In this document: piece after piece, positions 1-52,914 of the stretch
Layout: each line of letters starts with the position of its first letter
Numbering within the stretch: the stretch's first letter is position 1
Source of the DNA: a virus
Length of the DNA stretch: 52,914 nt
Direction: 5' to 3' (one strand)
IMG/VR virus record: IMGVR_UViG_3300009506_000044
Coordinates: 1 to 52,914 of that record
Position numbers and translations under genes: made by a program
Notes under the pieces: generated by a model
What the model saw: the letters and a program-made list of their open reading frames with translations, nothing else
The model's database searches: none
What the model was told of the DNA's origin: nothing

Positions 1-94
1 GCACCTTTAAGTCATTGTATTTGTTTGTTTAACGAAAATATATATCCGCTAGTACAACATTTTTTAGGACATTGGGTATTTTTGGGGAAATAGG

Positions 95-2521
95 GTGCCA
101 AAGCCTAAACCGCGAGAGATGATAGGAATGACGCAATCTGCTAAGATAATAGGCGTTACAAGAAAGACGGTTCGCAGTTGGATGGAGTCTGGAAAGGTTG
201 AAGGCAAAAAGATAAAGCGAGGCAATGGCGAGGCATGGATGGCCTACAAAGATTCAGTATTGGTTGTGGCGGCTGAACGCGCAAAACCGACGTTTGCGTT
301 AGAGAATGCGATAAAAGATCCGGAACCGGAACCTAAAAAAAAGAAGCGGCCGGGAAACGAAAGCAAGTACGAGCGTCACAGGGCCAAGATGGCGGAGGTC
401 AGTGCGGAGGAATCAAAGCGCACAAGGAATATACACCCTATCCCCGCGTGCAGCGACCCGGAATTACGAGAGGCATTGCGGCTGGATCTTCTCGGATTTC
501 TCGAAAAGGCGTTCCCGGAGACGTTTTATCTTGGATGGTCTGAAGATCAAATTGAAATTATATCAGAGGTGCAACGCACCATCCTTCATGGCGGCATGAA
601 AGGTATAACGATGCCTCGACATGGAGGGAAAACGTCTATTTCGCGTGGCGCTGTTTTGTGGGCCACATTGTACGCGCATAGGAAATTTGTGGTGGCAATC
701 GCCAGCGAACAGGAAAAGGCCGACATGATCGTAGAGCAAATAAAATTGCTGCTAGAGACTAATACGTTGATATGCGGACTTTTTCCGGAGGTGTCTTATC
801 CAATTCGCAGGCTTGAGGGGATATCGTCCCGCGCTCGCGCCCAGCATCTTAACGGCGCTCTGACGCGCATAAAATGGGGAACCTCCAAGATTATATATCC
901 GACGATACTCGATGCGCCTACGTCTGGAACGATTGTCTGCGGTGCAGGGATAACGTCTTCGAAATTGCGTGGCATTTGCCACGTTCTCACCACGGGGGAA
1001 ACCATCCGACCAGATTTTTTCATTGCGGACGATTGCCAGGACGACAGCGTTGCCGCCAGTCCTATACAGTGCCAGGCACGTGAAAAGAAAATCATGGGCG
1101 CAATAAAAGGCATGGCGGGCCCTGGGAAAAAAATGTCAGGGTTTAACTTGTGTACTGTCATATATGAAGATGATTTGACAAGCCGTATTTTAAAACGACC
1201 GGAGTGGCACGGCAAAATATATTCTATCCTGAAGTCTCTTCCGAAAAACCTGATCATGTGGGAGAAGGACTATCGTGATTTGTGGCTGAAATCCCTTAAA
1301 GAACGCAAGGATATATCGTTAGCCAGCGAATTTTATCGCGCCAACAAGGAAAAAATGAGCGAAGGCGCGGAGGTGTCATGGAAGGAGGATTATGAGCCGG
1401 GAGAGACGGACGCGCTAGAGCACGCAATGCTGTTGTATATCAGCGATGAGGAAGTGTTTTGGGCCGAGTACATGAATCGCCCGAAGCCGCGTATTGTCCT
1501 GACCGACAGGCAACTGACGCCTGACGATATTTACAAATGCGCCGTGGGGATCGGTCGCGGCGAGGTGCCGGTGAGCACCGTCGAATTGACCGCGTTTATT
1601 GATGTTCACGATGGCCTGTTGTTTTGGATGGTGTGCGCTCTATCGCAGGATTTCAGTGGTGGGCCGATAGATTACGGTTCGTTTCCAGAGCAACCTATGG
1701 ATTATTACACGCTGTCAAACGCAAAACGCAAGTTTGACCTGTCCAGGGGAATCGAAGCTTCTCTTTATGATGCCCTTAAAGATTTAGTGGGACAGTTGAT
1801 GTCAAAAGATTGGGTCAGGGAACACGGCGGGACGGCAAAAATATCGAGAATCTCTATTGACGCTGGGTGGATGACGGATATCGTGTACCAGTTCATTAGG
1901 GAATCCGACTATGCTCCGATCCTGTTGCCGAGTAATGGCAAATTTTTCGGTGCCGCGTCTAATCCAATTTCTAGCTGGCAGCAACATGAAGGCGAGCGGC
2001 ACGGCCTGAATTATATAATTTCCCTGCGAGGTAAACATAAACAGTACCATATCGTGTTTGACGCCAACTGGTGGAAGGATTTCGTATTTCAGCGTATCCT
2101 GACGCACCGTGGCAATCCGGGGGGGATGACCATTTTCGGCAAAAAACCGGAGGCTCACCAAATGCTCGCGGACCATCTCACGTCGGAGACTCGCCATAAA
2201 ATTGAAGGCAGGGGCCGCGTAGTGTACGAGTACCGGATATTACCGAACAGGGAGAACCATCTTTTCGATTGCCTGGTAGGCTGCTACGTGGCGGGGTCCA
2301 TCCAGGGGTGCGTGCTATCGAAAGAGGCGCAGCGTAGTGGCGAGGAATCGCAGGCTGCGGAGAAAAAAGCGGACGACGCCAGGGCTCGCGAGGTGCTAGA
2401 CGCGATCGACCGCCAGAGGAAGGCGGCGCGGGAGAAATCAGCGGAGTCGGCCGGCACGGTGCCGGTGCGGCCTGTTTCGAGGGGTGTAGTGTATTCGGCC
2501 CGACGGGCCAGGGGGGTGTGA
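95..2521 (+). CDS. Terminase large subunit with N-terminal helix-turn-helix
   Basis: This is the DNA-packaging motor ATPase/nuclease that fills the prohead through the portal. Residues about 10-60 look like an excisionase/MerR-type helix-turn-helix (AKIIGVTRKTVRSWMESG), followed by a charged Lys/Glu/Pro linker. The ATPase follows, with Walker A MPRHGGKT at residues 173-180 and a Walker B-like IADD around residues 310-313. The acidic region from about 500 onward (FIDVHDG, SIDAGWMTD) is consistent with the RNase H-like nuclease. At 808 residues it is longer than most large terminases. The HTH may replace the missing small subunit for pac/cos recognition, which is inference. GTG at 95 was chosen because GGGG lies 8 bases upstream; ATG at 119 is the alternative. 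The next gene overlaps its end. Confidence 0.88.
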   Translation: MPKPKPREMIGMTQSAKIIGVTRKTVRSWMESGKVEGKKIKRGNGEAWMAYKDSVLVVAAERAKPTFALENAIKDPEPEPKKKKRPGNESKYERHRAKMAEVSAEESKRTRNIHPIPACSDPELREALRLDLLGFLEKAFPETFYLGWSEDQIEIISEVQRTILHGGMKGITMPRHGGKTSISRGAVLWATLYAHRKFVVAIASEQEKADMIVEQIKLLLETNTLICGLFPEVSYPIRRLEGISSRARAQHLNGALTRIKWGTSKIIYPTILDAPTSGTIVCGAGITSSKLRGICHVLTTGETIRPDFFIADDCQDDSVAASPIQCQAREKKIMGAIKGMAGPGKKMSGFNLCTVIYEDDLTSRILKRPEWHGKIYSILKSLPKNLIMWEKDYRDLWLKSLKERKDISLASEFYRANKEKMSEGAEVSWKEDYEPGETDALEHAMLLYISDEEVFWAEYMNRPKPRIVLTDRQLTPDDIYKCAVGIGRGEVPVSTVELTAFIDVHDGLLFWMVCALSQDFSGGPIDYGSFPEQPMDYYTLSNAKRKFDLSRGIEASLYDALKDLVGQLMSKDWVREHGGTAKISRISIDAGWMTDIVYQFIRESDYAPILLPSNGKFFGAASNPISSWQQHEGERHGLNYIISLRGKHKQYHIVFDANWWKDFVFQRILTHRGNPGGMTIFGKKPEAHQMLADHLTSETRHKIEGRGRVVYEYRILPNRENHLFDCLVGCYVAGSIQGCVLSKEAQRSGEESQAAEKKADDARAREVLDAIDRQRKAAREKSAESAGTVPVRPVSRGVVYSARRARGV

Positions 2522-2523
2522 TC

Positions 2524-2745
2524 ATGGCGGACAACGGTAATAAGCGTCGCGTATACAGCGGTATTGTGCATGATTTTATGATGTTTCGGCACCAGTACAA
2601 TCTTACGCAGGAGGACTGTGCGCGGATCTTTCGAGTGAGGCAACCGGACGTGTGTAAATACGAAAGCGGCAAGGTTTTCCCTCCCGCAAGGGTCATCGGT
2701 CGCATGATGGAAATTATGCAGAATTACACGACGTGTGCGGAGTGA
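2524..2745 (+). CDS. Small XRE-like helix-turn-helix protein
   Basis: A 73-residue protein with a Cro/CI-type helix-turn-helix: QYNLTQEDCARIFRVRQPDV then KYESGK, the usual XRE signature. It probably binds DNA, either as a regulator or as a small-terminase-like partner for the preceding terminase. The ATG at 2524 is preceded by a G-run at 2511-2516. A GTG at 2518 is in frame but sits too close to that site. The gene directly follows the terminase stop. Confidence 0.7.
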   Translation: MADNGNKRRVYSGIVHDFMMFRHQYNLTQEDCARIFRVRQPDVCKYESGKVFPPARVIGRMMEIMQNYTTCAE

Positions 2746-2897
2746 ATATCACGGTTACCTGGAGCGTCGAAGATGACTGCTTCATTGCTACGGCTGAAGG
2801 CACCGATTTAATAGGGTGTGGCGATACGGAAGCAGAAGCCGAAATGCATCTAAGAAACCATCTCTTGGATGAAAAAGAGACTCCCAGGAAAATTTGA
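2742..2897 (+). CDS. HicB/UPF0150-like small protein
   Basis: A 51-residue frame starting with GTG that overlaps the previous stop. It begins with a beta-strand motif and then the pattern DDCFIATAEGTDLIGCGDT, followed by an amphipathic helix (EAEAEMHLRNHL). This resembles the partial RNase H-like fold of HicB-type antitoxins (a W..EDD.F.A...G...G.G.T.EEA arrangement). No HicA toxin is adjacent, so a toxin-antitoxin role is not supported. It may be an orphan regulator. Stop to next gene is nearly 700 bases and contains the CRISPR array. Confidence 0.5.
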   Translation: MNITVTWSVEDDCFIATAEGTDLIGCGDTEAEAEMHLRNHLLDEKETPRKI

Positions 2898-2915
2898 AAA
2901 ACACGTTATTCACCC

Positions 2916-2944
2916 TTGATTTTTTATAATTAGCGCGCTATCTT
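2916..2944 (+). promoter_or_regulatory. Candidate sigma70-like promoter upstream of the array region
   Basis: TTGATT at 2916-2921 and TATCTT at 2939-2944 are separated by 17 bases in an AT-rich stretch. It would drive rightward transcription of the structured region and CRISPR array. The -10 is imperfect, so this is a suggestion only. Confidence 0.35.
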
Positions 2945-3059
2945 AATAATGTACACCTAGTTTTTAATGTGTCGTCACCATATAATGATTAGAGAAAATT
3001 TAGATATATAGATAAACAATTATGAATCACTTTACCACTAGCATGCCAGTAACAAAAAG

Positions 3060-3262
3060 TCGGGTGTCTGGTATGCGGGGCCAGTTACGAGGCCTAAAGC
3101 TGAGAAGGATCGCAGGTGGTGTCAACGTAAACCCTGCGGACGCTCGGCAAGCTCGTTATTCGAGGCACCTCCCACACGGGAGCATCACACGCCACCCGCA
3201 CCGTTTTTTGCGGTCGATCTTCAGTGCTGTTAAAAGCGCTGTTGATCGACTGCAAGTAGCGG
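3060..3262 (+). ncRNA. Candidate structured RNA upstream of CRISPR array (possible tracrRNA)
   Basis: This GC-richer island lies in an otherwise AT-rich non-coding stretch and holds several hairpins. The strongest has arms 3210-3228 and 3235-3253: 17 pairs with a symmetric UU/UU internal loop and a GUUAAA loop. A second hairpin is CTCCC-ACAC-GGGAG at about 3170-3184. Just after it comes ATCACAC (about 3184-3190), complementary to GTGTGAT of the repeat, a short possible anti-repeat. Placement next to the array and a small Cas12-like nuclease suggests a tracrRNA, but seven complementary bases is weak support. Whether the + strand is transcribed is inferred. A 104-residue frame crosses this stretch but lacks a ribosome binding site. 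Confidence 0.4.
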
Positions 3263-3299
3263 CATTTTTGCATGTTGTTATGTATATGCCATTTGTGTT

Positions 3300-3347
3300 T
3301 TGTTCTATATGTTGTGATTTTTATGGGACCAATTAATATATATTGGA
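3300..3347 (+). promoter_or_regulatory. AT-rich leader of the CRISPR array
   Basis: The 48 bases before the first repeat are strongly AT-rich (for example AATTAATATATATTGG), as CRISPR leaders usually are. A weak promoter can be read as TTGTGA followed 18-19 bases later by ATATAT. The array is oriented rightwards because the last repeat at the other end is degenerate. Confidence 0.4.
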
Positions 3348-3579
3348 GTCCAAGACGAACTATAGTGTGATGGTAACCTGATGAGTAATGAAGAAATCGT
3401 TGAACAGAATTTAGTCCAAGATGAACTATAGTGTGATGGTAACCCCCAACAAACTGCCTGTGTGTGATCAAGGCCAGCCAAGTCCAAGACGAACTATAGT
3501 GTGATGGTAACTATACTGAAGACGATTACATGGAAATACATAGTGTTCCGTCCAAGATGAACTATAGTGTGATTTGATG
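3348..3579 (+). CRISPR. CRISPR mini-array, four repeats and three spacers
   Basis: Three 30-base repeats start at 3348, 3414 and 3482. They begin GTCCAAGA and end GTGTGATGGTAAC, and are identical except for a C/T at base 10. A fourth copy starts at 3550, matches for the first 24 bases, then loses the GGTAAC end, as expected of a leader-distal terminal repeat. Spacers are 36 (3378-3413), 38 (3444-3481) and 38 bases (3512-3549), all unrelated to one another. Repeats contain the 8-base palindrome ACTATAGT. The effector gene starts 12 bases after the last repeat. Spacer origin cannot be told without a search. No adaptation genes (cas1, cas2) are in the window. Confidence 0.9.
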
Positions 3580-3590
3580 GAAAGAGTAAA

Positions 3591-4895
3591 TTGAAGTGCA
3601 TTAAATTCAGAATAATAAAGGATCGTGAGTTTCCTCGGCTGTTTACCCTGCTTGACAAGTATTCTTACGCGATTAGCAGGGTTAAAAACCTCGGAATGAG
3701 CAAGTTGTTCGTGCAGCATCATACCGAAATTATTCCTTTTTTAGATTCCGAGAAAGATAAAAATTTGCGAAAGGTGTTTCTCAGGGATCGTAAAAATGCG
3801 ATATCAAGGGATATATATGCAGACGCTGGAAATCTATACCCGTGGATGGTTTCTCATATTAAAGAGATGGCCGCGAAAGAGGTATGTGACAAATTCAAAT
3901 CGGACTGCAAGGAGGTGTGCTACTCGCTTAAAAAGTCTCTCGCATCATTTCGTCGGGATGGTTCTTTTTCTATGAGGTCGCGCAATTGCAAGTTTGTCCG
4001 CGTCGCGGACGATATTTTCCTTGAGACGAATCTGTTGTCAAAATCAACAAAGGCGCTGTCTGAGGTATGCGAAAAACCAAATAAAGACGAGGAATTTCCA
4101 AAAAAATTCAAACTTTTGTTGGCAACGCGAAACTTGAAAAATGGCCATCGTCAGGACTTAAAACGCATATTGTCAGGTGAATCAAAATTCGGTTCTCCTC
4201 GTTTCGTCAAGTCTAAAAACGGATACGATTTGATTGTACCGTTCGAACAACAAAAGGCGGAGGCGCAAACAGGCCTAACGATTGGTATAGACCTTGGTGT
4301 TAAATGCGCGTTTTATGGCGCGTCTGTTGACTCTTGGAAGCGCATCAAGCCTGAAGACACACATGAAATATACGCTAAAGCGATGCAATTCAAGAAGCGG
4401 CGCAAACAATATCAAAAGCAAGCAAAAGTTTCAAATCGAAGTGGACGTGGTAGGCGCCATGTGTTGAGACCGTTAGAAAAACTTAGCACATCCGAACGTT
4501 ATTTTAGAGAGACGAAGTACAAGCAATGGGTGCGAATGATCATTGATTTTTGCTTAAATTATGGATTTTCGGTAATCGTCTTGGAAGACCTTAATAATCT
4601 AAAAAAAGACAACGCCTTAATTGCTAAATGGGCGCCGTTTAAGTTTCAAGAGTTGTTGATTTTAAAGGCATCTGAGTTCGGAATAGATGTTTTAGTGATA
4701 AATCCTGCGGATTCCTCCAGGCGTTGCTCATGGTGTGGATATACAGCGGCAGAAAACCGTGTTTCGCGTGATTGGTTTCTATGTAAGCAATGCGGAAAAA
4801 AGGCCGATGCAGACCACAATGCCGCAAGAAATTTGAGTTCGCCGCTTTTTTATCAGGGAAGAATGTCTTCTGGTGTTTGCGAGGAAATATTCTAG
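3591..4895 (+). CDS. Hypercompact Cas12/TnpB-like RuvC nuclease
   Basis: A probable RNA-guided DNA endonuclease of 434 residues. The C-terminal half carries a full RuvC site: IGIDLG with D234, VLEDLNN with E332, and DADHNAARN with D408. A zinc-ribbon (C379, C382, C398, C401; CSWCGY and CKQCGK) is inserted before the last Asp, as in TnpB and Cas12f-type proteins. The N-terminal 220 residues are lysine-rich and helical and do not resemble standard TnpB openings. TTG at 3591 is the only possible start near the top of the frame and has GGAAAG 7 bases upstream. It sits directly behind a CRISPR array, and no tnpA transposase or transposon ends are seen. This favours a type V (V-F/V-U-like) effector over a transposon TnpB. 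Subtype is unassigned. Confidence 0.85.
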   Translation: MKCIKFRIIKDREFPRLFTLLDKYSYAISRVKNLGMSKLFVQHHTEIIPFLDSEKDKNLRKVFLRDRKNAISRDIYADAGNLYPWMVSHIKEMAAKEVCDKFKSDCKEVCYSLKKSLASFRRDGSFSMRSRNCKFVRVADDIFLETNLLSKSTKALSEVCEKPNKDEEFPKKFKLLLATRNLKNGHRQDLKRILSGESKFGSPRFVKSKNGYDLIVPFEQQKAEAQTGLTIGIDLGVKCAFYGASVDSWKRIKPEDTHEIYAKAMQFKKRRKQYQKQAKVSNRSGRGRRHVLRPLEKLSTSERYFRETKYKQWVRMIIDFCLNYGFSVIVLEDLNNLKKDNALIAKWAPFKFQELLILKASEFGIDVLVINPADSSRRCSWCGYTAAENRVSRDWFLCKQCGKKADADHNAARNLSSPLFYQGRMSSGVCEEIF

Positions 4896-5004
4896 AAAAT
4901 AAACTTTCCACGTCACAATTCACCCACAATTTACCCGCCTAGCGAACCATCCTATATTACACCCTATACCAAAATTAGCACATCTCATTTGACGTGATAT
5001 GCTT

Positions 5005-5030
5005 ATGACAATCCTATAGGGGGTTGTCAT
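5005..5030 (+). promoter_or_regulatory. Hairpin covering the ribosome binding site of the gpW-like gene
   Basis: ATGACAATCC at 5005-5014 pairs with GGGTTGTCAT at 5021-5030 (one wobble). The G-run used as Shine-Dalgarno (5019-5023) lies in the loop and right arm, and the start codon follows immediately. It could restrain translation of the first head gene, or be a protein-binding operator. Confidence 0.5.
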
Positions 5031-5249
5031 ATGGCAATTTTGACCCGTGCAGAACTTCTCGAAGACGTCCAGACGGCCATCGTTGCTGTCCTTGCCGGCG
5101 CGCAGGAATATACGATTGCAGGCCGGACATACAAACGGCCGGACCTAAAAACCCTGCGCGAATACGAGCGGCAACTGATAGCCGAGTACGAGCAGGAACA
5201 AAACAGCAGCGGCGGGATACGCCAGATTCGAGCGTACCCGTGGCGTTGA
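5031..5249 (+). CDS. gpW-like head-tail joining protein
   Basis: A 72-residue protein that matches the gpW pattern: a short helix (ELLEDVQTAIVAVLAG), a beta hairpin (EYTIAGRTYKRPDL), then a helix (LKTLREYERQLIAEYEQ). In lambda, gpW seals the filled capsid and builds the tail-attachment site. It lies directly before the portal gene, as in lambda-like phages, and its stop overlaps the portal start (TGATG). Confidence 0.75.
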   Translation: MAILTRAELLEDVQTAIVAVLAGAQEYTIAGRTYKRPDLKTLREYERQLIAEYEQEQNSSGGIRQIRAYPWR

Positions 5250-6853
5250 TGGATCGCCTTATTACCTCGATCTCTCCGACGTGGGGCCTGCGTCGTGCCC
5301 GTGCGCGTGCAGCCCTGCAGGTGATGGCATCCGCAGGCTTCACGCCGGACTCCGCGTACAATTCCGCCACCACCAACCTCCGATCTCTCGCCACCTGGCT
5401 CCCCGGCCGGTCGTCCGCAATGGGCGAACTCACCGACGCTACGCGCAACCAGCAGATAGCGCGCAGCTCAGACAGCTACAAAAACAACGCTATCGCTACG
5501 GCCGTGATCAAACGCAACAAAACCTGTGTGGTCGGCACCGGACTGCGCCTGCAATCACGCATAGATTATCGAACGCTCGGTATAACGCGGGAGCAGGCGA
5601 GCGAAAAACAGCGCGAAATTGAAACACTTTTCCGCGTCTGGGCAGAAAGCCCGGACGAATGCGACCTTGAGCGTTCCTTAGATTTCTACTCACTGCAAGC
5701 CACTATTTTAGTGTCATCCTTGGTTTCTGGTGATCTATTCTGCCTTACACCAGTTATTCGATATCCCGGCCGGTCTTTCTCGCTAAAACTCCAGGCGATT
5801 GAGGCCGACCGGGTATCGAACCCCCATTCCACATTCGACACGAAAAAATGCAAGGGCGGCATTGACTTGGGGGCAAATGGCGAGCCCGTTGGTGTGTGGA
5901 TCATGGAGGACCATCCGAACGAGTTTTGCGAGGGCTCGCATCCTTACAGGTGGCGCCGACACGCGGTGTTTGGCCCCAGAACCGGTAGGCGCCGCGTTCT
6001 ACAGATATTCGAAAAAGACCGGCCGCAGGCGTACCGTGGCTGTGTGTACCTCTCCCCTGTGATGGAGACGTTAAAGCAGATCAGCAGATACAAGGATTCA
6101 GAACTGATGGCCGCCCTGATCGCCTCATTCTTCACGGTCTTCATCAAATCTACCAAGCCAGTCTCGCCCTACGGTGGCGCGCCGTCATCCGTGCTCACCG
6201 CCAGCACTTACGGCGTCGAGACGAACGCGAACGCCAGTGACGAATACGCGCTCGGCGAGGGCCTGATCAACGTCATGGGTCCGGATCAGGACATCCAGAT
6301 AGCCGACCCGCACCGCCCCAATAAGGACGCCGCCGGATTTATTGATCTCCAGTTACGCGAAATTGGCAGCGCACTTGAGATCCCGTTTGAAATTCTAACC
6401 CAACGTTTTCAGAGCAGCTACAGCGCCGCAAGGGCAGCCCTCATCGAAGCGTGGCGTTATTTCCTGGTTCGTCGTGCGCAGCTTCGTTTGCAGTTGTGCC
6501 AACCGTCATACGAATTGTTTTTCGATGAGGTTGTCGCCTCCGGTGTCTACAGCGCTCCCGGATATTCCGACCCGCTGAAACGTGCCGCATGGACACGCGC
6601 CTCATGGGTTGGCCCGTCGCGTGGTTCCATCGATGAACTCAAGGCGGCCAAGTCCAGCACGGAGCGGATGAATAACGGAACGTCGAACGAGGCTATCGAA
6701 TGCGATGAGATGGCGAGAGATCGCGATGAGGTTTTCGCCCAACGGGCATACGAAATGCAAACCCGACGTGATGCCGGGATGGATACGAATTATGACGCAA
6801 CCCAGACAAATTCATCAGTGCCTGACGAATACGCCGTTGCTACTCGCGACTGA
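5249..6853 (+). CDS. Portal protein (lambda gpB family)
   Basis: The 534-residue portal forms the dodecameric ring at the capsid vertex through which DNA passes. Family-like features include the N-terminal stretch with RSSDSYKNNAIATAVIKRN (the early helix of lambda-type portals), IEADRV in the wing, and a C-terminal QRFQSSYSAARAALIEAW motif typical of this family. ATG at 5249 was preferred because it is coupled to the gpW stop; the frame is open further upstream, overlapping gpW. The C-terminus overlaps the protease gene by about 60 bases. Confidence 0.88.
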   Translation: MDRLITSISPTWGLRRARARAALQVMASAGFTPDSAYNSATTNLRSLATWLPGRSSAMGELTDATRNQQIARSSDSYKNNAIATAVIKRNKTCVVGTGLRLQSRIDYRTLGITREQASEKQREIETLFRVWAESPDECDLERSLDFYSLQATILVSSLVSGDLFCLTPVIRYPGRSFSLKLQAIEADRVSNPHSTFDTKKCKGGIDLGANGEPVGVWIMEDHPNEFCEGSHPYRWRRHAVFGPRTGRRRVLQIFEKDRPQAYRGCVYLSPVMETLKQISRYKDSELMAALIASFFTVFIKSTKPVSPYGGAPSSVLTASTYGVETNANASDEYALGEGLINVMGPDQDIQIADPHRPNKDAAGFIDLQLREIGSALEIPFEILTQRFQSSYSAARAALIEAWRYFLVRRAQLRLQLCQPSYELFFDEVVASGVYSAPGYSDPLKRAAWTRASWVGPSRGSIDELKAAKSSTERMNNGTSNEAIECDEMARDRDEVFAQRAYEMQTRRDAGMDTNYDATQTNSSVPDEYAVATRD

Positions 6854-8051
6854 CGCAATCACGGAGTTATTCCGTCGTGTCGAGGCGAATGTCATCGAGG
6901 AAGGCATGGCAGCGGAGGTGTTTGATTGGGGATACCGTATCGAAAACAATACCGGCATCCTGCCGATCCGTGGAGCCCTGGCGCAACGACCGGACCTAAT
7001 CCATATGTATCTGGGCGGGTCGTCGGTTGACATGCTCGCGCAGCATTTCCAGGAACTCATGGCCGATAACTCTGTCGGGCGCATCGTTCTCGACATTGAT
7101 TCTCCCGGTGGGTATGTGTCGCCAATTGCTGAATTCGCCAGTCAAATTTTCGCCGCCCGTGACAAAAAAGAGATTATCGCCGTCGTAAATTCATCCGCAT
7201 TTTCCGCCGCCTATTGGATTGCATCCGCAGCGAAAGAGATCGTGATGAACGACGCCACGGCGGCGGCCGGTTCCGTGGGCGTCTATATCGCACACGTTGA
7301 TATTTCGAAACGCGAAGAGAAGTGGGGCTATAAGACCACGGAAATCACCGCCGGCAAATACAAAGCCGTCGGGTCGCCATACAAGCCACTCTCGGACGAA
7401 GGGCGAGCTACATACCAGGAGAGAGCGAATTATTTCTACGAGATGTTCGTCAACGCCGTTGCGGAGTATCGAAATTTAGATTTAACGGCCCTGGAAACAT
7501 GGGCCGATGGGAAAATTTTTATCGGCCAGCAGGCAATAGATGTCGGTTTGGCTGATCGTATTGGAAGTTTTACATCTGTTATAGGAGCGAATCTTATGAC
7601 TGAACCTCAAATCGCCGCTACGCCTCCGGTGCAGGCTCCGAACATCACGGAGGCATACCTAGCGGCGAACCACCCCCAGTTGCTCGCCGGCATAAAAACG
7701 GCCTCATACGAGGACGGCCTGAAAGCCGGAATCGAGCAGGGGGAGAAAAAAGAGCGTGCCCGTGTGCTCGCCATCGAAGCGCTTGAAAAATCCCCAGTAT
7801 ACGAAGGGTTTTCGGACGTTTTTGCGAAAGCCAAAGCCGAGGGGCTGACCAAGTCGCAGACCAACGAATTGCTGGTGTCGGCGCAGATGGAACGTGGTAT
7901 CAAACAGCACGACATCCGTCAGGACGCAACGCAAGCAGGACAGTATTCCGGTGGAGCAAAAACCGGCGACGAACTGGACGAACCGGAGACGCAGGCAATG
8001 TTGAAAAACGCTGTTGACGCCGTCTTCCAGAAGAAAGGAGGGCGACGCTAA
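6792..8051 (+). CDS. S49-family prohead protease with C-terminal scaffold domain
   Basis: Residues about 45-265 form an S49/SppA-like serine peptidase: GILPIRGAL, then VLDIDSPGGYV, then the nucleophile region SSAFSAAYWIAS and AAAGSVGV. In lambda-type phages this enzyme (gpC) matures the prohead. The last 150 residues are hydrophilic and helical and resemble a scaffold; a strong internal start (see the nested entry at 7596) suggests it is also made alone. The start is uncertain: ATG 6792 overlaps the portal end, and later Met codons are possible. Confidence 0.85.
   Translation: MTQPRQIHQCLTNTPLLLATDAITELFRRVEANVIEEGMAAEVFDWGYRIENNTGILPIRGALAQRPDLIHMYLGGSSVDMLAQHFQELMADNSVGRIVLDIDSPGGYVSPIAEFASQIFAARDKKEIIAVVNSSAFSAAYWIASAAKEIVMNDATAAAGSVGVYIAHVDISKREEKWGYKTTEITAGKYKAVGSPYKPLSDEGRATYQERANYFYEMFVNAVAEYRNLDLTALETWADGKIFIGQQAIDVGLADRIGSFTSVIGANLMTEPQIAATPPVQAPNITEAYLAANHPQLLAGIKTASYEDGLKAGIEQGEKKERARVLAIEALEKSPVYEGFSDVFAKAKAEGLTKSQTNELLVSAQMERGIKQHDIRQDATQAGQYSGGAKTGDELDEPETQAMLKNAVDAVFQKKGGRR
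7596..8051 (+). CDS. Nested scaffold protein from internal start (Nu3-like)
   Basis: Within the protease frame, ATG 7596 is preceded by TAGGAGC 8 bases upstream, a better site than the one for the full gene. The 151-residue product begins MTEPQIAATPPVQAPNITEA and is rich in Glu, Lys and Ala. Lambda uses the same arrangement to make the Nu3 scaffold from inside gene C. The evidence here is the Shine-Dalgarno site and the position only. Confidence 0.55.
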   Translation: MTEPQIAATPPVQAPNITEAYLAANHPQLLAGIKTASYEDGLKAGIEQGEKKERARVLAIEALEKSPVYEGFSDVFAKAKAEGLTKSQTNELLVSAQMERGIKQHDIRQDATQAGQYSGGAKTGDELDEPETQAMLKNAVDAVFQKKGGRR

Positions 8052-8710
8052 TGGCAACCTCATGGTTAACAACTGACGCCCAAAGCTACGACCACGTTAT
8101 CGTGAAAGCGGAACGCTACGAAAAGGTGCTCGTGGCCAGTGGCGAAGATCTCATCACCGGCAGCGTTATGGGCGCCGCCTGGGTGTCGTGTGCGACGCAA
8201 GGCACAGCCGGCGTGAGCAATACCGGCACGGGTGTATGCGTGACAGCGTTTCCTGGATCGAAAGTCAAGCTCGGCACGTATGAAATCACCTGCACTGTCG
8301 AGGCGTCCGGGACGTTCCAGATCAAAGATCCCGAAGATGGGTTGATGCCAAACGCGACGGCCGGAACGCCGTACACCAGCGATCAGATCAACTTTTCGCT
8401 TGTGACCGCCGCCACGGGCTGGGAAACCGGTGATGCTTTTACCATCGCGGTGTCCGAAATTACCGACCCTGCGGCCCTGCAGCACAAACTATCTGTCAGC
8501 ACCGCGACGGACGGCAGTCAAACCGCCGTTGGAGTGGCCGGCGCGGTGATTTCCGGCAGTGGTGGCGCTGTCACCGGTATCATGCTAAAACGTGGCGTTG
8601 CGGATCAAAACGCGTTGACATTTGGCAGCGGACACACGGCCAACACCGTGCGCGCCGATCTGCGAAAAGTCGGAATTGACCTTGTACCGTCCGTGACGGC
8701 AACCGTATAA
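8051..8710 (+). CDS. Head decoration protein (gpD-like C-terminal domain)
   Basis: A 219-residue protein in the gpD position between scaffold and capsid. The N-terminus has a decoration-type start (YDHVIVKAERYEKVLVASGE) and the C-terminal 80 residues (GVAGAVISGSGGAVTGIMLK, then HTANTVRADLRKVGIDL) match the stabiliser fold that caps three-fold sites on the capsid. The middle contains an extra beta-rich insert (about residues 40-130, GTGVCVTAFPGSKVKLGTYE) beyond the 110-residue lambda length, perhaps a surface-exposed domain. The start overlaps the protease stop (TAATG), with GGAGGG upstream. Confidence 0.75.
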   Translation: MATSWLTTDAQSYDHVIVKAERYEKVLVASGEDLITGSVMGAAWVSCATQGTAGVSNTGTGVCVTAFPGSKVKLGTYEITCTVEASGTFQIKDPEDGLMPNATAGTPYTSDQINFSLVTAATGWETGDAFTIAVSEITDPAALQHKLSVSTATDGSQTAVGVAGAVISGSGGAVTGIMLKRGVADQNALTFGSGHTANTVRADLRKVGIDLVPSVTATV

Positions 8711-8723
8711 GGAGGAAACAGTT

Positions 8724-9755
8724 ATGACTATTAGCTTATACGGTTACAGGACGATGCTGGCGATGCTTGAAATGATGCCGCCGGAGGACATGTTTTTGGC
8801 CGATCTGTTTTTCCCGATGTTCGAACAATCGCTCACAGAGTACGTCGATATCGATATCCAGAAGGGCACGCGCAAAATGGCTCCGTTCGTGGCACCGGTC
8901 TGCGAAGGTCATGTAGTCCAGAAAGAGGGCTACATGACCAACCAGATCAAGGTGCCATATATCAAGGTCAAGATGCCAATCAAGCCTGGCGAAATACTGA
9001 ACGTGCGTCAGGCCGGAGACATCATCTACCAGGGGAATTCATCTCCCCAGGCCAGGCTGGCGCAGCGCGTCGCGAAAGACCTCGCTTTTTTGCGGGGGTT
9101 GATCAAAAAACGCATCGAGTGGATGGCCTCACAGATGTTGCAGGCCGGGACTTTCAGCGCTACCGGCGACGATGTGATCGGTGAGGAGTTCACTATCAAT
9201 TTTAACCGCAACGCCAACCACACTACCGCCTTGACGGGTACGGCTCTGTGGAACACGACCACGGCCGTTCCCCTCGAAGATTTGCGCACCTGGAGGGCGC
9301 TGATCAAGCAAAACGGCAACGCGTTCGCTGATATCATCGTGATGGGCTCCAGCGCCCTCAACGATTTCTTCGCACATGCTGATGTGCGAAACATCCTGGA
9401 CAACCGCCGCATGTCGTTCGGGTACGCGGAACCGCAATTCCTGCCCGGTGGCGGCGTGTTTTATGGCACTCTCGAAGGCTGGAAAATATACGGGTACGAC
9501 GAATGGACGGCCAACGCCGCCGGAACGTTGACGGCTCTGGTGCCCAGCACCGGCGTCATGATCGGCTGCAGTCAGGCCCGCATGGTTCGCCATCACGCCG
9601 CGATTCAGGATTTGCGGTCAATGGCGGCCGTCGAGTACTTCCCGAAGACCTGGCAACAGGAAGATCCGAGCCAGGAGTGGCTTATGCTGCAATCCGCTCC
9701 GCTGTGTTGCCCGCATCAGGTTGACAGCACGGCATTTGTTACCGTGACGTCGTAG
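8724..9755 (+). CDS. Major capsid protein, gpE family
   Basis: The 343-residue protein begins with the gpE-family pattern (TMLAMLEMMPPEDMFLADLF) and has the characteristic internal stretch KMAPFVAPVCEGHVVQKEG and the E-loop-to-spine RVAKDLAFLRGLIKKRIEW. It would adopt the HK97 fold and make up the icosahedral shell. Length is normal for the family. A good GGAGGAAA site precedes the ATG at 8724, as expected of a highly expressed gene. Confidence 0.9.
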   Translation: MTISLYGYRTMLAMLEMMPPEDMFLADLFFPMFEQSLTEYVDIDIQKGTRKMAPFVAPVCEGHVVQKEGYMTNQIKVPYIKVKMPIKPGEILNVRQAGDIIYQGNSSPQARLAQRVAKDLAFLRGLIKKRIEWMASQMLQAGTFSATGDDVIGEEFTINFNRNANHTTALTGTALWNTTTAVPLEDLRTWRALIKQNGNAFADIIVMGSSALNDFFAHADVRNILDNRRMSFGYAEPQFLPGGGVFYGTLEGWKIYGYDEWTANAAGTLTALVPSTGVMIGCSQARMVRHHAAIQDLRSMAAVEYFPKTWQQEDPSQEWLMLQSAPLCCPHQVDSTAFVTVTS

Positions 9756-9767
9756 CAGGGGATAACC

Positions 9768-10346
9768 GTGGGATTTAAGGATCAGATCGAACTCGACCTT
9801 GCCGAAATGCTCGACACCGATACGTTTGCGGATACCGTAACGTATGACGGTACAAGCATTTCTGCCATTGTCGATACAGGAATAGAGTTGATCAGGGACA
9901 GCAGAGAAGATGTCGGCATGATCCATGTTGCGGTTTCTGCCGTTCCTACCGTATCCCACGGTGACCCTGTTGTAATCGATTCGAATAACTGGATTGTAAC
10001 GAAAACATTGACATCGGACGGATATCTTACGTCAGTGCATATACAGCGTGCGAACTCGATTACGTTGTCGCGCGGCGGTCAATCCTGCAGCGCGATCGCC
10101 ACGCGGCACGATCACACACACGAACGGTACGACAGCTACAATATTGTTGTAACGACGAAAATTCGTGAGTACGGAATACGCGCCAGCGCATACGCGCCTG
10201 CCGGAACGGCTGACACTCCGCAGATAGGCGACCGGATAACGGACGGTTCGAGCACGTTCGAGGTGCTCTCTGTCCCCGGAAAACCGCACTACGATTACTC
10301 CGACAGCAACAGGACAATGCTCATCGTTCGCACAAAGGAAATCTGA
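9768..10346 (+). CDS. Head-tail connector-like protein
   Basis: A 192-residue protein starting with GTG. The N-terminal half (residues 1-90) resembles the head-tail adaptor fold that follows gpE in lambda-type phages (DLAEMLDTDTFADTVTYDG, then DPVVIDSNNWIV). The C-terminal half repeats a similar beta-rich pattern (IGDRITDGSSTFEVLSV). Assigned mainly by position; it may combine two connector domains. Confidence 0.55.
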   Translation: MGFKDQIELDLAEMLDTDTFADTVTYDGTSISAIVDTGIELIRDSREDVGMIHVAVSAVPTVSHGDPVVIDSNNWIVTKTLTSDGYLTSVHIQRANSITLSRGGQSCSAIATRHDHTHERYDSYNIVVTTKIREYGIRASAYAPAGTADTPQIGDRITDGSSTFEVLSVPGKPHYDYSDSNRTMLIVRTKEI

Positions 10347-10762
10347 TGCCTAACGCTATCACTCTTGCAGATGCTATTACCACAGAGCTTAACGCGACGT
10401 CGTTTTCGCAGGCGTTTTCGGCTACGCGAGAGTATAGTCCGGTGTTCGCATTGCAAGACACGGATGCGCTCACGGTCGTTGTCGTGCCGGTAACGCGCGA
10501 ATCTTCGATGATATCGCGTGCCGCAGACGCTGTGATCTATGGCGTCCAGGTCGGTGTGTTGTACAAATTTGCGAACGAGATTTCGTGCGACAATTTGCTG
10601 TCGTTGTGCGAGGAAATCGCTGATCACTTCCGAAAAAAAACGCTGGCGTCAATATATTTCTGCACTGAGCGGATAATCGATCCGCTCTTCGACGCCGAAT
10701 GGATCGTCGATAACAAACAATTCGCGTCAATCATTACCCTAAAATTCAAGGTTTTAGGATAG
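10346..10762 (+). CDS. Tail terminator-like protein
   Basis: A 138-residue protein translationally coupled to the connector (ATGA overlap). The N-terminal helix (ITLADAITTELNATSF) and the alternating beta pattern (TVVVVPVTRESSMISR, VQVGVLYKF) fit the gpU/gpZ-type tail terminator that stops tail-tube polymerisation. Position just before the tube gene supports this. No catalytic motif expected. Confidence 0.5.
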   Translation: MPNAITLADAITTELNATSFSQAFSATREYSPVFALQDTDALTVVVVPVTRESSMISRAADAVIYGVQVGVLYKFANEISCDNLLSLCEEIADHFRKKTLASIYFCTERIIDPLFDAEWIVDNKQFASIITLKFKVLG

Positions 10763-10775
10763 GAGATAAGTAACT

Positions 10776-11192
10776 ATGGCTCATGTACTTGGAATGAATT
10801 GCAAGGCGTACTACGGCACCGCCGGAAGTACTGCCAGTACTGAGTTGACGAACGTCCGCGACGTGACCATCAACCTTGAAACAGGGGAAGCTGACGTCAC
10901 AACGCGAGGAAACTCAGGGTGGAGGGCCACGGCCGCAACCTTGAAAGAGGGTTCGGTTGAATTCGAAATGATCTGGCAAGATGGCGGAGACGCAGGATTT
11001 ACCGCGATTGAAACGGCATGGACGAACGCCACGGCGATCGCCCTGGCGTTTCTGGACGGTGCCGGCGGGAGTGGGCTGGACGCGGATTTTACGATTACGA
11101 ATTTTTCGCGTTCAGAGCCACTTGAGGACGCCGTAAAAGTGTCTGTTACTGCGAAACCGACGTATTCAACCCGCGCTCCGTCGTGGTCTTAG
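10776..11192 (+). CDS. Major tail tube protein
   Basis: A 138-residue beta-rich protein with the tube-protein pattern: NCKAYYG, NVRDVTINLETGEADVTTRG and SVEFEMIWQDG, ending with DADFTITNFSRSEPLEDAVK. Proteins of this family stack as hexamers to make the siphovirus tail tube. A clear AGGAGAT site lies upstream, fitting high expression. It comes two genes before the tail assembly chaperone, as usual. Confidence 0.75.
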   Translation: MAHVLGMNCKAYYGTAGSTASTELTNVRDVTINLETGEADVTTRGNSGWRATAATLKEGSVEFEMIWQDGGDAGFTAIETAWTNATAIALAFLDGAGGSGLDADFTITNFSRSEPLEDAVKVSVTAKPTYSTRAPSWS

Positions 11193-11201
11193 GAGGTAAT
11201 C

Positions 11202-11678
11202 ATGACTGCAACTTTTACCGGCACTTTCACGCTGAAACGTGTTCTCGCTGGTGCGAACACCAACGAGGCGTCGGCGCTCACGGCATCTATCAATGACCAG
11301 ATCGCGCGTGCTTATACGGCTGGCAGTGGCGCCGGAAACATCAACCTGATATCGACCGATCAGGTCACCCGCGCCGACGTCGGATCGTCTGATTACGATC
11401 TAGACGGAGGGGCCCTTACTGACATGTTCGGTACTGCCGTCACGTTTGCAACGATAAAATCGGTCTACGTTAAGAACCTCGGGTCCGTCAGTGAGGCCGA
11501 AGTCGGAGGGGATTTCCTGGGGATTACGGGAACCGTCAAGCTCCCGGCCGGCGGAGTGTTCTGGCTGGACATGGGCGCGACCGGCCTGCCGGTAACCGCG
11601 ACGACAAATGACGTGATCAGTGTCTCGGGTGTTACGGGTGTCGCCCATGAGATCGTAATCCAGGGGGTTTCAGCGTAA
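11202..11678 (+). CDS. Beta-rich structural protein of the tail module
   Basis: A 158-residue protein without a recognised family. It is beta-rich and small-residue-rich (Gly, Ala, Ser, Thr, Val), starts with ATFTGTFTLKRVLAGANTNE, and lies between the tube and chaperone genes with an AGGAGG site. The composition and position suggest a virion component, perhaps a tail decoration or second tube domain. Confidence 0.55.
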   Translation: MTATFTGTFTLKRVLAGANTNEASALTASINDQIARAYTAGSGAGNINLISTDQVTRADVGSSDYDLDGGALTDMFGTAVTFATIKSVYVKNLGSVSEAEVGGDFLGITGTVKLPAGGVFWLDMGATGLPVTATTNDVISVSGVTGVAHEIVIQGVSA

Positions 11679-12145
11679 TGAAGTTTTTCAAGGACGCCAA
11701 CAACCGCGAATGGATGATCAAAATCGATAACAACGCTATCAAGCGTATCGAGGCGATTACGGGAATTGAGCATTTCATTCCGAAGCTTGAAGATCCAAAT
11801 TTTTTCGAGATGTTCATTGGCGACCCCGTAATGATCTGCGACACCATCTATGCAATATGCAAGCCGCAGGCCGAAAAACAGAATATCAACGATGAGCAAT
11901 TCGGTGAGATTCTGGTGGGTGAGCCTATCGAGCACGCGCTGTATGCATTTATGGAGGCCCTGGTTGAATATTTCCCCCCGAAGAAGGCGCGTGTGCATGC
12001 GGAAAAATGGCGCCGCGCCTGCCAGATCGTGGAAACGGGCCTGGAAAAACAGTACCAGGCTCTGGTCAGCCCGGACCTGGAAGACCAGATCAACCAGGCG
12101 CTTTCTGGAGGCGCATCTACAAAATCGCAGGATATCTTGGGGTAG
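11678..12145 (+). CDS. Tail assembly chaperone (gpG-like)
   Basis: A 155-residue protein in the gpG position, just upstream of the tape measure. It opens MKFFKDANNREWMIKIDNNA and has a helical C-terminus (EQFGEILVGEPIEHALYAFM). Such chaperones coat the tape measure during tail assembly and usually have a frameshifted longer form. An open -1 frame continues past the TAG (see next entry). Confidence 0.7.
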   Translation: MKFFKDANNREWMIKIDNNAIKRIEAITGIEHFIPKLEDPNFFEMFIGDPVMICDTIYAICKPQAEKQNINDEQFGEILVGEPIEHALYAFMEALVEYFPPKKARVHAEKWRRACQIVETGLEKQYQALVSPDLEDQINQALSGGASTKSQDILG

Positions 12146-12420
12146 ACCCAGGGCCGTTCACACTGCGTGAATTAATGTGGATGCTGGACGGAAAACGCCA
12201 GGAAGATTGGGATCAGGTCAGCGTTTTGTGCTGCTTGGTGGCGAATATGGTTTGCAAAAAAAGCGACCGCCTGAAGATGAAGGATTTTCATCCGTACATA
12301 TCAGACGAAAAACCTCAGAAAAAGGCGACGGTAGACGTTGCCAGGTTATCGAAAATCATGAACGCAGATCCTGTAATTGCTCACCAGATGCTGGAGGGCC
12401 TGGTAGGTGGTCAAAATTGA
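12100..12420 (+). CDS. Frameshift extension of tail chaperone (gpT-like)
   Basis: This frame is -1 relative to the chaperone and has no good ribosome site of its own. It encodes YKIAGYLGVDPGPFTLRELM, matching the standard start of the T extension in G-GT systems, and ends at 12420. The junction is not pinned down. CCCCCCG at 11974-11980 is a textbook slippery heptamer, but shifting there yields a Pro/Gly-rich stretch that looks non-native. CTTGGGG just before the TAG at 12143 is the alternative and keeps LG in both frames. Confidence 0.55.
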   Translation, partial: AFWRRIYKIAGYLGVDPGPFTLRELMWMLDGKRQEDWDQVSVLCCLVANMVCKKSDRLKMKDFHPYISDEKPQKKATVDVARLSKIMNADPVIAHQMLEGLVGGQN

Positions 12421-12847
12421 GACGACAATCAAATTCGAAAAAGGCAAGATCCTCAAACGTGTCGGAGACGCGAATTACCGGTCTCTTGGACAGGCCGGCG
12501 CTTCTGTACGCAAAATAGCTCAATACTCAATTCGAACACAACCCGCCCGCAAGAAAAAAACAAAACGACGTCGCAAACGCAAAATAAAATATTCCCTGCC
12601 AGGAAAACCTCCCTTTACGCGCGGGCAAAAACGTCTGCGCAAATCCATTATTTACAGCGTCAACCGACAAAAAGAGCACGTCAGAATCGGTCCATCTCAC
12701 GATATTATCGGCGAGGTCGGCGCATTGCATGAGGTCGGCGGAATTTTCTACGGGCGTCATTATACGCCGCGTCCGTATATGGCGCCGGCGCTGAAACAGG
12801 CCATCCCGAGACTCCCTAAATTATGGAGGGCCGCGTTCCGTGGATAG
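12407..12847 (+). CDS. HK97 gp10-like minor virion protein
   Basis: A 146-residue basic protein. The RKIAQYSIRTQPARKKKTKR stretch, the SLPGKPPFTRGQKRLRKSI motif and the C-terminal LHEVGGIFYGRHYTPRPYMA pattern match proteins of the gp10-like phage family, which sit near the head-tail junction or tail. GTG at 12407 overlaps the chaperone extension. It abuts the tape measure gene. Confidence 0.6.
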   Translation: MVKIETTIKFEKGKILKRVGDANYRSLGQAGASVRKIAQYSIRTQPARKKKTKRRRKRKIKYSLPGKPPFTRGQKRLRKSIIYSVNRQKEHVRIGPSHDIIGEVGALHEVGGIFYGRHYTPRPYMAPALKQAIPRLPKLWRAAFRG

Positions 12848-15215
12848 CAAGGTAGGCAGAGTCTACGTCGAAATATCGTCTCGCGACAAACGGTTGCGCG
12901 CAGGGTTGGCGCGCGCGCAGGCGCGTCTGCGTGCGTTCGGTGCAATCGGTCGCCAGGTAAGCGCACGTGTGGCTGGAGCGATGACTGCCGTATCGAATTC
13001 CGTTGCCTCCGTCGCCAGTCGCGCCAAGGCGGCCGGCGGGGCTTTGCTGAAAATCGCGGGCATCGCAGGCGCCGGCCTGGGGCTGGCCGCGAAAAGGTTC
13101 GCCTCTTTCGACGACGCGATGCGCGCGGTGCTGGCCATTACCAGCGCGAATGAGAAGGAATTCGCCGCGCTGGAGCAACAGGCCCGGCAGTTAGGCGCGA
13201 CCACCAGTTACACCGCGAAAGAAGCCGCCGAGGGCATGGTAGAACTCGGCCGCGCAGGGTTTAAGGCTCGCGAAATAATGGCCTCTATACCTGGCGTGCT
13301 CGACCTTGCCAGGGCCACGGGCGTTGAGATTTCAGAAGCTGCAACGATTGCCGGGAACACGCTGCGCGCGTTCGACCTCGATGCCTCAAAGATGACCGAG
13401 GTCGTGGATATTCTAACCGCAACTGCGAACAATAGCGCGCAGGGCCTGGGTGATCTTGGCGAGTCCCTGAAATACGTTGCCCCGATTGCGAAGGCCACGG
13501 GTGAGGACTTGAGGTCAACCGCCGCCGCCCTGGGAGTACTGGCCAACCAGGGTATCAAGGGCAGCGCGGCAGGTACGGCCCTGGCGCGGGCCTATAAGAA
13601 TTTGGCAAAACAAGACGTGGCCGACAAATTGAAGGTCAAGCTTGGTATCGAAGTGGCCGACACCGAAGGAAACCTGCGACCGGTTGCCGATATCATCGCG
13701 GAAATCGGACGAAAAACAAAAGACCTCGGAAGCCAAAAAAGGATTGCAATTTTTGACGAAATTTTTGGGCGTGGCGCCGTTGCATCAATCGTGCTGGCAA
13801 ACGCGAAAGCCGTTGATTCTATGTCGCAAAAGCTTGAGAATGTACAGGGAACGGCTAGAAAAACAGCAAAAATAATGGATAGTGGACTTGGTGGATCGTT
13901 CCGCATCCTATTTTCGGCTATTGACGATGTGATTATCAGTGTTGGCAAAGCATTGGAGCCAGTCCTGACGGAATGGGCAAATGCCGTGAAAAATGCAGGT
14001 AATCAACTATCCTCATTCATCCAGAAAAATCCTGAACTTGTGCAATCTATCGGGAATTTAGTGCCTATCGTTGCTGGAATTGGAGTCGGATTTGTGGCAC
14101 TTGGAACTGCGCTTGGTCCTGTATCCGTAGCGTTTGGTATCGTCGCCTCCGCCGTTTCCGTTGTCTCAGGTGTTATCGGGATCGCAACGATTGCGGTGTC
14201 TGGGCTGCTAACCGGAATTGGTCTGCTTTTGACGCCGATAGGACTTCTGACGGCTGGATTCGGGGTGCTGGCCACTACCGTCGCGGTTTCAGCGTCTGAT
14301 ACCAGCGAGTCTATTTTTGACCTCAGTGGAGATTTCAGCGGCCTGGCCGACGTGGCTAAATCAGCGTTTTATGGCATTGCTGACGCATTAAAGTCTGGCG
14401 ACATCGAAACGGCAGCAAAAATAATGTTTGCCGGCCTAAAAGTCGCATGGAAATACGGAGTTGCCGCGCTTCGTGAAATTTGGAGCAGGTTTCTAAATGC
14501 GATAGAACAGACCGGGGCGACCATAAAATCTACGATTGAGACTGCCGCATACGACGCCGCCGTGACTGTAGACAATATCATATCAGCCGTAACCCCTGAT
14601 TCGCTTTACGAGCCGAACGTGTTGGCAAAAATGAGATCCAAGGCGTTACTGCGAATCGTAGAGGAAAACAAACCGACAACCAAAATCGACCTCGGGGGTT
14701 ACGAGGAAGCAAAAAAAGCCAAACAGGAATTGCAAAAACTGCTGTCTGAGCAGGAGTTGAAACGCAAACGCGCCGAACAGGAGGCGTTGAGAAAAGCTGC
14801 TGAGAAAACCGGTGGGAAACTCGCAGGTAAAAGAGGCGAGAAAAAAGATGAACTGGTGAACCGCCAGAAGCAGTTGGAGAAAAAACTTGCTGATCAAGAG
14901 TTAAATCGCAAACGTGTAGATATTGCAGCCATTGGTAAAGTCGTCAGTAACGCGGGAAAACAAGCTATTGATTCGGTTAAGGGCATGGTAGATAGCGGCA
15001 AAATTTCAGACCTGCAGAAAAAACTTTCTGGTGCCGCCGAATCTGCGTTGTCGCGTCCGATTTTCGGTGGGTTCGAAACGTTTTCCCTGGCTGGATTTCA
15101 GGCTGCGAGCGGCACCGGTCAGGAACGTAAACTCGGTGAGATACTGACCGAAAACAAGACGCAAACGCGTTACCTTAAGACAATCAGCGAAGACAGCGGG
15201 GAAACATTCTCATGA
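12840..15215 (+). CDS. Tail tape measure protein (TP901 type)
   Basis: The 791-residue protein sets tail length. Residues about 90-330 carry the conserved TP901-type core (QARQLGATTSYTAKEAAEGM, ISEAATIAGNTLRAFDL, NSAQGLGDLGESLKYVAP). Residues about 400-490 are strongly hydrophobic and glycine-rich, as in the membrane-interacting part of tape measures. The last 200 residues form a charged coiled coil (KRKRAEQEALRKAAEK). The GTG start overlaps the previous gene by 8 bases. The length would imply a fairly short tail if the usual 0.15 nm per residue holds. Confidence 0.88.
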   Translation: MDSKVGRVYVEISSRDKRLRAGLARAQARLRAFGAIGRQVSARVAGAMTAVSNSVASVASRAKAAGGALLKIAGIAGAGLGLAAKRFASFDDAMRAVLAITSANEKEFAALEQQARQLGATTSYTAKEAAEGMVELGRAGFKAREIMASIPGVLDLARATGVEISEAATIAGNTLRAFDLDASKMTEVVDILTATANNSAQGLGDLGESLKYVAPIAKATGEDLRSTAAALGVLANQGIKGSAAGTALARAYKNLAKQDVADKLKVKLGIEVADTEGNLRPVADIIAEIGRKTKDLGSQKRIAIFDEIFGRGAVASIVLANAKAVDSMSQKLENVQGTARKTAKIMDSGLGGSFRILFSAIDDVIISVGKALEPVLTEWANAVKNAGNQLSSFIQKNPELVQSIGNLVPIVAGIGVGFVALGTALGPVSVAFGIVASAVSVVSGVIGIATIAVSGLLTGIGLLLTPIGLLTAGFGVLATTVAVSASDTSESIFDLSGDFSGLADVAKSAFYGIADALKSGDIETAAKIMFAGLKVAWKYGVAALREIWSRFLNAIEQTGATIKSTIETAAYDAAVTVDNIISAVTPDSLYEPNVLAKMRSKALLRIVEENKPTTKIDLGGYEEAKKAKQELQKLLSEQELKRKRAEQEALRKAAEKTGGKLAGKRGEKKDELVNRQKQLEKKLADQELNRKRVDIAAIGKVVSNAGKQAIDSVKGMVDSGKISDLQKKLSGAAESALSRPIFGGFETFSLAGFQAASGTGQERKLGEILTENKTQTRYLKTISEDSGETFS

Positions 15216-16018
15216 CAACCGTATCGGAAGCTTTTATTCGCAACACTCAGGAAATGAATTCGAACGGTGATTATATTGCCGTGGAGCGCGTGTATTTCGT
15301 TTTCGCGGCCGACGATGAGGAAGAGGCTTTCACCGCACTGTACGATGCTATACCTGCAACGTATCAAGGCGTTAGGTTGTCTAAGGTCGCGCTAGATGAG
15401 CGTATCAACGAAACGACGTGGAAATTCTCGGTAACGTATCAAAATACGGCATCCTCCGCGGAAGGCGGAACCACTCCCAGCAGCACGACGTCATTCGACA
15501 CAACCGGTGGAACGCAAACAATTTATCAATCGAAATATACATCAGCGTATCCGTCGTCGGCTCCAGATCTCAACAACGCGATTGGCTGGAATGGCGAGAG
15601 CGTTAACGGCGTCGATATCGTTGTGCCACGTTACACCTGGACGGAGACGCATTACTTTACATCGTGTTCGACAACTTACCTACTTACGCTCGCGCAATGC
15701 ACTGGATGCGTCAATGCGTCTACATTCCGCGGATTCGCTGGCGGAGAGGTGCTATTCATGGGGGCGCGCGGACAGCAGCAGTCCACAGATGATTATGCGT
15801 TATGGGAGGTCCAATTTGTTTTTCAATATTCTCAAAATGAGGAATTCCAGTATCAGGTTGGCGGCATAACTGTCGGCGGGAAAAACGGTTGGAACTATCA
15901 ATGGGTTGAATACGAAGAGGACCTGGACACAACCGAAAAGAAAATAATCGCGGTGCCGAAATATGTGCGCATCGAACGTGTTTACGATGAGATAGCGTTC
16001 TCTCAGCTAGGGATTTAG
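15212..16018 (+). CDS. Tail-associated protein of unknown family
   Basis: A 268-residue protein coupled to the tape measure (ATGA overlap). It is beta-rich with many aromatic residues (TQTIYQSKYTSAYPSS, GWNYQWVEYEEDLDTTEKK). Position directly behind the tape measure is where distal tail or tail-tip proteins are encoded. There is no recognised domain. Confidence 0.6.
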   Translation: MTTVSEAFIRNTQEMNSNGDYIAVERVYFVFAADDEEEAFTALYDAIPATYQGVRLSKVALDERINETTWKFSVTYQNTASSAEGGTTPSSTTSFDTTGGTQTIYQSKYTSAYPSSAPDLNNAIGWNGESVNGVDIVVPRYTWTETHYFTSCSTTYLLTLAQCTGCVNASTFRGFAGGEVLFMGARGQQQSTDDYALWEVQFVFQYSQNEEFQYQVGGITVGGKNGWNYQWVEYEEDLDTTEKKIIAVPKYVRIERVYDEIAFSQLGI

Positions 16019-16021
16019 GAG

Positions 16022-16822
16022 ATGAAAAAAGTACTAGCCGGCGACAAGCTGAAAATTCCCGCGAAGACGTTCAACACGTTCGTTGACGCCGGCCAGTATT
16101 ATCTGGACCGCCAGGGCGACCTGAAGGTCAGTCCTGCTGGAAATAATCTGCGTTCGGCGATGGTTCGCGTCTACAATAATTCCGGCGCTGATCAGGATAT
16201 GTTCGCCGTGCTGGCAATCACCGGCGTATCGATCTCTCAATCCGACAACGAAAACGAATTCATGCATCGCGGTCCTGTGCTCACTGTAGATCTGTGGAGC
16301 AACGTAACAGCGGCAGACCGGTACAAAACGACGTTCGTAATCCTGCAGCAGCCCGTCAAGCAGGAGAAAATCGCGCGCGCCAAGGCGTTCGGTGTGTCGC
16401 AAGTGCAGATAAACGTTACGAATGCGTCGCACCCCTACGCAAAACCGTCCGCGTCATCCGCAATACTCGACAGCGCATGGGCCGGACCGACGCGGATACT
16501 GTACCAGGAGAGCGGGACAGGGACAAAATGGGCCGTCGTGCATTTTCAGGAAATCCCGTGGATTAATTGGGAGCCCACAACACCGTATGAGATCGATCGA
16601 TCTGATAGTGCCGACGATGCCAAGGTGTGGAACCCGAAAAATGGTGTGCCGGCGAATTGGGATACGCTGTACGACGGTGTAAAACTAACGTGGCGCACGT
16701 TGCGATACGATGATAGCGCGGGTACATTAGAGTATGTCGATCAGATTTTTCAATGGCTGACACCGTTTGCGCCTGTGATTGAGGCGGTGACACCAGCCAC
16801 CGCAGACACTGGAGAATGCTAA
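16022..16822 (+). CDS. Tail-associated protein of unknown family
   Basis: A 266-residue protein preceded by TTAGGAG. It starts MKKVLAGDKLKIPAKTFNTF, a lead-in often seen in phage structural proteins of the tail tip. The central part is beta-rich (MVRVYNNSGADQDMFAVLAI). No enzyme motif is visible. It lies in an unbroken run of late genes. Confidence 0.6.
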   Translation: MKKVLAGDKLKIPAKTFNTFVDAGQYYLDRQGDLKVSPAGNNLRSAMVRVYNNSGADQDMFAVLAITGVSISQSDNENEFMHRGPVLTVDLWSNVTAADRYKTTFVILQQPVKQEKIARAKAFGVSQVQINVTNASHPYAKPSASSAILDSAWAGPTRILYQESGTGTKWAVVHFQEIPWINWEPTTPYEIDRSDSADDAKVWNPKNGVPANWDTLYDGVKLTWRTLRYDDSAGTLEYVDQIFQWLTPFAPVIEAVTPATADTGEC

Positions 16823-18697
16823 GTGGCGGCCGGAGAAACACTATGGTTTCAAGACGATAAACTGGTAGTGGACGGCGACGGCAGGCCGTACATGTGTTCG
16901 TCGTGTCCGTGCGATTCCGATCTGGGAAACCTGTATCCTAGCAATATGCCGACGACCACATACCCGGTTATATTCGAACAGGCGTCAGGGTCAAAGTGGG
17001 TGAACGACACGCTCGATATCAGCCCCACTGGAAGCTGGCATAACTACGAGCCCGGCATGTGTGGCTATCTCAGGGGGGACCAAGACCAGTATTGGATTGT
17101 CCGGCGCACGTCTACCGGGGCGGTGCCGCATGTCTACTTTTGGAACGGTAGTAGCTGGACGGAATATTCGACCGGGTTGAGTTACCCGTCGGGCTGGCAG
17201 GCCCTGTCAGCATATCGGTATCTGTGCCCCCGATTCGACGATCCCGGCAAGCCGGCCCTGATGATGAAACACACCAGCGGCGAGATAATTCAGCATTGGA
17301 CTGGATCGACGTGGACGACGGACGCGACACACTCGCTTGTATACGGGTCTTACGTCGCATCGTATTACGGGTCAGGGGTGTATTGTTTCTTGAACAACAA
17401 CGGAACATTGCTTGATATTCGTGGCGTGTGTGATGGAGTGGAATTCTGGTTCGACAATACGGATTCGTTGCCGCTCAACGAGTACCCAATGTCCGGAAAT
17501 TTCTCGCTCATGTATTACACCGGATACCCGCTTAGCTCCAGGGGTTACAGCGAATTTCTGGTCCACTACAGGTACACCCGTGCGAGTGACAGCCAGGTGC
17601 GCGACGGCATAGCGATCTGCCGCGTTACCGATCCTGGCGGCGGCCCGGTGATGTCCGTGTCGGGGCCGCAATTCGAATTGCAATCTACGGCCCCACAGAA
17701 GGTGGCGCCCACGAACGCCTGGCAATTTTTTTATGTGAATGACGAATATTGGGCGTTGTGCGATGCGGTTTACACCGGGTCAAAAGAATTGCGCAACCTT
17801 ACTCTGGGCGGTATCTGGAAGGCGAACATCAACAACCGGACGGACGCATGCGAATCTCGCAATCGATATATTTTGATGGACGGCAGCAAACCGGAGGTGT
17901 ACGACTGCGTGTCAGACGCGATGGTCAGCAACACACTCTACAACGATTTTACGGTCGGCCAGCAGCATATCGAGCCGCCGCCGGCAGCCAGGGCGATCCT
18001 GAAACACAGCAGGCCCGTTGCGGTGCAGAGCCTGCCGAAAGTGCAGGCTTATTTGCGCCGCGCCGCAGAGGGCCGCGGCAACGTCGGGCGCCTGCTGGAC
18101 CGGGCGGAAAACTCCAGCCAGCGGTGGCCGGATCTACACCGCGCAATTCGAATAGAACGCAGGAAATTCCTGAAGGACGGCACTCCGCCGGACTTCGAAA
18201 AATTACTTACAGGAGGACGAATAGAAGTGGAAGAAAACAAGAAAAAACAACTGTGGCAGAAAGTTCGCGAGGGCATCGACGCCCTGAAAGAGTTGCGCGC
18301 CGACGCAGAGAAAACGCGCGACGTCGAGGACGTGGTCACCGATCCGAGCAACTGGCCGATAATGCTGGAGGGGCTCAAGGTGCTGTTGAGCTTTTTCGGC
18401 AGCATTTTCGGCAGCATCTTCGGAGTGCGCACCGCCCCGAGCGCCAGCGTAGAGGGGCAGCCGCGCGGCTTCTGGGACACGATACAGCAGATATGGGCGC
18501 TGCTTAAGGCGATCTACGACTTCCTGCAGAAAAATTCGCTCACGGCAGAGGAATTCAAGGCCGTTATAAACCAGGCGAAGGCTGATATCAGAGATGACGT
18601 GGCCGCCAGTATTCCTGGGCAACTGCGCAGAATGGGCGCGAAGATTGAAACAAAAATGACTTTCGAGGACGCTGACCCGGAAAACGGCGAGGAATGA
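16823..18697 (+). CDS. Large tail-tip protein with helical C-terminal domain
   Basis: A 624-residue protein starting with GTG. The first 390 residues are beta-rich and loaded with Tyr, Trp, Ser and Gly (NGSSWTEYSTGLSYPSGWQA), suggestive of a propeller-like receptor-binding domain. It has a Cys-containing N-terminus (MCSSCPCDSD). From about residue 395 it becomes helical and charged. Hydrophobic segments around residues 510-540 (LEGLKVLLSFFGSIFGSIFG) could insert in a membrane. An internal Shine-Dalgarno and GTG inside it are listed separately. Confidence 0.6.
   Translation: MAAGETLWFQDDKLVVDGDGRPYMCSSCPCDSDLGNLYPSNMPTTTYPVIFEQASGSKWVNDTLDISPTGSWHNYEPGMCGYLRGDQDQYWIVRRTSTGAVPHVYFWNGSSWTEYSTGLSYPSGWQALSAYRYLCPRFDDPGKPALMMKHTSGEIIQHWTGSTWTTDATHSLVYGSYVASYYGSGVYCFLNNNGTLLDIRGVCDGVEFWFDNTDSLPLNEYPMSGNFSLMYYTGYPLSSRGYSEFLVHYRYTRASDSQVRDGIAICRVTDPGGGPVMSVSGPQFELQSTAPQKVAPTNAWQFFYVNDEYWALCDAVYTGSKELRNLTLGGIWKANINNRTDACESRNRYILMDGSKPEVYDCVSDAMVSNTLYNDFTVGQQHIEPPPAARAILKHSRPVAVQSLPKVQAYLRRAAEGRGNVGRLLDRAENSSQRWPDLHRAIRIERRKFLKDGTPPDFEKLLTGGRIEVEENKKKQLWQKVREGIDALKELRADAEKTRDVEDVVTDPSNWPIMLEGLKVLLSFFGSIFGSIFGVRTAPSASVEGQPRGFWDTIQQIWALLKAIYDFLQKNSLTAEEFKAVINQAKADIRDDVAASIPGQLRRMGAKIETKMTFEDADPENGEE
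18227..18697 (+). CDS. Possible nested product from internal GTG of the tail-tip gene
   Basis: GTG 18227 is in frame with the large tail gene and has AGGAGG at 18211-18216, 10 bases upstream. The 156-residue product would begin with a lysine-rich helix, then a strongly hydrophobic segment (KVLLSFFGSIFGSIFG) and a helical tail. A small membrane-active protein such as a holin is conceivable but unproven. Confidence 0.35.
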   Translation: MEENKKKQLWQKVREGIDALKELRADAEKTRDVEDVVTDPSNWPIMLEGLKVLLSFFGSIFGSIFGVRTAPSASVEGQPRGFWDTIQQIWALLKAIYDFLQKNSLTAEEFKAVINQAKADIRDDVAASIPGQLRRMGAKIETKMTFEDADPENGEE

Positions 18698-18700
18698 GCC

Positions 18701-18904
18701 GTGGAATTTGACGAATATGTGGAAAAATTTGTGGCACCCAGAGATAAGAAGCGCGCAAAAAAATGGGGCCAACAGAGCGGCATGAAGCGGCATGTGGTCG
18801 TGGCGAAACGTCAGGCCGTGGTTGACGTGCTGCTGAAATTGAAAGGTAAGGTTGAAGGTGCAAGAGAACGAAATAGCCGGACCGCCGACGCCGGATCAAT
18901 TTGA
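18701..18904 (+). CDS. Small basic protein, unknown
   Basis: A 67-residue protein starting with GTG three bases after the previous stop. It is helical and basic (YVEKFVAPRDKKRAKKWGQQ). Its end overlaps the start of the next gene. No family recognised. Confidence 0.45.
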   Translation: MEFDEYVEKFVAPRDKKRAKKWGQQSGMKRHVVVAKRQAVVDVLLKLKGKVEGARERNSRTADAGSI

Positions 18905-19250
18905 GTTTTCGGATACTGCCATAATCCGCTCTCTCGACGAAGCGGATCGCGATGAACCGGCGGAAAAGCCGGCAAAGGAATATGCGGTGCAACGGGATTT
19001 GCTGGCCGGTGTGTACGAGGTTTTTTCGTCCTCATTCGTCGTTCTTTTGACCAATACAATCCTTAGCACCGGCCTGTTTTTTTCTGTGGTGGTCCTTACC
19101 CTGTGGAGCGATTGCCCGCAGTTGATATGGGGCGGCTTCCTTATATTCTGCTTGGTATCTCCGTTGGCGCTGTGCGTCATGAACGTTCGGCTGCTGGTGT
19201 CGATATCGAAAAAACAATCGTGCGGACGCATGACAATCCGGGAGTTTTGA
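18852..19250 (+). CDS. Two-pass membrane protein
   Basis: About 132 residues. The acidic cytosolic N-terminus (residues 1-50) is followed by two hydrophobic segments, SFVVLLTNTILSTGLFFSVV and GGFLIFCLVSPLALCVMNVR, then a short basic tail. Start is TTG 18852 or GTG 18858. Location near the end of the tail module and topology would suit a holin, but it also immediately precedes the GAF-kinase-caspase genes and could be their membrane partner. Confidence 0.55.
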   Translation: MKVQENEIAGPPTPDQFEFSDTAIIRSLDEADRDEPAEKPAKEYAVQRDLLAGVYEVFSSSFVVLLTNTILSTGLFFSVVVLTLWSDCPQLIWGGFLIFCLVSPLALCVMNVRLLVSISKKQSCGRMTIREF

Positions 19251-19251
19251 C

Positions 19252-20085
19252 GTGCTGCTAAAAAAAACCGTATTCAAGGACGGCAGGTTTGAGAATTACC
19301 CGGACATCCCGCTGAAAAACATGGCCACGGTTGACCTGTGTGATGGCGTTTCAGTGGCTCGCGAAGGAGAGTGTTGCCGTATTTACTCCGGGTCCGTGAT
19401 CCGCATCAACAACCAGGAACACGTTGGCGAAAAGATCCTGAGCAATCTCATGGTTATCGAGGCCGGTGGTGCAATTTTCGTCTTCGAAGACGAGGCGGCG
19501 GAGAAAGCCTTTCTGGACATGCCGACGCGGACGGAGGAAAAAGTTGAGCGCATTAGCGATGTGGAGTCAAGGTATTCTCCGGCATCCATCCAGGCATTGA
19601 AACAACGTCACTACAAGCTGTTTTGCGGTAACGGGAAAATGCTTAAAACCAAGCACGGTATAGCCGAGCGCATCGTCAGATACGCTACAATCAAGCTCAA
19701 CTGGGAACGCGCTTGCGTGATGGAGATAATCGAAAAAAGTGGGAAAAGCATCGCGGCATCTGGGAGATTCAAGTTAGACATACCGAAAGCGTTAGTTTTC
19801 CCGGTGTGGCGAGAGAAAAAAGCGCAGAAATATGTTCGTAATGACGCAGAGGAAAAGGGCAAGCATGCCACCATGTCTATAGTTGAGAATGACGTTGGAT
19901 GCGCCATGATATCTCCTTTTATGTACGGACTAAACAATAGAATCGTGGCAATACTTTACGCCGACACTCCAGCGGAAGCGATAGAAGATGCGGCCTATTT
20001 CCTGCTTGATCACGTTTGCCGAGAGATAACACCCAAGTTTGTTGACCTGCTAGACTTCCCGGTCCTCAAGGAAATCGACGTATGA
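19252..20085 (+). CDS. GAF-like sensor protein upstream of kinase
   Basis: A 277-residue protein starting with GTG, with GGGAG 8 bases upstream. The first 90 residues are beta-rich (CRIYSGSVIRINNQEHVGEK), loosely FHA-like. Residues about 120-277 follow the GAF pattern seen in bacterial signalling proteins: a helix, SIAASGRFKLDIPKALVFPV, then SIVENDVGCAMISPFMYG and NRIVAILYADTP. GAF domains bind small ligands or other proteins. The stop overlaps the kinase start by four bases, so the two are probably made together. The domain call is from pattern only. Confidence 0.55.
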   Translation: MLLKKTVFKDGRFENYPDIPLKNMATVDLCDGVSVAREGECCRIYSGSVIRINNQEHVGEKILSNLMVIEAGGAIFVFEDEAAEKAFLDMPTRTEEKVERISDVESRYSPASIQALKQRHYKLFCGNGKMLKTKHGIAERIVRYATIKLNWERACVMEIIEKSGKSIAASGRFKLDIPKALVFPVWREKKAQKYVRNDAEEKGKHATMSIVENDVGCAMISPFMYGLNNRIVAILYADTPAEAIEDAAYFLLDHVCREITPKFVDLLDFPVLKEIDV

Positions 20086-21164
20086 GGAAGAAAAAACTTG
20101 ATCATCCAGGCATGACGCACGCTCAGATAATACAACGATATTGGGACTCCAGAAAAGAAATAGACGAAGGCGTCCTGGTATTTAACGACAAGGAATGGTT
20201 GGAAGACGTTGTTTTTTCGTGCAACAAAAACTTGCAGGCTAGGCTTTTCCTGTGGTGCGGTGGGGAGGCGTTCGTTATTCTGGCTTATGACTGGTGCTTG
20301 AACAGGTTATGTGTTGTGAAAATACCCCGGCCGGACTTGCCAGAGGTAGCCCAGAAAAGATTTGTAAGGTCAGCCTGCACCCTGGCAAGCCTGAAAAACG
20401 GCTACTTTCCGAAGGTATACTATCTCTCTCCGAATCCCTTTTTCCTCTTGCTCGACTGGACGATCGGTGAGACATTCCGAGCGTGGTCGCTATCGAAATA
20501 CTACGACAGGGATGCGGCAATACAGTATTTTCGGGACGTCTTGATCGGCGCGGCATTGCTGCACGCGGATGGCGTCGTGCATCGCGATATCAGGCCGGAC
20601 AACATCCTGATAACGAAGGACGGCAAAATCAAGATCATCGATTTCGGCATGGCAAAAACAGAGGAATCGCGCAGGCTCACAACCGTTAATGCCCTGGGGA
20701 CATGGGCCTACAGCCCCCCCGAACAACTTACGCACGCTGGCGACGTTGACCAGGCGTCAGCGGATGTCTGGTCGCTGGGGCTGTTGTTCCATTGGGGGAT
20801 AACCAAACGCGAGAAAACAAAAAAAGAGCAGGTGTTCGACCCGTTGACGCTGTTGGATTTCGGGTTGCCGACGCAGGCGTGCGGATGGTTCGGACGTTCT
20901 CAGGCCATCGACCCGCGCGAACGGTTCCAGGATGCCTCCGAAATGCTGGAGGAGTACAACAGGATATTCCCGCCGCCGCTGCCGACGAACGTTCGCGCTA
21001 CGGGTGACGACCTGTATTCGCTGGTGGAGACACTCATGGTCTTGCTGGGCGGGGACATTTTCTATGCCGAGCTTTTCACCAGCAGCTTTCTGAGCGCGAA
21101 ACAACTGCGCCGATTGTGGAACGCCGCGGCCGATAGGAGGGCAATGCAATGCCAATCTTCATAA
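20082..21164 (+). CDS. Serine/threonine protein kinase
   Basis: A 360-residue Hanks-type kinase. Key residues are all present: K80 in CVVKIPRP (ATP lysine), D169 in HRDIRPDN (catalytic), D187 in DFG, and SPPEQL in the activation segment end, followed by ADVWSLGLLF. HRDIRPDN has Arg where Lys is usual, which is tolerated in many kinases. The glycine loop is weak. The C-terminal 60 residues after about 290 are not part of the kinase fold. It is placed between a GAF-like protein and a caspase-like peptidase, with overlaps at both ends, so it should phosphorylate a partner in that group or a host protein. Kinases in a phage structural region are unusual. Confidence 0.85.
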   Translation: MRKKKLDHPGMTHAQIIQRYWDSRKEIDEGVLVFNDKEWLEDVVFSCNKNLQARLFLWCGGEAFVILAYDWCLNRLCVVKIPRPDLPEVAQKRFVRSACTLASLKNGYFPKVYYLSPNPFFLLLDWTIGETFRAWSLSKYYDRDAAIQYFRDVLIGAALLHADGVVHRDIRPDNILITKDGKIKIIDFGMAKTEESRRLTTVNALGTWAYSPPEQLTHAGDVDQASADVWSLGLLFHWGITKREKTKKEQVFDPLTLLDFGLPTQACGWFGRSQAIDPRERFQDASEMLEEYNRIFPPPLPTNVRATGDDLYSLVETLMVLLGGDIFYAELFTSSFLSAKQLRRLWNAAADRRAMQCQSS

Positions 21165-21937
21165 TTCGCAACGAAAAACCCGGCAAAAAAACGCCGCCTC
21201 CAATCACGGCGATCATGGCCAGGCCCGAGGAAACCGGGGCAATTCTGATCGCGATAAATAAATATCAGGCTCCCGGTCTGGACCTGCGCGGGTGTATCAA
21301 CGACTCGCGGCTAATGGAATCTGTGTTCGTCGATCAATTCGGCATTCCGCCAGCAAACCTGAAAATCCTGCGAAACGAACTTGCCACGCGGAAAAATATC
21401 CTCAATGCCGCCAGAGCCTGGGCGAAGAAATTCCGCTGGCTCGTGCCGCACTACAGCGGACACAGGGCTAGGGTGCCATCCAGCACCGAAGCGGATTATT
21501 TTCAGGGGGCATTCGTCCCGCACGACTACAGGCCGGACGGCACGAACCTGGTGTACGATTGGGAATTCAAGGACGCTCTCCAGGAGGCCGAGAAATGCTG
21601 GCTGATCATAGACGGTTGTTTCGCCGGCGAGATGGCCACCAGAGCGGACGGCGTATTGGTGCGCTCAATAGCGGTCCCGCCACAGCCCCTGACGCGGCAC
21701 AACGGTAATTTTCGGGCGTGTTTCGTCGAGTTGTTGGGCGGCAACGAAACCGAGCCGGTGATTGAAAAACCAATCGAGGGCCGCCAGTACGGGGTATTCT
21801 CGTGGTGGCTGGCGAAACTCTGGCGCGAGAATCCCGGCGCCCCGCTGTCAGTGCTGAAACAGATGCTCGCCGAAAAAATCCACGAACAACACCCGGAGTT
21901 TTACGGCGCCGATGGACAATTTTTGCAGATCGCATAG
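21149..21937 (+). CDS. Caspase-like cysteine peptidase (C14 type)
   Basis: A 262-residue protein with the caspase p20 pattern: LIAINKYQAPGLDLRGCIND, then SRLMESVFVDQFG, the His region HYSGHR with H105, and the Cys region LIIDGCFAG with C157. The usual Gly after the catalytic His is replaced by Arg. Such metacaspase-like enzymes cleave after Arg or Lys. ATG 21149 has AGGAGG 8 bases upstream and overlaps the kinase by 16 bases. The pairing of kinase and caspase suggests activation by phosphorylation, possibly ending in host or virion-protein cleavage. This is inference. Confidence 0.78.
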   Translation: MPIFIIRNEKPGKKTPPPITAIMARPEETGAILIAINKYQAPGLDLRGCINDSRLMESVFVDQFGIPPANLKILRNELATRKNILNAARAWAKKFRWLVPHYSGHRARVPSSTEADYFQGAFVPHDYRPDGTNLVYDWEFKDALQEAEKCWLIIDGCFAGEMATRADGVLVRSIAVPPQPLTRHNGNFRACFVELLGGNETEPVIEKPIEGRQYGVFSWWLAKLWRENPGAPLSVLKQMLAEKIHEQHPEFYGADGQFLQIA

Positions 21938-21982
21938 CAACTTTTTTTGTTGCAGTTGTTATATATCAACGACTTACGACAA

Positions 21983-21997
21983 GTTTCGACTCGAAAC
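21983..21997. promoter_or_regulatory. 15-base palindrome before fibre gene
   Basis: GTTTCGA-C-TCGAAAC is a perfect palindrome in the 82-base gap between the caspase and fibre genes. It could be an operator or a small hairpin in the leader. The same gap starts with a T-rich GCAAC/GTTGC hairpin at 21937-21953 that may end the upstream transcript weakly. Confidence 0.35.
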
Positions 21998-22019
21998 TCG
22001 CTAATGGAGGGCCTCGAAT

Positions 22020-24008
22020 ATGGCCGACGCGACCTACAGTATGACCCCGTCAGGGCTTCTTTTTGACGTGGCATTCGGGGCTGCTGAAACGACGAAAACG
22101 ATAGAATTCACGCCGGGCGCATTCCCGAACAATACCTGCCCGGTGATCTATCAAGGATTCTGTAAGATTCCTAACTGGACGAACTCGGTGACGCTGGATG
22201 TCCTGTTCCAGGACGCTACAGAAACTACGATGACATGGGGCAACGAGGATACCGCGTTGACGAAAAACGGTACACGCACGCTCGTTTTCCCAAGCAACGG
22301 AATACCGATTCAGCGTGCGACAAACCTCGTGCTAACCCTAAACGGCGCCCCTGGTGGCACTGGTGGAACGGTAACGTTAGCTCTGGTATGCAAAGGAAAC
22401 GCCGGCGGCGGGAATGTCAGCATCGGTGGCGACGTTGTCCTCGATGCGGACATCAACGTCGCGCAATTCGGCGGCGTGGCCGTCCAGATGGACGACACCG
22501 ACAAGCCAGCGTTTTCCATGTACGGGAAAGCCACGGGTGGTGCATCTGGCGATACACCTCCGCTGCTGGAAACCGACGGCAAAAATATGGCCAGCCTATA
22601 CGCCTACAACGCGGCGGCTGGCGATACCGCACTAACGGCGCAGGCGACCGGTGAGCAAAACATAAATCTCGGCATGATTGCCGGTGTTGCGCCCCAGGTA
22701 GACGATACTGATAAGCTGGGTGTTTCCGTCTATGGCAAAAATGCAGCAGCGGGAGATACCGAAGTAGCTGTAGAATCGGGTGGAGAAACAAAGACATCTC
22801 TATATGCGTATAATGCGGCGGCCGCTGACGTTGCCGTTATTGCCGACGCTGCAGGACAGCTCCAAATCGATGTACAAAAGATAGACGGTGCAGACCCGCA
22901 GCTTGACAACACAAACAAATTAGGCGTGTCCTTGTATGCTAAATCTGTGGCCGCCGGTGACAAAGAGGTACTGGTAGATTCGGACGGACACGTACAGGTT
23001 GATGTATTAAGCACAACTGGCACTGGAGATGTAAACGTCGCGCAGTTCGGTGGGGTAAACGTCCAGCTAGACGATACGGACAAACCGGCAATGAGCATCT
23101 ACGGAAAGAGCGTAGCGTCTGGTGACACAGAAATCAACGTTGAAACCGGCGGAGAGACGAAAGTCTCGCTATACGCTTACAACGCCGCCGCCGCAGATAC
23201 CGCATTGACCGCCCAGGCCACTGGTGAACAGAACGTAAACACCGCGATGATAGCTGGTGTTGCGCCAACAATGGACAACACCAGCTATTTGGGAATCTCT
23301 CTGCATGCGAAAAACGTTGCCGCTGGAGATGTCGCAGTACAAGCTGATGCCGCTGGACAGATTCAAATAGACGTGCAAAAGATCGATGGGCAAGACCCAC
23401 AGATGGATAGCACGAACCGTATCGGAGTATCTCTATATGGCAAGAATGCTGCCGCTGGTGATACAGAGGTACATGTAGACGCCGCTGGAGACGTACAAGT
23501 TGACGTGCTGTCCGATGCAACCGCCGCGACACGTGACGGATACCTCGCAACGTTAGCCGGGGCCGTGTCAGGATCTGAGTTGCAGGTCGATATCGTCGCG
23601 GATGCGACCGCCGCGACACGTGATGGACATCTTGCAACGATTGCGGGGGCCGTATCAGGGTCGGAAATGCAAATCGATATTGTTTCGACCGCGCTTCTTT
23701 CTCCCATCACCACGACCCAGGCCATTATCGACCTGCCGACGAACGCGCAAAATCCATCCGAGATCGATTGCAGTGCGTCGAGTGTGCATTACATCGAGTG
23801 CTACTCGGAGGTGGAATTCCAATACTGTTTTGCCGCCGATCAGGCAACGGCGAACACCAATATCGGGGCTGACACGACGCGAGGAAAATACCCCGCCGGT
23901 ACAGGCACAATATGCGTCAGCGGCGACACGACGAACAAATTTTACGTGCGCGCAAATGACGCGAGCGGCCTGGTAGACGGGTTCTCCTACCACTTCAGGG
24001 GGGCATAA
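22020..24008 (+). CDS. Repetitive tail fibre-like protein
   Basis: A 662-residue protein with a compact N-terminal domain (about 1-130) followed by repeated units containing DDTDK, then SVYGK or SLYAYNAAA, and GDTEV or ADAAGQ. The repeats recur at roughly 28 residues across about 140-560 and look like a beta-helical or extended fibre shaft. The last 90 residues (VHYIECYSEVEFQYCFAADQ) form a separate tip-like domain. Host-receptor recognition is the probable role. ATG 22020 has GGAGGG upstream. Repeat DNA is also conserved, so recombination between units may change shaft length. Confidence 0.65.
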   Translation: MADATYSMTPSGLLFDVAFGAAETTKTIEFTPGAFPNNTCPVIYQGFCKIPNWTNSVTLDVLFQDATETTMTWGNEDTALTKNGTRTLVFPSNGIPIQRATNLVLTLNGAPGGTGGTVTLALVCKGNAGGGNVSIGGDVVLDADINVAQFGGVAVQMDDTDKPAFSMYGKATGGASGDTPPLLETDGKNMASLYAYNAAAGDTALTAQATGEQNINLGMIAGVAPQVDDTDKLGVSVYGKNAAAGDTEVAVESGGETKTSLYAYNAAAADVAVIADAAGQLQIDVQKIDGADPQLDNTNKLGVSLYAKSVAAGDKEVLVDSDGHVQVDVLSTTGTGDVNVAQFGGVNVQLDDTDKPAMSIYGKSVASGDTEINVETGGETKVSLYAYNAAAADTALTAQATGEQNVNTAMIAGVAPTMDNTSYLGISLHAKNVAAGDVAVQADAAGQIQIDVQKIDGQDPQMDSTNRIGVSLYGKNAAAGDTEVHVDAAGDVQVDVLSDATAATRDGYLATLAGAVSGSELQVDIVADATAATRDGHLATIAGAVSGSEMQIDIVSTALLSPITTTQAIIDLPTNAQNPSEIDCSASSVHYIECYSEVEFQYCFAADQATANTNIGADTTRGKYPAGTGTICVSGDTTNKFYVRANDASGLVDGFSYHFRGA

Positions 24009-24010
24009 CG

Positions 24011-24970
24011 ATGGGATGGACACCAAGCACAACGATCCCTACGGACACGATTTCAACGGATGAGATTGCCGCGTACTCCGCCGCCGCTCTGACTCTGAAG
24101 GGCCGGCAGGCGGATGGCGTGGGATGCGTCGGGGTGATAACCGACACGGAAAATACGTTCACGCAAGGGAAATTGCTTTCGATCAGGAACAATACAGCCG
24201 AGAAAGCTTATGTAGATTACGCAGGAAGAATTTTTTCTACGTCTGACGGGGATGGCACGACGCCCGCTCTCGTTTTCGGGAGCGCAAATGTCAACGGATT
24301 TTACCACGCTTCGAATACAATAAAGGCAGTCGCTAACGGAACGACAATAGGAACTTTCAGCAACACAAATTTTCAAATAAACGGCACGCTGCGTCAGCAA
24401 ACAGCAACGGTACCGTTAAAATTGGAGGGGCAGGACGCTAGCGACGGTAGTGCGAAAGCAATCCAGCTTGGCAATGCAAATGCCTTGACGACAGCAGGGG
24501 ACAGGCTGTTGTCTATTTTTAGCGACAGTTTCTCTACGGAGCGGGCCTACGTGAATTATTTGGGAGGAGCCCTGTTTTCCTCCGCAATCGTCGTTAACGA
24601 AGACGGAAACGACGTTGACACGAGGATCGAGGGCAACGGAGACACAAGCCTTCTATATGTTGACGCTGGAGCTGATTCGGTCGGCGTGGGGATCGCCGCG
24701 CCTCTGGCGAAATTGCACGTCGATCAGAGCGTATCCGACGCGGCAATCCCGGTGCTGACGGTAGACCAGGCCGACGTAAGCGAGGAATTCATAAAATTTA
24801 TCGGGACCAGTGCAGGCGACAATACACAATCTCTAGTAGATGCGGCGGATCTAACCACTCCCGGAAGCATCGTCGGTTGGTTGAGGATATACGTGCAAGA
24901 CGACGCTGGCGCCGGGGATATCGCCGATGGGGTTTATTTCGTGCCTTTCTATTCTACCCCGACGGCATAA
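24011..24970 (+). CDS. Beta-rich fibre or tail-tip protein
   Basis: A 319-residue protein starting two bases after the fibre stop. It is rich in Gly, Ala, Thr and Ser with repeated AKAIQLGNANALTTAGDRLL and STERAYVNYLGG style motifs, like fibre or surface proteins that carry repeated trimerisation strands. GVGIAAPLAKLHVDQ resembles the lead-in of intramolecular chaperone fibre regions but no autocleavage motif is seen. Confidence 0.55.
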   Translation: MGWTPSTTIPTDTISTDEIAAYSAAALTLKGRQADGVGCVGVITDTENTFTQGKLLSIRNNTAEKAYVDYAGRIFSTSDGDGTTPALVFGSANVNGFYHASNTIKAVANGTTIGTFSNTNFQINGTLRQQTATVPLKLEGQDASDGSAKAIQLGNANALTTAGDRLLSIFSDSFSTERAYVNYLGGALFSSAIVVNEDGNDVDTRIEGNGDTSLLYVDAGADSVGVGIAAPLAKLHVDQSVSDAAIPVLTVDQADVSEEFIKFIGTSAGDNTQSLVDAADLTTPGSIVGWLRIYVQDDAGAGDIADGVYFVPFYSTPTA

Positions 24971-24982
24971 AAGGAGAGAAAT

Positions 24983-25321
24983 ATGGCATTCCTGATGACG
25001 GTAACAATCTCTGAGGACATCACTATAACAAATGCGTTCTGGAAACTCGGTGAGGTCAATTTTAATCTTGCGCTTAATACGGGCTCGCTCGTATATTATA
25101 TCTACAAAGATCAGGCGTCTGCAACTGCTCTGAAGCGCAACCGCACCTGCCGTCTAGCCCTGGCGACAGCGGAAGAAGAATCTGGGGGTGTAACATACGG
25201 GCTCAATATTTCGGACGTGTGGGGCAAAACGGTGTCGCAGATAGACACGTTGATGCGCACGAAAACAGTGCAATTTGAAAACAACACCTACGATTTGACA
25301 GGGGCGAGCGATGTCACATAG
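24983..25321 (+). CDS. Small protein after fibre genes, unknown
   Basis: A 112-residue protein with AAAGGAGAG upstream. It is beta-rich at the N-terminus (AFLMTVTISEDITITNAFWK) with a helical middle. No family recognised. Likely a late structural or fibre accessory gene because of position. Confidence 0.5.
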   Translation: MAFLMTVTISEDITITNAFWKLGEVNFNLALNTGSLVYYIYKDQASATALKRNRTCRLALATAEEESGGVTYGLNISDVWGKTVSQIDTLMRTKTVQFENNTYDLTGASDVT

Positions 25322-25517
25322 TGATGAGATTTTGAAATTGAAGTCGAAGGGATACGAATATTATTGCGAGGTGACAAGATTGACACAGGAACAGCAGAGG
25401 GCAGAGGCGCGCAAGGCTCAGTGCGTTCGTGCCCTCCAGGAGATCGAAAAACAGATCGCAGACATAGAAGCGCAGGAAAAGCGCAACCCGGACCGGGCAG
25501 AGTGCCCAGCCCGATAA
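25311..25517 (+). CDS. Coiled-coil small protein
   Basis: A 68-residue charged protein, nearly all helix (QEQQRAEARKAQCVRALQEI), overlapping the previous gene by 11 bases. It could be a fibre accessory or a chaperone. No family recognised. Confidence 0.45.
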   Translation: MSHSDEILKLKSKGYEYYCEVTRLTQEQQRAEARKAQCVRALQEIEKQIADIEAQEKRNPDRAECPAR

Positions 25518-25538
25518 ATATTTTCCCCTTTCTTTAGG

Positions 25539-25926
25539 AGCATAAAGCATGCTAAAATCTACCTTTTTAATCGCGGCGCTGTTGGCCGGCTGCGTGTCGC
25601 TGCCGGACCAGATCGCCGTGCGGTGCTGGTAGATCAGCGAATCTCCGCAGCAGGCCGCTACGCGGACATACGCGCACCTGCGAGAGTTGCAGTATCGCAA
25701 CGTGCAGCGCTGCTACGGAACTATCTACTCTCTGAAACATGGCGCTCATCGGGGCTGGTGGTGTCGTGCCACGAGCGACGATGGCGAGGATATTATAATT
25801 GATCCGGGCGCCAGGTGTGGATTGACGGTCATGAGCGCCGACCTGCACGGCGGTCTCTACGTTGCGCTCTGGACACGCAGCGGGTCTCCGAGCACCGCAA
25901 AATCACAGTAGGGCATGCTTTATGCT
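25539..25926. repeat. 14-base inverted repeat flanking the lipoprotein frame
   Basis: AGCATAAAGCATGC at 25539-25552 matches the reverse complement of GCATGCTTTATGCT at 25913-25926 exactly. The two copies bracket the interrupted lipoprotein frame. The left copy overlaps its start codon, and the right copy directly precedes a terminator. Confidence 0.5.
25549..25911 (+). pseudogene. Lipoprotein frame interrupted by an amber codon
   Basis: ATG 25549 has TAGGAG 8 bases upstream. It opens with a typical signal peptide and lipobox (LIAALLAGC, Cys at residue 15). TAG at 25630-25632 stops the frame after 27 residues, but the same frame then stays open for 92 codons, including YGTIYSLKHGAHRGWWCRAT. 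The full frame would be a 119-residue lipoprotein. It may be a broken gene, an amber-suppressed product, or a short lipopeptide followed by a separate product from TTG 25687. Other genes here end with TAG, so global recoding is not supported. Confidence 0.6.
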
Positions 25927-25928
25927 CT

Positions 25929-25958
25929 GCCCCTCCCATGCTGCGGGAGGGGCCTTTT
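25929..25958 (+). terminator. Rho-independent terminator
   Basis: GCCCCTCCC at 25929-25937 pairs with GGGAGGGGC at 25945-25953, with a 7-base loop and TTTT at 25955-25958. It ends the fibre-lipoprotein transcript. Confidence 0.75.
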
Positions 25959-25973
25959 GAGGTTAAAAATGAA

Positions 25974-26111
25974 ATGGAATGTACGCACTGTGGGATGGTT
26001 TTTCAGGGCGATCCGCCGCCGCCTGATTGCCCTGTGATTTGCGTTTGCGGTGAAGCGTTTTACCCGTTTTGCGCTGATATTATCGAGTTTCCGCATCTGA
26101 TCGGATGGTAA
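25974..26111 (+). CDS. Small zinc-ribbon protein
   Basis: A 45-residue protein: CTHC near the N-terminus and CPVICVCG in the middle, then FYPFCAD. Two Cys pairs suggest a zinc ribbon. ATG 25974 has GAGGTT 8 bases upstream. The gene lies between two terminators and would be read through the first only partly. Confidence 0.45.
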   Translation: MECTHCGMVFQGDPPPPDCPVICVCGEAFYPFCADIIEFPHLIGW

Positions 26112-26148
26112 TATCAGCGAGTGACTGGACACCATCTTCCATACCACG

Positions 26149-26178
26149 CCGGCCTGGCGCACAGCAGGCCGGTTTTTT
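26149..26178 (+). terminator. Rho-independent terminator of the rightward late genes
   Basis: CCGGCCTG at 26149-26156 and CAGGCCGG at 26165-26172 form a perfect 8-pair stem with an 8-base loop, followed by TTTTTT at 26173-26178. It marks the end of late rightward transcription before the convergent operon. Confidence 0.85.
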
Positions 26179-26193
26179 CATTGCGGGAAAAAG

Positions 26194-26234
26194 TAGACAC
26201 GGTGTCTACTTTTCGAAAGTAGACACCGTGTCTA
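26194..26234. repeat. Perfect 41-base inverted repeat between convergent operons
   Basis: Arms 26194-26212 and 26216-26234 are exact reverse complements, separated by TCG. Each arm is itself built on a near-palindrome (TAGACACGGTGTCTA and TAGACACCGTGTCTA), so the site is two operator-like elements in mirror image. It lies between two terminators that face each other. A repressor operator, an insulator or a recombination site are all possible. Confidence 0.7.
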
Positions 26235-26235
26235 T

Positions 26236-26266
26236 AGGCAAAAAAATACCCTCCGGTATGGAGGGG
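26236..26266 (-). terminator. Terminator of the leftward early operon
   Basis: On the minus strand, CCCTCC-ATACC-GGAGGG is followed by TATTTTTTT. It would end transcripts coming from the leftward genes at 26.3-28.4 kb. Confidence 0.7.
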
Positions 26267-26291
26267 TGGGTGCGTATTGATCAATCCTGGC

Positions 26292-26837
26292 CTAGTCATC
26301 TCGATTGTGCGAGACGCCTAATGGCGGATGTGCAGGTAGGTGCACATCCAGCCGGTTGTAAAGGAAACCGGCTCTACCTTCGAGTCTAACCAGTCGGTCT
26401 GGGGACTCGAATAGAAAAGTAGTTCCGTCCTTTCTGCGGACGGTTCCAATGGCCATGCGGCCTCCTAAGCGGCGGTCTTTATCCGTCTGGTTGTGGATCT
26501 CTCGGATGTCGAACCACATCCGCACCGGCCTGCGCCCATCAATGATCTCCTGGATCTGGCACATGGCCCTCCAGGAGATATAATCTAAAACCTGAGTGTC
26601 CTCGCATGGTGGTTCAATCCCATACGACTCCGCATTAAGCGCCGTCACCGGATCGAGCGTCCAGTGTCCCGGCAGCTCGTCGAGTTCATGGTGAGCCAGC
26701 AGGCAATCGATGGTCTCCTGCTTCGATCCGATGAGCACGTCGTCGTTCCCATCGTTTCCGGTATCCAGCGCCCAAACCTCCTGGCCCTGCATGATTGCAC
26801 GGGCGACTTCCCCACGAGTATGCGACTTGAAATTCAT
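26292..26837 (-). CDS. Unknown early protein, last gene of the leftward operon
   Basis: A 181-residue acidic protein (starts MNFKSHTRGEVARAIMQGQE) with no recognised domain. AAGGGAG lies upstream of the ATG. A 24-base perfect hairpin (GGATGTGCA/TGCACATCC, 26323-26346) falls inside its 3' end. By position it is an early, host-interaction type gene. Confidence 0.6.
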   Translation of the reverse strand: MNFKSHTRGEVARAIMQGQEVWALDTGNDGNDDVLIGSKQETIDCLLAHHELDELPGHWTLDPVTALNAESYGIEPPCEDTQVLDYISWRAMCQIQEIIDGRRPVRMWFDIREIHNQTDKDRRLGGRMAIGTVRRKDGTTFLFESPDRLVRLEGRAGFLYNRLDVHLPAHPPLGVSHNRDD

Positions 26838-26861
26838 GATATTCTCCCTTCATCTTATATA

Positions 26862-26892
26862 CGCGGCTGCCTGAGATTTTCTGACAGCCGCG
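26862..26892 (-). other. Intergenic hairpin upstream of the 26837 gene
   Basis: CGCGGCTG (26862-26869) and CAGCCGCG (26885-26892) are complementary with a 15-base loop, followed on the minus strand by an AT-rich spacer and the next ribosome site. No T-tract follows, so it is a processing or stabilising hairpin rather than a terminator. Confidence 0.45.
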
Positions 26893-26903
26893 CGGAAAAA
26901 AAT

Positions 26904-27278
26904 CTACCGGTCCCACGGCGACGGGACGAACGCCGCCGCCAGCCGCTGCAAACGTGCGCAGGCGACCACCAGCGCATCGTACTCCTGTCGTGTCTGGCAG
27001 GTGATCAGATCACCTCGGTGGGCTACCGAGGTGATCCATTTATGGTACGCCTCACCTGAGCCTTCCGTTTCAGGCGGAGCATAATCGGCCGCCACATCCC
27101 AGCAACGACATCCGTTTTCGTAGTATTCTACGAAAAACAGAGCCCGTTCTGGGCTATCCGGGACTCGCTTTTCCTCCCAGGGCGAGAAAAGCGCGTTCTG
27201 TACTAGATCCACGAAATTTTCGTGGATATCCTCGCCGTCCTTCGACATTTTTTGCGTTTCGTGTAGCGATACCATCAT
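26904..27278 (-). CDS. Unknown early protein
   Basis: A 124-residue acidic protein containing FFVEYYENGCRCWDVAADYA and a helical C-terminus ending PSPWDR. No family recognised. Start ATG 27278 was chosen because AGGAA precedes it; an ATG one codon later is equally good. It overlaps no neighbour, and a UUCG hairpin separates it from the upstream gene. Confidence 0.55.
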   Translation of the reverse strand: MMVSLHETQKMSKDGEDIHENFVDLVQNALFSPWEEKRVPDSPERALFFVEYYENGCRCWDVAADYAPPETEGSGEAYHKWITSVAHRGDLITCQTRQEYDALVVACARLQRLAAAFVPSPWDR

Positions 27279-27290
27279 TAGTTCCTTCCT

Positions 27291-27306
27291 GGGGGCCGAA
27301 GCCCCC
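27291..27306 (-). other. UUCG-capped intergenic hairpin, copy 1
   Basis: On the minus strand the RNA reads GGGGGC-UUCG-GCCCCC, a very stable tetraloop hairpin, placed just upstream of the AGGAA ribosome site of the next gene. Related copies occur at 27692 and 27982. Confidence 0.6.
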
Positions 27307-27313
27307 GTAAAAA

Positions 27314-27679
27314 TTACTTTAATGATTTGTAATAAATTTCTTCCAATTGCTTCCAATTCCACCCGCCACACATTCTTAAATCAAATTGAATTCGGCGTGG
27401 GCCTTCTTCAAAATCCGCTCCGTCAAAAATTTCCTGTAGCCATTCATTTTTGAATGGCCCTTCCAAAATCAGTAAATCTATTGGTCTCCCACCGTTTTGC
27501 CCCCAGGTCAATTCGTAGAGGTATCGATATACCTCATTTTTTATAGTTCCGAAGGGAGAGGTTAGTTTCACCTCGAACCCTTCACCAACCAAAAAATGTT
27601 CAGTGCGGGATTTATCTCCCGCTTCAATGTATCTTGCTTCATGCCGCAGCATGATAATACTGTTGCTGTCTTCCATCAT
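27314..27679 (-). CDS. Unknown early protein
   Basis: A 121-residue protein with a beta-rich start (HFLVGEGFEVKLTSPFGTIK) and helical end. No family recognised. ATG 27679 has AAAGGAA at good spacing; a TTG one codon upstream is less likely. Confidence 0.55.
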   Translation of the reverse strand: MMEDSNSIIMLRHEARYIEAGDKSRTEHFLVGEGFEVKLTSPFGTIKNEVYRYLYELTWGQNGGRPIDLLILEGPFKNEWLQEIFDGADFEEGPRRIQFDLRMCGGWNWKQLEEIYYKSLK

Positions 27680-27691
27680 CAATTCCTTTCT

Positions 27692-27705
27692 GGGGGCCGG
27701 CCCCC
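27692..27705 (-). other. G/C intergenic palindrome, copy 2
   Basis: GGGGGCCGGCCCCC sits at the same place relative to the next ribosome site as the two UUCG hairpins, but the TTCG loop has been lost, leaving a self-complementary element. Confidence 0.5.
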
Positions 27706-27720
27706 GTTGTGGTTATTGCT

Positions 27721-27966
27721 TTAAAAGACGGCGTCAAACTCCGCTTGATCGCCGTCTTCCATCTCTTCCATTTCTTCCGCCAGAGCGTACAGATCAGCCA
27801 GTACTGCCTGGCTGGAGATTTCCTCTTCCGCCATCTCCACCGCCGTGGAGATGTCTTCCGCGCCTTCCGACTTCGCCCAGGAAATCCAGGCGCAACTAAT
27901 CTGTCGCGTCGTATACGGTGGCATCGTCGTAAGGTGCCCGGCTTCAATCAGTCCTTGCATGTTCAT
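27721..27966 (-). CDS. Small acidic early protein
   Basis: An 81-residue protein rich in Glu, Asp and Ala with a helical C-terminus (LADLYALAEEMEEMEDGDQA). The acidity recalls DNA-mimic host-takeover or anti-restriction proteins, which is speculation. ATG 27966 was chosen over 27972 because of spacing to AAAGGAA. Confidence 0.5.
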   Translation of the reverse strand: MNMQGLIEAGHLTTMPPYTTRQISCAWISWAKSEGAEDISTAVEMAEEEISSQAVLADLYALAEEMEEMEDGDQAEFDAVF

Positions 27967-27981
27967 GATCATTTCCTTTCT

Positions 27982-27997
27982 GGGGGCCGAAGCCCCC
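27982..27997 (-). other. UUCG-capped intergenic hairpin, copy 3
   Basis: Same GGGGGC-UUCG-GCCCCC hairpin as at 27291, again immediately upstream of an AAAGGA ribosome site on the minus strand. Confidence 0.6.
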
Positions 27998-28004
27998 GCA
28001 AAAA

Positions 28005-28169
28005 TTACGCCACCAGCGCCGCGACCACCGCGCCGCCATCCTCGGGATCGATCCCACGGTCAGCGCACCAGCGCTGATAATCCGCCTCCATGCAGGCGGA
28101 CATGCAGTTCATCCCGTGGCAGTACGGGCAGCGACCATCATGGTCGCAAAATTGGTCTTGACTGATCAT
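28005..28169 (-). CDS. Small cysteine-rich (zinc) protein
   Basis: A 54-residue protein starting MISQDQFCDHDGRCPYCHGM. It holds C8, C14, C17, C22, C26 and C35, with CPYC as a likely metal knuckle. GGAGT precedes ATG 28169. No family recognised. Confidence 0.5.
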   Translation of the reverse strand: MISQDQFCDHDGRCPYCHGMNCMSACMEADYQRWCADRGIDPEDGGAVVAALVA

Positions 28170-28210
28170 GATCTACTCCTTATAATATCATTAGAAACAT
28201 TCGAACATCA

Positions 28211-28235
28211 AGGCCCTGGTTCGCGCCGGGGCCTT
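28211..28235 (-). other. Intergenic hairpin
   Basis: AAGGCCC and GGGGCCTT arms enclose a GC-rich loop upstream of the zinc-protein gene on the minus strand. It follows the same pattern as the other operon hairpins. Confidence 0.4.
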
Positions 28236-28249
28236 ACGCTATTACCAGG

Positions 28250-28378
28250 TTAGATCTTGACCTGTTTCTGCGGAACCTGAATCTCGTAGCCTTCGCTTTC
28301 GATCCGGCCCAAAAAACCCTGGATGTCGTCCTTCTCGCCGAACAGGGTCGTCATGATTTTTTCGATCAGCTTTTTCAT
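28250..28378 (-). CDS. 42-residue leading peptide of the leftward operon
   Basis: A small basic-acidic protein, MKKLIEKIMTTLFGEKDD then IQGFLGRIESEGYEIQVPQK. An AAGGAG site precedes ATG 28378, and the promoter lies about 50 bases upstream. It is the first gene of the leftward early transcript. No family recognised. Confidence 0.55.
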   Translation of the reverse strand: MKKLIEKIMTTLFGEKDDIQGFLGRIESEGYEIQVPQKQVKI

Positions 28379-28423
28379 CTCGTTCTCCTTTTTGGTTTAG
28401 GTTTTTGTTTTCAACGCTATTAT

Positions 28424-28452
28424 ATTATAGCACAAACTGAGCCAAAAGTCAA
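28424..28452 (-). promoter_or_regulatory. Leftward early promoter (sigma70 type)
   Basis: On the minus strand TTGACT is followed by a 17-base spacer and a perfect TATAAT. It is the strongest promoter in the window by eye and should drive the leftward genes down to 26.3 kb. Confidence 0.85.
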
Positions 28453-28617
28453 GCACGTGCGAAAAAAATTTGCACATTGGAGAAAAAAATATAGGATCAG
28501 GTCTGTAGGCCAATAAAATAAAGGCTTTCAGAACGATGTGCTTTTTCTACAGAAAAAAATATTTTTTCTCGCATGAGAATCAGACCGTGCCAAACTGTTA
28601 AAAACATGTTGTTCACA

Positions 28618-28733
28618 TGCAAGAAAAGCCTGACAGTGCAATAAAAACATTGCAGTTTAGCGCTCTATCCCAGCAAAATCAAGCATCTCCGCTTGTGCAA
28701 GAAAAACCTGACAGAGAAAGAAAAAACATGCAG
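28618..28733. repeat. Two 38-base imperfect direct repeats in the AT-rich gap
   Basis: 28618-28655 and 28696-28733 both begin TGCAAGAAAA and continue CCTGACAG, and end GCAG, spaced 78 bases start to start. Between 28453 and 28796 no gene is seen. The gap is AT-rich with several runs of A. A 17-base piece of the first copy recurs at the right end of the window (52765). Confidence 0.6.
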
Positions 28734-28796
28734 CCTTGAGACGCCCATAAATACTGCGGTTCAGAGCAGCAACAGGGGTCGAGTGCTATTTTTCTC

Positions 28797-29027
28797 TCAC
28801 ATTGCCTGTATCGTAGGGTCGTATCTTCTGCGATAAGCGACGGTTTTCTTTAGTCCGTCCAGACATACGTCCGTCCAAACCCATTTTGTCCCTTTCGTTT
28901 CGACGTCCGGTTCCGGGAATTCTCCCCGGTCAATCATGCGTTTGACTGTGGACCAGTTTACTCCCAAATATTCAGCGGCGGCCGTCTTGCCGACGATGAT
29001 GCAATTATCGATTACAACGTGTTTCAT
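28797..29027 (-). CDS. AlpA/excisionase-like helix-turn-helix protein
   Basis: A 76-residue protein with the HTH_17 pattern: VGKTAAAEYLGVNWSTVKRM then IDRGEFPEPDV. Such proteins act as excisionases or transcription regulators. TAGGAGG precedes ATG 29027. It diverges from the 29143 gene across an operator-like region, so it may regulate that promoter. No integrase is found to partner with. Confidence 0.7.
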   Translation of the reverse strand: MKHVVIDNCIIVGKTAAAEYLGVNWSTVKRMIDRGEFPEPDVETKGTKWVWTDVCLDGLKKTVAYRRRYDPTIQAM

Positions 29028-29080
29028 GTGCCCTCCTATATTAATGTAATATATTATTTGCCACGTGCCACATTCGGCAC

Positions 29081-29121
29081 GCATCTTGCGCAATATGTGT
29101 GCCACATTTTGCGCAAGATGC
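29081..29121. promoter_or_regulatory. Inverted repeat in the divergent intergenic region
   Basis: GCATCTTGCGCAA (29081-29093) and TTGCGCAAGATGC (29109-29121) are perfect 13-base arms 15 bases apart. GTGCCACATT occurs twice nearby. The site lies between the HTH gene and the rightward genes, as an operator would. Confidence 0.6.
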
Positions 29122-29142
29122 TACCTACAATCTGGAGAGAAG

Positions 29143-29610
29143 ATGGAAGCAAAAATAACGGTGATATATAACGTCAGTCACGTTGAGTATCCTGGCGCTA
29201 GAATATGGTGTCACGGTATCACAATAGACAATACACGCGAAGAAACGTTAGTGAGTAGGCAGCTGCGCGGATTTACTTATGGTGGCATGCCGGTTTTCAC
29301 AATATGGTTAAACGATGCGGAAGTGAAAATAAAAAACCGCAAGGGCGGAAATATCGTCATGCCCAAACATGACGACAAAATACTCAACATGGACTCTGGC
29401 GTTGAAATTAATTTCGAAAACAGTGCAGGAGAACCAGGAATAATATTGGCGATCAGGGAAGACCCCCGGCAATCCATTAAAATCTGTCAGGCAGAAAAAC
29501 AGCCATTCGGAGATTCTGCCGACATGCTAATATTGCCGTATTGCGGTGGTATAAACTATCCTAAAGTTGTATGGCTGCCGAAGCATATGGCGATGCAAAA
29601 AGTTTTCTAA
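29143..29610 (+). CDS. Unknown early protein
   Basis: A 155-residue protein, beta-rich (EAKITVIYNVSHVEYPGARI), preceded by GGAGAG. No family recognised. It is the first gene after the divergent operator. Confidence 0.55.
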   Translation: MEAKITVIYNVSHVEYPGARIWCHGITIDNTREETLVSRQLRGFTYGGMPVFTIWLNDAEVKIKNRKGGNIVMPKHDDKILNMDSGVEINFENSAGEPGIILAIREDPRQSIKICQAEKQPFGDSADMLILPYCGGINYPKVVWLPKHMAMQKVF

Positions 29611-29658
29611 AAAACGACTGATAAATAGTATTATGTTGCATTCGCAGGAGAGCGAAAA

Positions 29659-30162
29659 ATGAATATAACAGATTGCTCGGGGCTGAAAGGAGACTTGGAA
29701 GAAGCTGGATACACGGTGTCATGCTGCCAGCATTGCCACAACGACAGCCTGGATAATTACACCGTCGTTGATGGCGATACGATATACTGCTGTTGCAGTG
29801 TTGCAATGGCAGCGATGCGACACCTTGATTATGAGGTGTCGTTTGGCAGTTGCCACGGAGACGTATGCGACTGGTTGCGCGGATTTACCGGTGCAGAACC
29901 TGGCGCCACCATAAAGGCAGGGGACAAGATTTACCTGCCAGATGGCCGCGAAGGTGTTGCCGTGAAGCCGGAAGACGTCGGCCTGGAGTTCACTAAAATA
30001 ACGGGATTCAACGATAACACCACAAAGGAACGTCCGTTTGACATTCTGGAGGACATTGCATCAGAGCAAACCTACATGCAGCACGAGCTGAAGGGACTGG
30101 ACGAACTGGTCGCTGCGGTCAACCGGCTCGCCGCCGCACTGGAGAATAGAAATGAGCGATGA
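29659..30162 (+). CDS. Unknown protein with Cys-rich N-terminus
   Basis: A 167-residue protein. The N-terminal half contains two Cys clusters (CCQHC and CCCS) and a conserved-looking GSCHGDVCDWL; the C-terminal helix (LVAAVNRLAAALENRNE) may oligomerise. AGGAGAG lies upstream of the ATG. No family recognised. Confidence 0.55.
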   Translation: MNITDCSGLKGDLEEAGYTVSCCQHCHNDSLDNYTVVDGDTIYCCCSVAMAAMRHLDYEVSFGSCHGDVCDWLRGFTGAEPGATIKAGDKIYLPDGREGVAVKPEDVGLEFTKITGFNDNTTKERPFDILEDIASEQTYMQHELKGLDELVAAVNRLAAALENRNER

Positions 30163-30394
30163 AGACAAAATCGAAAAAACAAAACGCATGATTCTGGAGG
30201 GCATCACCGTCGAAGAGACGGTCACGCCGCAGGACGAGTTCGACGCGGCACCGGTGCGGGTGTGCCACGCGGAGCGAAAAATCGTAATCGACATGACGTA
30301 TGTTCTGGCGCGCCATCCGGCGTACATGCTGGAGATGACACGGCGCGAGGAGTTCACCGGAGACGGCGCGCAGGTGGAGGTGCCACGTGTCTGA
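30152..30394 (+). CDS. Small protein, unknown
   Basis: An 80-residue protein overlapping the previous gene by 11 bases. It opens with MSDEDKIEKTKRMILEGITV. No family recognised. Confidence 0.45.
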   Translation: MSDEDKIEKTKRMILEGITVEETVTPQDEFDAAPVRVCHAERKIVIDMTYVLARHPAYMLEMTRREEFTGDGAQVEVPRV

Positions 30395-30539
30395 ATTCCA
30401 CTGTTCCGCCTGCGGTGAAACCTGGCCAGGCGAGCGCTGGCCGTGGCCACATTGCCCGCGATGCGGAGGGAAACTTAGTCCTGCGGTATATTTTCGGGAG
30501 GTGCATGCGGATGCGCAAGGCAAGGCAACAGAAACGTAA
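30387..30539 (+). CDS. Zinc-ribbon small protein
   Basis: A 50-residue protein starting with GTG and overlapping the previous gene. Two knuckles, CSACG near residue 6 and CPRCGG near residue 23, form a standard zinc ribbon. No further function visible. Confidence 0.55.
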   Translation: MSEFHCSACGETWPGERWPWPHCPRCGGKLSPAVYFREVHADAQGKATET

Positions 30540-30738
30540 GCGGAATTTCGATTACGACCCGGCCGGTCGCGGGCCGTGCCAGATTGGCGACGGCTACCAG
30601 TGCCAGGGGATCGCCACGCGTGAGTGCGACAACTGCGGGGCGTGGGTGTGCCACGTCCACGCACGAAAAAAATCGTGGGTGCAGTACCCCACGCAGCGGT
30701 GGGTTTGTGCCCAATGCATGGTAGAGAGGGATGAATGA
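30511..30738 (+). CDS. Zinc-finger small protein
   Basis: A 75-residue basic protein: Arg/Lys-rich N-terminus, then CQGIATRECDNCGAWVCHVH, ending WVCAQCMVERDE. The Cys/His spacing resembles a B-box or AN1-like zinc finger. GGGAGG precedes the chosen ATG 30511; ATG 30505 is too close to it. Confidence 0.55.
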   Translation: MRKARQQKRKRNFDYDPAGRGPCQIGDGYQCQGIATRECDNCGAWVCHVHARKKSWVQYPTQRWVCAQCMVERDE

Positions 30739-30907
30739 AAATATGAAATACATCGCATCAGCAGAAAACATAACGGTCGTTTGCGATTATTGCGGAAAGC
30801 AAATCCGCATCATGGGACGCGTCGAGCATGGCGACGTCCTGCAGTGCCAGTGCGGATCACACTTGAGATTCTGCGTGGTGCTGTGTTCAGGAGGCACAGG
30901 TCGATAG
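30731..30907 (+). CDS. Zinc-ribbon small protein
   Basis: A 58-residue protein with CDYCGK and CQCGS knuckles, overlapping the previous stop. It is the fourth small zinc protein in a row. Start 30731 has GAGAGGG close upstream; ATG 30743 is a weaker alternative. Confidence 0.5.
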   Translation: MNENMKYIASAENITVVCDYCGKQIRIMGRVEHGDVLQCQCGSHLRFCVVLCSGGTGR

Positions 30908-30938
30908 CATGACGGAGAGTATGCTGTCGAATGCCACG

Positions 30939-30966
30939 GCGGCATGGTGTAATGGATAGTTTCGTC
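30939..30966 (+). other. tRNA-like 5' fragment
   Basis: GGCGGCATGGTGTAATGG looks like a tRNA acceptor and D-arm start. No anticodon arm or T-loop follows. It could be a tRNA relic. The rest of the 230-base gap (30908-31137) holds no convincing gene, only a 36-codon frame from 30969 without a ribosome site, and the promoter listed next. Confidence 0.3.
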
Positions 30967-31087
30967 TGATGCGCTACTCCACCGGCTCGCTGACGATTTT
31001 TCTATTGCGCTACGGCACGGGTTTCGCTACAGTATGCGCACGGGAATTGTTGGCGAAGATTTTTTTTGCTGCGCCCTGATTTTTTTG

Positions 31088-31116
31088 TTGACCATCTCCG
31101 GTTGCCCTGGTATAAT
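31088..31116 (+). promoter_or_regulatory. Promoter of the XRE regulator
   Basis: TTGACC at 31088-31093, 17-base spacer and TATAAT at 31111-31116. The start codon of the regulator is 22 bases downstream of the -10, leaving a short leader with GGAGG. Confidence 0.85.
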
Positions 31117-31137
31117 TACGGTACGAATGGAGGCGAT

Positions 31138-31371
31138 ATGGATATAAAAAGACTCGTAGGAATAAATATAAAGCTGCTAAGAGTTAAGCTCGAATTGAGC
31201 CAAGAAGAATTCGGCAATCGCATCGGGATGGCGGCAACCTCAATATCTGATTGGGAAGCAGGAAAAACAGACATCAGGATTTCAAGCATAGAAAAAATGT
31301 GTGATGAATTCAACACAAGTCTATGTTACTTTTTTACACCTTTTGAGATAAACAAGAAAACCGCCGACTGA
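31138..31371 (+). CDS. Cro/CI-like repressor
   Basis: A 77-residue XRE-family regulator. The helix-turn-helix is clear: LSQEEFGNRIGMAATSISDW then EAGKTDIRISSIEKM, with an Asn/Cys end (CDEFNTSLCYFF). No C-terminal peptidase domain is present, so it is more Cro-like than CI-like. It has its own strong promoter. TGATCA sites follow immediately (see 31375). Confidence 0.8.
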   Translation: MDIKRLVGINIKLLRVKLELSQEEFGNRIGMAATSISDWEAGKTDIRISSIEKMCDEFNTSLCYFFTPFEINKKTAD

Positions 31372-31374
31372 TTT

Positions 31375-31412
31375 TTGATCAGCCCGCGTGATCACCAGTA
31401 AGTTGATCAGCC
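31375..31412. promoter_or_regulatory. Cluster of TGATCA operator-like sites
   Basis: TTGATCAGCC occurs exactly at 31375-31384 and 31403-31412, with another TGATCA at 31389-31394. They lie right behind the repressor gene and before the next start, as self-regulatory sites would. Confidence 0.5.
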
Positions 31413-31431
31413 AGATCAGGAGGAAATGCGA

Positions 31432-31965
31432 ATGTCTTATTGCTCGCTGAAAGTTGCCCACAAAAGATGCGTAAAAACATACCAGCGGTTCCAAAATTCA
31501 TGGGGAGGTCATGCATACATCTGGGATAGCATATACAAAAAATACCTGAAAGATCCCGATAAGCCTGACTGGCAGGACAACTGGCTGATCATGGCATCAA
31601 AACACGATAGCAAACTATGGCATACACACGAAGACTTGTCTATCCCTCAATGGATTAGGACAATACTCGTATCAACGTGGGATTGGTCAATAACTGAGAG
31701 AGATAAACTGCCGAAATACGCGGGATATTTGAGGCGGTTTTGCGACGTGTTCCCGTCAGGAGAGAATGCTGCCAATCATTTACCGTCTTGGGCGAGAGAA
31801 ATAGAGACGATTTACAAGGAAAAGCCGGGATGCGTTGGCATATGCTACCATGCAACCTCGGTATCTAATGACGTTTGGGATGGATACAATCCATCTACGG
31901 GAGAACATTTTTTAACATTCGAGGTAATTTCGTCCATAGGATTATCCATGCCGATTGATTGTTGA
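31432..31965 (+). CDS. Unknown protein downstream of the repressor
   Basis: A 177-residue protein beginning MSYCSLKVAHKRCVKTYQRF, rich in Trp and Tyr, with a helical first half. No family recognised. ATG 31432 was preferred over ATG 31426 because AGGAGGAA lies 8 bases upstream. It probably shares the regulator transcript. Confidence 0.5.
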   Translation: MSYCSLKVAHKRCVKTYQRFQNSWGGHAYIWDSIYKKYLKDPDKPDWQDNWLIMASKHDSKLWHTHEDLSIPQWIRTILVSTWDWSITERDKLPKYAGYLRRFCDVFPSGENAANHLPSWAREIETIYKEKPGCVGICYHATSVSNDVWDGYNPSTGEHFLTFEVISSIGLSMPIDC

Positions 31966-32137
31966 TCAATCTCGGTTGATCCCCGTAGCGTAGAGTTTAC
32001 CGGCCGGGGGGTTGAGTTTGCCGACCCGCCCCCCGAGCCTTTCGTACGGGACGCGTGCATTGCATACGGCCCGCTGCAATTGTACCACAATCGAAAAGGA
32101 GGTCAAGAAATCATGGGCGACATGATTTTTTATCACT

Positions 32138-32230
32138 GCCTTTCGCCGTGATTTTGATGGACTGGCGGGGGAAACGCGATCCCCCGCATCTCTCTTTCCA
32201 TCAAAATCAAAAAATCAAAAATTGAAAGGC
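32138..32230 (+). promoter_or_regulatory. Nested hairpin leader hiding the helicase-methylase ribosome site
   Basis: Three nested inverted repeats lie before the 32236 start: GCCTTTC (32138-32144) with GAAAGGC (32224-32230); TGATTTTGATGGA (32149-32161) with TCCATCAAAATCA (32197-32209); GCGGGGG (32165-32171) with CCCCCGC (32181-32187). The outermost right arm contains the AAAGG ribosome site. All three stacked would block translation. The remainder of the 270-base gap (31966-32137) shows no gene. Confidence 0.65.
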
Positions 32231-32235
32231 AAAAA

Positions 32236-34428
32236 ATGTGCGATTATGAAAGTTTTTTGGAATCTAAGGTTATAAAGGCGCCATCGAGCGGTATAGACGT
32301 CACTCCAGACAATCCTGCTCTATACGATTTTCAACGCGCCATAACCGCGTGGGCGCTGAGAAAAGGCCGGGCTGCAATATTTGCTGACTGCGGTCTCGGA
32401 AAAACGATAATGCAGTTGTGCTGGGCGCGTGAAGTTCACCGGCACACCGATAGAGAAGTGTTGATACTGGCACCTCTCGCTGTTGCTGCTCAGACCGTCG
32501 AAGAGGGACGCAAGTTCGGCATAGAGGTTACATACCGCCGCAAAGGATCCGTTGGCGGAATAACGATAACTAACTACGAAATGCTAAAGAATTTCGACCC
32601 GGAATTATACTCCGGCATTGTCCTGGACGAAAGCTCTATCCTGAAAAGTTTCTCTGGTAAGATACGCAATTTCATCATAGACAGCTTCAAAATAACACCA
32701 TACAGGCTTGCATGCACTGCCACTCCGGCTCCTAACGATCTAATGGAACTCGCCAATCATGCAGAGTTCCTTGGAATCATGAGAAGGGAGGAAATGCTCT
32801 CCACATTTTTTTTCCATGATTCTGGAAATACCTCTAAATGGGTAATTAAGGGGCATGCTGAATCAGATTTTTGGAAATGGGTGTGCTCTTGGGCTGTCAT
32901 GCTGAATTATCCATCAGATATTGGATTCAACGCTTCTGGATTTGAGTTGCCAGAGCTGAGAATGCACGAGGAAATCGTTTCGGTTGAAGAATGGGGGAAC
33001 TACCTTTTCGCTATGGAAGCACAATCCTTGCAGGACCGCATAAAAGAACGGCGGCGCACGGTGGCCGCCAGGGTGGAAAAGGCAGCAGAAATATTATCGA
33101 GATTCAATGGCGATCCCGCCATTGTCTGGTGCAATTTGAATATGGAATCATCGGGAGTGAAAAAGCGCTCTGGATGTACCGAGATCGTTGGCAGCGAGAA
33201 GGCGGAAGTGAAAGCAAAAAAAATGCTCGACTTCTCAGCAGGAAAGATAAAAAAACTGGTCACTAAACCTAGCATTGCTGGGTTCGGAATGAACTGGCAG
33301 CATTGCAACAATGTAATTTTTTTGGGGCTGTCAGACAGTTACGAACAGTTTTATCAGGCGCTTAGAAGGTGCTGGAGATTCGGACAGAAAAAACCAGTCG
33401 ATGTCTATATCGTGATTGCTGAAACGGAGGGGGAAGTCCTTGCGAACATAAAGCGCAAGGAGCAACAGGCAAAAGAAATGCGACAGGAAATGGTGAAAAA
33501 CATGCAGGATATTACCAAGCGCGAACTAGGGCATAGCGCAGAGGACATAGAGGTTTACGATCCCGAATCGACATCTGGTAGCGGCTGGACTGTCCATAAC
33601 GGGGACTGCGTAGAGATAATGCGGACAATTGAATCAGAGGCTGTCGGGTATTCGATATTTTCGCCACCGTTTTTGAGCCTGTATAGTTACTCTGACAGCA
33701 ATCGAGACTTCGGAAATTCTAAGACGGATGGTGAATTCTACGAGCATTTTCGCTTTTTTGCGGACGAACTGTACCGTGTTATCATGCCTGGCCGCAATTT
33801 CTCTTTTCATGTGGCCAATGTTCCATGCGCAAAATGGCTACATGGCTATATCGGGCTGAGGGATTTTCGTGGAGAGTGTATCAGACTTTTCCAGGACGCA
33901 GGTTTCATATTTCACAGTGAGGTCTGTATTTGGAAAGATCCGGTTACTGCGATGCAGCGAACAAAGGCGCTCGGTCTTCTGTACAAGCAGCTCAAGAAGG
34001 ACAGCGCTATGTCTCGTCAGGGAATTCCTGATTACCTGATCACGATGAAGAAATGGGGCGATAACCCCGACGCAATCGAACAAAAGCCTGAAAACTTCCC
34101 GCTTTCCAAGTGGCAGAAGTACGCTAGTCCGGTATGGACAGATGTAAACCAGAGTAGAACACTGCAATACAGGAATGCCCGCGATGAAAAAGACGAAAAA
34201 CACATATGCCCTCTACAGTTAGATGTAATTGAACGAGGACTGGAATTGTGGAGCAGGCCTGGAGATTTGGTACTATCTCCGTTCGCTGGTATCGGTTCTG
34301 AAGGCTATGTGGCCGTGTCGATGGGACGCGAATTCGTCGGTATAGAACTGAAAAAATCATATTACCGTGTGGCATGTCAAAACTTGGTATCTGCGGAGAA
34401 CTGCTATCAACAGCAGTTTTTGTTTTAG
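32236..34428 (+). CDS. Helicase-DNA methyltransferase fusion
   Basis: A 730-residue fusion. The first half is an SF2/SNF2-type helicase: Walker A CGLGKT with K56, motif II LDESS (D131, E132), and motifs V-VI region FLGLSDSYEQFYQALRRCWR. The second half (from about residue 440) is a beta-class amino methyltransferase: SPPF at 476-479 as the catalytic motif and PFAGIGSEG (682-690) as the SAM-binding motif. Such proteins methylate adenine or N4-cytosine in phage DNA to evade restriction, with the helicase perhaps making the DNA accessible. A structured leader precedes it. Confidence 0.85.
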   Translation: MCDYESFLESKVIKAPSSGIDVTPDNPALYDFQRAITAWALRKGRAAIFADCGLGKTIMQLCWAREVHRHTDREVLILAPLAVAAQTVEEGRKFGIEVTYRRKGSVGGITITNYEMLKNFDPELYSGIVLDESSILKSFSGKIRNFIIDSFKITPYRLACTATPAPNDLMELANHAEFLGIMRREEMLSTFFFHDSGNTSKWVIKGHAESDFWKWVCSWAVMLNYPSDIGFNASGFELPELRMHEEIVSVEEWGNYLFAMEAQSLQDRIKERRRTVAARVEKAAEILSRFNGDPAIVWCNLNMESSGVKKRSGCTEIVGSEKAEVKAKKMLDFSAGKIKKLVTKPSIAGFGMNWQHCNNVIFLGLSDSYEQFYQALRRCWRFGQKKPVDVYIVIAETEGEVLANIKRKEQQAKEMRQEMVKNMQDITKRELGHSAEDIEVYDPESTSGSGWTVHNGDCVEIMRTIESEAVGYSIFSPPFLSLYSYSDSNRDFGNSKTDGEFYEHFRFFADELYRVIMPGRNFSFHVANVPCAKWLHGYIGLRDFRGECIRLFQDAGFIFHSEVCIWKDPVTAMQRTKALGLLYKQLKKDSAMSRQGIPDYLITMKKWGDNPDAIEQKPENFPLSKWQKYASPVWTDVNQSRTLQYRNARDEKDEKHICPLQLDVIERGLELWSRPGDLVLSPFAGIGSEGYVAVSMGREFVGIELKKSYYRVACQNLVSAENCYQQQFLF

Positions 34429-34436
34429 GGTGATGC

Positions 34437-35798
34437 ATGAAAATAGACATACCCATCTTCGACCTGAGACACCCAAAAAGTATCCCCGGTAGGAAAAACG
34501 TTGATATTATGCCGGGTGGAGAGGTCTACATTTCGAATCGATTTGGAGAGATCACGGTTAAGTATCTCTCCAGATCATCGGTTATAAGCCCAGAAGACAT
34601 GAAAACGTTCTGGGCTGTATTCAACCTTACCAAGTGCGCTGAAAAAAAAGGTGAATACTACAGGATACCCATAAGAGAGGTTGTTGCCGTAAGAGGACTA
34701 AAGCCGAAAGGTGATATTTTTAAAAGGATAAGGCAATCTCTCATAAAATTGAGATTCGTAACGCTTTCCTCTAACAGGGAAGTCTGGACAGAGCTTGGAA
34801 AGCGTGAACAGTTTTCTCTTAACGGAATGATATCCGATATCATCTTCGATATTACACACCTTTTCATGGGTGGACAAAAGGAATATTTTGACATTTCTTT
34901 TGGTGCCATTTACAGAGAAGCCATTTTGCATCCAGAGAAGAGAGTTGCCATACCTGGGCAGATTTTGAAATTATCAGGCATGGATTTTAATCTGGCAGTA
35001 TTTCTGGCCGGGCAATCCCTTAAAGAAGAGAAGAAACATTTTAATACAATGGATCTTCTAACAGAATCTCTTTTCCATCACAGCGAGACAGCCAGGCATC
35101 AACCTTGGAAGTCTAAAAGGATATACAACAGCCTAGAAAGATTAAAGGTCAAAAAAATAATAAAGGGTTTCAAAAAAACGAAAAACAATGTTGTTTTGAT
35201 CACCTTTTTTACAGGGAAAAAACCCGTGACCTTGAAGTACGAAACCCGTGACCTTGAAGTACGAACCCGTGACCTTGAAGTACGAACCCGTGACCTTGAA
35301 GTACGGAGCGATCACGAGCGGTCAATCATACCAACGACTTGTGAAGGCAAAAATCCGTCTAACTCTTTATCTAACTCCTTCCTTCCTAAAGAAGGAAGCT
35401 TGAAGGAAGGAAGGAAGGAAAAGAGAGAGTTGTTGTCTGAATTCAACTTGTACCCTCCGATTTTGGAAAAAGCTCTTGAATCGGATTTCACAGATCTTGT
35501 TAGTCTTATTTGCTATTCGAGACATCACTCACCAGACAATCCTGCAAAATTAATCGCATACCGAATACAGCACAATCTTCCTGTTACTGACCACGAATTG
35601 AAGTCCATCCAAGATATGCATGCCGAGAAGAAAGCGGCAAACTACACCCGCCTCAAAAAGAAACTTGCGATGTCAAGGATGAACAATGGTGGATTGTCCT
35701 GGAAAGGGCAACCGGTCAAACGCATATCGGACGCTGGAATTACAACGGACGACGGTCTTTTTTTCTGGGGGGACATTCGAACGGAGGACCTTGCATGA
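34437..35798 (+). CDS. Plasmid-type replication initiator protein
   Basis: A 453-residue protein with two winged-helix units, as in RepA/TrfA/Rep_3 initiators: an N-terminal unit with YISNRFGEITVKYLS, DMKTFWAVFNLTKC and IRQSLIKLRFVTLS, and a second around residues 140-260. Initiators of this kind bind iterons and recruit DnaB. The gene itself carries four 21-22-base repeats at 35222-35306. Stop overlaps the DnaB start by four bases, consistent with an initiator-helicase pair. Confidence 0.75.
   Translation: MKIDIPIFDLRHPKSIPGRKNVDIMPGGEVYISNRFGEITVKYLSRSSVISPEDMKTFWAVFNLTKCAEKKGEYYRIPIREVVAVRGLKPKGDIFKRIRQSLIKLRFVTLSSNREVWTELGKREQFSLNGMISDIIFDITHLFMGGQKEYFDISFGAIYREAILHPEKRVAIPGQILKLSGMDFNLAVFLAGQSLKEEKKHFNTMDLLTESLFHHSETARHQPWKSKRIYNSLERLKVKKIIKGFKKTKNNVVLITFFTGKKPVTLKYETRDLEVRTRDLEVRTRDLEVRSDHERSIIPTTCEGKNPSNSLSNSFLPKEGSLKEGRKEKRELLSEFNLYPPILEKALESDFTDLVSLICYSRHHSPDNPAKLIAYRIQHNLPVTDHELKSIQDMHAEKKAANYTRLKKKLAMSRMNNGGLSWKGQPVKRISDAGITTDDGLFFWGDIRTEDLA
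35222..35306 (+). repeat. Four iteron-like direct repeats inside the initiator gene
   Basis: Repeats start at 35222, 35244, 35265 and 35286; the shared core is ACCCGTGACCTTGAAGTACG. The first step is 22 bases, the others 21, so copy 1 is read in another frame (KPVTLKYE) than copies 2-4 (TRDLEVR). DNA conserved across a frame change points to a DNA-level function, probably the replication origin. A GGAA/CCTT-rich stretch (about 35379-35425) follows. Confidence 0.75.
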
Positions 35799-37075
35799 AC
35801 GATAACGAATACGCCGTTTTGGGGTCAATTCTGAAGAACCCCACGGCAGATATTTCTTCTCTTACAGACAAGGATTTCCCAAGCAAAGACGGTCGTCTGG
35901 TATGGCAGGCCATCGCGGCAATGGATAGAGCAGGAAAGCCCATCGATGATTTGGTGCTGTTGCGAGATTATATCCGTAGTCACGGCAACGGCACGTCACT
36001 TGAGGCCCAGACGTGGGTGGTAGAAGCGATCACCTCAATACACGCCGGTGCGTGTTATGAGGATTACATCCGAATTTTGAAAAACGATTCGCTTACCAGG
36101 GCAATCGTCACGCTATCACGGGAAATCCAAGCAGCGGAAAAAGGCGGCACGAAGGGGAAAGACCTCCTCGATCTGGTCGAACGGTCGGTATCTCAACTGG
36201 CACTTGAACCTACCGGTCGCAAATCCTCACACATAAGCGTCGTCCTTAGAGACATGTTTGACAGCGTCGACAAGGAGAAGGGATATCCGACAGGGTTTCA
36301 CGCCATCGACGACATGATAACCGGCCTGGCTCCCATGCAACTGGTAATAATTGCGGGCCGCCCGAGCATGGGGAAGACGTCCTTCGCCCTGAATGTCGTT
36401 GAAAACCTTGCGATGATCCACGGTGTTCCGGTGATGGTGTTCTCGCTGGAGATGTCCCAAAAACAGGTCGGCATGGTGATGGCCTGTAGTCGTGCCGGGA
36501 TCTCCGTGAAACGGTTCCGGCGGCAGGATATCGATGAAAACGAGTACTCTCTGGCATCTACGGCATGCGGTGAACTATACAATGCCCCGATCACTATTTG
36601 CGATGACCCGGTGAGTCTGTCGGATATCAGGCGGCAGGTGCGCGGATGGTGCCGCGACCATGATGGCGGCGTTGTGCTGATAGACTACCTGCAACTTATC
36701 CGACCGGATAGCGGACGTCGTGATAACCGGACGCAGGAAATAGGCAGGATTTCCCGTGGGCTCAAGGGCCTGGCGAAACAGTTCGAGATGCCCGTTATAG
36801 CCCTATCGCAGCTAAACCGCAGCGTGGAGAGTCGCGATAATCACCGGCCGCGTATGAGTGACCTGCGTGATTCCGGGGAAGTCGAGCAGGATGCCGACGT
36901 GATCATGATGCTATACCGTGACGAATATTACAATTCGGAAACGGATTACCCAGGAACCGCAGAGGTCATCGTGGCCAAGCAGCGGGTCGGTGACACCGGG
37001 TCAATAAGGCTCGGATTTGCGAAAGAGTGTATGCGATTCGAGAATCCGGCAGTCCATTGCGCGAGGATAGACTGA
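35795..37075 (+). CDS. dnaB: Replicative DNA helicase (DnaB family)
   Basis: A 426-residue hexameric helicase. Residues 1-100 form the N-terminal helical domain (NDNEYAVLGSILKNPTADIS). The RecA-type core has Walker A GRPSMGKTS with K194, Walker B VVLIDYLQL, and ALSQLNRSVESR with MSDLRDSGEVEQDAD, the standard DnaB signatures. It unwinds DNA at the fork, loaded by the initiator encoded just upstream. ATG overlaps the initiator stop. Confidence 0.92.
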   Translation: MNDNEYAVLGSILKNPTADISSLTDKDFPSKDGRLVWQAIAAMDRAGKPIDDLVLLRDYIRSHGNGTSLEAQTWVVEAITSIHAGACYEDYIRILKNDSLTRAIVTLSREIQAAEKGGTKGKDLLDLVERSVSQLALEPTGRKSSHISVVLRDMFDSVDKEKGYPTGFHAIDDMITGLAPMQLVIIAGRPSMGKTSFALNVVENLAMIHGVPVMVFSLEMSQKQVGMVMACSRAGISVKRFRRQDIDENEYSLASTACGELYNAPITICDDPVSLSDIRRQVRGWCRDHDGGVVLIDYLQLIRPDSGRRDNRTQEIGRISRGLKGLAKQFEMPVIALSQLNRSVESRDNHRPRMSDLRDSGEVEQDADVIMMLYRDEYYNSETDYPGTAEVIVAKQRVGDTGSIRLGFAKECMRFENPAVHCARID

Positions 37076-37076
37076 G

Positions 37077-37361
37077 ATGACGCCGATACAGGAGATAATA
37101 CCTACGGTGATGGAGCGCGTCAACACACGCTCCGTCATCTGGCGTCTGCTGGTGATCCACAAGCGGATCGCGGCGGGCGGATACCCGAACGCTAACACGC
37201 TGGCGCGTGATCTGGAGTACAGCCCACGGACGATCCAGCGCGACATCGAGTGGGCCAGGGACATGCTCGGGGCGCCGGTGCGGTACGACCAGTGGCGGCG
37301 CGGTTACTACTACGACAACCCCAGATGGCTGGAGGGAGTATTATGCACGCTACACACTTGA
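37077..37361 (+). CDS. wHTH protein resembling the N-terminus of WYL regulators
   Basis: A 94-residue protein. The pattern LLVIHKRIAAGGYPNANTLA then RTIQRDIEWARDMLGAPVRY and RRGYYYDNP matches the DNA-binding head of WYL-type transcription factors, without the WYL ligand domain. WYL proteins often regulate CRISPR loci. It overlaps the DnaB end nearly and the csf1 start by 19 bases, so it is co-translated with the csf genes. Role as a regulator of the module is inference. Confidence 0.6.
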   Translation: MTPIQEIIPTVMERVNTRSVIWRLLVIHKRIAAGGYPNANTLARDLEYSPRTIQRDIEWARDMLGAPVRYDQWRRGYYYDNPRWLEGVLCTLHT

Positions 37362-38089
37362 TCGGACGTCATCTCAAAACGACCGGCGCGGCGGACATGC
37401 CGGAACGGTGTTGCCTTTGTGAATCGGAAGGCATCCAGGGGTTCCGCCGCAAGCAGGTCATCGCGTCCGGGTTCATGGACGTCGGCTACCTGCGTCCGAC
37501 GGATTGGATCTGCAGGTACTGCGCCGCGTGCCTCGGGTATCAGCAGGGCCGCACCGGCTTGGTGCGGAATTTCTCCTTCGTGGCGGGGGAAAACGCGCTG
37601 CAGTTTTTGAAGCGTGAGGAGATTTGGCACGTCATGACCGATCCGCCGGAACCGCCTTTCGTCCTGGGGGTAACGTACTCCCACAAAAAACACATCTCGT
37701 TCAAGGCGGCCGTGAATCTCAGCCGCACGCATTTCTCCGCATCGACGGAGGCCGGACATGTCCAGGTGAACCCGGACGGCGATGCCACGCTGAAAGGCAC
37801 TATGCAGCGGTGGTACACGATCTGCAAGCCGACAAAGACAGAACCGACGTGGTTCACGAAGGCGCACGTACTGCAAGGCTGCGACAATTTCAAGCGCATC
37901 GAGGAATACGGCACGGACCAGTATTTCGCAGACGATGCGATTATCCGCCCGTATCGGCACACTGCTCTCCTGGAGCTGTATGCCTATGCGCTCAATAAGG
38001 GACCGGTTCCGGAGCAGGCCCCGGAACCGGAACCAGAGGGAAAAACAGAATTTTCGACACGCAAAAACGGCCAGATGGCCATGTTTTAG
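37343..38089 (+). CDS. csf1: Csf1-like type IV CRISPR large-subunit protein
   Basis: A 248-residue protein with the Csf1 layout: two metal-binding clusters (C23-C24-x-C26 and C57-x2-C60, C63) and the linking motif RRKQVIASGFMDVGYLRPTD, then a beta-rich middle (SFKAAVNLSRTHFSASTE) and a Pro/Glu tail. Csf1 is the type IV analogue of the large subunit. ATG 37343 has GGAGGGA 6 bases upstream; the frame is open earlier but overlaps the HTH gene. Csf2 and Csf3 homologues follow directly. Assignment rests on this context as much as on sequence. Confidence 0.78.
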   Translation: MHATHLIGRHLKTTGAADMPERCCLCESEGIQGFRRKQVIASGFMDVGYLRPTDWICRYCAACLGYQQGRTGLVRNFSFVAGENALQFLKREEIWHVMTDPPEPPFVLGVTYSHKKHISFKAAVNLSRTHFSASTEAGHVQVNPDGDATLKGTMQRWYTICKPTKTEPTWFTKAHVLQGCDNFKRIEEYGTDQYFADDAIIRPYRHTALLELYAYALNKGPVPEQAPEPEPEGKTEFSTRKNGQMAMF

Positions 38090-38098
38090 GGAGATTTT

Positions 38099-39310
38099 AT
38101 GATCAAGATTGAGTACACTTTTCGGACCAAAGGACCGTTACACACGGGGTCGGACACCAATGCCGGGACGCTGCGGAGTTTGCGTCGGCAGAAATGTATC
38201 CTGGCCGACCCGGTGCAGTACGAAACGAAATTGACCGAACAATCCAGGCGGGACGCCGTGTGCAATATCGCCCTGGCGGTGTGGTTCGCTATCCCAAAGG
38301 ACGGGATCAAGGGCAAGCGGATGATGGGGATCTGGGACGAATTCGCCAACAAACTGACCGCGGCGGCCAGGGCTTCCAACAAATACCAGTTTCTAGAAAA
38401 CATTTGCAGGTCCTGGGGCATCGAGTCGATCACCTACCCGGCGCTGTTGCGATCCATCGACGCCCTGTCGGATTGGGAGTTGCTGGATACCGTGCGCAAC
38501 GAATCCATGTACGTGGTCCTGAAGACTCGCGCCATGCGAGACGAATCGAAACAGGATGAGGTTGGCTGGGAAAAATACCTGACGGATCTGGAAGTCACCA
38601 CCACCGATCAGCGCCCGGTGGAACGCCTAGAAGACATGATTCCCTGTATCAGCGGAAATTCGTTCCGGGGACGCCTACGGCGCCTGGCAATGCACGATTT
38701 TTGTCAGCGCATCGGTCTGAAGAAAATGGATAAGCGGGTGTACCACACGCTGTTTACCGGCGGGTTCCTGGACCAGAGCACGCAGAATGAGGACTTCGAG
38801 AAGATGGAGAAGTTTGTCTCAATGTGTCCGATGCTGGGCGTTCTGGGCGCTGCCATCGGAAACATGACGATTGAGGGCGACCTGAAAATGGGATGGGCCT
38901 ATCCGTTCTGCCGGGAACGCGGCACCGGCCAGCAGTCGTACTGGAACTATATCGACACGGTATTCCAGACGCGCCACGACAGCTCTAAAACCGAAAAACA
39001 GATCGAGTTGACCGGAGACGACCAGACCCAACAGATGAAGTACGAGTATGAAGCGTTCGCGGATGGCACGCCGTTCGAGCACCGTATTGCCTGCGTCTCG
39101 ACGGATGAGTTGATCATCGCGGCGTTCTGGCACCTCATCAGCCTGTGGAAGGCAAATCCATACATTGGCGGGATGGGCGCCGTGGGCGCCGGAGAGTTGG
39201 TCCTGGATTTGAAAGAACCCGCGAAGTCGCTGTCGAAGCCGTACCTGAAGGCCATCATGGAGGATGGAGCAGAAGAAATGCGCGAGTTCTGGGGAACGGT
39301 GACGATATGA
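38099..39310 (+). CDS. csf2: Csf2-like Cas7-type RAMP protein
   Basis: A 403-residue Cas7-family backbone protein. It begins with the RAMP-type strand and loop (KIEYTFRTKGPLHTGSDTNA), has the conserved PCISGNSFRGRLRRLAM motif around residue 185, and the glycine-rich NPYIGGMGAVGAGEL at about 355. Csf2 copies polymerise along the guide RNA in type IV complexes. It starts 9 bases after csf1 and overlaps csf3 by four. No cas11 gene lies between csf1 and csf2, where IV-B systems usually have it. Confidence 0.88.
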   Translation: MIKIEYTFRTKGPLHTGSDTNAGTLRSLRRQKCILADPVQYETKLTEQSRRDAVCNIALAVWFAIPKDGIKGKRMMGIWDEFANKLTAAARASNKYQFLENICRSWGIESITYPALLRSIDALSDWELLDTVRNESMYVVLKTRAMRDESKQDEVGWEKYLTDLEVTTTDQRPVERLEDMIPCISGNSFRGRLRRLAMHDFCQRIGLKKMDKRVYHTLFTGGFLDQSTQNEDFEKMEKFVSMCPMLGVLGAAIGNMTIEGDLKMGWAYPFCRERGTGQQSYWNYIDTVFQTRHDSSKTEKQIELTGDDQTQQMKYEYEAFADGTPFEHRIACVSTDELIIAAFWHLISLWKANPYIGGMGAVGAGELVLDLKEPAKSLSKPYLKAIMEDGAEEMREFWGTVTI

Positions 39311-39975
39311 GATCATGGAAGCTGCACGTGCGTTTCTATTCGCCGTGCGTGTTTTACCACCGTCCGCTGTTGGATGCGCTGCTTTCATACGCGCTGGAGC
39401 GGAGACATCAGCCGTACCGCTGCATGTATATCGCCCCGAAATGGCGCAACCGTGATCCGGTAGGCATCCCGCATCTTCAGGATGTCGTGCAATGCTTCGA
39501 TGATATCCCGTTGACCACGCAGATGCGGGCGGTTGGACCGGAGTTGCCGTACCTGGATTCGTGGAAAAAACGGTTCCACTCGAAAGATTTTCGACTTATT
39601 CGCTGGGGACGAGGATCACACAAAATCAATACGGCCAGCGGGAAATACCGGTCGTACAATATGCCGCTGCCGGCGAAAACAATCAATGCGGCCTGGTTCG
39701 GATTCGTCGGAGACGGGCCTGCAGTATTGGATTTGATGCGGTCGCATCTGTTTGCCATCGGGAAAAAAGCGAGTGATGGTTTCGGCATCGTGGACGAATA
39801 CCGTCTCGAAGAGGCTGACCTGGACGCCGTTGACATCCTCGCGCTGCGGCCGGTGCCGTTGCGTGTGATCGCGCAGAAAAACCTGCCGCTGTCAGGCGAG
39901 GCAAAACAGGTGGCCTACAAGCCGCCATATTGGGATAATTGCAATGTTGAAGCATGCGTTTGTCCTGCGCTATAA
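39307..39975 (+). CDS. csf3: Csf3-like Cas5-type RAMP protein
   Basis: A 222-residue protein with the Cas5-like N-terminal ferredoxin fold (MRSWKLHVRFYSPCVFYHRP) and the glycine-rich loop AIGKKASDGFGIVDEY, plus RWGRGSHKINTASGKYRSY in the middle. Csf3 caps the 5' end of the guide in type IV complexes. The start was placed at ATG 39307, coupled to the csf2 stop. It overlaps the cysH-like gene by 32 bases. Confidence 0.85.
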   Translation: MRSWKLHVRFYSPCVFYHRPLLDALLSYALERRHQPYRCMYIAPKWRNRDPVGIPHLQDVVQCFDDIPLTTQMRAVGPELPYLDSWKKRFHSKDFRLIRWGRGSHKINTASGKYRSYNMPLPAKTINAAWFGFVGDGPAVLDLMRSHLFAIGKKASDGFGIVDEYRLEEADLDAVDILALRPVPLRVIAQKNLPLSGEAKQVAYKPPYWDNCNVEACVCPAL

Positions 39976-40657
39976 GAGCAGGGCGTTCCAGCAGAAAATC
40001 GAGAAAGCCGAGCGCCAGATTGCGGCAGCGTTCGAGGCTCACTTCGGATGGCACGTTGCGTTTTCCGGCGGGAAAGACTCCACGGTGGTGTTGGATCTGG
40101 TACGCCAGTACAAGCCTGACATCACGGCGATATGGTCTGACGACGAATGGTGGCTTCCGGAGACGGGAGAATACATGGACCGGATGAGAAACGCAGGGGT
40201 GAACGTCCACCAGATCCAGACGCGGGCGACGCATGCCGAGTGGTTCAGCACGAACCAGGGCGCCGAGTGGTCAGGCGTACCAGAGTACGCCGCTTCGATC
40301 GGATCACGTGGATGCTTCCTGGGGCTGCGGGCGCAGGAAAACGGATACCGCCGTAGGTATCTCCGCCGGTATGGACTGTTACACTACGCGAAATGTAACC
40401 AGCAGTGGCAGTGCAACCCTATCGGGTGGTGGAAATTCGATGACGTCTGGGCGTATATCCACGGGCGCGAGCTGGATTACAACCGCGCTTACGATCGCCT
40501 GGCGGAAATCGGCATTGATGTCCACCACCAGCGGATTGGACCACTGGCATGCGAGCGGGCCGTCGGATATGGTCAGCTTGCAATACTCAAAATGGGATGG
40601 CCGGAACTGTTTTCACGGTTCGCAGCGGCACATCCGGAGGCAAACCAATATGTTTAG
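39944..40657 (+). CDS. cysH: CysH-like PAPS reductase-family protein of type IV-B loci
   Basis: A 237-residue protein of the PP-loop family: AFSGGKDSTVVLDL (SGGKDS at 41-46, phosphate binding), then ITAIWSDDEWW and a C-terminal RIGPLACERAVGYGQL. Similar proteins activate sulfur by adenylation; the CysH-like gene is a marker of type IV-B loci, and its task there is unknown. Independent phage CysH genes also exist, but the overlap with csf3 argues for the CRISPR-like unit. Confidence 0.85.
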   Translation: MLKHAFVLRYKSRAFQQKIEKAERQIAAAFEAHFGWHVAFSGGKDSTVVLDLVRQYKPDITAIWSDDEWWLPETGEYMDRMRNAGVNVHQIQTRATHAEWFSTNQGAEWSGVPEYAASIGSRGCFLGLRAQENGYRRRYLRRYGLLHYAKCNQQWQCNPIGWWKFDDVWAYIHGRELDYNRAYDRLAEIGIDVHHQRIGPLACERAVGYGQLAILKMGWPELFSRFAAAHPEANQYV

Positions 40658-40712
40658 TGTGTCCCGCGATGTGCTGGCGGAGGCCATGCGGACGAAAGGG
40701 GGTGGGGAGTGA
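40650..40712 (+). CDS. Possible 20-residue peptide after cysH
   Basis: ATG 40650 overlaps the cysH stop, with GGAGG 10 bases upstream. The peptide MFSVSRDVLAEAMRTKGGGE overlaps the next GTG. It may be a coupling frame only. Confidence 0.3.
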   Translation: MFSVSRDVLAEAMRTKGGGE

Positions 40713-40954
40713 GCGGGAAGGTGATCTCGATGCGTGCATGCCGCACGGTATGCTGCCCGCACTGCGGAATTGCGTTAACCTGCCATTTTCCGCTTAACAA
40801 GGAGTTGGGCATGTCATCCTGCCCGACGTGCAGAGGGAAGATCCAAATACGCAATATGAGCGGTCGGTTGCTGGTATCGCCCGTGAAGTTCTCTTTTATA
40901 CGAGGTGCGTCAGTGCATATTTTGCGTGGCGCACAGATGGAATGGGGGTGGTGA
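40709..40954 (+). CDS. Zinc-ribbon small protein
   Basis: An 81-residue protein starting with GTG. CCPHCG and CPTCRGK form a zinc ribbon; the rest is beta-rich and basic. It may bind nucleic acid. Position behind the csf genes gives no firm link to them. Confidence 0.5.
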   Translation: MSGKVISMRACRTVCCPHCGIALTCHFPLNKELGMSSCPTCRGKIQIRNMSGRLLVSPVKFSFIRGASVHILRGAQMEWGW

Positions 40955-41149
40955 GTGAGCGCGCGCCTGAAGCTCGCGGAGATCCGTGGCCACCTTCGCG
41001 ATCTGCGCACGCCGCAGGCGGACCACATTGCCGGGGAGGTCTTGCGTTGGATCGGCTTGCCTGCGGATACGCTGATCAGGGGAGACCTGCGTGACGTGAT
41101 TCTGCGAGCGTTGGAGGATTACAGCCGAAAGGAGGTGCACCGTGGGTGA
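40955..41149 (+). CDS. Small helical protein, unknown
   Basis: A 64-residue protein starting with GTG, overlapping both neighbours. It is helical and charged (LRDLRTPQADHIAGEVLRWI). No family recognised. Confidence 0.45.
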   Translation: MSARLKLAEIRGHLRDLRTPQADHIAGEVLRWIGLPADTLIRGDLRDVILRALEDYSRKEVHRG

Positions 41150-41462
41150 GCGCAGGCTATCGAGGCGCGATTACTTCGCGGGGGTGATCCTCGCGGAACT
41201 GTTGCGCGGCGATGTGCGACGTGACGAGACATACGGCCCGGAGTGGTACGCGCATGTGTGGCGCATGGCAGATGAAATGCTGGCCGCCGAGCCGGGCGTG
41301 GAGATCGGCGCGTATTTTTCGCAGGTGAGCGCCGAGCGGTTGCAGGAGATGCGGACATTGCAGGGGGACATTGCGGTAGACATCACGCGTGCGGTGCTCT
41401 CCGTGATTTCACCTCCGGAGCTGCGCGCGTCGTGCGTGCGGAAGGAGGTGGCGAGTGAGTGA
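41142..41462 (+). CDS. Small helical protein, unknown
   Basis: A 106-residue protein starting with GTG after AGGAGG. It contains YFAGVILAELLRGDVRRDET and appears wholly helical. No family recognised. Coupled by overlap at both ends. Confidence 0.5.
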   Translation: MGERRLSRRDYFAGVILAELLRGDVRRDETYGPEWYAHVWRMADEMLAAEPGVEIGAYFSQVSAERLQEMRTLQGDIAVDITRAVLSVISPPELRASCVRKEVASE

Positions 41463-41730
41463 GCGTGACGAAGAACTGGCGGCGTTCGACCACTGGCTAG
41501 CGGGATACATGCGCGAGGTGCAGGGGCCGGCCACGTTCGCGGTGGCTCAGATGCGGGAAGCCTGGCTCGCAGCGCGGGAACATTGCGATGATGCGCTCGC
41601 CGAGTGGATCGCGAAGGCCCTGACGCGCGCTCATTTCAGGGGATCGATGGTGCTGTCCGGCGTCTACGAGGATGCCAAGGAGAATTACATGCGTGTCGTG
41701 CGTGAGGCGATGCGGGAACGGGAACACTGA
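41455..41730 (+). CDS. Small helical protein, unknown
   Basis: A 91-residue acidic helical protein (AFDHWLAGYMREVQGPATFA). No family recognised. GGAGG at 41444-41448 precedes the GTG. Confidence 0.5.
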   Translation: MSERDEELAAFDHWLAGYMREVQGPATFAVAQMREAWLAAREHCDDALAEWIAKALTRAHFRGSMVLSGVYEDAKENYMRVVREAMREREH

Positions 41731-41735
41731 CAACA

Positions 41736-41812
41736 GTGTACCTCCGCCCGCTGGGGAACCGGTCCCCGGCGGGCATCCAAACGGGGGTACACGCAACAAA
41801 CGGGGGTACACG
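41736..41812 (+). promoter_or_regulatory. Possible RNA switch before the pentapeptide gene
   Basis: GTGTACCTCC (41736-41745) can pair with either of two GGGGGTACAC copies, 41783-41792 or 41802-41811. The copies belong to a 15-base direct repeat (41779-41793, 41798-41812). The second copy contains the ribosome site, and a strong GCCCGC..GCGGGC hairpin (about 41746-41775) lies between. Alternative pairing could open or close the start. Confidence 0.45.
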
Positions 41813-42169
41813 ATGGATTTAGCGTTGAAATTGCGGCACGACGTAGCCGCATGGAACATCTGGCGGGAGCAGTTCCCCCAGGTGCAGATCGACCTGGCGG
41901 GCGCGAACCTGGAGAGCGCGTACCTGGCGGGCGCTGACCTGGAGAGCGCTGACCTGCGGTGCGCGAACCTGGAAAGCGCTGACCTGGCGGGCGCGTACCT
42001 GGAGAGCGCTGACCTGCGGGGCGCTGACCTGCGGGGCGCGAATCTGCGGGGCGCGTCCCTGTGGGGCGCGTCCCTGGCGGGCGCCATTTTATGCGACGCG
42101 AATCTGGACGGTGCGATAGTGTCGTACCGGGGAAAATGCGTGCGGATCGTTTTCGAGGAATCACGTTAA
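41813..42169 (+). CDS. Pentapeptide repeat protein
   Basis: A 118-residue protein. Residues 25-105 are made of A(D/N)LxS/G repeats (LAGANLESAYLAGADLESAD) that form a right-handed quadrilateral beta-helix. Members such as Qnr and McbG mimic DNA and block gyrase; others are of unknown role. The first 25 residues are helical and non-repeat. DNA of the repeats is GC-rich. Confidence 0.75.
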   Translation: MDLALKLRHDVAAWNIWREQFPQVQIDLAGANLESAYLAGADLESADLRCANLESADLAGAYLESADLRGADLRGANLRGASLWGASLAGAILCDANLDGAIVSYRGKCVRIVFEESR

Positions 42170-42181
42170 CCAGCGTGCTCC

Positions 42182-42216
42182 GCTCGGGCGGCGTCCGGAG
42201 TCGCCCGAGCACTTTT
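42182..42216 (+). terminator. Hairpin with short T-tract
   Basis: GCTCGGGCG (42182-42190) and CGCCCGAGC (42202-42210) form a perfect 9-pair stem followed by ACTTTT. It may end or attenuate the pentapeptide transcript. Confidence 0.5.
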
Positions 42217-42247
42217 CACGGGGCACGCGCAACACAAGGAGCACGAT

Positions 42248-42691
42248 ATGGGAGAGATTTTACGGGACTGGACGACACAGGCGGGCCTTCGGGCTGTGCT
42301 GGTGCAGCACTATCGCGGACACATCTGCGGATACGTGGCCGTAGCGGAAGGCCATCCGCTGCACGGTGTGCATTATGACGAGGAAGCGGAATGCCTGCGT
42401 GGCAAGTTACCAGAGGTGATGGAAGGCACGACGGGAAAACGCGGCATTATCACGATTTTATGCGCCGCAGTAGACAAGCCGAGGGCCACGATGGACCTCG
42501 TTTTCGATGTCCACGGCAGTGTTACGTATACCGGGAAAGGCGAGCGGTCGTGTCTGCCGAAAGAGAACGGGGTGTGGTGGATAGGATTCGATACGGCGCA
42601 TTGCGACGACAACCCGGAAGACTGCAACGAATCGTACTGTGCCAACGAATGTGAGCGTCTGGCCGCTCAGATTGCGGAGGTACATTCATGA
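42248..42691 (+). CDS. Conserved phage protein of unknown function
   Basis: A 147-residue protein with a pattern seen in many phage hypotheticals: GYVAVAEGHPLHGVHYDE, FDVHGSVTYTG, then GVWWIGFDTAHCDDNPED and a helical end. ACAAGGAGC precedes ATG. No biochemical role is known to me. Confidence 0.6.
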   Translation: MGEILRDWTTQAGLRAVLVQHYRGHICGYVAVAEGHPLHGVHYDEEAECLRGKLPEVMEGTTGKRGIITILCAAVDKPRATMDLVFDVHGSVTYTGKGERSCLPKENGVWWIGFDTAHCDDNPEDCNESYCANECERLAAQIAEVHS

Positions 42692-42906
42692 TCCATGAGA
42701 ATTTCGAGACCTTCCGACGCCATGCCGAGGGGCAACTGCGAGAGAAGGGAATCCCGCAGTTTGCAATAGCGTGGGCTCGCCACGGCTGGCTTATGCGCTG
42801 CGAGTACGAAGCGGCGCAGAAGGAAAACCGCGCCCCTGCCGATGCCACGGCACTCGGGGCGCCGTGCGAACCCGCCCAGAAGGCGGGGGTAACGGTGGAA
42901 GTATAG
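42688..42906 (+). CDS. Small helical protein, unknown
   Basis: A 72-residue helical protein (IHENFETFRRHAEGQLREKG) overlapping the previous stop by four bases. No family recognised. Confidence 0.45.
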   Translation: MIHENFETFRRHAEGQLREKGIPQFAIAWARHGWLMRCEYEAAQKENRAPADATALGAPCEPAQKAGVTVEV

Positions 42907-42920
42907 CATAGTGTTCTTGT

Positions 42921-42977
42921 TCTGAGAACTCCTTTCCTGGCCCCCTTCGGGGGGCCTTGATTAACCGAGTTCTCAGA
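42921..42977. terminator. Nested palindrome with UUCG terminator-like hairpin
   Basis: TCTGAGAACTC (42921-42931) and GAGTTCTCAGA (42967-42977) are perfect arms around GGCCCCC-TTCG-GGGGGCC (42939-42956). The inner hairpin could act as a terminator for either strand and the outer palindrome as an operator before the antirepressor gene. Confidence 0.6.
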
Positions 42978-43003
42978 GCGCAACAAAAAAGGAGCATCAG
43001 AAC

Positions 43004-43801
43004 ATGTACGAACTTATTCCCGTTTCCAAGATGATGATCGGAGATGATACAGAGTTGGCGGTGTCAGCCCGTGATTTGCATGCGTTTTTGGGAGTTGCCA
43101 CCAGATTCGACATCTGGATTTCAAGGAGACTTGAAGAAGCGCAACTGATTGAAAACCAGGATTTTGCAGTTATGCTCAATTCTGTACAAAACCCAAAAGG
43201 TGGACGTCCTTCCACAGAATACATTCTCACCATAGATGCCGCAAAACATCTCTGCATGATGGAGAAAACCGACAAGGGGAAAGAAGCCCGTTGCCATTTC
43301 ATCCAGGTCGAAAAGGAAGCCCGGCGCATGGTGATGGCATCGCCGCGCCCGGTCGCCATGATCGAGGAGCAGGCCGCCGGCGTGATGAATGGATGGCTCC
43401 GCGCCGCATCGCTGCTGAGTGTACCCGAACACATCGCCCAGCAGGAGGCCGTCAAGGCCACCCGGCAAAAAACCGGCATCGATTATGAGCCCCTCCTGCT
43501 CAATGCCCCCGCTCAGGACCACATCGACAACGCCGACCGTATGCTGGAGGTGAGCGACCTGGCCGTGGAGTTGAACGTCAACGGCGCCACTCCGGTCCAA
43601 AAGGGCGCCACGTTGAACAAGTTCCTAGCGTTCATCGGCTGGCAGGCACGCAAGGGCGGCCGGTGGATCGCCACGCCGAAGGGGAAGGAATTCTCCGCAG
43701 TGCATGCTTGGAGCAACGGGAAGAAAAGCGGGTACAACCTGAAATGGAACGTGGCCGCCGTACAGGCGGAATGGTCGTCCTTCATGGCGGAAAGGGGGTA
43801 A
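43004..43801 (+). CDS. AntA-type antirepressor
   Basis: A 265-residue protein. The N-terminal AntA/AntB domain is clear: AVSARDLHAFLGVATRFDIW, then RPSTEYILTIDAAKHLCMME. The C-terminal half contains a putative DNA-binding unit (NKFLAFIGWQARKGGRWIAT). Antirepressors bind and inactivate a phage repressor and promote lytic growth. With the Cro-like regulator at 31138 this suggests a lysis-lysogeny style decision. AAAGGAGC precedes the ATG. Confidence 0.8.
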   Translation: MYELIPVSKMMIGDDTELAVSARDLHAFLGVATRFDIWISRRLEEAQLIENQDFAVMLNSVQNPKGGRPSTEYILTIDAAKHLCMMEKTDKGKEARCHFIQVEKEARRMVMASPRPVAMIEEQAAGVMNGWLRAASLLSVPEHIAQQEAVKATRQKTGIDYEPLLLNAPAQDHIDNADRMLEVSDLAVELNVNGATPVQKGATLNKFLAFIGWQARKGGRWIATPKGKEFSAVHAWSNGKKSGYNLKWNVAAVQAEWSSFMAERG

Positions 43802-43806
43802 CCACC

Positions 43807-44892
43807 GTGGATACAGCAATCGCAAAACGCGACAACGGCAACGGGCAGATCGCGCTGACACCGGGCGACAAGATGGTCCTCACCACCGAACAGATCGACC
43901 TGATAAAACAGCAGATCTGCACGAAGGGGAGCGATGCTGAGTTGCAGTTGTTCCTCTATCAATGCAAGCGGACGGGGCTGGACCCGCTCAACCGCCAGAT
44001 ATACGCCCTGTTTTACCACAATAACAAAACGCAGCGCGATGAGATGAGTATCCATATCAGCATCGATGGGATGAGGCTAATTGCCGAGCGATCCGGAAAA
44101 TACGCCGGGCAACTGGGGCCATACTGGTGCGGACCCGATGGAAAATGGTTCGAGGTGTGGCTATTCAACGGCCCACCGGCGGCCGCGAAAGTCGGCATTT
44201 TGAGGAAAGACTGGTCGCAACCGTTGTGGGCGATCGCCAGATTTAACGATTACGCCAAGAAAAATAAATTCTGGAACGAGATCGGTCCGCATATGATCGC
44301 CATCAGGGCCGAAATGATCGGACTTCGCAAGGCGTTTCCGCAGGATCTATCCGGACTGTACGGGGAGGGTGAAATCGTGGAATACGAACCGGCGGTCGAT
44401 ATTCGCCGCATCGAGCAGGTGAAGCCCAGCACAGGAGAACGGCACGTCTTCGAAGGACCGGACGGAGCAGATGCCTTTTTCTACGAGGCGCTACCCAAGT
44501 CCGAAGCGCCACCAGAACCGGAGAAGCCCAAGAAAAACGGCGCTGTGTCGAAAATGTGGGTCGTGCTCGGAGAGGTGTTCGCCACGGCCAAAAAAAACAT
44601 GCCGCCGGAAGATTACGAGCTGCTGACGCGGTGCTTCATTGCGGAGGTTCTGCACCTGCGGATCGATCGCGACGAAAAAGGCAAGCCCCATGTGGGGTCG
44701 ATCAAGACCTACGAGGCCAACAAGGTCGTCGAGGCTTTGAGCGACGCGGACAAAATCGCAGAACTGCGTCCTAAGGTGGATGAGCGCTTTCGGCAGGAGA
44801 AGGAGTGCCAGGAATTTATTGCGCACTCCGCTCCCGCGTCCGATAACGAGCGTCTGCCGTCCGCCGCAGATCGCGGCGCCGGCATAGTGTAA
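43807..44892 (+). CDS. bet: Bet/RecT single-strand annealing protein
   Basis: A 361-residue protein starting with GTG. Residues about 20-180 match the Bet family: LYQCKRTGLDPLNRQIYALF, HISIDGMRLIAERSGKYAGQ and RAEMIGLRKAFPQDLSGLYG. Bet anneals complementary strands during phage recombination. The C-terminal 150 residues are a less conserved extension. No exonuclease partner was recognised nearby. The frame is open upstream, but that part overlaps the antirepressor and lacks a ribosome site. Confidence 0.88.
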   Translation: MDTAIAKRDNGNGQIALTPGDKMVLTTEQIDLIKQQICTKGSDAELQLFLYQCKRTGLDPLNRQIYALFYHNNKTQRDEMSIHISIDGMRLIAERSGKYAGQLGPYWCGPDGKWFEVWLFNGPPAAAKVGILRKDWSQPLWAIARFNDYAKKNKFWNEIGPHMIAIRAEMIGLRKAFPQDLSGLYGEGEIVEYEPAVDIRRIEQVKPSTGERHVFEGPDGADAFFYEALPKSEAPPEPEKPKKNGAVSKMWVVLGEVFATAKKNMPPEDYELLTRCFIAEVLHLRIDRDEKGKPHVGSIKTYEANKVVEALSDADKIAELRPKVDERFRQEKECQEFIAHSAPASDNERLPSAADRGAGIV

Positions 44893-44910
44893 CGAACGAA
44901 AATACATCCG

Positions 44911-44979
44911 CTCGCCCGGCCCACAACCGGCCGGCGCGTTGCCGGTCTCGTGAGAGCAAACATAAGCCTGCCGGGCGAG
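44911..44979. repeat. Inverted repeat after the recombinase gene
   Basis: CTCGCCCGGC (44911-44920) and GCCGGGCGAG (44970-44979) are perfect arms with a 49-base interior that holds another small GC hairpin. It could form a cloverleaf-like structure in the leader of the next gene. Confidence 0.45.
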
Positions 44980-45003
44980 TGGAAGATATACGGAGGAACA
45001 ATC

Positions 45004-45261
45004 ATGACCGAACTAACCGCAACCGCATGGGCGCCGATGCAATGCCGCCGGTGCTCGCATTTCGTTCCCGTCCCCGATGGGGCAGACCCGGTAGGATGCG
45101 GGATTGATCCGCTTAAAGTACTGGTGCCTCCCGGTGCCAGGTGCCCGCACTGCCGTGGCCTGCACGCGTTCGATGCCGAAAACGGATCGGTGTGGAGGCT
45201 GACGCGCGACCGGACGCATTACGAATTCTATCGTGGGGAGGTGCCCAGTGGAACGGTATAA
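45004..45261 (+). CDS. Zinc-ribbon small protein
   Basis: An 85-residue protein with CRRC, a lone Cys in VGCG, and CPHCRG. Metal binding is probable. CGGAGGA precedes ATG 45004. No specific family. Confidence 0.5.
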   Translation: MTELTATAWAPMQCRRCSHFVPVPDGADPVGCGIDPLKVLVPPGARCPHCRGLHAFDAENGSVWRLTRDRTHYEFYRGEVPSGTV

Positions 45262-45391
45262 TCGAACTGAGTGGTGGGACTACGACGAGGAGGAAGGCGA
45301 CCACGGACTGGTCGCTGGCGTGACGCTGCTGATACTAGCGGCAGCAGTGTATATTTTCGGCCTGCTCTGGAATGTCGGGAGACTGCTATGA
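45248..45391 (+). CDS. Small single-pass membrane protein
   Basis: A 47-residue protein starting with GTG, overlapping the previous and next genes. An acidic head (WWDYDEEEGDHG) precedes one membrane segment (LVAGVTLLILAAAVYIFGLL). Possible roles include lysis or superinfection exclusion; neither is shown. Confidence 0.45.
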   Translation: MERYNRTEWWDYDEEEGDHGLVAGVTLLILAAAVYIFGLLWNVGRLL

Positions 45392-45891
45392 GCACGAAAA
45401 CGCAAACAACAATCGAACTCCGCGAATGGTTGGCCGAAGGCGAACTCCTGTTCGGACCAAACCGCCGCTACTGGCGTTTCGTCTGCCCGACATGCGGGCA
45501 CATTGCCGCAGCGGAAGATTGGCGCCTGGCAGGGGCACCGGACACATCGGCGGCGATCTCATGCGTCCGGTGGTGGAACGCCAGTCTGGGGCAGTGCCCC
45601 AGCAACGCGGAGAACCCCGTGGAGATCGTCACGCACGGAGAAGAACCCCGGAGAGCCTTCGACTTCGACCGCTCACCCGGCCGGGCATGGCGGGATGAAC
45701 GCGGTCGGTTGGTGTTCGTACATGGCGGGATCGGTGGCGGCGCATGGGCCGCCTATTGGCGAAAGCCGAACGGATCGCTGAAGCGACTCACCTCGAACCG
45801 CTGGCCCACGTTCGACTGCTGTGCAGCCGCACAGGCGAACCTGGACCGCGAGGCACTGCGCAGGGGATGGACGGTGCAAGAGATCGCTTAG
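45388..45891 (+). CDS. Zinc-containing phage protein, unknown
   Basis: A 167-residue protein. WRFVCPTCGHIAAAEDWRLA, then SCVRW, suggests a zinc site in the N-terminal half, and VHGGIGGGAWAAYWRKPNGS a compact C-terminal domain. This layout recurs in phage hypotheticals. ATG 45388 overlaps the membrane-protein stop by four bases. Confidence 0.55.
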   Translation: MSTKTQTTIELREWLAEGELLFGPNRRYWRFVCPTCGHIAAAEDWRLAGAPDTSAAISCVRWWNASLGQCPSNAENPVEIVTHGEEPRRAFDFDRSPGRAWRDERGRLVFVHGGIGGGAWAAYWRKPNGSLKRLTSNRWPTFDCCAAAQANLDREALRRGWTVQEIA

Positions 45892-45900
45892 AGCGTCCGC

Positions 45901-45920
45901 GAGCGGGGTAAAAACCGCTC
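45901..45920 (+). terminator. Hairpin after the 45388 gene
   Basis: GAGCGG and CCGCTC arms enclose GGTAAAAA. No T-tract follows, so termination would be weak. Confidence 0.3.
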
Positions 45921-45968
45921 AAATTTCGACGCGAGTCGTATTTGTGTGGCTTTTCTCGCGGATGTGTG

Positions 45969-45996
45969 TTGTCGTCGAAATTTTGCGTGGTAGAAT
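45969..45996 (+). promoter_or_regulatory. Candidate promoter with flanking inverted repeat
   Basis: TTGTCG (45969-45974), 16-base spacer, TAGAAT (45991-45996). AAATTTCGACG (45921-45931) and CGTCGAAATTT (45973-45983) are perfect arms, the second lying over the -35 and spacer, as an operator would. Confidence 0.5.
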
Positions 45997-46016
45997 GTTC
46001 GTCTGGGAGGATAACT

Positions 46017-46241
46017 ATGTTTGATATGGACGCATTCCCGGAGCTGTTTTTCGCCGAGCATAATTGGCAGCAACGACGGAGGGAGACCATCCAGATCGAT
46101 GCCCGGCTGGACGCCATCGAGCGCAAGCTGGACCTCATCCTGCTGGCGCTGGGTGACCATGTGTTGATGGAGGGCGGATGGCATGACCTCCAGCTGGGAG
46201 AGGTGTCACCGAGAAAGGTTAAGCGGTGCCAGAAAAAATAG
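46017..46241 (+). CDS. Small helical protein, unknown
   Basis: A 74-residue protein after GGGAGG, with a coiled-coil-like region (QIDARLDAIERKLDLILLAL). No family recognised. Confidence 0.5.
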   Translation: MFDMDAFPELFFAEHNWQQRRRETIQIDARLDAIERKLDLILLALGDHVLMEGGWHDLQLGEVSPRKVKRCQKK

Positions 46242-46504
46242 TGATTGACGGCGATGAATATTGGACGCTGGCGGATGACGACCGCATCAACGAGTCGTAC
46301 ATCCGGGAGCGGTGCGGGGCATGCCGGGAGCCGAATTTCGTCTATCTGGGCGATCTGAGTGATCTCACCAGATGGGATGTCGATTATTTCGTGTGTTGGT
46401 CGTGTGGAGCGAAAACGATCATGACGAACGACGAATTGATAATCGAGGGATACATTGCGGGGGAATCGATGATGGAGGAAAAGGGAACAGCGTCCGCGAC
46501 TTAG
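46226..46504 (+). CDS. Zinc-ribbon protein
   Basis: A 92-residue acidic protein starting with GTG, overlapping the previous gene by 16 bases. CGAC and CWSCG form a zinc ribbon. No family recognised. Confidence 0.5.
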   Translation: MPEKIVIDGDEYWTLADDDRINESYIRERCGACREPNFVYLGDLSDLTRWDVDYFVCWSCGAKTIMTNDELIIEGYIAGESMMEEKGTASAT

Positions 46505-46596
46505 GAACACAGCGCGACCGGGCCTAAAACCACTATTTTGCTAGGTGTGCGACCGTTAAACATACGGCTCGGCGCGATGATATACAGGAGAGCAGC

Positions 46597-46830
46597 TTGA
46601 GGAAACAGATGCCGATTTTCAGGTCAATCCGACACGCTTGGACATGGCGAAAATATTCCAGGGTCGCAATTTTGCCGAATGCGTGGATTATTCCTGACGA
46701 TGTCGCTGATTTGATAGTATATATGCCAATATTTTGCAGCATAGGCGAGCCATCGCCCTGCGTGGCATGGCGTTTACTGAGCGCTATGGCGCCCGGGAGG
46801 TGCTCCGGATATACTTCCGGATTTTATTAG
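46597..46830 (+). CDS. Doubtful small basic protein
   Basis: A 77-residue frame starting with TTG after GGAGAG. The first half (KYSRVAILPNAWIIPDDVAD) looks protein-like; the second half does not. A different frame at about 46710-46916 (LRGMAFTERYGAREVLRIYF) looks better there. Either two overlapping genes or a frameshift at about 46710-46740 is possible. The rest of 46505-46972 shows no clear gene. Confidence 0.3.
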   Translation: MRKQMPIFRSIRHAWTWRKYSRVAILPNAWIIPDDVADLIVYMPIFCSIGEPSPCVAWRLLSAMAPGRCSGYTSGFY

Positions 46831-46916
46831 CCAGCGAAAAAAAGGGCGAGATATCCATAACGACAGGGATAAGGCCGGCGGGAGTTCGCTGGCCGCGAAA
46901 CGCAGGAAATCAGTGA
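46710..46916 (+). other. Open frame overlapping the doubtful gene
   Basis: This frame lacks a convincing start (TTG 46734 or ATG 46767) but reads as natural protein to residue EKKGEISITTGIRPAGVRWP. It may be the continuation of the 46597 gene after a one-base change. Confidence 0.3.
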
Positions 46917-46972
46917 GACAGAAAGGAGGTGCCCGCGTTGATACGACTGGCGCCCGCATGTGCCGGGCGTTC

Positions 46973-47044
46973 GGCCAGGTGGCGCAACGGTAGCGCGTCC
47001 GCCTTGTAAGCGGAGGGTTGCGGGTTCGAGCCCCGCCCTGGCCT
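46973..47044 (+). tRNA. tRNA-Thr (anticodon TGT)
   Basis: A complete cloverleaf: acceptor GGCCAGG/CCTGGCC, D-arm GCGC/GCGC, anticodon stem TCCGC/GCGGA with loop CTTGTAA (anticodon TGT, reading ACA), and T-arm GCGGG/CCCGC with TTCGAGC. No encoded CCA follows. A CGCCCG/CGGGCG hairpin sits just upstream. It would support codons scarce in the host. Confidence 0.92.
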
Positions 47045-47060
47045 GCAGAGGAGGTGATTT

Positions 47061-47351
47061 ATGGATGCAGAATATACTGCGAAAATTGTTGAACGTATCG
47101 ATGAGTTGAAGCGAGAAATGCTGGCTAGGGCCGAGCGGGAACTTGGGATTGACAAGATTGTCAAGCCGCCCTGCGAGGAGTGTGCATATTTTTCGCCGCA
47201 GATCCTCTATTCCGGCAGGCTCATAATGTGCATTGCTGATCGTATGTCGCATGATTTTTCGTGTTTTTCACGTGAACTGGAATGGAAGCGTTTGGGTTAT
47301 CAATCGAAAGAAAAACGTGATATAGAGCAAAAAATGAAAGCAGAAGAATAG
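47061..47351 (+). CDS. Small Cys-containing protein, unknown
   Basis: A 96-residue protein after GAGGAGG. A helix with ELKREMLARAERELGID leads to CEECAYFSPQI and a second Cys pair (CIAD, CFSREL). A zinc finger is likely. No family recognised. Confidence 0.5.
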   Translation: MDAEYTAKIVERIDELKREMLARAERELGIDKIVKPPCEECAYFSPQILYSGRLIMCIADRMSHDFSCFSRELEWKRLGYQSKEKRDIEQKMKAEE

Positions 47352-47533
47352 TGCGCAGATTCGTGAAATACACGCTATTCTGTGTGTGCGCGGTCATCGC
47401 GGTATACTGTGCTGTATACCGTTTCGCACGTCCGGAGATGACCGATACGCAGGTGACACTGGCGCTATGGCCGTGGGAGATCGCCTGTGTTGGAGCGTTT
47501 TTCGGTGGAGTCGTTTTGGGGGGTGGAAGGTGA
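47351..47533 (+). CDS. Small two-pass membrane protein
   Basis: A 60-residue protein starting with GTG. Segments LFCVCAVIAVYCAVYRFA and WEIACVGAFFGGVVLGGG are hydrophobic. It could be a holin-like or inner-membrane protein. Overlaps both neighbours. Confidence 0.45.
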   Translation: MRRFVKYTLFCVCAVIAVYCAVYRFARPEMTDTQVTLALWPWEIACVGAFFGGVVLGGGR

Positions 47534-47721
47534 GAGTGGAAACGGTGTACTCTCCGAACGTGTACGGTGACAATAATTGCTACATATGCCGTAATCTGAA
47601 AATCGGAGAGAAATATGCGAGGTTCAACGAGTGGCCTGAAGATGGACAGCCGTTTTGCGTGTGCAAGGAGTGCATGCAGAAGGCCATCGTTGCAATAGAC
47701 GAATTCGAGGATGACGAATGA
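47530..47721 (+). CDS. Zinc-ribbon small protein
   Basis: A 63-residue protein starting with GTG, with CYIC and CVCKECM. No family recognised; part of a string of small zinc proteins. Confidence 0.5.
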   Translation: MRVETVYSPNVYGDNNCYICRNLKIGEKYARFNEWPEDGQPFCVCKECMQKAIVAIDEFEDDE

Positions 47722-48095
47722 AGTGTTGTCTTTGCGGTGGTCCACTGTTTTATGTCCGCGGGATATCGGTATGCCCGCTGAAGGGTTGCCACAAAAATCT
47801 GTCGCGTTTTTCGAATTCGATATGTGCCGGAAAATTCACGCTGCACAAGCGAGTATACACTAGATGCAGGGGTATGTTCGAGAAATTCACGGGGATGTGC
47901 AACCGACGTCCATTTTTCGAGTATCCGACAGGGCATGTGTTATGCCTGGGCGCCAGTGGCCAGCGCGAAAAAATGTGGGATATCAAAATTGACTTCGAGG
48001 TATACCAATTTGATTTGAGTGGAATTTATGATAGCGCAAATCTGTCCGTGTTGGAAAGATGGGAACGCACTGATATACCGATAATGGAGGCATAA
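47718..48095 (+). CDS. Zinc-finger protein, unknown
   Basis: A 125-residue protein starting CCLCGGPLFYVRGISVCPLK, with further Cys and His along its first 80 residues. No family recognised. Overlaps the previous gene by four bases. Confidence 0.5.
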   Translation: MKCCLCGGPLFYVRGISVCPLKGCHKNLSRFSNSICAGKFTLHKRVYTRCRGMFEKFTGMCNRRPFFEYPTGHVLCLGASGQREKMWDIKIDFEVYQFDLSGIYDSANLSVLERWERTDIPIMEA

Positions 48096-48310
48096 TGCAA
48101 ACTGCGACAGGATTTTGCAAGCGGTGCCAGCGCCAGGTGGCGATACAGCGCCCTGGAGTCAACCATGTGTTGCACCTGCTACTGACGATGTTCACGCTCG
48201 GGCTGTGGTTCCCGTTGTGGATGCTGTTTATTTTCGCGGGATCGTTCGGCCTGGGAGGGTGGCGGTGTACCACTTGCGGGCGGAAAGTCGCGAGGAGTCT
48301 GTTTCGATGA
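48095..48310 (+). CDS. Zinc-ribbon membrane protein
   Basis: A 71-residue protein. CKRC at the N-terminus and CTTCGRK at the C-terminus form a split zinc ribbon around a hydrophobic segment (LLLTMFTLGLWFPLWMLFIF). This arrangement recurs in phage proteins of unknown role. Start overlaps the preceding stop by one base. Confidence 0.55.
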   Translation: MQTATGFCKRCQRQVAIQRPGVNHVLHLLLTMFTLGLWFPLWMLFIFAGSFGLGGWRCTTCGRKVARSLFR

Positions 48311-48504
48311 AATATGCAAGGTTCAAATCGAAAATATCGGCAATGCTGATGCGCAATTTTTTTGGTCGCCGCGTATATCTTTGGCCATCTTATTGGTTTA
48401 TCAGATTCGGTTTTCGTGTACCGTGGGATACCCAAAAAAAATGGTCAGCTGCGGCTGAGTGCCAAAAGGCATATTATGATGCGATTGGGAGTAATGCAGA
48501 CTGA
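48307..48504 (+). CDS. Small basic protein, unknown
   Basis: A 65-residue basic protein (RFKSKISAMLMRNFFGRRVY), coupled to the previous gene. No family recognised. Confidence 0.45.
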   Translation: MKYARFKSKISAMLMRNFFGRRVYLWPSYWFIRFGFRVPWDTQKKWSAAAECQKAYYDAIGSNAD

Positions 48505-49355
48505 TGACAAAACCAACCATAAGCGCGGCCATGATCGCGCGCAATGAGGAGCCGTACATATTCGACTGCCTGCAATCGATTGCAGAGGTAGCGGACGAAA
48601 TCGTCCTGGTGGATACCGGCAGCACCGACCGCACCGCAGAGATGGCAGCGGACCTGGGGGCGTCGGTATACCATTTCGAGTGGGATAACGATTATGCCGC
48701 GGCGCGTGATGAGTCGTTGCGGCACGTCACCGGTGACTGGATTTTCCAGATTGATCCGGACGAACGGCTGCGCCCTGCGTCTGTGCCGATTCTGCTGGAG
48801 GCCGTCAAAAAGACGGACCTCCTGCATTTCAATATTTCCGTACACAACCAGGGGAAACCTGATCCGGAGCCGGATGAAATTCCGCGATTGTTCCGCCGTG
48901 TCCCCGGCATGCACTATACGAGGCCGTACCACGAAACGGTGTGCCCGTTTTTCGAGAGGTATCTGAGCGAAAATCCTGGTTGGGTGCGGGGGTTCGTTGA
49001 GGGGATCGTCCTGGACCACGTCGGACATGCGACGCGTAGCCAGGATGAGATGACACAGAAAACGCTGAGAGCGATATACATTATGGAGCGTTGGCTACAG
49101 AAAAACCCCGACGATCTGTACATCGCCCAAAAATTGGTGGTGTCGTACGCGATGATACAGCGCACTCACCCGATGGTGATGCGCGATATCCGTAGCAACC
49201 AGGGAAATATTCTGCTGAACGTGATGGGGCGACGCCAGGAGGCGTGGGCCGCGTATGCTGGGGCGCTAACCTGGGATATTGAATATCGAAGGCAACTGCA
49301 AGAACTGGAGAAAAAACGTGGACATCGTGATACCATGCTACCGGCCTGGCAATGA
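48504..49355 (+). CDS. Family 2 glycosyltransferase
   Basis: A 283-residue GT-A-type enzyme: ISAAMIARNEEPYIFDCLQS, then VDTGSTDRTAEMA (nucleotide binding) and FQIDPDERL with the DxD-like metal site. The middle matches lipopolysaccharide-type GT2 enzymes (YTRPYHETVC, VLDHVGHATR). It would transfer a sugar to DNA, protein or an envelope glycan. The next two genes belong to the same sugar-modification group. Its end overlaps the fusion gene start by 38 bases. Confidence 0.8.
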   Translation: MTKPTISAAMIARNEEPYIFDCLQSIAEVADEIVLVDTGSTDRTAEMAADLGASVYHFEWDNDYAAARDESLRHVTGDWIFQIDPDERLRPASVPILLEAVKKTDLLHFNISVHNQGKPDPEPDEIPRLFRRVPGMHYTRPYHETVCPFFERYLSENPGWVRGFVEGIVLDHVGHATRSQDEMTQKTLRAIYIMERWLQKNPDDLYIAQKLVVSYAMIQRTHPMVMRDIRSNQGNILLNVMGRRQEAWAAYAGALTWDIEYRRQLQELEKKRGHRDTMLPAWQ

Positions 49356-50988
49356 CCTGTCGAGGCTGCTGGCGGAAATCGTCCAGAAAACAGAGCAACC
49401 ATATCGGCTGCATCTGATCGCACATCGCGATAGCGCGGCAGTCAATCGTAATCTGGGTTTGCGGTGTAGCAATGGCGATATCGTGATCATGCTGGACGAT
49501 GATATTGAGAGTTTGCCGCTCTATTGGAATCGTATTTTGAGGATTCTGCTCGACGAGGACCAGAGCGTTTTGGCCGTATCGGCGCGGCTACTGCAAAAAA
49601 ACGGCGAGCCGGGGAAAAACACTGCCAACAATACGGACGTCAACCGTGATTATGTCGAGGTGAGCATGATCCCGACGGCGTGTTGCGCCTTCAGGGCGCC
49701 AAAAAACGGCCTGAAATTTGACGAAAACTTTAAAGTGGCCGGGTGGGAAGATACCGATTTTTTCACTGCCATGAAGGCCGAAAATCCGCAGGGCAAATTC
49801 GTTATAGACAATCGGTGCCAGGTGGTACACCGCAACGAGGAAAAGGGAGGCGGCGGTGCCGGGAATTTGTATAACCGTGACGTTTTCATGCACAAATGGT
49901 ACTCTCCGTCTCGGTTCAATAATCTCGCCGGAATAACGAAACGTGGGTGCATTGACGTTGGTCATCCGTGTAACATAGACTGCAAAATGTGCTATCACCG
50001 GCATGAGGACAGGTCTAAGCGGCGTTTTCTTCCGAAACAGGAAATCATGGCGCGGATGTTGCGAGACAAGGAACAGCTTGATCTGGAATGCATCGATTTT
50101 ACCGGAGGTGAGCCGACACTGCACCCGGACATGCCAGAAATCGTCGCATACGGCCGTCAGATCGGACTGCCGGTGTGCATAATATCGCACGGGCAGTGGC
50201 GCAATATGGAGCGGATGCGAGAGATTTTCGATGCCGGGCCGCTGGAGTTTCTCATGTCGATTCACGGTGTAGCAGAGGACCACGACGCACTGGTCAATCC
50301 AGGCGCGTATGAGCATATCATGCGGTCTATCGATATGCTGCAAGACGCCGACGCCGGTATCCCTTGGCGCGCAAACTGTGTAGTTACAAGGCAGAACCAC
50401 AAAAATCTCGACACCTACGCGATAGAACTCATAAACATGGCGTATCCGCCTGATAACGTTAATTTTATTGTGTTCAACCCTTTTGCTGGTTGGTCACAAA
50501 TGAAGGACATCGATTGCCAAGAAAAGCACTCGATTTTGGCTCCAAATATTGCAAGGGCAATAAATATTCTAAGCTCTGTTGCCATATGGTGCAATGTTAG
50601 GTATTTCCCTATGTGCCAGTTGCCGGGGCAGGAGAAACATGTTACGTGTTTCCCGCAAATCGTCTACGATCCGCTGGAGTGGGACGTGCGGTCATATTGC
50701 AATCTAAAACCGGAAGTGATCCAAGATTGCTACGATATCGGCCGCCGTGCAGGCGTGTGGGGTGAGACAGATCGCCATATTTTTTTCAATACGTGGTCGA
50801 TTCACAATTCGCATAATCTGTACCGCAAGCCGCCACAGTGCGTAAAATGCAGGAATTTCTTGATATGCGACGGCCTTGCGGTGCAATACCGTGACCGGTA
50901 TGGGGCCGGCGAGTTGCGTCCGCAGGATGGTGATTTGATCAGAGATCCAATATACTACCGCAGAGGTACACCGGGGGTGCAATCGTGA
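49318..50988 (+). CDS. GT2 glycosyltransferase-radical SAM fusion
   Basis: A 556-residue two-domain enzyme. Residues 1-205 are a GT2 glycosyltransferase (VDIVIPCYRPGNDLSRLLAE, DDD at 60-62, VAGWEDTDFF). Residues about 210-430 are a radical SAM domain: the CX3CX2C cluster C218, C222, C225 (PCNIDCKMCYH), then FTGGEPTLHPDMPEI. A C-terminal Cys cluster (CVKCRNFLICDG) resembles SPASM and may hold a second iron-sulfur cluster. The reaction cannot be told; sugar rearrangement or a modified nucleotide or peptide are options. GTG 49318 has GGAG 8 bases upstream. Confidence 0.82.
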   Translation: MDIVIPCYRPGNDLSRLLAEIVQKTEQPYRLHLIAHRDSAAVNRNLGLRCSNGDIVIMLDDDIESLPLYWNRILRILLDEDQSVLAVSARLLQKNGEPGKNTANNTDVNRDYVEVSMIPTACCAFRAPKNGLKFDENFKVAGWEDTDFFTAMKAENPQGKFVIDNRCQVVHRNEEKGGGGAGNLYNRDVFMHKWYSPSRFNNLAGITKRGCIDVGHPCNIDCKMCYHRHEDRSKRRFLPKQEIMARMLRDKEQLDLECIDFTGGEPTLHPDMPEIVAYGRQIGLPVCIISHGQWRNMERMREIFDAGPLEFLMSIHGVAEDHDALVNPGAYEHIMRSIDMLQDADAGIPWRANCVVTRQNHKNLDTYAIELINMAYPPDNVNFIVFNPFAGWSQMKDIDCQEKHSILAPNIARAINILSSVAIWCNVRYFPMCQLPGQEKHVTCFPQIVYDPLEWDVRSYCNLKPEVIQDCYDIGRRAGVWGETDRHIFFNTWSIHNSHNLYRKPPQCVKCRNFLICDGLAVQYRDRYGAGELRPQDGDLIRDPIYYRRGTPGVQS

Positions 50989-52181
50989 AAATTCTTCTGG
51001 GGCCGGGCCTGCATGACCCGAAGGGTAATGAGGCGTTCCTGGTGGCGGCGATGAAGCGGCATGCAAACGTGCGCACGTTCGATGCGCACGGTATTCACCA
51101 GCAGCCGGACGATTGGACGCCGGATGCGGTTATCGTCCGCGACGCGGAATATTATCCGATAATGCCGGGGATAGAAAATGTGGAATGCCCGATAATCGGA
51201 TTGGTCGGTGATTACAACCTGACACTGCCTCGCATGCTGCCGATTATGGGGATGTTCGACCATATTTTTTGTGATCTGCGAGGCGTTGAGCTGTTTTCGA
51301 AGCTGGGGCACCGCAATGTCGATTATTTTTGCCTGTACGGGTACGATCCGGGCCTGCACCGCGATTACGGCATGCCGAAAAATAATGACGTCGTATTCGT
51401 CGGAAATCTCAATTTTGCGGTCCAGCAGGACCGGGCGCGTTATCTGCACGACCTGCTGAAGCTGCGAGATCGGTACAAAATCGTGATAGCGTCGAATGTC
51501 TATGGCGAGGACTATGCGCGCCTGTTGAATTCTGCGCGAGTCGTGGCAAATTTTCCGGTGCGCGGTGAGCTTAACATGCGTTTTTTTGAGGCATACGGCT
51601 GCGGGGCGGTGTGTATGCAGCCTCTGAGCCAGGAGTTGATAGATTCTGGGTTTGATGACTATGAGGATTATACGCCTATCAAAGATGGTGATTGCGAATC
51701 CGGATTGAGATATGCGATTCGGTATTCTCGCAGCGATGCCAGCCGCGAGAAATTCGAGGAATTCACCTATGACCGCCAGGCGAAAGAGTTGATATCGAAT
51801 ATCGATGCCCTGCTGCCGACACTGGCCCCGAAGGCGCGGAAATTTCGCATTATGCCGGACGTGGAAAAAAACCGTCGCTGGGCGCAGTATCACGCGCCAT
51901 CGCATGATACACCACCGTGGGATAATCGTCTTTCCCTATTCGATCCGCGTTTAGTACGCTACCAGAAAGATATCGTGGATAACGTCGGTGACATCCCGAA
52001 TTTCAATTTCGATCAGTGGGCCTGGTGGATTGATCTTTTGCTGGCAAACGGGTATAATAATGCAGCGCAAGAGTTTATGGCAGAGAAGGAAGATATGCTA
52101 CGTTGCTTCGCTGGATTCGGGGCGATAAAAGAGAAGCTGCGAAAACGATTGAATGTTGAGGCTTATGGTTTTTGCCTTTAA
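50985..52181 (+). CDS. CgeB-like glycosyltransferase
   Basis: A 398-residue GT-B type protein. KILLGPGLHDPKGNEAFLVA and VVFVGNLNFAVQQDRARYLH, then NSARVVANFPVRGELNMRFF and EAYGCGAVCMQPLS, fit the family of CgeB/DUF3880-like family 1 glycosyltransferases. The last 100 residues are helical. It overlaps the fusion gene by four bases, so all three sugar-related genes are co-translated. Confidence 0.7.
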   Translation: MKILLGPGLHDPKGNEAFLVAAMKRHANVRTFDAHGIHQQPDDWTPDAVIVRDAEYYPIMPGIENVECPIIGLVGDYNLTLPRMLPIMGMFDHIFCDLRGVELFSKLGHRNVDYFCLYGYDPGLHRDYGMPKNNDVVFVGNLNFAVQQDRARYLHDLLKLRDRYKIVIASNVYGEDYARLLNSARVVANFPVRGELNMRFFEAYGCGAVCMQPLSQELIDSGFDDYEDYTPIKDGDCESGLRYAIRYSRSDASREKFEEFTYDRQAKELISNIDALLPTLAPKARKFRIMPDVEKNRRWAQYHAPSHDTPPWDNRLSLFDPRLVRYQKDIVDNVGDIPNFNFDQWAWWIDLLLANGYNNAAQEFMAEKEDMLRCFAGFGAIKEKLRKRLNVEAYGFCL

Positions 52182-52199
52182 GAATAACGAGGATTAGGC

Positions 52200-52745
52200 A
52201 TGTCATATAAATTTTCCGACGGCATAGTTGAGCCAAGCCGAACGCATGAGGAAAAACTGGAGCATATCGATACTCATTATCGCCATTGGCTGAAGATGTC
52301 CGGCCTGAAGCATACGCAGGCTCAACGGGATGCGTTTGCCGCCGGTCTGCAATGCGGTGAGAGTAATACCATGCAGGAGCTGCGGTCGAGCGGGTACAAG
52401 CCTGCAGATGAGGCACCGCACTGCGTGTATTGCGACGAACCGATGCCGGAAGTCGTGTTGGCGCATCCCAAATGTGCTGAGAAACATCACCTGCGGTGTG
52501 AGTGTTGCGGAGAAAAGGTAGATGAGTTCTGTGAGGATGTTTCGGATGGCAAGTGGTGCCAGATAGAGGCGTCGATTGAAGAGATACGCGCCGCTGTGGA
52601 TTGGCTAAAGATGACGCTTGGCGGCCCGCATGGATTTCTGCCCGTAGATACCAGCGACAAGATAGAATGTCATATGATGTTCAAACCTGGCGATCCTGAA
52701 TTCAATGCGGCCATTACGTGCGATTATCCTGTGGGAACGCCTTGA
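52200..52745 (+). CDS. Zinc-binding protein, unknown
   Basis: A 181-residue protein. The N-terminal helical part resembles a phage region with AFAAGLQCGES; CVYCDEPMPE, CAEKHHLRCECCGEK and CEDV then form a zinc-rich middle. The C-terminal part is acidic. No family recognised. Confidence 0.5.
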   Translation: MSYKFSDGIVEPSRTHEEKLEHIDTHYRHWLKMSGLKHTQAQRDAFAAGLQCGESNTMQELRSSGYKPADEAPHCVYCDEPMPEVVLAHPKCAEKHHLRCECCGEKVDEFCEDVSDGKWCQIEASIEEIRAAVDWLKMTLGGPHGFLPVDTSDKIECHMMFKPGDPEFNAAITCDYPVGTP

Positions 52746-52914
52746 TTTTGCTGGACTTGCGAGCTGCAATAAAAACATTGCGTTAAATCGCAAAAATATC
52801 AAAAAAATGTGTACAATTATCAAAAAAAGCATGTTTGGCGCAAGTTTTTTAAGCAAAACGTGTTGCAAAAAGTAACACAAAAGGTACTGTGACTGGCTTT
52901 TGACGAAGGTCGAC
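52746..52914. other. AT-rich right end of the window
   Basis: 169 bases without a gene, rich in A runs. TGCAATAAAAACATTGC at 52765-52781 repeats exactly the sequence at 28637-28653. A promoter for rightward genes may lie here or at the window start if the genome is circular. Confidence 0.5.

Follow-up and report, generated by a model that had tools for sequence, protein, structure and literature searches.

A type IV-B CRISPR module with Cas11 nested inside Csf2, carried by a tailed phage

Described type IV-B systems and related architectures

The type IV-B systems of plasmids (Mycobacterium sp. JS623, PDB 7jhy; Thermococcus, Natrinema, Xylanimonas) encode Csf1, Cas11, Csf2, Csf3 and usually CysH, and cas11 is there a gene of its own located directly upstream of csf2. 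In the IV-B ribonucleoprotein, Csf2 forms a filament on heterogeneous RNA, with Cas11 intertwined (PMC7937560), and the solved complex has no density for Csf1 or Csf3. In the associated CysH protein, CasCysH, the catalytic cysteine is missing (PMC8175902).

Type IV-B loci also occur in viruses. In the sections covered here, the paper on Fuxivirus, a virus of Bathyarchaeia, presents a IV-B locus that is likewise virus-borne and accompanied by CysH, but that belongs to an archaeal virus, has a two-repeat mini-array and has Cas11 treated as a protein of its own; no Cas7-Cas11 nesting is described in these sections (PMC10848311). The loci L066-L069, identified in the present analysis, carry csf1, csf2, csf3 and cysH on viral contigs, as does the locus analysed here, but they have a separate cas11 gene between csf1 and csf2.

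Outside type IV, Cas7 and Cas11 are found in one polypeptide in Cas7-11 (types III-E and III-I), whose single effector chain joins several Cas7 domains to one Cas11. Finally, IV-B has been seen together with a small type V system on a plasmid that carries IV-B, V-B3 Cas12b3 and a mini-array (PMC12669027, Extended Data Fig. 7).

A complete set of type IV-B proteins on a tailed phage

The window, i.e., the whole stretch of 52,914 nucleotides that was analysed, encodes the terminase, portal, head protease, major head and tape-measure proteins of a tailed phage. It also harbours four genes, all on the + strand: csf1 (37343..38089; Cas8-like large subunit, 248 aa; PADLOC Csf1_0_IV 1e-21, TIGR03114 2.4e-13), csf2 (38099..39310; Cas7, 403 aa; PADLOC Csf2_0_IV 1.6e-43), csf3 (39307..39975; Cas5, 222 aa; PADLOC Csf3_0_IV 9.3e-27, TIGR03116 5.2e-12) and a cysH-like PP-loop gene, the IV-B partner (39944..40657; 237 aa; PF01507 1.2e-16). 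The PADLOC, NCBIfam and Pfam support for all four is far above chance. The NCBIfam scores (50/140, 36/130 and 46/140 bits) lie under the curated equivalog cut-offs, so these proteins are divergent members of their families.

Successive genes are spaced by +9, -4 and -32 bases, the csf2/csf3 junction being an ATGA overlap. The module follows a DnaB helicase gene (35795..37075) and a small HTH gene (37077..37361, +; PF08279 2.4e-4, below cut-off; PADLOC WYL HTH part 5.9e-8), whose end overlaps the start of csf1 and whose product is a possible regulator of the module.

The first-pass annotation had proposed these four identities, their overlapping or tight spacing, the position after DnaB and a type IV-B-like module on a phage, all of which hold. 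Type IV Csf1, Csf2 and Csf3 are the best profiles and folds for the module proteins, and none of these proteins is assigned to a non-Csf RAMP family. The Csf2 model (AF2, monomer, pLDDT 84.6) matches solved type IV Csf2 from IV-B and IV-A with Z scores of 16-18 (16.2-18.2). Likewise, cas6 and dinG, which had been reported as lacking, are absent from the whole record, as is cas1, and the csf locus itself has no CRISPR array. With Cas11 counted as a domain inside Csf2, the set of type IV-B proteins is complete, and the module is type IV-B by gene content.

Cas11 is a domain inserted in Csf2

Cas11, which had been thought to be missing, is present as a complete domain inserted into Cas7, at Csf2 residues ~33-178 (38195..38632, +; helical core about 47-162). 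The insert is recognized by the PADLOC profile Cas11_1_IV (6.4e-14), and Cas11 profiles also match the fused Csf2 of three relatives (L008, L011, L013). In the alignment, fused Csf2 proteins have 136-176 inserted residues where unfused Csf2 has 7. The insertion follows the first strand of Cas7 and precedes its conserved P-x-x-SGN-S-x-RG helix, and the Cas11 domain sits on a predicted beta-hairpin stalk.

The fold points in the same direction. The AlphaFold model of the insert superimposes on the IV-B Cas11 of 7jhy (chain g) with a Z score of 10.8 and an rmsd of 2.6 A for 111 residues, the second-best row of the fold search reaching only Z 4.3. That the insert might be some unrelated helical domain, with Cas11 truly missing, is scarcely credible: helical bundles weakly match many folds and the Foldseek E-value against 7jhy_g alone is 0.4, but two Cas11 profiles match the insert, the fold match stands well clear of the next one, and homologues of the insert exist as stand-alone genes adjoining csf2. 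A random helical domain was thus rejected. Indeed, a profile built from the inserts only detects stand-alone cas11 genes adjoining csf2 in L018 (1e-25) and in the Natrinema plasmid (2e-9), and a broader Cas11 profile detects them in the viral loci L066-L069 (2e-26 to 5e-16), the Cas11 of L066 being 27-38% identical to the Csf2 inserts. In relatives with unfused Csf2, the separate cas11 gene lies directly 5' of csf2, whereas profile searches of the window and of all fused loci detected no cas11 gene standing on its own.

Internal translation yielding a separate Cas11 was also considered and rejected: the Csf2 sequence continues after the insert, so an internal start could not release Cas11 alone.

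This nesting is a new architecture within type IV-B. No description of Cas7-Cas11 nesting in type IV was found in the literature searched, which does not extend to the main survey of type IV or to much of the subscription literature. The protein also differs from Cas7-11, since its 403 aa comprise one Cas7 core and one internal Cas11 rather than several Cas7 domains and a Cas11 in one chain; it is presumably a repeating protomer, and Csf1 and Csf3 remain separate.

Origin and spread of the fused form

At least 14 loci, viral or probably viral, have the fused architecture. Thirteen fused Csf2 proteins form a single clade in the tree (support 100/100), which indicates that the Csf2-Cas11 fusion arose once. 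The genes are under purifying selection (dN/dS 0.04-0.16; 0.08-0.13 for the Cas11 insert). Searching the sequenced phages of INPHARED with Csf2 gave no match.

The contexts of the module vary among relatives: it lies after structural genes, beside methylase genes or 5' of unrelated genes, and the gene order within it is permuted. Most of the fused loci have neither array nor cas6. Nevertheless, L004 carries an array of 11 repeats of an I-C-like type ~1 kb downstream of cysH and L008 carries cas6 directly upstream of csf1, which suggests self-made guides in some members. The L004 repeat recurs in unrelated viral contigs, in which no obvious csf genes were seen on inspection of the ORF lists, and the array may therefore simply use host I-C machinery.

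An exchangeable CysH partner

The CysH of the window keeps an SGGKDS motif. The SxGKDS PP-loop is invariant in 14 CysH sequences of the same family, and no invariant cysteine was found in their alignment; this retained PP-loop and absent catalytic cysteine are the features that characterize CasCysH (PMC8175902). The lack of a conserved cysteine makes sulfate reduction unlikely and, joined to the retained ATP-pyrophosphatase motif, suggests that CysH most likely adenylates a substrate or uses ATP on it in another way.

Three fused relatives (L013, L014, L017) have Csf1-3 proteins that are 82-92% identical, yet their CysH proteins are just 25-27% identical. Such sequences indicate that the CysH partner has been swapped between otherwise near-identical modules. 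Furthermore, cysH was not recognised in the fused locus L011, and the protein is thus not a strict requirement. The gene found in its place gives a weak queuine-transglycosylase match (E 0.0067) and no match in Pfam or PDB.

A second CRISPR system in the same genome

The first-pass finding of no array holds for the csf locus but not for the rest of the window. A mini-array (3348..3580, +) contains three 30-nt repeats (GTCCAAGAYGAACTATAGTGTGATGGTAAC), a degenerate fourth one and three spacers of ~36-39 nt. It is followed by a gene for a 434-aa Cas12f (type V-F) effector (3591..4895, +; PADLOC Cas12f 1.2e-74, PF07282 4.8e-18), whose nearest solved relatives are the Cas12f structures 8j3r and 8j12 (about 1e-34). 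Its RuvC motifs and TNB domain are present, GIDLG, LEDL and zinc/DADHNAARN aligning to Cas12f structures. A strongly structured non-coding stretch 5' of the mini-array (3050..3270, +; fold z-score -5.5) is a possible tracrRNA; in the search for an anti-repeat, the best duplexes were no better than background.

These elements lie 34 kb from the IV-B module. The mini-array probably belongs to Cas12f rather than to IV-B, and the two together apparently constitute a separate system. No exact copy of the repeat turned up in the viral and genome contig collections. For the spacers of the window and of L004, no target was found at <=6 mismatches in the collected loci and matches in phages were at chance level only; one window spacer has no exact match among viral contigs. 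Compared with the plasmid that pairs IV-B with Cas12b3, the present element is a phage, and it encodes as its type V effector a Cas12f with its catalytic motifs kept. Neither this second system nor the nested Cas11 had been noticed in the first-pass annotation.

Possible modes of action

Most likely, the module acts through an RNA-coating Cas7-Cas11 filament and an exchangeable, ATP-using CysH, against the host or rival elements. By analogy with the solved IV-B complex, Csf2 protomers would polymerise along short RNA, each of them bringing its own Cas11, so that the backbone and inner filaments would come from one polypeptide in a 1:1 ratio. Csf3 and Csf1 would cap the filament ends. The phage itself probably does not make the guide, which would be drawn from the RNAs that the cell already contains, while the complex would bring a substrate to the CysH-like enzyme, which would most likely adenylate it or use ATP on it in another way. 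The exchange of CysH between near-identical modules suggests that it is probably the variable, target-facing component in the conflict. Taken as a whole, the reading of a phage-borne type IV-B module with nested Cas11, an RNA filament, an ATP-using CysH and a role in conflict is reasonably probable.

Two more specific functions can be considered. The filament could be a sponge that soaks up host crRNAs and other guides non-selectively and shields the phage, CysH modifying or locking the captured RNA. This is possible though doubtful. Produced recombinantly, the IV-B complex assembled for the most part on RNA other than crRNA, heterogeneous but of regular length (PMC7937560), the module of the window has neither array nor cas6 of its own, and the Cas11-Cas7 fusion would favour fast stoichiometric coating; however, such a sponge leaves unexplained both the exchange of CysH with constant Csf1-3 and the presence of cas6 and of an array in two relatives. 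Conversely, crRNAs from phage or host arrays could program the complex against rival elements or host genes, with CysH recruited to the target. The array of L004, the cas6 of L008 and the mini-array reported for the Bathyarchaeia virus locus (PMC10848311) are consistent with this tentative alternative. Against it, most fused loci have no array or cas6, no protospacer was found for the spacers of L004 or of the window, the window array adjoins Cas12f and probably serves it, and the L004 array may be served by host I-C machinery, its repeat being shared with unrelated viral contigs.

A more ambitious proposal, which seems unlikely at present, is that of a virus-specific IV-B branch in which a nested, single-protein filament coating RNA and an exchangeable, nucleic-acid-modifying PP-loop partner would be programmed by crRNAs of the cell or the phage and carry out RNA-guided chemical modification instead of cleavage. 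Under that proposal, the partner in L011 would possibly be a transglycosylase-like protein.

A role in replication, initially suggested from the adjacency of DnaB, or in nucleotide metabolism is very improbable, since the argument is based on position only, none of the analyses favours replication, the module occurs in other contexts and in permuted order among relatives, and a CysH without conserved cysteine is unlikely to reduce sulfate.

Significance

The fused form provides a compact new handle on type IV-B function. With Cas11 nested in Cas7, a single polypeptide makes up the filament, and its expression, imaging and mutation should be easier; the relatives with cas6 (L008) or an array (L004) give defined guide sources for testing. 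As Cas12f is encoded by the same phage, two CRISPR-derived systems on one virus are open to joint study. Lastly, the near-identical Csf1-3 proteins with exchanged CysH amount to a natural experiment, which suggests that CysH is the part on which selection acts.

A Cas11 domain nested in Csf2

The module belongs to a known kind, type IV-B; what is newly found here, relative to the literature searched, is a type IV Cas7 that contains Cas11 as a nested domain, an arrangement of which no description was found in this literature, the 2025 classification included. Virus-borne IV-B is already recorded (PMC10848311), and type IV systems are known from phages and prophages (PMC11656645).

Two type IV Cas11 models match residues 56-153 of the window Csf2 (6e-14 and 2e-7). 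In the alignment, the corresponding region spans 136-176 residues in the window protein and its kin versus 7 in the unenlarged Csf2 of four relatives (L018-L021). A profile built from the inserts of fused Csf2 alone detects a stand-alone ORF overlapping csf2 on an Omnitrophota contig (L018, 921-1292; 1e-25), which PADLOC also identifies as Cas11 (2e-22), and an ORF directly upstream of csf2 in a Natrinema plasmid (2e-9). This profile found no second Cas11 copy in any fused locus. An ORF of about 130-145 codons directly precedes csf2 in plasmids of Thermococcus, Halomontanus, Actinarchaeum and Xylanimonas, that of Thermococcus being a Cas11 according to PADLOC (7e-11).

The AlphaFold2 model of the window Csf2 (pLDDT 84.6, 18 sequences) comprises a Cas7 core and a helical bundle (47-162) carried on two long strands (30-45 and 168-182). 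The full model resembles the solved type IV Csf2 proteins (Z 18.2 for IV-A; Z 16.2 for IV-B, 7jhy_a). Modelled alone (pLDDT 83), the insert has one clear match, the Cas11 chain in the IV-B complex (7jhy_g), with Z 10.8 and an rmsd of 2.6 A over 111 residues, the next-best row reaching Z 4.3; by Foldseek alone this match is weak by E-value (0.4), with a probability of 0.97. Profiles, alignment, split relatives and model thus all show a Cas11 domain inserted in Csf2. C-terminal to the insert, Csf2 can be aligned to Csm3 starting at residue 36, which places the insert near the loop bearing the catalytic aspartate in Csm3. All members of the fused clade have an Asp at Csf2 position 19; as regards cutting, an Asp at a similar place in IV-B Csf2 was judged badly positioned (PMC8175902).

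Distribution, origin and selection

Scans of IMG/VR and of a species-level genome set for fused loci led to 13 further distinct ones, 38-63% identical, found on viral contigs (L004, L005, L006 and L008-L014, L007 being a near copy of L006) and on MAG contigs (L015-L017, L015 being incomplete). A tree computed from Csf2 without the insert sets 13 fused proteins apart, as a single group, from 16 unfused ones (100/100, in all bootstrap trees), and the fusion therefore has a single origin. Some viral IV-B loci lack the fusion (L066-L072). A cas11 ORF sits between csf1 and csf2 in L066-L069, and an ORF without a label from the Cas11 profile used occupies this place in L070-L072. The L066 Cas11 is 27-38% identical to the fused inserts and has a GIWDEF segment in common with the window. 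Purifying selection acts on the fused genes (dN/dS 0.04-0.16), the insert included (0.08-0.13).

Module organization and genomic setting

The four genes lie on the plus strand: csf1 (37343-38089; PADLOC type IV Csf1, 1e-21), csf2 (38099-39310; type IV Csf2, 1.6e-43), csf3 (39307-39975; type IV Csf3, 9.3e-27) and a cysH-like gene (39944-40657; Pfam PAPS-reductase-domain protein, 1.2e-16), with successive junctions of +9, -4 and -32 bases. NCBIfam gives the same families for the Csf proteins with scores far under the equivalog cut-offs, so these are divergent family members. Genes for terminase, portal, head protease, major head and tape-measure proteins mark the genome as that of a tailed phage. 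The module comes after a small HTH gene, itself preceded by the DnaB gene; no cas6, cas1 or dinG was found in the 52.9-kb record.

Directly before dnaB, an ORF (34437-35798) contains four direct repeats of 21 bp (35221-35305), reminiscent of the iterons of an origin lying within a lambda-O-like initiator gene. The genome also encodes a fusion of an N6/N4 DNA methyltransferase and a SNF2-like helicase (32236-34428) and a pentapeptide-repeat protein whose gene contains 15-bp DNA repeats (41672-42169). Further on (48504-52181), glycosyltransferase genes flank a radical-SAM protein that has some similarity to viperin profiles (pVip 2.9e-15) and is fused to a GT2 domain.

Other CRISPR components in the window and its relatives

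A mini-array of three 30-nt repeats and one degenerate repeat (3348-3580; 0 expected by chance) is followed by a Cas12f gene (3591-4895; PADLOC 1.2e-74), whose closest solved relatives are the Cas12f 8j3r/8j12. Together with a strongly structured stretch upstream of the mini-array, from 3050 (fold z -5.5), this region (3050-4895) is best interpreted as a type V-F system carried by the phage. IV-B and Cas12b3 have been reported together on one plasmid (PMC12669027), which is a precedent for pairing IV-B with a type V system, although the element considered here is a phage and its partner Cas12f.

Among the relatives, a 153-kb viral contig (L008) has a good Cas6 gene (6683-7375; 2.6e-33) overlapping csf1 of the fused module; this contig also encodes a Cas12/TnpB-like gene (L038 6263-7882, minus strand). 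Another one (L004), also encoding portal-like and protease-like proteins named by eye from sequence, carries an 11-repeat CRISPR array about 1 kb downstream of the cysH of its fused module (10416-11106; also L002 9522-10212), with an I-C-like 32-nt repeat and spacers of 33-34 nt, for which a target search found none.

The CysH partner and the proposed action of the module

Gene order is permuted among relatives; csf1, csf2, csf3 and cysH are nevertheless kept together. Three loci (L013, L014 and L017) share 82-92% identity in Csf1-3 and only 25-27% in CysH, showing that the CysH partner was replaced between near-identical modules. The SxGKDS motif and an R-x-x-E pair are kept in 14/14 aligned CysH proteins, which have no cysteine in common; in profile searches they match PAPS reductases and CysD. 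No recognisable cysH was found at the fused locus L011, where an ORF that has an LDSGAF motif and weakly matches queuine transglycosylase takes its place (9299-9958) and possibly encodes another nucleic-acid-modifying partner. Inside the L010 module (9999-11836), a second PAPS-reductase/DUF3440 protein is followed by a ParB-like gene, and similar pairs occur near IV-B genes in haloarchaeal plasmids (L062; cf. L063).

In the solved IV-B complex, a helical Csf2 backbone assembles on heterogeneous RNA of regular length and Cas11 sits at the Csf2-Csf2 interfaces (PMC7937560). With Cas11 nested in Csf2, both filaments would come from one polypeptide, which would also set their stoichiometry. The bound RNA could be a guide that is sponged or, with about equal weight, a guide that is used. 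CysH would most plausibly carry out an ATP-dependent step on whatever is held or bound by the ribonucleoprotein. The exchange of CysH between near-identical modules suggests that this protein faces a changing opponent, and the module may thus play a role in conflict.
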